Source: Histidinibacterium aquaticum (lineage in GTDB: Bacteria > Pseudomonadota > Alphaproteobacteria > Rhodobacterales > Rhodobacteraceae). From it: a stretch of 33,184 nucleotides of DNA. The stretch covers positions 1 to 33,184 of the forward strand of contig NZ_VYQE01000009.1 in NCBI RefSeq assembly GCF_008710275.1, written 5' to 3'. A program made the position numbers and the translations under genes. The stretch's first letter is position 1. Every line of letters starts with the position of its first letter. Shown piece after piece: positions 1 to 33,184 of this stretch. The notes beneath the pieces are model-generated. The model saw only the letters and a program-made list of their open reading frames with translations. It had not been told where the DNA came from and did no database searches.

Positions 1-111
1 ATGTTCGGCAGGCTCAAAGACTGGCGGCGGGTGGCGACGCGCTATGATCGCTGCCCCAAGGTCTTCCTCTCCGCCATCGCCCTAGCAGCACTCGTCATCT
101 ACTGGTTATGA
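1..111 (+). CDS. IS5-family transposase, C-terminal 36 residues (partial)
   Basis: The open frame runs from the window edge to TGA at 109-111. It reads MFGRLKDWRRVATRYDRCPK and ends in a hydrophobic tail closing with IYWL. The RLKDWRRVATRYD...FLSAIALAA pattern is the characteristic C-terminus of IS5/IS427-group DDE transposases, just after the catalytic Glu region. The catalytic core lies outside the window. The first ATG is simply at the edge and is not the true start. The same reading frame recurs inverted at the right end. Confidence 0.85.
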   Translation: MFGRLKDWRRVATRYDRCPKVFLSAIALAALVIYWL

Positions 112-123
112 ATCCTGAACCTA
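1..123 (+). mobile_element. IS5-family element, 3' end (left copy)
   Basis: Inner end of an IS copy that continues off the window. Bases 2-123 are identical to the reverse complement of 33063-33184. The shared block ends in AATCCTGAACCTA; the two flanks then differ (AG here, GG at the other end). CTAA here and CTAG at the other copy both fit the YTAR target typical of IS5-type elements, so the IS border lies at about 120-124. The insertion cuts into the phosphotransferase-like gene on the minus strand. Confidence 0.85.
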
Positions 124-362
124 AGACGCAGTTCGGCCCGGCAACGCCGTTCACGCGCGGATAGCGAGCGGTAGTCAGTCTCCCCCAGGGCGACGTTTTT
201 GATCAACTTGAATGCCCGATCGGGGGTCAAGAAGACGATGGCACCATGCGTTTCGATTGTCTCGATCTTCGTAGAGGGGGGATAACCGAGGGTCGACGGA
301 CGGGACAGTGCGAGGCTCTTCTCCAAGAGCGTCGGAGCGCGAATTTGTTGGTCGATCTTCAT
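124..362 (-). pseudogene. N-terminus of phosphotransferase/ATP-binding protein, cut by IS
   Basis: About 80 residues read from ATG 362 on the minus strand: MKIDQQ..., then GYPPSTKIETIETHGAIVFL and TPDRAFKL. This resembles the start of bifunctional aminoglycoside phosphotransferase/ATP-binding proteins, which open with a IETH..WVFL..DRAFK pattern followed by an ERR..C..EL segment; here SARERRCRAEL is visible. The frame then runs straight into the IS end, adding a few IS-encoded residues before a stop at 99. The family is usually several hundred residues long, so most of the gene is missing or lies beyond the IS. A start at 419 is possible, but the family-like sequence begins after 362. It diverges from the PRPP synthetase gene, with a perfect FNR-type box between them. 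Identification is by motif memory and moderate. Confidence 0.55.
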
Positions 363-423
363 CGATGCTACTTCGCCGGTGGGGTGAACCGCCGAGTCAT
401 GCTGACCCTTCGCAGCCATGCCT

Positions 424-441
424 CATTGATGCCGGTCAATG
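424..441. promoter_or_regulatory. FNR/FixK-type box, perfect half-sites
   Basis: CATTGATGCCGGTCAATG: TTGA (426-429), six bases, TCAA (436-439), with the dyad extended by CA/TG on both sides. It lies between the divergent phosphotransferase-like gene (start 362) and the PRPP synthetase gene (start 474). TTGA-N6-TCAA is the known core of FNR, FixK, Dnr and NnrR sites. The distance to 362 (about 70 nt) suits activation of the minus-strand gene. For the plus-strand gene the box is close (about 41 nt from ATG). Confidence 0.6.
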
Positions 442-473
442 CCGTGCAGCGATCACCGGCGGAGCGTCGGTGT

Positions 474-1475
474 ATGCTGTTCTTCGTCCTCAACGGTTCG
501 GGCCTGCTCGGAAGCCGCATCGCAGCGGCCGGCGATTTCGACTGCGCGCCACACGAAGAGCGTGAATTTGCAGGTGGCGAGCACAAGGCACGACCGCTCG
601 TCAGCGTCCGAGACAGGGAAGTCGTTGTGTTTCACGAGCTTCACGCTGAAGAGGATGCCTCTGTTAATGACCGCCTGGTTCGTCTGCTGTTTTTCGTTTC
701 GACCTGCAAGCAGAACGGGGCACGCCGCGTCACCGCGCTCGCACCCTATCTTCCGTACTCCCGCAAGGACCGGCAGACCAAGTCCCGTGACCCTGTCACC
801 ACCAGATACGTTGCAGCGCTATTTGAGGCGGCTGGGGCCGATGCCGTCGTAACGCTCGACGTGCATACGAAGACCGCATTTCAGAACGCGTACCGGATTG
901 CCGCAATAGACCTTACCACGGTCGAGCTTTTTGCGGCCGACATCGCCGGACAAAGCGACAGTACGGAGATCGCTGTTGTTTCGCCGGATGGGGGCGGGAT
1001 CAAGCGGGCCGAGTTGGTGCGCAAGGCCGTCGAAAGGCGAGCCAATCGTCCGGTCGGTTTCGGCCTGATGGAAAAACGGCGTAGCGGAGGTGTCGTCTCG
1101 GGCTCGCTATTTGCCGGTGATGTTCAGGGACGGGTTGTTTACATCGTCGACGACATGATCTGCGGCGGACAGACAATCCACAGGGCGACGGATGCGATAC
1201 GAGCTCGCGGAGCGCGCCAGGTTCATGCGATTGCCGCCCACGGTCTGCTGGCAACTGGTGCAGCAGAGGTGCTCAATGGATGCGGGCTAGATAGTGTGAC
1301 GCTGACCGATAGTGTCGCGCCGCTGCCTGCTGCCGAGGCAGACGCGCTCGGTAGTAGGCTGAGGGTACTGACTGTGGCCCCGCTCATCGCGGGGACCTTG
1401 CGTGCCCTCGATGCCGGCACGGCGCTTTCGGACCTGCCGCCAGAGGTCTTTGTTCCCCGCCTCGTCCGTCCCTGA
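474..1475 (+). CDS. Divergent ribose-phosphate pyrophosphokinase (PRPP synthetase)
   Basis: This 333-residue protein would make PRPP from ribose 5-phosphate and ATP in the cytoplasm, feeding nucleotide and NAD metabolism. Visible family blocks, in order, are YSRKDRQTKSRDPVTTRYVA (ATP-site region), TLDVHTKTAF (catalytic-His region), SPDGGGIKRAELV, MEKRRSGG (flexible-loop Lys/Arg) and a PRPP-binding loop IVDDMICGGQT. The loop differs from the usual DDMIDTGGT. The N-terminus is also divergent, so this looks like the stress-island paralogue, not the housekeeping Prs. ATG 474 was chosen because GGAG lies 9 nt upstream and homology begins there; the longer open frame back to 246 has no family-like sequence. 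A perfect FNR-type box lies upstream. Confidence 0.85.
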   Translation: MLFFVLNGSGLLGSRIAAAGDFDCAPHEEREFAGGEHKARPLVSVRDREVVVFHELHAEEDASVNDRLVRLLFFVSTCKQNGARRVTALAPYLPYSRKDRQTKSRDPVTTRYVAALFEAAGADAVVTLDVHTKTAFQNAYRIAAIDLTTVELFAADIAGQSDSTEIAVVSPDGGGIKRAELVRKAVERRANRPVGFGLMEKRRSGGVVSGSLFAGDVQGRVVYIVDDMICGGQTIHRATDAIRARGARQVHAIAAHGLLATGAAEVLNGCGLDSVTLTDSVAPLPAAEADALGSRLRVLTVAPLIAGTLRALDAGTALSDLPPEVFVPRLVRP

Positions 1476-1566
1476 TGGCGCACGAAAATCGTCTTTTGGA
1501 TCAGCTCAGCTAGGGTCCCTTGCTCCGGTGCGATCACGGCGCTCATGCCTCGAAAGCTTTTCGCCC

Positions 1567-1700
1567 GGCTCTGTCAGAAGCACGGCTTGAGCGGGGCCGG
1601 GGACCGGCCTAGTCTTCCCAATGACTCGGCGAGCCCGTTCCACTACTTCCGGACCAGGCCCGAGATCATCCGTCTCTCGGTGATGCTCTACGTCCGGTTC
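1567..1700 (+). mobile_element. IS6-family remnant (left end and transposase start)
   Basis: GGCTCTGTCAGAAGCACGGC at 1567 looks like an IS6-type terminal repeat. It is followed from about 1614 by NDSASPFHYFRTRPEIIRL and SVMLYVRF, the conserved start of IS6/IS26-like transposases. After residue F at about 1700 the similarity stops abruptly, so only about 30 residues remain and no DDE core is present. The 3' part has been replaced by an alcohol dehydrogenase fragment. Confidence 0.7.
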
Positions 1701-1738
1701 GCACCGGGTAAATCCTGCTTACTTTCTCGCGAGCTTCA

Positions 1739-1930
1739 CAGGGCCCCTTCGTTCTTTGCGCCGCCGCAGGCGCGCGCCTCATTGGCGCGACGCGGATCAT
1801 CTCGGTCGAGACGCCGCCCGAGCGACAGGAGATGTCGCGGCGTCTCGCCGCAGATGAGGTGGTCGGTTTCGCCAAGGCCAATCCGATGGGCGAGATCATG
1901 CGCCTGACCGGTGATCGCGGTGCCGATGTG
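1739..1930 (+). pseudogene. Zinc-type alcohol dehydrogenase (MDR) fragment
   Basis: A 64-codon stretch reads QGPFVLCAAAGARLIGATRI, then ISVETPPERQEMSRRLAADE and VVGFAKANPMGEIMRLTGDRGADV. This is the nucleotide-binding (Rossmann) segment of medium-chain zinc alcohol dehydrogenases: the G-x-GxxG region, an acidic residue after the second strand, and the LGAD-like block. Start, zinc ligands and C-terminus are all missing, and no start codon or RBS fits. It lies directly after the IS6 remnant and is best read as debris of a deleted gene. Confidence 0.65.
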
Positions 1931-2004
1931 GCGCGCTGGAAACGTCCGTCGATCTGTCCTCCTTGGCGTATCCGGACCGTCTCAGGTGCGTCATACGGCG
2001 CTCA

Positions 2005-2018
2005 TTGACCGCCGTCAT
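2005..2018. promoter_or_regulatory. FNR/FixK-type box, one mismatch
   Basis: TTGA-CCGCCG-TCAT, extended as CATTGACCGCCGTCATTG, differs from TTGA-N6-TCAA at one base. Its centre is about 122 nt upstream of the PolX-like gene's ATG (2134). The left half CATTGA is identical to that of the two perfect sites. Assignment is by inspection only. Confidence 0.4.
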
Positions 2019-2133
2019 TGCCGCGCGACCGTGCCAGTGGCAGGCCGGCTTGCGCCGCCTTGGCAGGAACGCCGGAGAGCGGCGCGACACCTGGGCCGGG
2101 GCTTGATGGCTTGCGTCCCTTGGGAGGGCCACC

Positions 2134-3036
2134 ATGGCCGACAGTCCCGCTCAAACGGTCGGAGACGTGCCCGAAGAGAACAGGAAGATCGCGGCGCGCC
2201 TTCGTGAATACGCCGAACTGCTCGAGCAGCAGGGCGAGGACGGCTTTCGTGTCCGCGCCCACCGCAGCGCGGCGGCCTACCTCGATCGGTTGCAAGAGCC
2301 GCTCAGCGACCTGCTCGAGCGCGGTGGAACGGAGGCGCTGATCGGGCTGCCCGGGATTGGGCGCGCCATCGCCGCGGACATCGTGGAGATGCTGACGAGC
2401 GGCCGCTGGCGGCAACTCGATCGGTTGAAGGGGGAGGTCACCCCCGAGGCCCTTTTCCGAACCATTCCGGGGATTGGCGCGACGCTCGCCCATCGCATCG
2501 CGGGCGCGGGTGACATCGAGACACTCGAGGAATTGGAGATGGCGCTCAGGCTGGGTGACGCGCGGATCTCCGGCATCGGACCGCGGCGAAGACAGGCGAT
2601 CCTTGCCAGCCTGTCCGAGTGCCTGTCCCGCTTCCAGCGCGCGCCCCTGCAAGGACAGCCGCGCGAGGAGCCTCCGGTCAGTCTGCTGCTCGACGCCGAC
2701 GCGCTCTACCGCCGCAAGGCCGAGGCCGGGGAGCTGACCCGTATCGCTCCAAAGCGCTTCAATCCCGAGGGGCAGGCCTGGCTTCCGATCATGCATGCGC
2801 GTCGCGGCGACTGGCACTTGACGGTCTTGTTCTCGAATACCGCGCGGGCACACGAGTTGAACCGGACCCTGGACTGGGTCGTGATCTACTTCCACCGCGA
2901 CGGCGAGCCCGAGGCGCGCCGCACCATTGTCACCGAGCGGCGTGGACCGCTGAGGGGGCGGCGCGTCGTGCGGGGCAGGGAGAGTGAATGCGAGGCCCAT
3001 TACGCCGCACCGCCGGAAGCGCTGCGGGCCCAATAG
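2134..3036 (+). CDS. PolX-like helix-hairpin-helix DNA-binding protein
   Basis: 300 residues. Residues about 15-90 resemble the 8-kDa domain of family X DNA polymerases (NRKIAARLREYAELLEQQG). HhH motifs LIGLPGIGRAIA, FRTIPGIGATLA and ISGIGPRRRQAI follow. The C-terminal half (about 185-300) reads LLLDADALYRRK and WHLTVLFSNTARAHELN. I see no GS-x-RG/DxD nucleotidyltransferase signature and no PHP exonuclease domain, so this is a shortened relative, probably a DNA-binding or gap-recognition protein without polymerase chemistry. GGGAGG precedes the ATG by 7 nt. It is convergent with lon, with a candidate FNR-type box upstream. The domain call is solid; the role in DNA repair under stress is inferred. 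Confidence 0.75.
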   Translation: MADSPAQTVGDVPEENRKIAARLREYAELLEQQGEDGFRVRAHRSAAAYLDRLQEPLSDLLERGGTEALIGLPGIGRAIAADIVEMLTSGRWRQLDRLKGEVTPEALFRTIPGIGATLAHRIAGAGDIETLEELEMALRLGDARISGIGPRRRQAILASLSECLSRFQRAPLQGQPREEPPVSLLLDADALYRRKAEAGELTRIAPKRFNPEGQAWLPIMHARRGDWHLTVLFSNTARAHELNRTLDWVVIYFHRDGEPEARRTIVTERRGPLRGRRVVRGRESECEAHYAAPPEALRAQ

Positions 3037-3067
3037 TGCGCTGACGGTCGTCAAAGGTATCCCAGCG

Positions 3068-5436
<2,369 letters not shown>

Positions 5437-5440
<4 letters not shown>

Positions 5441-5853
5441 GCGTCACCTCCCGTCGCAATCGGCTCCAGCCGCAACATTAGGCAGCCGTCGCGGGTGGTG
5501 GAGCGGATCCGGTAGTTGCCGGGTGGCAGCGGGATGCGCCTCTCGAGACGACCGCGCGGCAGCTCCATTCGATGAATTCGTGCCCGCCGGAACTCGGGCG
5601 GCAGGCGGCGCTGGCCGGCGAGAACCAGCTCCGCATGTTCGATGCGGACCTCGACCATGTCCGGGTCGACCCCGGGGAGGACGGCCCAGACGTAGAGCAC
5701 TCCGTCCGCCTCCGCGATGTCGATCGGGGGTTCCCAGACCGCCCCGTGGCGACCCGGCGAGAGCGGGTAGGCTTGCCGGACCATCCGCTCTGCCTCTTCC
5801 ATGGCCGCGAGCGCCCTCAGGAACATGTCGTTCGCCGCGTCGCGCCGTTTCAT
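5437..5853 (-). CDS. Hsp20/alpha-crystallin small heat-shock protein
   Basis: 138 residues. ATP-independent holdase chaperone that keeps unfolding proteins soluble for refolding or degradation. The alpha-crystallin domain runs from about residue 40 (WEPPIDIAEADGVLYVWAVL, then PGVDPDMVEVRIEHAELVLAG) to the end, with a strand ending RIPLPPGNYRI. The typical C-terminal I-x-I tail is not obvious. Both junctions are 4-bp ATGA overlaps, with the PDZ protein upstream and lon downstream, so the three are almost certainly one transcript. Coupling a holdase directly to Lon suggests hand-off of clients for degradation (inference). Confidence 0.9.
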
Positions 5854-7349
5854 TCCGAACGCAGCGGCACAGCCACGAACATCCGCGATCCGTCGCGCAG
5901 GATCCCGAGGAGGACGCTTTCCCGGTCGTCGCTCAGCTCGGCGATGCGCGCGGTGAGATCGGCCATGTCCGAGATCGTGTCCCGGCCCACGCCAACGATT
6001 ACGTCGCCTTGCCGGAGCCCGGTGCGCTCCGCTGTGTTCCCGACCTCGGTCACGACGACCCCGGTCTGAACATTTGAAAAGCCCGGTTCCGCCGCGTCGA
6101 CGGGCGCGATGTTCCGGACGGTGACACCCAGTTCCTCGACGAGCACTCCGTCTTCAACAGCCGGCGGAACGGTGCCGGGCACCCCGGCCAAGGTTACTGG
6201 CACGTCCATCGGCTCACCGGCGCGGATGATCGCGATCTGACCCGCATGCCCGGGCGCAAGCGCGGCAACCCGCTCGGACAGGGCTTCGGGATCCGCGATG
6301 GAATTGCCGTCGAGCGCCACGATGACGTCACCCGCCAGAAGTCCCGCCTGCTCGGCCGGCGAACCCGTCGCCACGTCCGAGATGAGTGCGCCCTCAGTAC
6401 TCTCAAGCCCGAGCGCGCTTGCGATCCCATCTGAGACGGGCTGGACCGCCACTCCGAGCCACCCGCGCATGACCTGCCCGGCCGACTCGAGTTCCGAAAT
6501 GAGCTCCTGCGCCCGGTCGGCGGCAAGGGCATAGGCCGCGCCATCGTCGGGGCCCGCGCCGACGAGGATGCCGATAACCCGGCCATCCATTCCAACGACC
6601 GGCCCTCCGGGGCCTTCGGGGCCGAGGGGCAGTGCAATGCGCAGGAATTCGCCCGAGAGTCCGTCGCTTTCCTCTTCTCCAACAGCGGAGACGATGCCGT
6701 GGGTCACGACCGTTCCGACCCCGTCTGGAGCGGCGAAAGCCAGTATTATATCGCCTGCCTCGACGATGCCCGACTCCGCCCAGTCGAGCGCCGGGAGCGG
6801 CCCGCCCGCGTCGATCCGCAGGAGGGCCAAGTCCGTCTGGGCGTCTTGTCCCACGACTTGGGCATCGAAGCTGCGTCCGTCCGGAAGCGTCACCTGCGTC
6901 GTGCCGGGCGCGCCGAGCAGGCTCGCGCTCGTGGCGATCAGGCCGTCGGGGTCGACAACGAAGCCTGCGCCCTCCATCGCGACGCCGAAGCGGGCCAGAT
7001 CGGCCATGTCCTCCATACCAAGGATGTCTGGCATCTCGAATGGCGGTTGGGGTCCGTCGGTGCCGCCGAAGCGCCGCATCAGCTCATCCATTACCTCGGA
7101 GTCGTCGCCTGGCCGCAGGCGTTGATGCATGCCCCCTGCGGGCTCGGTCGCGACCCTAACGACGGATGGGGTGACCGCCGCTACGATTGGCGCGAAGCTG
7201 GTAACCGGGGCGGTGAGGAGGCTATCTTCGACGGTGCGCTCCTGTGCGGTCGCAGGACCCACCGTGACCATCGCCATGGCCGCGATGGCGGCAATCCCCG
7301 CTCGCATGGCCAGCCGCTTCTTCCCGACGTTCTTGCATCTGTAGGACAT
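5850..7349 (-). CDS. HtrA/Deg-like PDZ protein lacking catalytic residues
   Basis: 499 residues, exported: signal peptide MSYRCKNVGKKRLAMRAGIA plus a hydrophobic stretch ending GPATAQ. A trypsin-like fold follows (about 45-290), then two PDZ domains (about 305-390 and 415-499). The catalytic His position (normally TNNHVV) reads TSASLL and the nucleophile block (normally GNSGGP) reads EGPGGP; only the Asp (QTDLALLRI) remains. It should therefore be a pseudoprotease: a periplasmic peptide- or PDZ-ligand-binding chaperone or scaffold. ATG 7349 was chosen over longer starts because AGGAGG lies just upstream and a signal peptide begins there. It is first gene of the operon with hsp20 and lon. An FNR-type box lies about 105 nt upstream. 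The fold is sure; inactivity is inferred from the missing residues. Confidence 0.85.
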   Translation of the reverse strand: MSYRCKNVGKKRLAMRAGIAAIAAMAMVTVGPATAQERTVEDSLLTAPVTSFAPIVAAVTPSVVRVATEPAGGMHQRLRPGDDSEVMDELMRRFGGTDGPQPPFEMPDILGMEDMADLARFGVAMEGAGFVVDPDGLIATSASLLGAPGTTQVTLPDGRSFDAQVVGQDAQTDLALLRIDAGGPLPALDWAESGIVEAGDIILAFAAPDGVGTVVTHGIVSAVGEEESDGLSGEFLRIALPLGPEGPGGPVVGMDGRVIGILVGAGPDDGAAYALAADRAQELISELESAGQVMRGWLGVAVQPVSDGIASALGLESTEGALISDVATGSPAEQAGLLAGDVIVALDGNSIADPEALSERVAALAPGHAGQIAIIRAGEPMDVPVTLAGVPGTVPPAVEDGVLVEELGVTVRNIAPVDAAEPGFSNVQTGVVVTEVGNTAERTGLRQGDVIVGVGRDTISDMADLTARIAELSDDRESVLLGILRDGSRMFVAVPLRSE

Positions 7350-7448
7350 CTCGGACCTCCTGCTATGCATGCAGATTGCGGTTCGGTGGGCGCCTATTCG
7401 CCATCCCGCGCTCGCGGAGGACTCCAGCGCCGGTCCGCCTCGGCGGCA

Positions 7449-7462
7449 ATGACGGCCGTCAA
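7449..7462 (-). promoter_or_regulatory. FNR/FixK-type box, one mismatch
   Basis: On the minus strand GTTGACGGCCGTCATTG: TTGA-CGGCCG-TCAT, one base off TTGA-N6-TCAA. The centre is about 106 nt upstream of the HtrA-like start (7349). The central TGACGGCCGTCA is a perfect palindrome. It is close in sequence to the sites at 2005 and 9915, all sharing a CCGCCG- or CGGCCG-type core. Confidence 0.4.
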
Positions 7463-7559
7463 CGCGTGTCGGGGTCGCGCGCGCAAAGTGGGCGCGGCCG
7501 GGGCGAAGGACGCCCGCGCCCATCCGGAGACCTTGCAGCCTTCGCTGCCAAAGGCATCG

Positions 7560-7878
7560 GCCTCAACGGGGATGACCTGCGAACGCTCATTCGCGGCACC
7601 GACATTCTCGCCGACGCGGCCTCGATCACGCTGGGCAGATGGGGCAGCATTGGTGTCGTGGAGTGGCCCTATGAGGTTTCGGCGTTCGAATGAGGCGCGA
7701 CTTAGGACGTCGTGTCGTTCGCGAGACCGATCGAACTGGTGGACCCGTCGCCAATCTCGTGCGGGAGGCGGCCGAGCACACGGTGAGAGGCTTCGGGGAC
7801 GGCGCGAGCTCCGCTATGGCACACAATCAATGGCGGGCAGCGCAGGCCGGTTTGGAGGCCCGAACTGATCCATTCTGA
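7560..7878 (+). pseudogene. GroEL-like chaperonin, decayed N-terminal fragment
   Basis: Two frames together resemble the start of a divergent Hsp60. From 7571, DDLRTLIRGTDILADAASIT and LGRWGSIGVVEW match GroEL's [22 protein letters not shown] region. After the stop at 7691-7693, a second frame (7690-7878) gives VANLVREAAEHTVRGFGDGA, with SSAMA standing where GroEL has the AGDGTTTAT ATP-binding block. The usual GDGTTT reads GDGASS. Only about 100 of about 540 residues are left, with at least one frameshift, and the fragment ends before the SRPBCC gene. It probably marks a lost atypical chaperonin of the same stress island. Confidence 0.5.
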
Positions 7879-7947
7879 TTGGCCCTAATGCTCCGGCCGA
7901 CCTTTGCCGTCTCTTGGCAGGCTCGCGCCGGCACCGCGGACCTCGGA

Positions 7948-8427
7948 TCATGCGCTCAACTGGGAAGCCTCAAACCGTCCTCCACGAGCTGTCTCGCACG
8001 CAGCTTTCAACGCGGCGAGGCCCTGGTGGAGCGAGCGCTGGATAATGCTTTTCGTCCATCTCGGTGAGACGGTCGCGAGCGGACCCGAAAAAGACTCTTC
8101 AGTCTTGACGCTGGTCATAGCCCCAAGGTCTGCGAGCCAGTAAACGTGCCGCGCTTTGATCAGGGGAGCTCGGCCGCTCCATCCCAGCACGTAGGGAGGA
8201 TCAAATCGTTGAATCGTTGACTGGATACGGAGTCCTCCGGTGCTCCAGGTGAACTCGGCGCCGTATTTTGCCGGCCCGTCAATGCGAACCCGCGAGATCG
8301 CCTTGTTCCAGAATGGCCAACCGGAAATATCGGTCAGCCGATTCCAGACCTCGTCGATTGGAGCACGAATGAGAACGGTCGCGCTCGCCGAGGCGGGAGC
8401 CTTTCTGTCGATGTCAAAAGTGTTCAT
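7948..8427 (-). CDS. SRPBCC-family (polyketide cyclase/dehydrase-like) protein
   Basis: 159 residues with the START/Bet v1-like pattern: ASATVLIRAPIDEVWNRLTD, then ISGWPFWNKAISRVRIDGPA. A later FTW...FDPPYVLGWSGRAP strand pair follows, and a terminal helix SIIQRSLHQGLAALKAACE. Such proteins bind hydrophobic small molecules in a deep pocket; no catalytic residues can be assigned. The ATG at about 8427 fits where homology begins, while an in-frame start at 8538 would add 37 unrelated residues. It is transcribed away from the DUF1003 gene. Substrate unknown. Confidence 0.75.
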   Translation of the reverse strand: MNTFDIDRKAPASASATVLIRAPIDEVWNRLTDISGWPFWNKAISRVRIDGPAKYGAEFTWSTGGLRIQSTIQRFDPPYVLGWSGRAPLIKARHVYWLADLGAMTSVKTEESFSGPLATVSPRWTKSIIQRSLHQGLAALKAACETARGGRFEASQLSA

Positions 8428-8649
8428 GATGAATCCTCGCAAGATGTCGTCCACGGCCACCGGGCCACGAGTGGGCATCTGCTCGGAGTCGACGAAAGCC
8501 CTGGACGGAGGAGAATCTCGACCTCGCCGACCTTCCATTCAATGACCGCGATCAGTGAACGTGACCATGAGCCATTCCCCGCGCATGCAGTATCAAGACT
8601 TCGGAGGACGGGGACCGGTCCGACTACGTCCGCCTGAGCCTGCCCTTGA

Positions 8650-8663
8650 TTGCGCAGCGGCAA
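8650..8663. promoter_or_regulatory. FixK-type box TTGC-N6-GCAA
   Basis: TTGCGCAGCGGCAA is a perfect dyad of the form TTG(A/C)-N6-(T/G)CAA known for rhizobial FixK2. Its centre is about 104 nt upstream of the DUF1003 GTG start and it faces the divergent SRPBCC gene. It belongs to the same class as the TTGA-type sites here but uses C/G at the fourth position. Confidence 0.4.
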
Positions 8664-8760
8664 TACGGATCAGTATCGGTGTGATGTCGGCGATCGGGGC
8701 CAGTCGATTTCACGTTGCGACTGGCCTCACGGCTCGCCCAAAAAATAAGGAGGCACCTCG

Positions 8761-9459
8761 GTGGCGGAAGGCCCTGCATCTGCGGAGACGTCGGATAACC
8801 TCGAACGATGCGCGGTCTGCGGCTCGGAGAGAAATCAACTCGTTGCGCTTTCCTCGGTCAGGCCTTCCATATCCGCTCTCATCCGGGAAATGCATCCAGA
8901 GCTTCCGACGGACGCTCGCATCTGCCGAGCCGACCTGGCCCGGTTCCGCAGGCTCTATCTCGAAAACCTCCTGAAAGACGAACGCGGCCGTCTGAGCGAC
9001 CTGGACCGGGAAGTCCTGGAGAGCCTCGAGACCGGCCAACCTCTCTCCGCCGGGACCCGGCCGAGCCCTCCCGTCACCTTCGGAGAGGCCATGGCCGACA
9101 GGATCGCGAACTTCGGCGGCTCCTGGACCTTTCTCCTGGGCTTCCTGGCGACCGTCTTCACGTGGATGGTCGTCAATGTCGTAGGCGTGCTCGGCGGTGG
9201 TTTTGACCCCTATCCCTTCATTCTTCTCAATCTGGTCTTGTCGTGTCTGGCCGCCATCCAGGCGCCGGTGATCATGATGAGCCAGCGCCGGCAGGAAGCC
9301 AAAGACAGGCAGCGATCAGAGAGCGACTACCAGGTAAACCTAAAGGCTGAATTGGAGATCCGCGCTCTTCATGAGAAACTGGATCACCAATGGGATCAGC
9401 TCGTGCGGATCCAGCAGGCTCAGATCGAGCTGATGGAAGATGCGTTAGAGCAGCGATGA
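8761..9459 (+). CDS. DUF1003 membrane protein with N-terminal CxxC
   Basis: 232 residues from a GTG start with AAGGAGG upstream. The N-terminal part carries CAVC (Cys17, Cys20) and ARIC (Cys55), a possible small metal site. The DUF1003 core begins FGEAMADRIANFGGSWTFLL. Two membrane helices (about 115-140 and 147-172) flank FDPYPFILLNLVLS, followed by IMMSQRRQEAKDR and a charged coiled C-terminus (ELEIRALHEKLDHQWDQLV). It is an inner-membrane protein of unknown function; family members are often near stress genes. It is followed by a perfect 13-bp hairpin and preceded by a FixK-type box, so it is probably a single-gene unit. Confidence 0.85.
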   Translation: MAEGPASAETSDNLERCAVCGSERNQLVALSSVRPSISALIREMHPELPTDARICRADLARFRRLYLENLLKDERGRLSDLDREVLESLETGQPLSAGTRPSPPVTFGEAMADRIANFGGSWTFLLGFLATVFTWMVVNVVGVLGGGFDPYPFILLNLVLSCLAAIQAPVIMMSQRRQEAKDRQRSESDYQVNLKAELEIRALHEKLDHQWDQLVRIQQAQIELMEDALEQR

Positions 9460-9504
9460 ACGCCTGGACGCCTGTCTCGGCGTCTGACCGGCGGTTGCGG
9501 GACG

Positions 9505-9547
9505 GGAGGAAGATGGAACTGTCAGGGTCCTTGGTCCATCTTCCTCC
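9505..9547 (+). terminator. Long perfect hairpin after DUF1003 gene
   Basis: GGAGGAAGATGGA (9505-9517) pairs perfectly with TCCATCTTCCTCC (9535-9547) around a 17-nt loop, 46 nt after the stop. There is no strong U-run, so it may be a weak terminator or an mRNA-stabilising stem. Confidence 0.55.
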
Positions 9548-9610
9548 TTCGCTGTAAGCCCATTGCCCCCTACCTGAGACCAGACAGCCAAGTGCCAGAC
9601 GAAGCGCTCC

Positions 9611-9850
9611 ATGAGCTGCCTCATCCGTCGCGACGTCCACACCGTCCATCCCATCGGCTGGCTGCGCGCGGCAGTCCTCGGAGTCAATGACGGGCTCGTC
9701 TCCACCGCGAGCCCGGTGGCGGGGATGGGTGCCTCGGGTGCCGCGAAGCCAGAGGCATTGCTTGCTGGTCTCGCGGACCCGGTCGGCAGCTCGATGTCCC
9801 CGCGACCGAGAATACGTCTCCGTCGGCATCGGTGCGCGCGTGATCAAGGC
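9611..9850 (+). pseudogene. VIT1/CCC1-type transporter remnant
   Basis: HPIGWLRAAVLGVNDGLVST followed by ASPVAGMGASGAAKPEALLA and GLADPVGSSMS matches the conserved start of VIT/CCC1 iron/manganese transporters (first membrane helix with GxNDGxVST). A frameshift then puts REYVSVGIGA in another frame, where the family has the GEYVSV motif after the second helix. Only the first two helices are recognisable and the rest is gone before 9900. Non-functional. Confidence 0.6.
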
Positions 9851-9914
9851 GGGGCGGGTCGCCGGACGCGCGCCGCGAAGCGTCACCGGCTTTAGACCCA
9901 AATCGAGCGCCCGA

Positions 9915-9928
9915 TTGTCCGCCGTCAA
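9915..9928 (+). promoter_or_regulatory. FNR/FixK-type box, one mismatch
   Basis: TTGT-CCGCCG-TCAA, one base from TTGA-N6-TCAA. Its centre is about 62 nt upstream of the cytochrome ATG (9984). Class II activation (about -41.5) would place the transcript start near 9963, giving a 20-nt leader that just holds the RBS. This is the best-spaced of the imperfect sites. Confidence 0.45.
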
Positions 9929-9983
9929 CGCACGTCGAGGCGTTCGGCGGAGAATGACTACCGGTCGACTCAGGGGTGTGACG

Positions 9984-10331
9984 ATGCGGCAAATACTGTC
10001 CCGAACCCTGCTGGCATTGCTACCCGCGACTGCCACGCCGGCGTTCGCCCAGATGCTTCACGGGGTTCACGAGGGGTTGGGTATTCCCTGTGCGGCTTGC
10101 CACACAGAAGAGCCGCCCTCGGACCCGACGCCGACCGCGACCTGCGTCGCCTGTCACGGCACGATGATAGGCCCGCTCGCGGGAGAAGACCTCCGTTGGC
10201 CAGACCCCCATCGGTCGCCGCATCTCGGCCCAGCGGAGGTGCCGGTTTGCAGCGAGTGCCACAGCGTGCACGGGAGATCGGAGGATACCTGTTCCGTGTG
10301 CCACCGCAGTTTTGGGTTCGAAATGGAATGA
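9984..10331 (+). CDS. Periplasmic tetraheme cytochrome c (c3-like)
   Basis: 115 residues with signal peptide MRQILSRTLLALLPATATPA ending FAQ. Four CxxCH haem sites are visible: CAACH, CVACH, CSECH and CSVCH, with extra His residues (MLHGVHEG, DPHRSPHLG) as distal ligands. This matches small tetraheme cytochromes that supply electrons to periplasmic flavoprotein reductases. The flavoprotein gene starts 43 nt downstream with its own RBS, so the pair is one operon, equivalent to a split flavocytochrome c. ATG 9984 gives a clean signal peptide. It is preceded by a candidate FNR-type box, which fits anaerobic electron transfer. Confidence 0.85.
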   Translation: MRQILSRTLLALLPATATPAFAQMLHGVHEGLGIPCAACHTEEPPSDPTPTATCVACHGTMIGPLAGEDLRWPDPHRSPHLGPAEVPVCSECHSVHGRSEDTCSVCHRSFGFEME

Positions 10332-10374
10332 CCGGGCGATCACCCTTCGCCTGTGCGCTATCGAGGAGGATAGT

Positions 10375-11847
10375 ATGACTATGTCAAGCAAGCCCGGCCT
10401 TACCCGCCGGAGTGTCCTGGGAAGTGTCGGAGCCGGCGTGGGCGCCTTCGGGTTGGCTGGCGCTTCAGTGGTCGAAGCGAGCCTCTTGCCGGAGCCCGAG
10501 CGGATGGAGAGCTTCGACGTCGTCGTGGTCGGCTCGGGCATGGCGGGCTGCGCGGCTGCGCTACAGGCGTCGGAGTCGGGCGCCCGCGTTGTGCTCCTGG
10601 AGAAGCTCGACGAGAACCGCATGGGCGGCAACTCGCTTCTGGCGGGAGGCAGCTACTCCGTTCCGCTCGGGACATCCCAGGCGGCGCGGGACGACTATGT
10701 CGCCGACTATGTGAGCTACTGTCTCGGGCGCGGCAACGAGACGATCTTTCGTCTGATGGCCGAGCACATCCATGGTGACCTCGATTGGCTGGGCAGCCGC
10801 GGGGTCGAACTTCTGGCGGCCGAGGAACGGCCGCCCAACAGGGTCGCGACGGTCCAGACCGCGCCGGCCGCCTTCGCGGGGATGCCGCGTGCCTTCCGCA
10901 CGCTCAAGGGCGTCCTGTCGGAGGCGGGCGTGGCCCTCATGTTCGAGACCAAGGCCCGGCAACTGATCATGGACGAGAGCGGAGCCGTCGTCGGCGTGCG
11001 AGCCTTGGGTGCAGACGGCGTGGCAGACTACCTTGGGCGGGCGGTCGTTATCGCGACCGGGGGCTATGCCGCCAACAGCCAGATCCTGGAGGGCTATTCC
11101 GATCCGAATGCCGGGGCGATGATGGTCCGTGGCGTCAAGAGCGCCACGGGCGACGGGCATGTCATGGCACAAGCGGCCGGAGCGGGCCTGAAGGGCATGG
11201 GAGGGCTGATGGCGCTCCACGTCGCAGCTGTCGACGGGATCGAGACTGCGGCCGGCCAACCGGCGCGGGTCGTCCCCTACGCAATCAGCATCAATCAGGA
11301 CGGCAGGCGTTTCGTGGATGAATCCCGGGGCTACGTGGCCCACGGTAAGGCGGTTCTGGAACAGCCCGGGCAGGCCACCTCGCTGATCTTCGACCAGGCT
11401 CTGCGCGAGAGCGTGGCGGAAGGCGTCATCGGCACGTTCGAGCGGCTCGGCCGGCCATTCCATCAGGCCAACACGCTGGAGGACCTGGCCGAGCTGGTGG
11501 GGGCACCCGTGGACGAGTTCGTACGGACCGTCGAGAACTTCAATGCCGCTGTCGAGGATGGCGCCGCGCCGGGGGCAAACCCGCCCAAAGCAAAGCTCGC
11601 CAACCGGATCGAAACGCCGCCCTTCTACGCCTTCAGCCCGCTTGTCCCGGGCGTCACGTTGACCTTCGGGGCGGTGATGATCGACGCGGATGCCCGGGTA
11701 CTCGAGCCTGACGGCAGGGTCGTCCCCGGCCTCTATGCCGCGGGAGAGGGAGCCGGCCCGGTCTTCTTCCATGACTACATCGGTGGCGGAGCGCTCACCA
11801 ACTGCCTGGTCATGGGACGGATCGCCGGGCGCAACGCGTCCGCCTGA
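10375..11847 (+). CDS. Tat-exported FAD flavoprotein (fumarate reductase/TcuA/KstD-like)
   Basis: 490 residues. A Tat signal (TRRSVLGSVGAGVGAFGLAG) is followed by FAD-binding VVVVGSGMAGCAAALQASES, the family block GGNSLLAGGSYS, GRAVVIATGGYAAN, SINQDGRRFVDES and a C-terminal AAGEGAG...IGGGALTNCLVMGRIAG. The fumarate-reductase His/Arg signatures (HHTMGG and HG-x-NRLGG) are absent: the region reads GVTLTFGAV and FHDYIGGG. That is closer to tricarballylate dehydrogenase or 3-ketosteroid dehydrogenase-like enzymes, so fumarate is unlikely to be the substrate. GAGGAGGA lies 4 nt before ATG 10375. With the tetraheme cytochrome it probably forms a periplasmic electron-transfer pair that reduces or oxidises an unknown unsaturated acid. 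Confidence 0.8.
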   Translation: MTMSSKPGLTRRSVLGSVGAGVGAFGLAGASVVEASLLPEPERMESFDVVVVGSGMAGCAAALQASESGARVVLLEKLDENRMGGNSLLAGGSYSVPLGTSQAARDDYVADYVSYCLGRGNETIFRLMAEHIHGDLDWLGSRGVELLAAEERPPNRVATVQTAPAAFAGMPRAFRTLKGVLSEAGVALMFETKARQLIMDESGAVVGVRALGADGVADYLGRAVVIATGGYAANSQILEGYSDPNAGAMMVRGVKSATGDGHVMAQAAGAGLKGMGGLMALHVAAVDGIETAAGQPARVVPYAISINQDGRRFVDESRGYVAHGKAVLEQPGQATSLIFDQALRESVAEGVIGTFERLGRPFHQANTLEDLAELVGAPVDEFVRTVENFNAAVEDGAAPGANPPKAKLANRIETPPFYAFSPLVPGVTLTFGAVMIDADARVLEPDGRVVPGLYAAGEGAGPVFFHDYIGGGALTNCLVMGRIAGRNASA

Positions 11848-11855
11848 GCACCGCC

Positions 11856-11879
11856 GCTGCCCGGCATTGTTCGGGCAGC
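11856..11879. terminator. Bidirectional hairpin between convergent genes
   Basis: GCTGCCCG (11856-11863) pairs with CGGGCAGC (11872-11879) around GCATTGTT. It sits between the flavoprotein stop (11847) and the P-type ATPase stop (11912), where a shared terminator is expected. Confidence 0.6.
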
Positions 11880-11911
11880 CTGCAAGAACGGGACGAAAAG
11901 GGCCATGCCCC

Positions 11912-14611
11912 TCACCCCCGCCGAAACGCAAGGCGCATCTGTTTCTCGATCTCGATCAGGGCGAAGAAGACCGTACCGATTCCGACCACGAGCAGGCCGT
12001 CGCGCAGTGGCACGCTCTGCGTTCCGAAGATGGCCTGGAGGGGCGGCAAGTAGGTGACAGCGAATTGGGCGACAGTGACCGCGACCACGCAGGCCCAGAT
12101 GACGCGCGTTCCCCGGACCGCAGCCCAGGTCAGTGACGTGCCATAGATGTTGCGGATGAAGAAGAGGTAGAAGATCTGCAACACCACAAGCGTGTTCATG
12201 GCCAGCGTCTGAGCCAGCGCTACCGCATAGCCCTTGTCGAGCGCGTAGGAGAACACGCCAAAGACCGCCGCAAGGACGAGCGCCGCCACCAGGCCGATCT
12301 GCCAGACGAGCGCACCGGTGAGCAGGGGCTCGTCCCGGGGGCGGGGCGGGCGCCGCATCGTGCCGGGTTCCGAGGGTTCGAAGGCGAGCGCGAGGCCCAG
12401 AGTGATACCGGTGATCAGGTTCACCCACAGGATCTGGACCGGGGTTATCGGCAGCGCCATGCCGGCGAAGAGCGCCACGACAATCGTCGTCGCCTCGCCC
12501 GCGTTGGTCGGCAGGGTCCAACTGATCACCTTCTTGATGTTGTCGTAGACAGTGCGCCCCTCGCGCACCGCCGCCGCGATGGAGGCGAAGTTGTCGTCGG
12601 CCAGCACGACCTCGGCCGCCTCCTTTGCCGCCTCACTGCCCTTCAGGCCCATTGCGATGCCGGTATCGGCCCGCTTGAGCGCCGGGGCATCGTTCACGCC
12701 GTCTCCGGTCATTGCCACGGTGAGGCCGCGTGACTGGAGGGCAGTGACAAGCCGCAGCTTGTGGGCCGGAGAGGTGCGCGCGAAGATGTCGGTCTCCACC
12801 GCCGCATCCGCGAGGCCGGGGTCCTCCATGCCGTCGAGGTCCGCGCCGGTCAAAACCCGGTCGTGGTTCTTCAGACCGATCATGCCGGCGATCGCACGCG
12901 CTGTGGCAGCGTGGTCACCGGTGATCATCTTCACGCGGATACCGGCTTCGTGGCATTCCGCCACGGCCTCGATGGCCTCCTTTCGCGGTGGATCGAGCAG
13001 GCCGATCAGGCCGATCATCGTGAGCTGTCCGGCGAGGTCGGCAGTCCCGAGCGTGGATTGCTCTCCCGCCAGGGACCGCGAGGCCACGGCGATGACCCGC
13101 TCGCCACTGGCCGCGAGGCTTTCGACCATGTGGTGCCAGTGATCGGGGTCGAGCATCTCCGAACCGCCATGGGCGGCGCGTTGGTTCCCGCAGAGCGCCA
13201 GCACCGCTTCGGGCGCACCCTTGACGTGGATGCAGGCCTGGCCCTCCTCGTCGTGGTGCAGGACCGCCATGTAGCGATGTGCGGCGTCGAAGGGGATGGC
13301 GTCGGCGCGGGTCCATTGGCTAAAGGGCTCGGCGCCCTCACCGGTGATCTTGCCGGCGAGGGCCATCAGCGCACCTTCCATTGGGTCGCCCTCGACATGC
13401 CAGCCGGCTTCGTGAGCATGCAGCATCGCGTCGTTGCAGAGCCCCGCGGCGCGGGCGAATTCCATCAGCACGGTATGTTCGTCGGGATCGGCATCTGCCT
13501 CACGCCAGCGCACGGCGCCTTCCGGAGAGTAGCCGTTGCCACCGACGGAATAGAGGTGCTCGGCGGCGGCCAGCGACGCGGCCATCATCTCGTTCCGGGT
13601 CAGGGTGCCGGTCTTGTCGGAACAAATCACTGAGACCGAGCCCAGCGTCTCGATCGCCGGCAGGCGGCGGACGATGGCGTTCCGCCGCGCCATGGCCTGC
13701 ACACCCACGGCCAGCGTGATGGTCAGGACCGCCGGCAGGCCCTCCGGAATCGCCGCGACCGAGAGGCCGACGACTGCCATGAAGAGCTCCCCGAAGGGCA
13801 GGTCGCCGACGAAGTAGCCGTAGGCCAGCAATGCGCCTGCGACGATCAGGATGAAAACGGTGAGCCAGCGGGCGAACCTGTCCATCTCGGCGACGAGTGG
13901 CGTTGTCAATGTCTCGACGCTCGAGAGCATTCCGCTGACGCGGCCGATCTCTGTCTCGGGGCCGGTGGCGGTCACAACCCCGCGCCCGGCCCCGGCCGCG
14001 ACGAGCGTGCCAGAGAACAGCATGGACGTCTGATCCCCCAGCGAGGCATCTGGAGCGACTGGCGTTGCGCCCTTGTCCACGGGAACGGACTCGCCCGTCA
14101 GGATCGCCTCCTCGATCCTCAGCCCACGCGCCTCGATCACGCGCAGATCGGCGGGCACGCGGTCGCCGGCCTCCACCAGTACCAGATCGCCAGGGACGAG
14201 ATCGGTTGCCTCCACGCCGATACGTCTGCCGTTGCGCAAGACGGCCGCCCGCGGCGCGAGCATGCCCTGGATGGCATCCATCGCCTTCTCGGCGCGACCT
14301 TCCTGAATATAGCCGATCGCCGCGTTGCCAATCACGACCGCGAGGATCACGCCGGTATCGACCCAATGCTGCAACAGCGCAGTCACGGCAGCCGCGGCGA
14401 TCAAGACGTAGATCAGCACGTTGTGGAAGTGCGCAACGAAGCGGAGGATGGGGCTGCGCCTCGGCGGCTCCGGCAGGCGGTTCGGCCCGCTCTCGGCAAG
14501 GCGGCGGGCGGCCTCGGCCGAGGTCAGTCCGTCAAGCGGTGCAGAGAGGGCCTCCATGACTGTTTCGACTGGCCGGTCATGAAACGCCCGCGATGTATGG
14601 GTCCCCGTCAT
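11912..14611 (-). CDS. P2-type cation-transporting ATPase
   Basis: About 899 residues in the inner membrane; it pumps a cation using ATP. The N-terminal cation-ATPase domain opens with a SA...GLTSAEAARRL pattern. The actuator motif is ILTGESVPV, the M4 motif is AAIPEGLPAVLTITLAVG, the phosphorylation site is Asp332 in SDKTGTLT, and the hinge is MTGDGVNDAPALKRADTGIA. A C-terminal bundle of membrane helices (INLITGITLGLALAFEP region onward) completes it. PEGL in M4 and the length place it with the Ca2+/Na+/K+-like P2 group (PMR1/PacL type), not heavy-metal P1B. Ion identity cannot be read safely. ATG 14611 (MTGTHTS) is preferred because an AGGA lies just before it; 14629 is possible. A perfect FNR-type box lies in the divergent region shared with the stress protein gene. 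Confidence 0.88.
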   Translation of the reverse strand: MTGTHTSRAFHDRPVETVMEALSAPLDGLTSAEAARRLAESGPNRLPEPPRRSPILRFVAHFHNVLIYVLIAAAAVTALLQHWVDTGVILAVVIGNAAIGYIQEGRAEKAMDAIQGMLAPRAAVLRNGRRIGVEATDLVPGDLVLVEAGDRVPADLRVIEARGLRIEEAILTGESVPVDKGATPVAPDASLGDQTSMLFSGTLVAAGAGRGVVTATGPETEIGRVSGMLSSVETLTTPLVAEMDRFARWLTVFILIVAGALLAYGYFVGDLPFGELFMAVVGLSVAAIPEGLPAVLTITLAVGVQAMARRNAIVRRLPAIETLGSVSVICSDKTGTLTRNEMMAASLAAAEHLYSVGGNGYSPEGAVRWREADADPDEHTVLMEFARAAGLCNDAMLHAHEAGWHVEGDPMEGALMALAGKITGEGAEPFSQWTRADAIPFDAAHRYMAVLHHDEEGQACIHVKGAPEAVLALCGNQRAAHGGSEMLDPDHWHHMVESLAASGERVIAVASRSLAGEQSTLGTADLAGQLTMIGLIGLLDPPRKEAIEAVAECHEAGIRVKMITGDHAATARAIAGMIGLKNHDRVLTGADLDGMEDPGLADAAVETDIFARTSPAHKLRLVTALQSRGLTVAMTGDGVNDAPALKRADTGIAMGLKGSEAAKEAAEVVLADDNFASIAAAVREGRTVYDNIKKVISWTLPTNAGEATTIVVALFAGMALPITPVQILWVNLITGITLGLALAFEPSEPGTMRRPPRPRDEPLLTGALVWQIGLVAALVLAAVFGVFSYALDKGYAVALAQTLAMNTLVVLQIFYLFFIRNIYGTSLTWAAVRGTRVIWACVVAVTVAQFAVTYLPPLQAIFGTQSVPLRDGLLVVGIGTVFFALIEIEKQMRLAFRRG

Positions 14612-14780
14612 TCCTGTCACTCTTGGCATGGCACGTATAGTACAGGCCCGGTCTGTGGTCTCTCGACTTCGGTTAGCGGCGTTCGCCCTCAGCGACGATA
14701 ACTGTGCTGTCGGGCAAATGGTAAGAGGGTCCACTCAGCGCTGTGGTCGAACCCGTGATCCAAGAGTTCGCCGTGAATGC

Positions 14781-14798
14781 CATTGAGGACGATCAATG
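14781..14798. promoter_or_regulatory. FNR/FixK-type box, perfect half-sites
   Basis: CATTGAGGACGATCAATG: TTGA (14783-14786), GGACGA, TCAA (14793-14796), with the same CA/TG extension as the site at 424-441. It lies 73 nt (centre) from the stress-protein ATG (14863) and 178 nt from the ATPase start. Spacing suits class II activation of the plus-strand gene, with a transcript start near 14831. Confidence 0.6.
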
Positions 14799-14862
14799 TG
14801 TCGACCGCGGTTGCATGCTCGACTGAGTGCTGGGTTCGGGTGGGAGAGGCGAGGAGACGGCC

Positions 14863-15429
14863 ATGCCCTATGTTCAAGGGGACCACGTCATCAAGGAGGC
14901 TGTGGCCGTCTTCGACGCCCCCGACGATCTGTTCGCCGCCATCGACGCGATCCGCAATGCCGGGTTCTCCCGTGCCGATATCAGTGTCCTGGCCGACGAG
15001 AAGGCGATCGAGGCGAAGCTGCACGATGCTTTCTGGAAGGCCGAGGAGCTTGAGGACAACCCGGAGGCGCCCCGCCGCGCCTACATATCGGAAGAAGCCT
15101 TCGGTGCCGCCGAAGGGGCACTGATCGGTGCGCCACTCTACGTGGGCGCCTTCATCGCGCTCGGCGCCATCGCGGCCCCCGCCTTGCCCCTCTCTGCGGC
15201 GGTCGCAGCCCTGGTGGTGGGCGGCGGCGCAGGCGCGGGGTTGGGTGCCTTGTTGGCAAAGCGCGTCGGTGACCGCCATGCCGAGTACCTGAAGAACCAG
15301 GTCCGCCACGGCGGCCTGATCCTATGGGTCCGCACAGACAGCGACGAGAAGGAGAAGAAGGCACTGGCGGTTCTGAACGGGCTTTCCGCGCACGACGTGC
15401 ACCTGAACGATTGGGTGCCTGACTCCTGA
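14863..15429 (+). CDS. General-stress-type membrane-associated protein
   Basis: 188 residues. The N-terminal part (VIKEAVAVFDAPDDLFAAID, then AIRNAGFSRADISVLADEKA) resembles the YflT/general stress protein 17M fold. A hydrophobic glycine/alanine-rich segment follows (about 85-135, GAPLYVGAFIALGAIAAPAL...GGGAGAGLGALL), then a second alpha/beta stretch HGGLILWVRTDSDEKEKKAL. The Gly-rich hairpin may insert in membrane. No catalytic motif is seen and function is unknown. GAGGAGA lies before the ATG. It diverges from the P-type ATPase across a perfect FNR-type box, so oxygen-limited induction is likely (inference). Confidence 0.7.
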   Translation: MPYVQGDHVIKEAVAVFDAPDDLFAAIDAIRNAGFSRADISVLADEKAIEAKLHDAFWKAEELEDNPEAPRRAYISEEAFGAAEGALIGAPLYVGAFIALGAIAAPALPLSAAVAALVVGGGAGAGLGALLAKRVGDRHAEYLKNQVRHGGLILWVRTDSDEKEKKALAVLNGLSAHDVHLNDWVPDS

Positions 15430-15467
15430 CGCAGTGGGCTTGCTCGGAACGAGAGGTGGGCAGCGGC

Positions 15468-16135
15468 ATGCGAGGCGACATTCTGTTTATACACGGTTGG
15501 TGGGTCGGAGGCTGGATCTGGTCGGGGGTCGCGGATCAATTCGCAGCAGCGGGCCTTCGGACCCATATCATCGACCTTCCAGGCCCTGGGACCGGCAGCT
15601 CAGGGTTCGACGATCACTTGTCCCATGCCGTGAGGGTTGCTCGGAAGATCGGCAATCCAATACTCATCGGGCATAGTGCCGGCGGCCTCCTCGCAATGAA
15701 GATGTGCGAGACGCTGACTCCGCCCGCATGTATCGCGATCACGCCGGCACTACCTGCCGGAGTAGTGCCACGGCCGGATTGGCTGCTTCTGCGATTCCTG
15801 GCGACCGCGATGCCGTCCATGCTGGTCGGGCGCAGCTTCTTCCCGCGCGGCCTGCTCCCTCAGCTCGGCATCGACCGTTTGTCTCCCATGGAGAGGGAAA
15901 CGGTCCTACAGCGAATGGAGCCCATCTCGGGGGCGCAGGTCCGCTCGGTCTTGCCGGGCCTGGTGCGCGTGCCCCCCCAGCATTGGTCTCCCCGAGGCTC
16001 TGCATCGGCGCGGCGGAGGATCGACTGACGCCAGCCAGGCTGACCCGAGAGATCGCGCAACGGTATCGCATGACCTACCGCGAGTATCCGGACGCCGGTC
16101 ACTTTCTCTTGCTCAACCCCCAAGAGTCCAGATGA
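15468..16135 (+). pseudogene. Alpha/beta hydrolase with a frameshift in a C7 run
   Basis: The first frame (to 16028) has ILFIHGWWVGGWIWSGVADQ, the oxyanion HG region, and nucleophile elbow LIGHSAGGLL. The last part of the domain is in the -1 frame: LCIGAAEDRLTPARL (acid Asp) and YPDAGHFLLL (catalytic His), ending at TGA 16135. The frames meet at seven C residues (15972-15978); one extra C would give a continuous protein of about 222 residues with the full Ser-Asp-His triad. It could be a sequencing error, a real recent frameshift, or ribosomal slippage; without reads this cannot be settled. ATG 15468 (GAGAGG upstream) was chosen; GTG 15456 is an alternative. Substrate unknown. Confidence 0.7.
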
Positions 16136-16199
16136 CGGCCGACACGATAACCTGGATCACCGACCTTGTAGGCGGTCGTCCGCAGAAGGTGGGGCGTTC

Positions 16200-16739
16200 G
16201 TGAAGATACTCAGCGGCTTGGACGGATGTGAGCAAGCCATCATTGAGCTGGTCACCGCGACTTTCGCCGCGTCGGAAGGGGCCGACGAGGGGGCGCTGAT
16301 TGGCGAGGTTGTGCGAGACTTGCTCGCAGACACGGCCCAAACAGACATCCATGTGTTCCGCGCTGAGATCGAGGGCCATGTGGTGGGTGTGGCCATCATC
16401 ACCAGGCTCACCTACCCGGACGACCCGCGCCACGTCGTGTTGCTTTCTCCAATGGCAGTGGCGACCGGGCACCAAAGGCAGGGGATCGGGCAGGCTCAGT
16501 TGGTTCACGCGCTGGCCGCGCTTCGGTCTGAACGAGCGGAGGTCGCTCTCACCTACGGCGATCCGGACTACTACCGCCAGGTCGGATTTGCGCCGATCAC
16601 CGAGGACCAGGCGCGTGCGCCCCTCCCGCTCAGCTTTCCTCATGGCTGGCTGGGGCAATCCCTGACGGAAGACGTGATGCCCACCATTCGTGGATCATCC
16701 GTCTGTGCCTCCGCCTTGAACCGGGTCGACGTATGGTAA
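16200..16739 (+). CDS. GNAT-family N-acetyltransferase (YhbS-like)
   Basis: 179 residues from GTG 16200 with AGAAGGTGGGG upstream. Acetyl-CoA-dependent acetyltransferase. The fold is visible as the beta strand HVVGVAIITRLTY, LLSPMAVATGHQRQGIGQAQ (the Q/R-x-x-G-x-G/A CoA pyrophosphate loop) and ALTYGDPDYYRQVGFAPITE. The GDPxYYxxxGF motif and C-terminal region are typical of the YhbS branch. Target unknown. Its 3' end abuts the formate/nitrite transporter remnant and it follows the hydrolase in the same direction, so it may be cotranscribed with it. Confidence 0.85.
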   Translation: MKILSGLDGCEQAIIELVTATFAASEGADEGALIGEVVRDLLADTAQTDIHVFRAEIEGHVVGVAIITRLTYPDDPRHVVLLSPMAVATGHQRQGIGQAQLVHALAALRSERAEVALTYGDPDYYRQVGFAPITEDQARAPLPLSFPHGWLGQSLTEDVMPTIRGSSVCASALNRVDVW

Positions 16740-16760
16740 GTCGACCCCCGTGCGCGACCA

Positions 16761-16939
16761 TGATTGGCCTGCTCTCGAACGCGCAGTTCTGGGCCGTGAC
16801 AGACCACCAGCCGCTATGGGTTTCGCCATTCGATTTCCTGCGGGTCCTGGTACCCGTCACGATCGGTAACGTTCTGGGTGGAGGGGCGCTGGTCGCGCTC
16901 ATCTACTGGTTCGTCTACCTCCAGCCGGCACGCGACTGA
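16761..16939 (+). pseudogene. C-terminal tail of a formate/nitrite transporter (FNT)
   Basis: About 59 codons: FWAVTDHQPLWVSPFDFLRV, then LVPVTIGNVLGGGALVALIY and WFVYL. The P-V-T-x-GN-x-x-GG...YW block is the last membrane helix of FocA/NirC-type channels, which are about 270 residues long. The five upstream helices are absent because the sequence runs into the acetyltransferase gene, so this is a deletion remnant. It indicates the locus once held an anaerobic formate or nitrite channel. Confidence 0.6.
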
Positions 16940-17000
16940 TGTCGGGTGCCAGTGATTTCGGAGGTTGCATGCATCCGACCTTCTGTCGCGGCCTGAAGAC

Positions 17001-17405
17001 ATGACCGAAGCCCTGCAAGGGTATATGTTCTACGAGATCGCCGCGCTTCTGGCTCTCGCGGCAGGCTTGGTGCTGGATGCGCTCGGGCTCGGGGTCTTCG
17101 CGGTCAGCGGCAGCCAGAAATCACTCCTTTTCGGCCTCGACCCGCTACCTGCGATCCTTCTCTGGGTCCTTACGGCCGTAGGGGGTGGTGCCGTGCGGGA
17201 TCTTCTTGTCGCCGAAATCCCGCGTGTCCTTCGCGAGGAGGTCTATGCCCTTGCCGCGATGGTCGGCGCTGTCATCGTCGTGGCTGGTGCCGCGCTCGGT
17301 CTGCCCGAAACCTGGACCGCCGCAGCCGGTGTGGTGGCCGCCTTCGGCATCCTTGTGATCAGCGTCTGGCGTTGCTGGCGTGCTCCACGTGCACCGGGAT
17401 CGTGA
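17001..17405 (+). CDS. TRIC/UPF0126-type channel, N-terminal half missing
   Basis: 134 residues. The family (trimeric intracellular cation channel, YadS-like) normally has two repeats of three helices in about 205 residues. Here only one repeat is clear: LDALGLGVFAVSGSQKSLLF, then WVLTAVGGGAVRDLLVAEIP and RVLREEVYALAAMVGAVIV. The GGG-x-x-RDLL signature is the hallmark. The sequence before it (FYEIAALLALAAGLV) is one hydrophobic helix, so the first repeat seems lost in the same event that removed most of the FNT gene just upstream. ATG 17001 was used; a TTG at 16965 with GGAGG nearby is also possible. Whether the half-channel works is unclear. Confidence 0.6.
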   Translation: MTEALQGYMFYEIAALLALAAGLVLDALGLGVFAVSGSQKSLLFGLDPLPAILLWVLTAVGGGAVRDLLVAEIPRVLREEVYALAAMVGAVIVVAGAALGLPETWTAAAGVVAAFGILVISVWRCWRAPRAPGS

Positions 17406-17590
17406 CAGATCAAAGATGGCAGCTGCCGCTTAGAGACTGAACGCAAACCGATTGTGTCGGTCATGGACGTGAAGCCGTCGTGTTCGGTGGAGGCAGCTGC
17501 GCTCTCCACCGCGGACATTTTGCACGGACCAATTTGTAGACCAAGGGGACTGGAGCATAGAGACACTGCAACCAGTGCAGGGATGTCTAC

Positions 17591-18337
17591 ATGTTTTCCA
17601 TCGTCGTACTCGTCGTCGCTGGCCTGCTTGCCGGCATGATCAATGCCATTGCCGGTGGCGGCACGCTTCTCAGCTTCCCGGCGCTGGTCTGGCTTGGTGT
17701 CCCACCGATCATGGCGAATGCGACAGCGACGATGACTGCCTTGCCGGGGTATATCGGGAGCGCCTGGGCCTACCGGCGCGATATTCGTGCGGAGGGAAGC
17801 CTTCGACTGAGCAGCATCATCCTGATTGCGGCGCTCGGTGGGCTGGCAGGGGCCGCGCTTCTCCTGATCACCCCGGGCGACGCATTCGTGGGGATCGTGC
17901 CGTGGCTTTTGCTGACGGCGACACTGCTCTTCGCGACTGGTCCCCGGTTCGTAACCATGGTTCGGGAAAAAGGACTGACGATCAGGCCAGGTCTCTCCGC
18001 CGCCGCCATCTTCCTCGTCGCCGGCTACGGCGGCTACTTCAATGGCGGATTGGGGATCATGCTTCTGGCAGTGTTCGGCCTGATCGGGTTCCAGAACCTG
18101 CATGGCATGAACGGCCTGAAGAACCTGCTCTCCGCCGTGCTTTCGCTGGTCTCCGTAACGACCTATGCGACTGCCGGCCTGATCGCCTGGGAGTCCGCCG
18201 CGATCCTGGCTCTTGCGACGACACTGGGAGGATACATCGGGGCTCGGCAAGCGCGACGAATAAGGAACACCGAATACCTTCGCCTCCTCATCGTTGGCAT
18301 CGGTGTTGTCCTGACGGTAGTGTTCTTTGCGATCTGA
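17591..18337 (+). CDS. TSUP (TauE/SafE) family anion permease
   Basis: 248 residues, about eight membrane helices in two related halves. The N-terminal signature GLLAGMINAIAGGGTLLSFP and second-half GYGGYFNGGLGIMLLAVFGL are typical of TauE/SafE permeases, which export or import sulfite, sulfoacetate or related sulfur/organic anions. The specific substrate cannot be read. ATG 17591 has only a weak AGGGATG upstream. It is preceded by about 185 bp without a recognisable gene and is convergent with the cyclo-ligase gene, 21 bp away. Confidence 0.85.
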   Translation: MFSIVVLVVAGLLAGMINAIAGGGTLLSFPALVWLGVPPIMANATATMTALPGYIGSAWAYRRDIRAEGSLRLSSIILIAALGGLAGAALLLITPGDAFVGIVPWLLLTATLLFATGPRFVTMVREKGLTIRPGLSAAAIFLVAGYGGYFNGGLGIMLLAVFGLIGFQNLHGMNGLKNLLSAVLSLVSVTTYATAGLIAWESAAILALATTLGGYIGARQARRIRNTEYLRLLIVGIGVVLTVVFFAI

Positions 18338-18358
18338 GAGATGGAACACGCAAAGCGG

Positions 18359-19006
18359 CTATCGCTTCAGCTGCGTCCCATCCGACAGCAGCACTTCCGT
18401 CATGGGGATGTCCCACGGCATCGGGTAGATGGTCGGCAGGCGACATTCCGCGAACCCGACGCCGATGGTCCGGGGACGCGGCTCCAACTGTGAGAGCGTC
18501 CGGTCGTAATACCCCCCGCCGTTCCCGAGGCGGTAGAGGTCCGCGTCGACGCCGACGAGGGGCGCAATGACGATGTCGGGCACACATGTCTCGCCATCGG
18601 CGGGCTCGAGAATGTTCCAGTAGCCCCGGGTCATCCGGCAATTCGGGGACCAGGTGCGAAACTCGAGCGGCGCCTGTTCCTCGACCACCACCGGAAGCAG
18701 CACCCGAGCCCCGGCAGCGTCGGCAGCGCGCATCCACGGGCGCAAGTCCGGCTCGCCCCGGATGGGCCAATAGACGGCGACGGATAGGCCGGCCTCGAAG
18801 GTGACGATCCGGGCCAGACCGTCGATCAGGGCCTCCGTTGCCCTCTCTCGCTCTTGGGTGGACAAGGCACGCGCCGCAACAAGCCGCGCCCGCTCAGCGC
18901 GGCGGAATCGCGCGACATCCCGCGCTGTATCCGGATCGATCGGGTGCCCGTCGACCAGAAGGTGAGCAAAGCAGGGAGACGCGCCTCCGCTTTCGTTTTC
19001 CATCAT
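18359..19006 (-). CDS. 5-formyltetrahydrofolate cyclo-ligase
   Basis: 215 residues. Converts 5-formyl-THF to 5,10-methenyl-THF with ATP, returning folate to one-carbon metabolism. The N-terminal basic helix is DVARFRRAERARLVAARALS, the ATP/folate region is VAVYWPIRGEPDLRPW, and the family signature is RLGNGGGYYDRTL, followed by GVGFAECRLPTIYPMPWDIP near the end. The start is ATGATG at 19006: the TGA of the PACE gene's restored frame overlaps it (ATGA), which points to translational coupling. Longer in-frame starts (19057, 19195) fall inside that upstream gene. Confidence 0.88.
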   Translation of the reverse strand: MMENESGGASPCFAHLLVDGHPIDPDTARDVARFRRAERARLVAARALSTQERERATEALIDGLARIVTFEAGLSVAVYWPIRGEPDLRPWMRAADAAGARVLLPVVVEEQAPLEFRTWSPNCRMTRGYWNILEPADGETCVPDIVIAPLVGVDADLYRLGNGGGYYDRTLSQLEPRPRTIGVGFAECRLPTIYPMPWDIPMTEVLLSDGTQLKR

Positions 19007-19433
19007 GCGGATGCCCGACCAGTCCGTTGTGGCGGGAATAGGGTATCGTAGCCCCATGTGAAAACGAAGGCATAAACCATGTAGAAGGTCGCGAAGGAGA
19101 ACTCCATCACCAGCGCGGCCACCAGCGAGACATCGAGCCACCACGCGAAGAGGGGCAGCAAAAGGACCAGTAGGGAGCCTCGAAGCCCACGGCATGAACG
19201 ACCCGGAGAGGCAGGGTCTTGCGAACGTCGCCGCGCCGCCAGTTCAACAGATGATCGAAGCCCAGATTGAAGAGGTAGTTCCAGGCTGTCGCGGCCGTGG
19301 CGCCGAGCACCACGAGTATGCCCATGTCACCCATCGGATGATCGAAGGCCCAGGCAAAGAGGGGCGTGACGATCAGGATGCCGATGAGCTCGAAGCTGAC
19401 GGCCTGACGGATACGGTCGTGGGTGCTGCGCAT
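19003..19433 (-). pseudogene. PACE-family efflux transporter, frameshifted
   Basis: From ATG 19433: MRSTHDRIRQAVSFELIGIL, IVTPLFAWAFDHPMGDMGIL and AWNYLFNLGFDHLLNWRRGD, then PLRVVHAVGFEA. This is the first bacterial transmembrane pair of proteobacterial antimicrobial compound efflux (chlorhexidine-type) proteins. At about 19170-19178 one base appears lost. The other frame continues LLVLLLPLFAWWLDVSLVAA, LVMEFSFATFYMVYAFVFTW and GYDTLFP to TGA at 19003-19005, giving about 143 residues in total, the normal size. The stop overlaps the cyclo-ligase start. It could be a recent mutation or a sequencing error; both halves are otherwise well preserved. Confidence 0.7.
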
Positions 19434-19547
19434 GGAGGGGCTCCGAATGTTCTTCGGGCCGTCCCGCGTGTTGATCGTCTGGCCGGGCAAGGTCGTCCTC
19501 GCCTGCTGCAATGATGCGCACCCACTTCCGGCTTTTCAACCCGAGCC

Positions 19548-20645
19548 TCATGCCGCCGATCGCTCTTCCGCCCCATGAAGCAGCAAGCGGATGATGTCGG
19601 AGCGAGTGAGGATGCCGACGAGACGCGCGCCTCGTGTCACCGGAACGACCTCGCTTCCCTGTGCCGCAAGTCGGCCAAGCAAAGCCCCGACGGGCAGGTC
19701 ATGAGGCGCGGCGCGGTCGGCGGGACGCATCACTTCTGAGACGCGGCGCGCAGAGCGGTGTCGTTGGGTCATGGGACGGTCCTGGGCTGCCATGGCCTCG
19801 AGGAGATCGGCCTGAAGAACGAGGCCATGCAATGTCATGTCACTACTCACGACAGGGAGGCTTTTGATGGCGTGCGTGCGGAAGAGATGCGCAGCCTCCG
19901 GGAGCGGCGTGTCGGGGCGCGCGGTGATGAGACCGGTCGTCATGATATCTGCGCAGGTTGTTCCGTCGAAGCGATGCCGTGCCGCTGCGCTTTCGGCTGC
20001 GGCCAACAGGCGGCCAAGGTCTGCCACGCCAAGGTTTGTGGACTGGTTGTACCGGTCGAGCAGCTCGGTCAGTTGTCCGGTCGACAGTCCCAGCCGCTCC
20101 ACAGGCTCTTTGGTCTCCACCGTTTCGGGCTGCCTGAATGGGTAAACGCGCCCCGTCGCCCTGTTGTAGGCGATGGCGGCGATGACCAGCGTCCCGGTGG
20201 TCAGACCGACGGGCAGAACGGCAAAAAGCGGTCCCGCCTCCAAGGCCTCGGTCGGCTCGAGGGCGGTCAGCAAGGCGACGGCGCCGCCGGGCGGATGCAG
20301 GGCGCGGACGAACATCATGGCACTGATCGCTGCGCCGACAGCAATGCCGACCGACCAGGGTCCGGGCACGAGCTGGACCACGAGAAGTGCAACCAGCGCA
20401 GCCGTCACGTTGCCGACGATCGCGGACCAGGGCTGCGCAAGAGGTGAGTTCGGCACGCAGAAGACAAGTACCGCAGTCGCTCCGAGGGGGGCGACAAGGT
20501 ACAGGGAAGAAGTGTCGAAGGCGGCACCGACGCTTGCCAGCAATGCGCAGAGGCTGATCCCGATCAGTGCACCGAGTCCGGCCCGCAACTGTTCGCGACC
20601 CTGGAATGCCGGCAGAGCCGGGTAGAGATGCTGCCACACACGCAT
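19548..20645 (-). CDS. HPP-family membrane protein with CBS pair
   Basis: 365 residues. The N-terminal HPP domain has four to five helices (about 25-170): LYLVAPLGATAVLVFCVPNS, PLAQPWSAIVGN and the eponymous FVRALHPPGGAVALLTAL. HPP proteins have been linked to nitrite/anion transport. Two CBS motifs follow (about 225-285 and 300-355): CADIMTTGLITARPDTPLPE, IKSLPVV, then VSEVMRPADR and GILTRSDIIRLLL. These probably bind adenine nucleotides and gate the membrane part. ATG 20645 was chosen, with AAGGGG upstream. It is divergent from the GntR regulator, which is a candidate controller of this gene. Confidence 0.85.
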   Translation of the reverse strand: MRVWQHLYPALPAFQGREQLRAGLGALIGISLCALLASVGAAFDTSSLYLVAPLGATAVLVFCVPNSPLAQPWSAIVGNVTAALVALLVVQLVPGPWSVGIAVGAAISAMMFVRALHPPGGAVALLTALEPTEALEAGPLFAVLPVGLTTGTLVIAAIAYNRATGRVYPFRQPETVETKEPVERLGLSTGQLTELLDRYNQSTNLGVADLGRLLAAAESAAARHRFDGTTCADIMTTGLITARPDTPLPEAAHLFRTHAIKSLPVVSSDMTLHGLVLQADLLEAMAAQDRPMTQRHRSARRVSEVMRPADRAAPHDLPVGALLGRLAAQGSEVVPVTRGARLVGILTRSDIIRLLLHGAEERSAA

Positions 20646-20875
20646 AGTGAAGACCCCTTGGTCTGCCCGAAGAACAGGCAATCTCGACGCCTATGCCCCG
20701 TGGGTGAGCAGAATGTGAATGGCCATGAAAGGTCAAAAGGACGCTCGTCCTGTGTCGGACCGGCTGTCGAGACCGAGATTTTGCCAGAACGCTCATCCCC
20801 GAAACGGAGTGTGCAGGTGCTCCCCCTTGCGGCCTTGGATGTGGCCTTAATATTGGTCTGGAGCGGAGTGGCTGC

Positions 20876-21568
20876 ATGCGAACAGACAAACAGACGGCGA
20901 AAGCGCGTCTTTGGGCCGTCCTTGAGGAACGAGCCCCAGCGTCGGGAGATCGCCTGCCGCCGGAGCGCGTGCTCAAGGATCTGGTAGGATGTAGCCGGGA
21001 GACCCTGCGCGCAGCATTGTCCGCGCTCGAGGCGGAGGGCGAGGTCTGGCGGCACGTCGGACAGGGGACGTTCCGTGGCCGGGCGCCATTGGGTCGCCCG
21101 GTGAAAGACACGCTCTTGCTGGAGGCGACAACTCCGGCGGACCTGATGGATGCGCGGCGGCTTCTCGAACCGCAGGTCGCCTCGGCCGCGGCGGCGCGGC
21201 GCACGCCCGAGGACCTCAGCCTTCTGCGCCTCCGTGTGGCGGAGGGCCGAAAGTCACGCGATCGCGCGGCCAGCGAGCGGGCGGATGACGCCTTTCACCA
21301 GTCGATCGCCCAGGTCGCACGCAACCCACTTCTGATTGCTCTTCTGCGCCACTTCTCGAGCGCCCGGTGCCGGGCTGTGTGGCAACGGGAATGGGATCGC
21401 ACCTATCGCCGGATCGGCGTCGAAGAGTTCACCAGGGTGCATTGCGATCACCATGAGCATGTCGTTGACGCCATCGAGGCCGGCGACGGCCGAGCTGCAC
21501 ATCGTGCGATGGCCCGGCATCTCGAGGCCGTCAGCATCGAGATGGGTGTCAGGGATCACAAGCCGTAA
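20876..21568 (+). CDS. GntR-family (FadR subfamily) transcription regulator
   Basis: 230 residues. An N-terminal winged HTH (about 10-65) reads SGDRLPPERVLKDLVGCSRE then TLRAALSALEAEGEVWRHVG and QGTF, the GntR signature. The FCD effector domain follows: LMDARRLLEPQVASAAAARR, DDAFHQSIAQVARNPLL and HCDHHEHVVDAIEAGDGRAA with the Asp/His residues that usually bind metal and a carboxylate effector. It would repress genes of organic-acid or amino-acid use; the effector is unknown. It is transcribed away from the HPP-CBS gene across 230 bp that contains AGGACGCTCGTCCT (20738-20751), a possible operator. Confidence 0.9.
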   Translation: MRTDKQTAKARLWAVLEERAPASGDRLPPERVLKDLVGCSRETLRAALSALEAEGEVWRHVGQGTFRGRAPLGRPVKDTLLLEATTPADLMDARRLLEPQVASAAAARRTPEDLSLLRLRVAEGRKSRDRAASERADDAFHQSIAQVARNPLLIALLRHFSSARCRAVWQREWDRTYRRIGVEEFTRVHCDHHEHVVDAIEAGDGRAAHRAMARHLEAVSIEMGVRDHKP

Positions 21569-21636
21569 ATTCTCGCGGGACCGGTCCGGAACGGCGCGAG
21601 CGACGGGAGTGTTGACCGGATCAAGGAGGCATGCCC

Positions 21637-21849
21637 ATGGCGGAATATTCAGATTGCGATCGCGTGAGCTGGAACTCCGAAGCCGGGCGCGTCAGCGGCC
21701 GGATCGTGCAGGTCCACGAGGCGGACTTCGACTACAAGGGTCACCGTCGACACGCCTCGAAGGAGGAGCCGCAATACGAGATCGAGAGCGACAAGAACGA
21801 TCACATCGCGGCTCACAAGGAGATCACGTTGACCAAGCTCGACCGATGA
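21637..21849 (+). CDS. DUF2945 small protein
   Basis: 70 residues: CDRVSWNSEAGRVSGRIVQV then FDYKGHRRHASKEEPQYEI and KNDHIAAHKEITLTKL. The pattern is the DUF2945 (hypervirulence-associated, Tudor/SH3-like) family. AAGGAGG is 8 nt before ATG 21637, so this start is preferred over ATG 21631. It overlaps the next gene by ATGA, an obvious operon. Biochemical role unknown. Confidence 0.85.
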   Translation: MAEYSDCDRVSWNSEAGRVSGRIVQVHEADFDYKGHRRHASKEEPQYEIESDKNDHIAAHKEITLTKLDR

Positions 21850-22382
21850 GCGGCAGCTTCGCGACCATCGGCCATTCGAACCGGTCGCCGAGGACCGTCA
21901 TCGAGATGCTGCGAGAGGCCCGGGCGCAGCTCATGATCGACGTGCGGTCGTTCCCGAAGTCCCGCAGCAATCCCGACTTCAACGACAACCGGTTCCCGCA
22001 GATGCTGGCCGATTTCCAGATCGGCTACCGTCACATGCCCGCTCTTGGGGGACGCCGCCCGAAGCAACCCGGGATTGACGACCGCCTGAACGCCTTCTGG
22101 AGGGTCCGGAGCTTTCACAACTATGCGGACTACGCACTCGGCCCCGACTTCCAGCGCGCTCGGGCGGAACTGGTCGAGCTTGGTCAGCGCCAGTGCGTGG
22201 CGATGATGTGCTCCGAGGCCGTCTGGTGGCGATGCCATCGGAGGATCATCACCGGCTGGCTCCTGCTCCATGGCCATGCAGTGCGGCATCTGATGGCGCC
22301 AGGCCGGATCGATATGGCCGAGCCGACTGACGGCGCTCAGTTGCGCGAGGACGGCGCCGTCATCTATCCCTCTGCCGCATGA
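21846..22382 (+). CDS. DUF488 family protein
   Basis: 178 residues: FATIGHSNRSPRTVIEMLRE, MIDVRSFPKSRSNPDFN, then LGGRRPKQP, FHNYADYALGPDFQRA and VAMMCSEAVWWRCHRRIIT. The GHS...DVR-x-P-x-S-R and MCxE-x-xxxCHR blocks define DUF488; the Cys/His cluster suggests a nucleotide- or metal-binding pocket. It is translationally coupled to DUF2945 (4-bp overlap), a frequent pairing. Convergent with the DUF305 fusion gene. Function unknown. Confidence 0.88.
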   Translation: MSGSFATIGHSNRSPRTVIEMLREARAQLMIDVRSFPKSRSNPDFNDNRFPQMLADFQIGYRHMPALGGRRPKQPGIDDRLNAFWRVRSFHNYADYALGPDFQRARAELVELGQRQCVAMMCSEAVWWRCHRRIITGWLLLHGHAVRHLMAPGRIDMAEPTDGAQLREDGAVIYPSAA

Positions 22383-22384
22383 CG

Positions 22385-22412
22385 CCGGTGCCGCATCGGG
22401 ACGCGGCACCGG
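22385..22412. terminator. Bidirectional hairpin between convergent genes
   Basis: CCGGTGCCGC (22385-22394) pairs perfectly with GCGGCACCGG (22403-22412), loop ATCGGGAC. It lies between the DUF488 stop (22382) and the DUF305-fusion stop (22423), serving both directions. Confidence 0.65.
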
Positions 22413-22422
22413 AGGGAATGCA

Positions 22423-23886
22423 TCAGGTATCGGGTACCTCGATGCCGCGCTCCCGGAGCCAGGCGCGCATCGCGTCGATTTCCTGCTGCTGCTCGGCGAT
22501 GATGTGGCGGGCGAGCTCGCTGTTCTCCGGGTCGGAGCCGACGGCGAGCTGGATGCGGGCCATGTCGATGGCGCCCTGGTGGTGCGGGATCATTCCGAGG
22601 ACGAAGGCGACGTCCGGGTCCTCGTGCTCGAGGCCGGCAATCATCTCGTCGTGCATCCCCATCATCGACTGTGCGTAGGCCTCGGCCACGGAGGCGTCGC
22701 CGAGGTCGGCCGGTGCGGTCTCCGGGACATCGTCGGCGTCGCGCATCGTGGCCACGACCTGCGGCCCGTGCGGATGCTCGACCGAGTAGGAGTGCGTGGC
22801 CATCTCGCTGTTCTCCGCGCGGATCTCGGCCATGGTCTGGGTGTCGGTGCCGTAGAAGGCGGCATGCAGACCCCAGTAGGCCGTGACGAAGGTCAGGAGC
22901 GCAGCGGTCAATCCGATCGGCACGCCGATCAGCGCACGCCTGATCCAGGACCAGAAGTGCAACTCGCGGGTGTGATCGACCGCGATGACGATGATGATCG
23001 CCATGATGAGGGCATGCCCGATCAGGTCGACCCGGCCGAACGGGTAGACCGCGGTGATGAAGATCACGAGCAGCGCGAGGGCGGAGAGCCGGCGGACGAG
23101 CGGCGTGGCGAGCAGGCCGAAGCCCATGGTGAACTCCGCGACACCTGCCATCGGGATGAACATATCCCGCGGGATGCCGAAGGTCAGGAAGGGCTTCTCC
23201 GCGACGAGCGGGTAGAACCACTCCGGGTAAGCGAACTTCTCGAGGCTCGACCACATCAGCGCGATGGCGACGCCCCAGCGCAGCACCTCGAACCGATGCT
23301 TGCGCCAGTCTTCCCGGCCCGAGGACTCGAGCACCAGGTAGGCGGCCACGGCGACGCCGAGGGCGAGGTAGTCGAGCAGGTGGAACGGGTCGTAGTCCCG
23401 CAGCGCCAGTACCCAGAGGAAGATGATCCCGGCGGCGGAGAGCGGCATAGTCTTGCGCGAGACGATACCGGCTGCGATCAGGAGTTGAACCCAGCTGACC
23501 CACTCGGCCGGTGTCTTGAGATCCGGGGTCAGGTAGATGCCACCTACCGAGAAGATCGCGACAAAGAAGCCGGCGACCACGATGCGGACGAAGTCGTCGA
23601 GCCGGAGCCAGAGCGGGTTCGTGGCGCGGTCCATCGCGTCAAGCGTCGCTTCGCCGGCCGCCGTGCGTTCGACGAGCCGCGTGGCGATGAAGAACACCAA
23701 CACCAGCGCGATTCCGGTCCAGAACCATGGGTCCGTCAGGGTCCGGGTGATCGGTGCGGGGGCCGCGTCGACGATGTAGGGCGCGAACCACTTCACGTGG
23801 GCGGAGCCCGCGGTCGGGGCAAGGAGAGCCGATACCGCGGCAAGGCTGCCGAGGATCGGGCGGAAAGAGGCGAGTTGAGCGGGCAT
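22423..23886 (-). CDS. Multi-pass membrane protein fused to a C-terminal DUF305 domain
   Basis: 487 residues. A signal-like start (MPAQLASFRPILGSLAAVSA...GSAHVKWFAPYIV) leads to about nine to ten membrane helices (about 55-355). One block, SSLEKFAYPEWFYPLVAEKP then GVAEFTMGFGLLAT, resembles DoxX-like quinone-linked membrane proteins. A linker rich in His and acidic residues follows, then a DUF305 domain (about 400-487): YAQSMMGMHDEMIAGLEHED, LGMIPHHQGAIDMARIQL and HIIAEQQQEIDAMRAWL. DUF305 proteins are ferritin-like helical proteins often tied to copper or metal stress. GAGG lies before ATG 23886. It is the last gene of nsrR/DUF6522/DUF305, so NO responsiveness is likely. I do not know this fusion as a characterised protein. 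Confidence 0.75.
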   Translation of the reverse strand: MPAQLASFRPILGSLAAVSALLAPTAGSAHVKWFAPYIVDAAPAPITRTLTDPWFWTGIALVLVFFIATRLVERTAAGEATLDAMDRATNPLWLRLDDFVRIVVAGFFVAIFSVGGIYLTPDLKTPAEWVSWVQLLIAAGIVSRKTMPLSAAGIIFLWVLALRDYDPFHLLDYLALGVAVAAYLVLESSGREDWRKHRFEVLRWGVAIALMWSSLEKFAYPEWFYPLVAEKPFLTFGIPRDMFIPMAGVAEFTMGFGLLATPLVRRLSALALLVIFITAVYPFGRVDLIGHALIMAIIIVIAVDHTRELHFWSWIRRALIGVPIGLTAALLTFVTAYWGLHAAFYGTDTQTMAEIRAENSEMATHSYSVEHPHGPQVVATMRDADDVPETAPADLGDASVAEAYAQSMMGMHDEMIAGLEHEDPDVAFVLGMIPHHQGAIDMARIQLAVGSDPENSELARHIIAEQQQEIDAMRAWLRERGIEVPDT

Positions 23887-23917
23887 TGATGCCTCGTTTC
23901 GTGAGTAGGTCATTGGT

Positions 23918-24217
23918 TCAGGTTTCGTCACTGAAGGTGGACAGATCGATCGGCCCCGCCTTTGGGGCGTGGGCTGCGAAGGTGGCACGGGAAAGAACCT
24001 CTCCGGTCTGGTCGACGACGAGGCGCAGAGCCCGGCCGCCGTGAAAGAAAGTCAGGCGCCAGCGGCCCGCATCTTCATCGACACCAGTCTCGCAACGACT
24101 GGTGATCTCGCCGGCACGGAGCCTTGCCGGGATCTCGGCAGGCGGAAGGTCGAAGGCTGTGCCGACGATCTCGGCGTCGACCACGAACCCCTCGGTCGTG
24201 AAGGATACTGCTCCCAT
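23918..24217 (-). CDS. DUF6522-like small protein
   Basis: 99 residues: EGFVVDAEIVGTAFDLPPAE, IPARLRAGEITSRCETGVDE, DAGRWRLTFFHGGRALRLVV. The ITSRCE-x-G...EDxGRxRLTFFH pattern fits what I recall as DUF6522, small proteins found beside nsrR and nitrosative genes in alphaproteobacteria; that label is from memory. One conserved Cys (SRCE) is a possible reactive residue. AAGGAG lies upstream of the ATG. It starts 12 bp after the nsrR stop, in the same operon. Function unknown. Confidence 0.65.
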   Translation of the reverse strand: MGAVSFTTEGFVVDAEIVGTAFDLPPAEIPARLRAGEITSRCETGVDEDAGRWRLTFFHGGRALRLVVDQTGEVLSRATFAAHAPKAGPIDLSTFSDET

Positions 24218-24229
24218 GTGGCACTCCTT

Positions 24230-24649
24230 TCAGGCCAGCGCCGGAACAGGGGCCGGCAGGGCGACATCGGCCAGCGTCGAGCGATCGAGCTCGGCCAGGA
24301 AGGCGGCCTCCGCCGCGCAGAGCTTGGCCTTCAGGCGGCAGACAGGTGTGACGGAGCAGGCACCGTCCGGCGCGAAGCACTCGACCAGCGCCTGATCCTG
24401 CTCGAGGAGCCGCACGAGGTCTCCAAGTCCGATTTCGCTGGCGGGACGTGCGAGCATCGCACCGCCGCCGGCGCCGCGGCGCGTGGCAACGAAGCCGTGC
24501 CTGGCGAGACGCTGAATGACCTTGGTGAGGTGGTTGCGGGAGATCCCGAACTCCTCGGCGATCTCGGCCGTCGAGAAAGCGCGCTCCGGCGCGCTCGCCA
24601 TCCGCATGAGGGCACGGAGGCCGAAATCGGTGAAGCTGGTCAGGCGCAT
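24230..24649 (-). CDS. nsrR: Rrf2-family NO-sensing repressor NsrR
   Basis: 139 residues. The start MRLTSFTDFGLRALMRMAS, helix-turn-helix EEFGISRNHLTKVIQRLARH, wing RRGAGGGAMLARPASEIGLG and C-terminal CRLKAKL...FLAELDRSTLADVAL match NsrR closely. Three Cys (91, 98, 104 in ECFAPDGACSVTPVC) are placed as the Fe-S ligands of NsrR. NO destroys the cluster and releases DNA, so targets are induced by NO. It is divergent from the truncated haemoglobin gene with an AT-rich dyad between. The downstream DUF6522 and DUF305 genes probably share its promoter and are autoregulated. Confidence 0.9.
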   Translation of the reverse strand: MRLTSFTDFGLRALMRMASAPERAFSTAEIAEEFGISRNHLTKVIQRLARHGFVATRRGAGGGAMLARPASEIGLGDLVRLLEQDQALVECFAPDGACSVTPVCRLKAKLCAAEAAFLAELDRSTLADVALPAPVPALA

Positions 24650-24666
24650 GTTGCGGCCTCGCTATA

Positions 24667-24689
24667 AATCGGCATTTATAATACCCATT
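24667..24689. promoter_or_regulatory. NsrR-like operator dyad
   Basis: AATCGGCATT-TAT-AATACCCATT: ten-base half-sites matching at 8 of 10 positions around a 3-bp spacer. It resembles the known NsrR half-site AAxATGCATTT in its GCATT core. It lies 18 bp upstream of nsrR and 47 bp upstream of the haemoglobin ATG, in the only AT-rich stretch of the region, so binding would block both promoters. Confidence 0.55.
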
Positions 24690-24736
24690 ACAGTCCTCAT
24701 CCTGCCCTCGCAACAGTCACCCAGGCCAGATCCGCC

Positions 24737-25195
24737 ATGTCCCACTTGCAAGCCTCCCTACCGCCAATCCGCTCCGCGCGGCCGGCCATGACCCAAGAGA
24801 TGATGGAACGCACCGGTCTTGGTGAAGCGGTGCTCACCGAGCTGGTTCACGGCTTCTACGGCAAGGTGCGCGTCGATCCGGTGCTCGGTCCGATCTTCGC
24901 GGAACGGATCAGCGACTGGGAGCCGCATCTCGCGAAGATGGTCGACTTCTGGTCGTCGGTCGCCCTGATGACCGGGCGCTACCACGGCGCTCCCGTCCCG
25001 AAGCACGCGGGACTACCCGTGACCTGGGAGCACTTCGAACGCTGGCTCGATCTGTTTCGGGAGACGGCAGGCGAGGTCTGCACGCCCGAGGGGGCTCTGC
25101 ATGTCATCGAGCGGGCGGAGCGCATTGCGCGCTCGCTGCACATCGCCAGCCAGGATGCGCAGGTGCGGGAGGGGGCTGTACCGACCCTGAAGTGA
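24737..25195 (+). CDS. Group III truncated haemoglobin
   Basis: 152 residues. Single-domain 2/2 globin, likely detoxifying NO or handling oxygen. Family pattern: LTELVHGFYGKVRVDPVLGP, IFAERISDWEPHLAKMVDFW, SSVALMTGRYHGAPVPKH (proximal-His region) and FERWLDLFRETAGEVC. The PIFAxxI...WxxHLxxMxxFWSSV block is characteristic of group III. ATG 24737 or 24788 could be the start; homology begins at about 24790. It is divergent from nsrR, with the dyad between them, so induction by NO is expected. A long hairpin follows immediately. Confidence 0.85.
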   Translation: MSHLQASLPPIRSARPAMTQEMMERTGLGEAVLTELVHGFYGKVRVDPVLGPIFAERISDWEPHLAKMVDFWSSVALMTGRYHGAPVPKHAGLPVTWEHFERWLDLFRETAGEVCTPEGALHVIERAERIARSLHIASQDAQVREGAVPTLK

Positions 25196-25231
25196 AGAGG
25201 CAGGTTGCCTATCGACGACCTGCCTGCCTCT
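25196..25231 (+). terminator. Hairpin terminator after haemoglobin gene
   Basis: AGAGGCAGG (25196-25204) pairs with CCTGCCTCT (25223-25231) directly after the stop codon, followed by ATTTC. The rest of 25232-25604 holds no gene I can recognise. Confidence 0.55.
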
Positions 25232-25604
25232 ATTTCAGTCGTCCCAAGTGGAACCCGAGACCAGGTAAGGGTCCGATAGTCCCCGCCTTTCTCGGATCGT
25301 TGCGATGGGCCGGGGGTAGCGTGGTTCGGCGGCGCGCTTGTTGCGCCGGCACAAAGAACGTCACGTCGGGGAGAGCAATCTGTCGGCACGGTCAAGGGAG
25401 ATCTCGAGCGCCACATGCGTTGTCGGAAGGCGACAACCGAAATAGCCTACGCTGGGTGATCGATCGGACGCATTCGCCGCTGTCTCTACTGATTTCAGAG
25501 CAGGAAAGTATCTGAGTGCACCACCCTTCCATCGAGCTGTGCTAGTGTACAGCAAGGAGGATAGAAGCAGGAAAGCACTAGATGGAGGGGAGCGGCGCCT
25601 TCTC

Positions 25605-26137
25605 ATGATCGAGTTCGAACGTGTGATATTCATCGACTTCTAAGCGAGCTCCCTGAATGCCGACAGCTGGCCGATCGAGGTTGGCCTGGCATGGCTGGAC
25701 GGCAGAGGTGTGAAGACTTGGAGCTCGCTGATCGGGCCTGAGGAACGCTGGCAGATGTCGGCCTGGTCGGATCGCAGCGAGCAAGTTCACAGGATCTCGC
25801 GAGAGAAGCTGGAGGACGCGCCTGCCGCGTTTGATGTGGCCAAAGAACTAATCACGAGGGCGGGGGATGGGATCCTCATCTCCGATGCACCAAAAAGTGG
25901 ATCAGAGATGGCTCGATCGGTTGCTAGAGGTAGTTCCTGCCGACGAGCGTCCGAGACTCCTGATCGCCGGAAGACACCGTGGTGATGGACCCGCGAGTGC
26001 ACACGCAGGCGTATCTGAGACATCGCTCAGTGCACCGAGATGCCGCTACGCATCAAGCCGCTGCAGATGCCCGTCTTCTCGCGCTGGCGCTTGAGTATGC
26101 GCTCACCGTCGGTCGCAAGGGTAAGAAGGCGGGTTAG
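25605..26137 (+). pseudogene. DEDDh 3'-5' exonuclease pseudogene
   Basis: ATG 25605 begins MIEFERVIFIDF, then TAA (25641-25643), then ASSLNADSWPIEVGLAWLDG. The stop stands exactly at the Glu of the first exonuclease motif (DxE in FIDFEAS). Downstream the same frame runs to ISDAP, where an extra base in AAAAA (25892-25896) shifts the frame; read in the +1 frame it gives KVDQRWLDRLLEV (motif II Asp). A second shift leads to RHQAAADARLLALALEYAL (motif III H-x4-D) and TAG at 26135. The full-length form would be about 175 residues. GGAGGGG lies upstream of the ATG. Three lesions argue for real decay, not sequencing error. Confidence 0.7.
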
Positions 26138-26206
26138 CGGTGGACAGAAGCACCCCCTCTTAGGGGTGCAGCTGTCTACCGAGGGGAGACACGGGAGACT
26201 GAGATC

Positions 26207-26410
26207 ATGGCTGATACTCCGAATGCTGATCTCTATGACGAGCAACAGCTGCAGTACTATTATGATGCCGATCGACTTACGCTCGACCAGGTGCGCGACC
26301 TGCAGGGACTTGATGACAGCGAGGTCGAGCGGCTCAAAAAGCAAGACGACGTCATGCGACGGCAGCGTGGCGGCCAGCTCGAGTTTCCTGCACTCCAGTT
26401 CGACCCATGA
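26207..26410 (+). CDS. Small hypothetical protein
   Basis: 67 residues, acidic and Gln/Asp-rich: YDEQQLQYYYDADRLTLDQV then RDLQGLDDSEVERLKKQDDV. GGGAGA stands 8 nt before the ATG. Mostly helical by composition, with no membrane segment and no family recognised. It lies between the exonuclease pseudogene and IS21 debris, so it may itself be a relic; the open frame and RBS are the only support. Confidence 0.4.
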   Translation: MADTPNADLYDEQQLQYYYDADRLTLDQVRDLQGLDDSEVERLKKQDDVMRRQRGGQLEFPALQFDP

Positions 26411-26443
26411 CGACGACGCGTTCATCCGGCAACCAGCGAAATC

Positions 26444-26548
26444 ATGAAGAACCGGCCGCCGAACTGGTCCTCACTTCGGGTGCTGATCTGGCTGATGCAG
26501 CCGCATCGGAGCTTCGATGCGACACCTGCCGAGATGCTGGGCCATGCT
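26444..26548 (+). pseudogene. Fragment resembling an MbcA/Xre-type antitoxin C-terminus
   Basis: In frame with the istB fragment: SSLRVLIWLMQPHRSFDATP then AEMLGHADQEVI. The W-L-x-x-P-x-x-x-F/L-x-x-TPAE-x-L pattern is reminiscent of the toxin-binding domain of MbcA/ParS/Xre antitoxins. The fragment is short, without HTH, and fuses directly to IS21 sequence at about 26548. Weak assignment. Confidence 0.25.
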
Positions 26549-26925
26549 GATCAGGAGGTCATCGACGAGCTCGGCTATCTGCCCTTCGAGCTGGACGCAG
26601 CACATCTGTTCTTCCAGCTGGTCAGTCGTCGGTATGAGCGCGGAGCACTACTCGTCACCTCGAACAGGGCGATCGGCGAATGGGGAAGCGTCTTCGGCGA
26701 CGCTGTCGTCGCGACCGCGATCCTCGACCGGCTGCTCCACCACAGCCACGTCATAACCATCCGGGGCGAGAGCTACCGGTTGCGCGAGAAGCGCCGGAGC
26801 GGCCTTTTGCAAAAGGCCGCTCCGGCGCACCAAACCATCAACACATCAAATAGCGAGGGGGTCAGTTCTTAGTGTCGCCAGGGGGTCAGTCCCTGATGGC
26901 GCTGGACACCAGAACTGCACTGGGA
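26549..26925 (+). mobile_element. IS21-family remnant: istB 3' part and right end
   Basis: From about 26549 the frame reads DELGYLPFELDAAHLFFQLV, SRRYERGALLVTSNRAIGEW, then DAVVATAILDRLLHHSHVIT and GESYRLREKRRSGLL, ending at TAG 26872. This is the Walker B/sensor part and C-terminus of IstB, the ATPase helper of IS21 transposases; Walker A and IstA are missing. After the stop, two repeats GGGGGTCAGT (26848-26890 region) with TGTCGCCA resemble the multiple terminal repeats at IS21 right ends. Dead element. Confidence 0.75.
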
Positions 26926-26931
26926 ACATCT

Positions 26932-27255
26932 ATGAAGATCGTCACCACCGAAACCGTCGAGGGCAGGAGCATTCCGTCATCAGCTTCGTCGAAGCAAACA
27001 GCACGCGCGGTGCGAGTGCGATGCGGCCGGGATCCGGGAGTTCATCGGCGGCCGCTCGAAGGGCTACCGCGGGCTCCTTACCGGGCCGATGGAAGATGCC
27101 TAAATAGTGCATAGAAAGAAGGCGAAAGCCTCGGGGCTGATGCCGTCGTCGGCGTCCAGACGCAGGTCACAAACCTCAGGGATCGCACAATGATCGCGAT
27201 TCAGGCGATCGGCTCTGCCGTAACGCTCGGAGCGAGGATGATGGGGCGGACGCGC
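26932..27255 (+). pseudogene. YbjQ/UPF0145 family, multiply frameshifted
   Basis: ATG 26932 starts MKIVTTETVEGR, the family's opening. A second frame gives GIREFIGGRSKGYRGLLTGP, the family's DIVGGRSGAYE-like block. A third gives GADAVVGVQTQVTNLRDRTM then IAIQAIGSAVTLG, its conserved last strands. An in-frame TAA at 27101 and at least two shifts make it non-functional. It lies immediately downstream of the IS21 end. Confidence 0.6.
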
Positions 27256-27581
27256 TTTCTCCCTCGATCTCGTGGTCTGATGACCCAACACCTACCTTGC
27301 ATCGAGTTTCAGCCCGTTTCGGTTATGTCAGACGGTCGATCACCAAATCCGCAGCTTGAGTTCATGACGATACGAAAAAGATATGTGTGTTCCGTCCTGT
27401 CCTGGCGCAATCTTAATCGAAAACCGAAAGATTTCGGTGATCGGATAAGGAGTTAGCCCACTGAGTGACCTTCGCAGAACCGTTGTGCTCGATAGGTCCT
27501 CATTATCGCACATAGCGGATTTCTTCCCTGCCGCGTTTCGAGACAGCGTCGCCAGGTCGATGCCTGTGCTCCTGGCTGGAG
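27256..27581. other. Gene-poor, AT-richer spacer
   Basis: No convincing gene on either strand. Base composition is visibly lower in GC than the flanks (for example AAAACCGAAAGATTTCGG near 27419). It lies downstream of the oxidase gene on the minus strand. Confidence 0.4.
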
Positions 27582-28799
27582 CTACGAACTGAAGGATACT
27601 TCCCCGTATTCCTCCGGCAGCGGGTTCCCGGACGCGACGTGTGCGCCAAGACGTCCAAGTTCGTCGGCGCATTTGGCACCTGCACCGTTGCCTGCTGTCA
27701 AAGCCATGATGTGGTCGGTCTGGTGATAGATGAACGGCATGCCTGTGGGAGAATACGAGGTGGCGCAGCTCCCAGTCGTGACAGTTCGAACATCAAGCCC
27801 AGGAATCAGGCGCAGAAGCTGCTTTGCGAGGAAGGCACCTGCGGATGGGTTGCCGCTCCCACGGAACCATTCTCGGAGCTCTTCGTGCGTTTCGATTTGT
27901 ATGTCTTCGGGGTCGCCTCCGATCTTGAGGTAGCTCTTACCATCCGGGTAACGGACAGGCGGGAGTATATAGGGTTCGCAAGAACCGTCGGGGGCGACGT
28001 AGACGATCGATGGCATCCCTTCGAGGCGGCGACACTCCTCCGGACCGATCTCGACGAACGCGACCGTTCGGGCTAGAACCTTCATAGGCAGCGGATCGGG
28101 GAGGAGGCCCTCAGCTTTCGAGAATGCGCCGCACGCGACAATGACCTTACCGCCAGACCAGGTCGTACCGTCCTTGCATTTGACGGCGACACCTCTGGCG
28201 TCTTCCATGATATCGAGGGCTTCAGATCGATGGAGGATCGCTCCGCCCGAAACGGCAGCGTTGATTTCCGCCCGTACATGCAGACGCGGGTTGATCCAGC
28301 CAGCACCATCGAGCTCGTATAGTGCGGTGACGCCAGTCGGGAACGAAAGATAAGGGAAGTGCGCCGCAAGTGCCTCTCCACGCAGCTCAACATGCGGGAT
28401 GGCATGGTCCTTTGCGACTTGCTTGGTCTTCGCGATGAAATCGCTGCCTACTCCACTCTCGGGCCCCGCCATCATGGCCCCCACCGGCGTCAGAAATGCC
28501 TGCCTACCTTTGTGCTCGATCTCAGGGTAGCGGCGAATGGCTGCGTCAGCGAAGCGTGACCAAACAGGGTCTTCGTCTAATCGCCGAGTTATCCGGGCTT
28601 GATCGTAGTGGCTGGCAAACACTCCTTGGTGGCATTGCTTTTCAGATGGTTCGTCGGGACCAATTAGTGCGACCTTCGAACCCATCTCCACGAGATGTCG
28701 TGCAGCGGCGCTGCCCATCATGCCCACACCGACGACGATGACATCGAATCCAGACCTGGCATCGGTCACGCCCGTACCCAATTGCGTTAGGACTTCCAT
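27582..28799 (-). CDS. DAO-family FAD oxidase (sarcosine/N-methyl amino acid oxidase-like)
   Basis: 405 residues. An N-terminal Rossmann motif VVGVGMMGSAAARHLVEMGS binds FAD. The central part resembles monomeric sarcosine oxidase (QARITRRLDEDPVWSRFADA, VALIGPDEP). TGSCATSYSPTGMPFI near residue 350 keeps a Cys six residues before Pro, the spacing of the Cys that holds FAD covalently in monomeric sarcosine oxidase, and ALTAGNGAGAKCADELGRL closes the FAD site. It would oxidise an amine, probably an N-methyl amino acid, and release H2O2. Codon use is less GC-biased than the left-hand genes, suggesting a separate origin. It stands alone, with no partner genes. Substrate not assignable. Confidence 0.8.
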   Translation of the reverse strand: MEVLTQLGTGVTDARSGFDVIVVGVGMMGSAAARHLVEMGSKVALIGPDEPSEKQCHQGVFASHYDQARITRRLDEDPVWSRFADAAIRRYPEIEHKGRQAFLTPVGAMMAGPESGVGSDFIAKTKQVAKDHAIPHVELRGEALAAHFPYLSFPTGVTALYELDGAGWINPRLHVRAEINAAVSGGAILHRSEALDIMEDARGVAVKCKDGTTWSGGKVIVACGAFSKAEGLLPDPLPMKVLARTVAFVEIGPEECRRLEGMPSIVYVAPDGSCEPYILPPVRYPDGKSYLKIGGDPEDIQIETHEELREWFRGSGNPSAGAFLAKQLLRLIPGLDVRTVTTGSCATSYSPTGMPFIYHQTDHIMALTAGNGAGAKCADELGRLGAHVASGNPLPEEYGEVSFSS

Positions 28800-28908
28800 G
28801 CCGCAATGCTGCGGCTTTCGGCGGCCGGTCGCAACTGATCTGGATATTTCCTTCGACCGCCAAAGCTGGCACCGCGTACGGTAGCTCTCTTAGGCCAACA
28901 CAAGAAAC

Positions 28909-28933
28909 GAGCACGGGCTTCGCGCCCGTGCTC
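28909..28933. terminator. Perfect 10-bp hairpin
   Basis: GAGCACGGGC (28909-28918), loop TTCGC, GCCCGTGCTC (28924-28933). It lies upstream of the oxidase start (28799) and downstream of the SPW gene on the minus strand, so it probably isolates the two units. No U-run. Confidence 0.5.
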
Positions 28934-29013
28934 TCGCTGTCGTGAAACGACTACGTCATGAAAACCGGCACGGCCAAGAGGCGTTTCGATCGCTCGGCAG
29001 CGACCGTTCTGGT

Positions 29014-29040
29014 CAGGGGGCCGGGCTGACCGGCCCCCTG
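29014..29040 (-). terminator. Perfect 11-bp hairpin after SPW gene
   Basis: CAGGGGGCCGG (29014-29024), loop GCTGA, CCGGCCCCCTG (29030-29040), only a few bases past the SPW stop (29045). A strong stem without a clear U-run. Confidence 0.6.
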
Positions 29041-29044
29041 CTTC

Positions 29045-29413
29045 TCAGTGGTGAGAAATCCGCTGATCGTCGTTCGGCAGGACCCACTCACCCAAGACCG
29101 CCAGTCCCAAGACCACGCCGGATACGACTGCGTTGAAGACAGACGTGCCGACAGAAGCGAAGCCGAAGAGCCACGGCGAGATGATCAAGACGATTGCCAG
29201 GATAATCCCGGCCCCGAGTTGCCAGGCCGCTAGTTCAAGCCAACCGAGAAGCAGCAAGGCCAGTGTGAGCGCACCGGCCATTATGAAGGCCGTGCCCCCT
29301 GGTATCAGTGCGGACGCGCCTTCCGCAGGAGTGTAGGGTAGCAGGAACGGTGATGCGATCAGCCAGACGCCGACGATCCCGATGAGCCATTCCTGCCAAT
29401 CCAGCTTGTCCAT
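29045..29413 (-). CDS. SPW-repeat membrane protein
   Basis: 122 residues, four membrane helices. Two copies of the SPW motif are visible: GVWLIASPFLLPYT (residues about 14-27) and LIISPWLFGFASVG (about 77-90), each at the edge of a helix. Family members are small inner-membrane proteins of unknown function. It follows the EF-hand gene on the same strand by 21 bp, so the two are probably cotranscribed, and two hairpins end the unit. Confidence 0.8.
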   Translation of the reverse strand: MDKLDWQEWLIGIVGVWLIASPFLLPYTPAEGASALIPGGTAFIMAGALTLALLLLGWLELAAWQLGAGIILAIVLIISPWLFGFASVGTSVFNAVVSGVVLGLAVLGEWVLPNDDQRISHH

Positions 29414-29434
29414 GAGCTTTCTCCTGGCGTTGGC

Positions 29435-29680
29435 TTACTCGGTATCCACGGCGACCAAGGTGCCGTCGTCGATGCCAGCGGTCATTTCGTCCGCATCGAG
29501 CATGCCGTCAGAGTTCGCATCGAGTGTCGCGAACTCGTCCTCGGTCAGTTCGGGGTACACGATCTGAAGTTCTTCAAGGGACGCCATTCCGTCTCCGTCG
29601 GTATCCACCTCTTCCATCTGAGCGACGGCGGGGATGGCAACGATGGTGGCGAGAAGAGCGCCAAGTGCCACTCGTCTCAT
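29435..29680 (-). CDS. Exported EF-hand calcium-binding protein
   Basis: 81 residues. Signal peptide MRRVALGALLATIVAIPAVA ending at AQ, then two canonical 12-residue loops: DTDGDGMASLEE and DANSDGMLDADE, with Asp/Asn at 1, 3 and 5 and Glu at 12. It should bind Ca2+ in the periplasm. ATG 29680 is preferred over the ATG at 29692 because GGAG lies 7 nt before it. Paired with the SPW gene. Role unknown; a small Ca2+ buffer or sensor is plausible. Confidence 0.85.
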   Translation of the reverse strand: MRRVALGALLATIVAIPAVAQMEEVDTDGDGMASLEELQIVYPELTEDEFATLDANSDGMLDADEMTAGIDDGTLVAVDTE

Positions 29681-29692
29681 TTCGATCTCCAT

Positions 29693-30139
29693 AACAAGTC
29701 TGCGGGCGGACTATTCGCCCTGAGCTGAGATCGGTTTCGCACGAATGGGTTTCAAGACCTTCCAGATAGAAAATGTACGGAAAAACAATGAGTTAAATCA
29801 GAAAAATATGTCACCCTATGCTTCGCAGGTGGGCGCTGCGGAGCTTCACCGAAGGCCAGCCAACCAAGCAGACGTCAGTTGGTGGCGACGAGATTGGAAG
29901 GCTCTTGCGGTAATGCAATAGATCGTTTGGCGCATCCCTGCTTGACCAAGCGACGAGCTAAAAGCGGGCGCTGCTCGGGCGGATATTCGACGGAGCGTGT
30001 GGATCAAGGACTGGCCCATGGTTTCTGTGACCCAAGTCAATGTCGGGCGTCATCGCCTATGCTATGGGGAGCTCGAGGCAATCGAGTGGGCGTCATCCGG
30101 CCCGGCGTGTAGCGTGGCCCGGGGATATGTGAGGCCGAC
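29693..30139. other. Divergent intergenic region, no gene seen
   Basis: 447 bp between the EF-hand gene (minus) and the Crp/Fnr gene (plus). It holds an AT-rich patch at about 29760-29815 that may be the EF-hand promoter. I found no TTGA-N6-TCAA box and no credible open frame. Confidence 0.4.
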
Positions 30140-30937
30140 ATGCTGATTGATACCAAGGCTGCCCCGAAGCCCTCACTACCTTGCCTGAAATTCCTGGAGC
30201 ATCGCCTCGGAATTTGTGGTCCGATCGATGCAGAGGCAGTCCGTGCCCTTGCCAGCCGAGCACGTGTTGCACGCTTTTTTCGCGGTGCGACGATCTTCGC
30301 GCAGGGCGGTCCCTCCGACCGGATCGGGATTATCGGGTCTGGGGTCGTCAAGGTAGTCTACCTGTCGTCCGACGGGACAGAACACGTGCTGAGCCTGCTC
30401 TCCCCGGGAGATGTCGTAGGTGAATTGACCGCCGAATACCGGATGTCTTTCGAGGCAGCCACCGATGTTACCTTGTGCTTGATGGAGCGCGATAGCTTTG
30501 AAGTTCTTCTGTCAGCGCACGGTTCGCTGCTTGCCGGATACCTGGCTACAATCTCGGCACAGCTGCAGAAGGAACGTCTTTGGGCATCTTCAATGCGAAG
30601 CAAGGGGTCGTTGCAGCGCGTGGCGGAATGGCTGCTGTCTCAGGCCCCGGAGGCTCGCGATCTGCCTGAGACGGTCATCCATATCTGGCTCTCGCGGCGA
30701 GACCTCGCCTCCATGCTCGATATGACGTCAGAAACGCTGTGCCGCACGCTCCAGGCGATCAAGAAATCAAACGCGATCCGCATGCTGGCCCCAGACCAGG
30801 TCGCGATCCTCGACCGAAAGAGGCTGCGAGCAATCGCGGATGGTGTGCGGGTTGATGCTGCGGGTGGCCGAAAGTTGGACCTGACCTCCAACACTCATCG
30901 TCAGCATCGCCAGCCTGGCGAGCAGCCAATCAGCTAA
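30140..30937 (+). CDS. Crp/Fnr-family transcription regulator
   Basis: 265 residues. cNMP-like sensor domain (about 30-130: FRGATIFAQGGPSDRIGIIG, LLSPGDVVGELTAEYRMSFE), dimerisation helix, then HTH (about 187-208: DLASMLDMTSETLCRTLQAI). The recognition helix keeps E and R of the FNR-type E-x-x-S-R but has Cys201 in place of Ser. Cys15 and Cys26 near the N-terminus plus Cys113 are fewer than the four ligands of classical FNR, so an O2-labile 4Fe-4S cluster is uncertain; a FixK/Dnr-like or redox-Cys sensor is possible. It could read the TTGA-N6-TCAA boxes of this window. A C-terminal extension rich in His/Gln follows residue 235. Start ATG 30140; no strong SD. Confidence 0.85.
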   Translation: MLIDTKAAPKPSLPCLKFLEHRLGICGPIDAEAVRALASRARVARFFRGATIFAQGGPSDRIGIIGSGVVKVVYLSSDGTEHVLSLLSPGDVVGELTAEYRMSFEAATDVTLCLMERDSFEVLLSAHGSLLAGYLATISAQLQKERLWASSMRSKGSLQRVAEWLLSQAPEARDLPETVIHIWLSRRDLASMLDMTSETLCRTLQAIKKSNAIRMLAPDQVAILDRKRLRAIADGVRVDAAGGRKLDLTSNTHRQHRQPGEQPIS

Positions 30938-31188
30938 TCAAGGCATTTACGATGGGCGGTCCTAGGGTAACGAGGTGGAGACCCACGAAACGAATGGCGG
31001 CTCGACCCATCGTTGGTTCTGAGCGGTCCGGAGCAAGAAGCGAGTTTCCAGCAACGAGGATCGCGGTTCCAACTTTATGAGCCGTTTCCATGGGTCTTCA
31101 GTCCTTTGTCGCGCCCCCGCGTCGCGAGGAGAACCGGCATCGGACAGGGCGGTTCCGGTCGGGCCTCGGAAAATGTCCATGGTGGATG
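30938..31188. other. Spacer without recognisable gene
   Basis: About 250 bp after the Crp/Fnr gene. Open frames here have no family-like sequence and no RBS. It lies downstream of the minus-strand terminator at 31189-31218. Confidence 0.35.
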
Positions 31189-31218
31189 AAAAAAGCCCTC
31201 GACCGGTCAGCCGAGGGC
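31189..31218 (-). terminator. Rho-independent terminator (minus strand)
   Basis: Read on the minus strand: GCCCTCG, ten-base loop, CGAGGGC, then six U (A6 at 31189-31194 on the plus strand). A textbook intrinsic terminator for a leftward transcript, presumably that of the lipase-like remnant. Confidence 0.75.
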
Positions 31219-31234
31219 AGTAATCGGGAAGTTT

Positions 31235-31255
31235 GCGGATTCCAGGGGAATCCGC
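31235..31255. repeat. Perfect 9-bp hairpin with 3-nt loop
   Basis: GCGGATTCC-AGG-GGAATCCGC (31235-31255), 17 bp beyond the terminator stem. It could be a second terminator stem or a recombination/protein site; no U-run. Confidence 0.4.
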
Positions 31256-31334
31256 CCGATGTGTGGGCACACTAGCGTGTGTCTCCTTTGCGCTGTCAAT
31301 AAACCACGACACTCATTGGCAGCTTGCCACTGCC

Positions 31335-31888
31335 TCACATCGCGAGTGCCGGGACATCCTCGGGCTCAGGGTCGAGCTCGTAGCGATCCATCTCGTGTGC
31401 GATGTCCACGGTCTTGTCGACGAAGGTGGCCTCCAGGTCAGGAGATCCGGCGTGTCATCCCGTTCTGGCTGACGAAGCAGTATCCGGCCTCGGAAGTCCC
31501 CGTCACGACCGCGCTCGGGTGCACGTTCGATGGTGACGTCTCCTTTGCAGACTAGAGCAACGGCGAAGCATCGCTCCTGAGAGAGAGCCTCGATGGTCGA
31601 CACATACTCCCGCATCGCATGGGACTTCACACCGACGAGGATGCCGGAGAACCGCCTGGTCTTTGAGTGATCGATTTCTAGGGTGCGGCCGGGCGTCGGG
31701 CAGTCGTTGCCGATCCGACCCCGCATGGAGGCGATCCTTGGGACCACGTCGCAGTCGTGTCGTAAGCTGAGAAGACGGGGGTCTTCCGATCCTTTGGGGA
31801 AGACGTCGCCTGGGCTGCCGAAGGTCACGCCGTCGTAGCGGATGCCCGAGTTCTCACGGTGCTCCTGAAGGTAGATCGCAGCCATAGC
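31335..31888 (-). pseudogene. Lipase-like protein, N-terminally truncated and frameshifted
   Basis: The frame from about 31888 reads AMAAIYLQEHRENSGIRYDG then VTFGSPGDVFP, and LLSLRHDCDVVPRIA. In class 3 lipase-like proteins the catalytic GHSLGG lies just before the AAIYLQ helix, GVTFGSP follows, and an H-x-x-DxVP segment comes next, so the fragment starts right after the missing nucleophile. Near the end another frame gives a coherent acidic tail, LEATFVDKTVDIAHEMDRYE then LDPEPEDVPALAM and a stop at 31335-31337, implying a frameshift at about 31440. Low to moderate confidence in the family. Confidence 0.4.
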
Positions 31889-32010
31889 ATTGCGGATCAA
31901 AGAGGAGATTTGACTTCACCACATTCAAGTCGGTTTTGACACTCAGGCTTGAAAAAGGATCGCTTGGCGCCCGTCATTGGGCTTCCTAGAGCTTCGCCTT
32001 GGCGAGCCCT

Positions 32011-32970
32011 TCAGTTTTCCTTGGGACCTGCGCCGGGGCGGTAAATGGACCAAACCAAAACCATCAGGCCGGGCAGAGCGGCGAGGAAGACGACGACCCC
32101 GAAGATCACGCTTGCGCTGAGCCCATCGGCCGCGGTGAAGCCGATAAGGGTGAAGACCGCCACCGCCGTGCCCTCTCGATAGCCCCATCCGGCCACAGAG
32201 AGAGGGATGAGCATCGCGAAGAGGATCAAGGGCACAGCGAGGATGGCGTCGGATAGGCCGATCACCGTACCGGTGGCGCGGGCGGCGAAAACGAATGTAG
32301 CGATGTTGGCCACTACGATGGCGACGCTGAGACTGACCTGCGCCGAGGCCGTAAGCCGCCCGGACCAGCAGTGCCGGATCGCCGTGGCGAAACGCAGCAT
32401 GAAAGTCGGCAGACTGCGCCCGAGGACCGCACGAAACGGGGTGAATGAGATCAGGAGAAGCGCCACGACGGCGAGGACGACCAGTGCGGCAGTGCCTTGA
32501 AAAAGCGGCCGACCCGATACGGCGAGACCGAGAACCAAGACCGCGCCGAGGGCGATCTGTCCCGCCATCCGCTCGATCAGGACGGATTGGGCCGCCGGTT
32601 CCAGCCCCCCGCCACTGCGGCTGCGAACCGCTCGCCATGCATCGCCAAGCACGCCGCCGGGCACGGTAGTGTTTACAAGGCTGGACAGGAAGTACTCCGC
32701 CACCGCCCGCTGCTCCGAAATCGCCAGCCCAAGTCGCTGAGCGGTCAGCCTCCAACGGATCGCGCTGAGCACCGTCTGGGCCGCGCAGGCGGCCAGCGCC
32801 GCGGCGATCCAGCCCCATGTGGCTCCGCGGAGCTGCGCAATCACTTCCTCGGCTCCAACCGCGGAGATGACGGCAGTGATGATCGCCAAGGGCACGGCGA
32901 TATGCAGCGCACGCCAGGCGATACCTGTGACGCCTGGTCGGACAGGGCGTGAAGGAAACGGATTACCCAC
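32011..32970 (-). CDS. YbhN/LPG-synthase-TM family membrane protein
   Basis: 319 residues, about eight membrane helices. Family signatures: LSAIRWRLTAQRLGLAISEQ, YFLSSLVNTTVPGGVLGDAW and IPLSVAGWGYREGTAVAVFT (the P-x-S-x-x-G-x-GxRE motif). Members match the membrane part of lysylphosphatidylglycerol synthase or the lipid-flippase-like UPF0104 group; the soluble transferase domain is absent. It may move or present a polyprenyl or phospholipid substrate. It is the last intact gene before the right IS end, 92 bp away. Confidence 0.82.
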   Translation of the reverse strand: MGNPFPSRPVRPGVTGIAWRALHIAVPLAIITAVISAVGAEEVIAQLRGATWGWIAAALAACAAQTVLSAIRWRLTAQRLGLAISEQRAVAEYFLSSLVNTTVPGGVLGDAWRAVRSRSGGGLEPAAQSVLIERMAGQIALGAVLVLGLAVSGRPLFQGTAALVVLAVVALLLISFTPFRAVLGRSLPTFMLRFATAIRHCWSGRLTASAQVSLSVAIVVANIATFVFAARATGTVIGLSDAILAVPLILFAMLIPLSVAGWGYREGTAVAVFTLIGFTAADGLSASVIFGVVVFLAALPGLMVLVWSIYRPGAGPKEN

Positions 32971-33062
32971 GAACTTGAAGTCGGTCTAGGCCGAGGTATT
33001 TCAAGTCAGGAATGTGGACCAAGCGGGCGGTCAGGTGCGCGCGGGGTCTGGCGGTCCAAGCC

Positions 33063-33184
33063 TAGGTTCAGGATTCATAACCAGTAGATGACGAGTGCTG
33101 CTAGGGCGATGGCGGAGAGGAAGACCTTGGGGCAGCGATCATAGCGCGTCGCCACCCGCCGCCAGTCTTTGAGCCTGCCGAACA
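33063..33184 (-). mobile_element. IS5-family element, 3' end (right copy, inverted)
   Basis: Reverse complement of 2-123 over 122 bp without a mismatch. The inner border is next to CTAG (33062-33065), a YTAR-type target. The element continues beyond the window. Left and right copies face each other with their transposase C-termini toward the enclosed DNA. Confidence 0.85.
33075..33184 (-). CDS. IS5-family transposase C-terminus (partial)
   Basis: The same frame as at 1-111, ending ALVIYWL at the stop 33075-33077. It is missing the A of the first ATG because the window ends there. Confidence 0.8.
   Translation of the reverse strand, partial: FGRLKDWRRVATRYDRCPKVFLSAIALAALVIYWL

What the first reader, a model, noticed from the sequence alone, without database searches (positions are those of the whole stretch)
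424..14798. Six FNR/FixK-type boxes tie the left half into one regulon
Sites at 426-439 and 14783-14796 are perfect TTGA-N6-TCAA, both extended to CATTGA-N6-TCAATG. One-mismatch sites occur at 2005, 7449 and 9915, and a TTGC-N6-GCAA dyad at 8650. All are intergenic, about 40-180 nt before a start codon, and together they cover the PRPP synthetase, PolX-like, HtrA-like/hsp20/lon, DUF1003, cytochrome/flavoprotein and ATPase/stress units. I found none upstream of genes right of 15 kb. This suggests an oxygen- or NO-regulated survival island instead of a random collection.
Basis: partly seen in the sequence, partly recalled or inferred. Interest (0 to 1): 0.75.

Follow-up and report, generated by a model that had tools for sequence, protein, structure and literature searches.

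The report
FNR-type low-oxygen stress regulon island
A bacterium carries two separate clusters of stress-survival genes whose promoters share the same docking site for an FNR-type, probably oxygen-sensing, genetic switch; it looks like a new member of a known kind of low-oxygen survival regulon.

Summary
Five of the six reported boxes hold up; the sixth (TTGC dyad, 8650) does not. The window is contig C11 of a 3.9-Mb genome. It shares its boxes with a second stress island on contig C6, beside an FNR-like gene with CX2CX7C plus a central Cys. The shared operator is a 20-bp palindrome, GCATTGAC-GGCC-GTCAATGC. CATTGACN4GTCAATG (<=2 mismatches) occurs 19 times genome-wide, control 0: 10 in C6, 5 in the window, one of these before the window's Crp/FNR gene. 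In Roseovarius confluentis both gene sets lie in one island with conserved boxes. Gene families and box type match known FixK2/FnrN/FnrL low-oxygen stress regulons. Best reading: an accessory FNR-controlled low-oxygen survival regulon split over two loci. The acting regulator and the O2/NO response are inferred, not shown.

The parts
424..441 (+). extended FNR-type box CATTGATGCCGGTCAATG, centre 41.5 nt before the PRPP synthetase ATG (474)
   Evidence: matrix 22.2; genome-wide list; box at the same spacing (40.5-42.5 nt) in 7 of 28 other loci
474..1475 (+). PRPP synthetase (ribose-phosphate pyrophosphokinase), island type
   Evidence: PF13793, PF14572, PF00156; 12 of 393 other family genomes at E<=1e-60
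2003..2020 (+). extended box CATTGACCGCCGTCATTG before the HHH/PolX-N-like gene
   Evidence: matrix 25.9; box before the HHH homologue in 2 of 2 loci that have one
2134..3036 (+). helix-hairpin-helix protein resembling the N-terminal part of PolX
   Evidence: PF14716 HHH_8
3041..3054 (+). box-like CTGACGGTCGTCAA between converging gene ends; function doubtful
   Evidence: matrix 15.8
3068..5440 (-). Lon-type protease (second Lon)
   Evidence: by sequence; 64-69% identical over the parts compared in Roseovarius and 62% in L126
5437..5853 (-). Hsp20-type small heat-shock protein
   Evidence: PF00011
5850..7349 (-). HtrA/Deg-type protease with two PDZ domains; start chosen at ATG 7349
   Evidence: PF13365, PF13180
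7447..7464 (-). extended box CGTTGACGGCCGTCATTG before the htrA-hsp20-lon unit
   Evidence: matrix 24.3; genome-wide list
   Evidence: matrix 18.2
8650..8663 (.). TTGC-N6-GCAA dyad before the DUF1003 gene; not supported as a member
   Evidence: matrix 2.8
9915..9928 (-). box TTGACGGCGGACAA (reverse strand) before the cytochrome c/flavoprotein pair
   Evidence: matrix 20.9
9984..11847 (+). c3-type cytochrome (9984-10331) and periplasmic FAD reductase (10375-11847)
   Evidence: PF14537, PF00890; closest solved chains are flavocytochrome c3 fumarate reductase and urocanate reductase
11912..14734 (-). cation-transporting P-type ATPase
   Evidence: by sequence; homologue 38% in Roseovarius preceded by two box-like sites
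14781..14798 (+). extended box CATTGAGGACGATCAATG between the P-ATPase and a stress-type gene
   Evidence: perfect TTGAN6TCAA; matrix 15.9; genome-wide list
14863..15429 (+). small membrane-type protein of unknown function; start chosen at ATG 14863
   Evidence: only a sub-threshold ActD match; homologue 44% in island L125
30025..30042 (+). extended box CTGTGACCCAAGTCAATG before the Crp/FNR gene
   Evidence: genome-wide list; matrix only 6.8
30140..30937 (+). Crp/FNR-family regulator, helix ETLCR, Cys1, Cys3 and central Cys kept, Cys2 replaced by Phe
   Evidence: PF00027, PF13545; alignment

Best explanation
The boxes are operators of an FNR-type activator and tie the window's left half and a second island on contig C6 into one accessory low-oxygen survival regulon: chaperones, proteases, PRPP synthesis, a cation P-ATPase, an alternative periplasmic reductase, and USP and CBS proteins. 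Shown here by sequence: a shared, non-random, intergenic operator, found again before homologous genes in relatives. Inferred: when oxygen falls (NO not excluded), the C6 FNR-like protein holds its [4Fe-4S] cluster, dimerises, binds the operator and activates these promoters; the window and C4 paralogues, which lack one cluster cysteine, modulate this or read another signal.
For: C6-trained matrix finds the window sites, 5 at >=18 vs 0.03 in shuffles. 7 of 7 top sites intergenic. CATTGACN4GTCAATG (<=2 mismatches): 19 genome-wide vs 0 control, 15 of 19 in the two islands. CATTGACSGCSGTCAATG (<=2 mismatches): 7 of 7 in the two islands, and 8 of 8 of Roseovarius in its island. Both gene sets united in Roseovarius with 12 perfect boxes in 42 kb vs 0.38 in shuffles. 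35 of 65 homologue-locus pairs with a box upstream vs 5.9% background. C6 regulator has CX2CX7C plus a central Cys. Published relatives: FixK2, FnrN and FnrL control such genes through such boxes (PMC9104804, PMC11784457, PMC5398030; passages).
Against: No expression or binding data. The 8650 dyad fails. Box 30025 scores only 6.8 on the matrix. Several PRPPS islands in relatives lack boxes: 3 of 12 unnamed family neighbourhoods have no perfect box, and 6 of 13 PRPPS homologues have none upstream. The extended box with <=1 mismatch occurs in 163 of 394 family genomes, most of them without this regulator. Islands L107 and L108 use the same box with other FNR-like proteins. The Maritimibacter locus has the regulator type but no box >=12.
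Confidence: 0.72

Rival explanations
1. The boxes are sites of the housekeeping FnrL (contig C7); the island regulators add little.
For: FnrL has the same CX2CX7C set and a TTGA-reading-type helix ETVSR. Published FnrL controls USP genes directly in Dinoroseobacter (PMC5398030, passages). Islands without the ETLCR regulator carry the same box.
Against: Four FnrL-like sites of this genome give TTGATCCGGATCAA without the CA/TG flanks, the islands give TTGACGGCCGTCAA with them (small and partly matrix-chosen samples). Five of five ETLCR regulators with CX2CX7C sit inside box-bearing islands.
Confidence: 0.35
2. The regulator is a NO-sensing Dnr/NnrR-type protein and the island serves denitrification or NO stress.
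For: The window also encodes an Rrf2 regulator and a globin-family protein; Dnr-type boxes are alike (PMC5398030, passage).
Against: The C6 protein has the four FNR-type cysteines, which Dnr proteins lack (recalled). No denitrification genes were seen in the window or in the C6 stretch.
Confidence: 0.15
3. The boxes are chance matches or left-over palindromes without function.
For: Half or more of the <=1-mismatch sites are in coding DNA or right of 15 kb; the 8650 dyad fails; 3041 has no obvious target.
Against: Independent matrix, genome-wide control of 0 against 19, top seven sites intergenic, boxes before homologues in relatives.
Confidence: 0.04

Closest known systems
FixK2 low-oxygen regulon of Bradyrhizobium diazoefficiens (GroEL5, HspC2, USP, host-attachment protein near bll4634-blr4654; operon bll3117-bll3116-bll3115 with PRPP synthetase bll3116)
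   Same: Same gene families (GroEL, Hsp20, USP, host-attachment protein, PRPP synthetase, CBS) and TTGA-N6-TCAA-type boxes before them; fold changes in a fixK2 mutant (PMC9104804 table passage; PMC6515984 table passages).
   Different: FixK2 lacks an Fe-S cluster (recalled); here the neighbouring regulator has FNR-type cysteines and the operator is a longer palindrome with conserved flanks.
FnrN-controlled small heat-shock protein of Rhizobium leguminosarum
   Same: Hsp20 gene with an anaerobox, about 50-fold microaerobic induction dependent on FnrN (PMC11784457, passages).
   Different: Single gene studied, not an island.
FnrL regulons of Dinoroseobacter shibae and Rhodobacter sphaeroides
   Same: Related bacteria; FnrL has an Fe-S cluster and directly controls USP genes (PMC5398030, PMC2908626; passages).
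   Different: Consensus TTGAT-N4-ATCAA; I saw no Hsp20-Lon-HtrA-PRPPS island in the passages read.
DosR hypoxia/dormancy regulon of mycobacteria
   Same: Works alike by gene content (Hsp20, USPs, CBS protein, P-ATPase; content recalled). The C6 CBS protein's best solved match is Rv2626c (1y5h).
   Different: DosR is a response regulator with another operator (recalled); not a member.

Membership tests
FNR/FixK-type operator (anaerobox) | TTGA-N6-TCAA palindrome, intergenic, upstream of the gene, above chance | tested here: met
FNR/FixK-type operator (anaerobox) | conserved before homologous genes in relatives | tested here: met
   35 of 65 homologue-locus pairs vs 5.9% background; 14 of 23 for window genes; dropped before the count: alignments starting after residue 45 and self-matches; 2 of the 65 pairs lie in C6, on which the matrix was trained
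FNR/FixK-type operator (anaerobox) | bound and used for low-oxygen activation | not testable with these tools
   needs binding and expression data
FNR subfamily (C6 regulator) | three N-terminal cluster cysteines plus a central cysteine | tested here: met
   CX2CX7C and Cys115, aligned with FnrL of C7
FNR subfamily (C6 regulator) | E-(x)-x-S-R recognition helix | tested here: inconclusive
   ETLCR instead of ET[IV]SR: Glu and Arg kept, Ser replaced by Cys; meaning of the positions recalled
FNR subfamily (window regulator 30140-30937) | complete set of four cluster cysteines | tested here: not met
   Cys2 is Phe in the window and C4 proteins and Tyr in Maritimibacter
DosR regulon | DosR-type (LuxR-family) response regulator and its operator | tested here: not met
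   the C6 response regulator is Response_reg plus Trans_reg_C, OmpR-type; the operator is FNR-type

The most novel reading that the evidence does not exclude
A portable low-oxygen survival island of Rhodobacteraceae-type bacteria that travels with its own FNR lineage (ETLCR recognition helix) and its own 20-bp operator GCATTGACGGCCGTCAATGC, partly insulated from the housekeeping FnrL. After splitting over several loci it has spawned paralogous regulators (window, C4, Maritimibacter) in which the second cluster cysteine became aromatic; these could carry a three-cysteine Fe-S cluster with an open iron site and read a signal other than oxygen.
Probability: 0.2. Interest if true: 0.7.

Novelty: new member of a known kind. 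Interest (0 to 1): 0.45.

Why it matters
It shows that a seemingly random collection of stress genes forms one regulon, and gives a longer operator that predicts further members in related genomes. It links PRPP synthesis and protein quality control to FNR-type control outside rhizobia. It also offers a natural series of FNR paralogues (four, then three cluster cysteines) for testing how cluster ligation changes the signal that is read.

Tried and rejected
The TTGC-N6-GCAA dyad at 8650 was rejected as a member (score 2.8), although the published FixK2 consensus TTGA/C-N6-T/GCAA (PMC9104804, passage) would formally admit it.

That the extended box marks only genomes with the ETLCR regulator was rejected: CATTGACN4GTCAATG with <=1 mismatch occurs in 163 of 394 family genomes, whereas 4 of 394, own included, have the regulator at E<=1e-25. 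The stricter CATTGACSGCSGTCAATG (<=2 mismatches) does separate groups (forward counts, 62 genomes): nine genomes (own, Roseovarius, the three with PRPPS of 60% identity or more, the three with ETLCR regulators, and G657) have 35 sites; nine genomes with more distant PRPPS have 2; 44 controls have 20 (17 of 44 with at least one, maximum 3); the backwards control has 4 in all 62. G657 had been chosen because it showed clustered boxes, so it is not independent; the controls were a run of listed handles, not a random draw.

A leaderless PRPPS mRNA was considered because the box centre lies 41.5 nt before the ATG. It is not claimed: the window has GGAG 10-13 nt before the ATG, which argues for a leader.

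The named-genome search with the three-paralogue alignment gave only two loci; of these Maritimibacter has no box >=12.

Searches for a printed description of this island listed only related systems among papers I looked into; the library lacks most subscription papers.

Full report
WHAT WAS CHECKED. The window is the whole contig C11 (33,184 b) of a 3.9-Mb, 11-contig genome. The two perfect TTGAN6TCAA sites are at 426 and 14783; dinucleotide shuffles give a mean of 0.15. The one-mismatch sites at 2005, 7449 and 9915 exist, among 18 such sites with 5.57 expected.

A SECOND ISLAND IN THE SAME GENOME. A genome-wide scan found 29 perfect TTGAN6TCAA sites (16 for the pattern read backwards); eight lie within 8.3 kb of contig C6, and 7 of the 8 perfect TTGACN4GTCAA sites of the genome are there. 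Around them lie USPs, a GroEL, an APH/AAA kinase, EF-hand, SPW, DUF2267, CBS, host-attachment/baeRF12, Hsp20, a phosphoribosyltransferase, a response regulator and a hybrid histidine kinase, a Crp/FNR gene and a BON protein (the GroEL name is from reading the sequence, the CBS name). The window's sites at 2005, 7449 and 9915 are each one letter from the C6 type TTGACNGCNGTCAA.

INDEPENDENT TEST. A 20-position matrix made from 13 C6 sites, with no window DNA, gives in the window 2005 25.9, 7449 24.3, 426 22.2, 9915 20.9, 8542 18.2, 14783 15.9 and 3041 15.8. Five reach >=18 (shuffle mean 0.03) and seven reach >=15.5 (0.105); 0 of 200 shuffles reach either count. The 78 kb fetched from C1, C4, C5 and C7 has none >=15.5. 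All seven lie outside coding sequence on my gene map, which leaves 16.9% of bases 1-15000. The site 8542 is new; 3041 sits between two converging gene ends and may have no function.

THE OPERATOR IS LONGER THAN REPORTED. The consensus in the window, C6, Roseovarius and further islands is close to GCATTGAC-GGCC-GTCAATGC; four FnrL-like sites of the genome give TTGATCCGGATCAA without these flanks (both strands were counted, so the consensus is symmetric by construction, and most sites were picked by the matrix). CATTGACN4GTCAATG with <=2 mismatches occurs 19 times in the genome against 0 backwards: 10 in C6, 5 in the window (424, 2003, 7447, 14781, 30025) and 4 elsewhere. With the core fixed (CATTGACSGCSGTCAATG, <=2 mismatches) 7 of 7 sites of the genome are in the two islands, and 8 of 8 of Roseovarius confluentis are on its island contig between 184 and 212 kb.

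RELATIVES. In Roseovarius confluentis (L061, L104, L105) counterparts of the window set (HHH, Hsp20-Lon, P-ATPase, PRPPS) and of the C6 set lie in one locus with boxes: 12 perfect TTGAN6TCAA in 42 kb, shuffles 0.38. Island-type PRPPS (E<=1e-60) is found in 12 of 393 other family genomes, so the island is patchy; 9 of those 12 neighbourhoods hold at least one perfect box and 3 hold none. Of 65 homologue-locus pairs 35 have a box (matrix >=13 or perfect) from 300 nt upstream to 20 nt inside the expected start, against 5.9% of random 320-nt windows; for window genes 14 of 23 (some genes are counted under two queries, alignments starting after residue 45 were dropped, among them the P-ATPase). In more distant alphaproteobacteria 6 of 15 island-type PRPPS genes have a <=1-mismatch box within 250 nt, against 0 of 13 weaker PRPPS relatives (the 28 genomes with a match at E<=1e-40 come from 385 searched). 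In 7 of 28 other loci the box centre is 40.5-42.5 nt before an ATG of PRPPS, as in the window (41.5); 16 of the 28 have a <=1-mismatch box in the stretch scanned.

THE REGULATOR. The C6 FNR-like protein has CX2CX7C and a central Cys like the FnrL-type protein of C7. The Roseovarius relative keeps all four. The three relatives found by protein search in 393 other family genomes keep CX2CX7C and the helix ETLCR, lie near a response-regulator/kinase pair, and have one to six boxes >=13 in the 20 kb fetched (their central Cys was not checked). The window protein at 30140-30937 and the C4 paralogue have Phe in place of Cys2, Maritimibacter has Tyr. Which protein acts on the window boxes is not shown: islands L107 and L108 carry the same box with other FNR-like proteins.

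HOW IT MOST LIKELY WORKS. At low oxygen the C6 FNR-like dimer binds the operator and recruits RNA polymerase at stress promoters. The products keep proteins folded (Hsp20, GroEL) or degrade them (HtrA, Lon), keep up PRPP and cation balance, bind adenylates (USP, CBS) and provide an alternative periplasmic reductase (the flavoprotein is closest to flavocytochrome c3 fumarate reductase and urocanate reductase). Shown: operator, positions, conservation, gene content. Inferred: activation, signal, regulator, physiological role.

KNOWN OR NEW. In Bradyrhizobium, FixK2 affects GroEL5, HspC2, a USP, a host-attachment protein and the operon bll3117-bll3116-bll3115, with such boxes listed before them (PMC9104804, table passage), and bll3116 is a microoxia-induced PRPP synthetase (PMC6515984, table passage). 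FnrN drives a small heat-shock protein in Rhizobium (PMC11784457, passages); FnrL drives USP genes in Dinoroseobacter (PMC5398030, passages); in Sphingopyxis the Fnr box is TTGAc/t-N4-g/aTCAA and uspA has one at -41.5 (PMC7713065, passages); predicted FNR and FixK regulons of alphaproteobacteria include USP, Hsp20, CBS and a heavy-metal P-ATPase (PMC2908626, table passages). So I file this as a new member of a known kind. The longer operator, the ETLCR lineage and the split into two loci are features I met in none of the passages read. By gene content it resembles the DosR dormancy regulon (content recalled; the C6 CBS protein best matches Rv2626c), but it is not a member.

LIMITS. There are no expression or binding data. 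Gene starts are my choices. Relatives are unnamed except two. That the genome belongs to Rhodobacteraceae or its neighbours is inferred from the two named hits.

Noticed in passing
window 27535-28757; C4:80567-81789 (L057:14567-15789): The FAD oxidoreductase stretch is 93.5% identical in DNA to a copy on contig C4, where weaker similarity also links the EF-hand/SPW and Crp/FNR parts: a duplicated and rearranged segment.
   Followed up: partly
window 30140-30937; L001:1369-2106; L062:9869-10744: Three FNR-like paralogues have an aromatic residue (F, F, Y) at the place of the second cluster cysteine but keep the other three.
   Followed up: partly
window 426-474; also L061, L106, L107, L108, L075, L077, L078: Box centre 40.5-42.5 nt before the PRPP synthetase ATG. 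Class II placement would then mean a leaderless mRNA, yet the window has GGAG before the ATG. Unexplained.
   Followed up: partly
L055:10913, L055:19539, L107:6767: Box variants beginning ATGACNGC read as M-T-A-V-N/F in open frames, so ORF callers may start genes inside the operator.
   Followed up: no
window 99-419: A 106-aa frame that by eye resembles the N-terminus of the APH/AAA kinases of these islands, apparently truncated (no Pfam match); in Roseovarius an APH/AAA-type gene is divergent from PRPPS across the box.
   Followed up: partly
window 9611-9895: Short frame that by recall looks like a VIT1/CCC1-type fragment; not tested.
   Followed up: no
window 19548-20681, 24230-24649, 24737-25195; L127: HPP, Rrf2 and globin homologues (69%, 82%, 74%) lie in genome G657 beside box-bearing BON, SPW and baeRF12 genes, so the right half may belong to the same gene pool. 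G657 was chosen for its boxes.
   Followed up: partly
window 26444-26872: C-terminal part of an IS21-type IstB gene (PF01695 positions 157-237), a mobile-element remnant in the right half.
   Followed up: no
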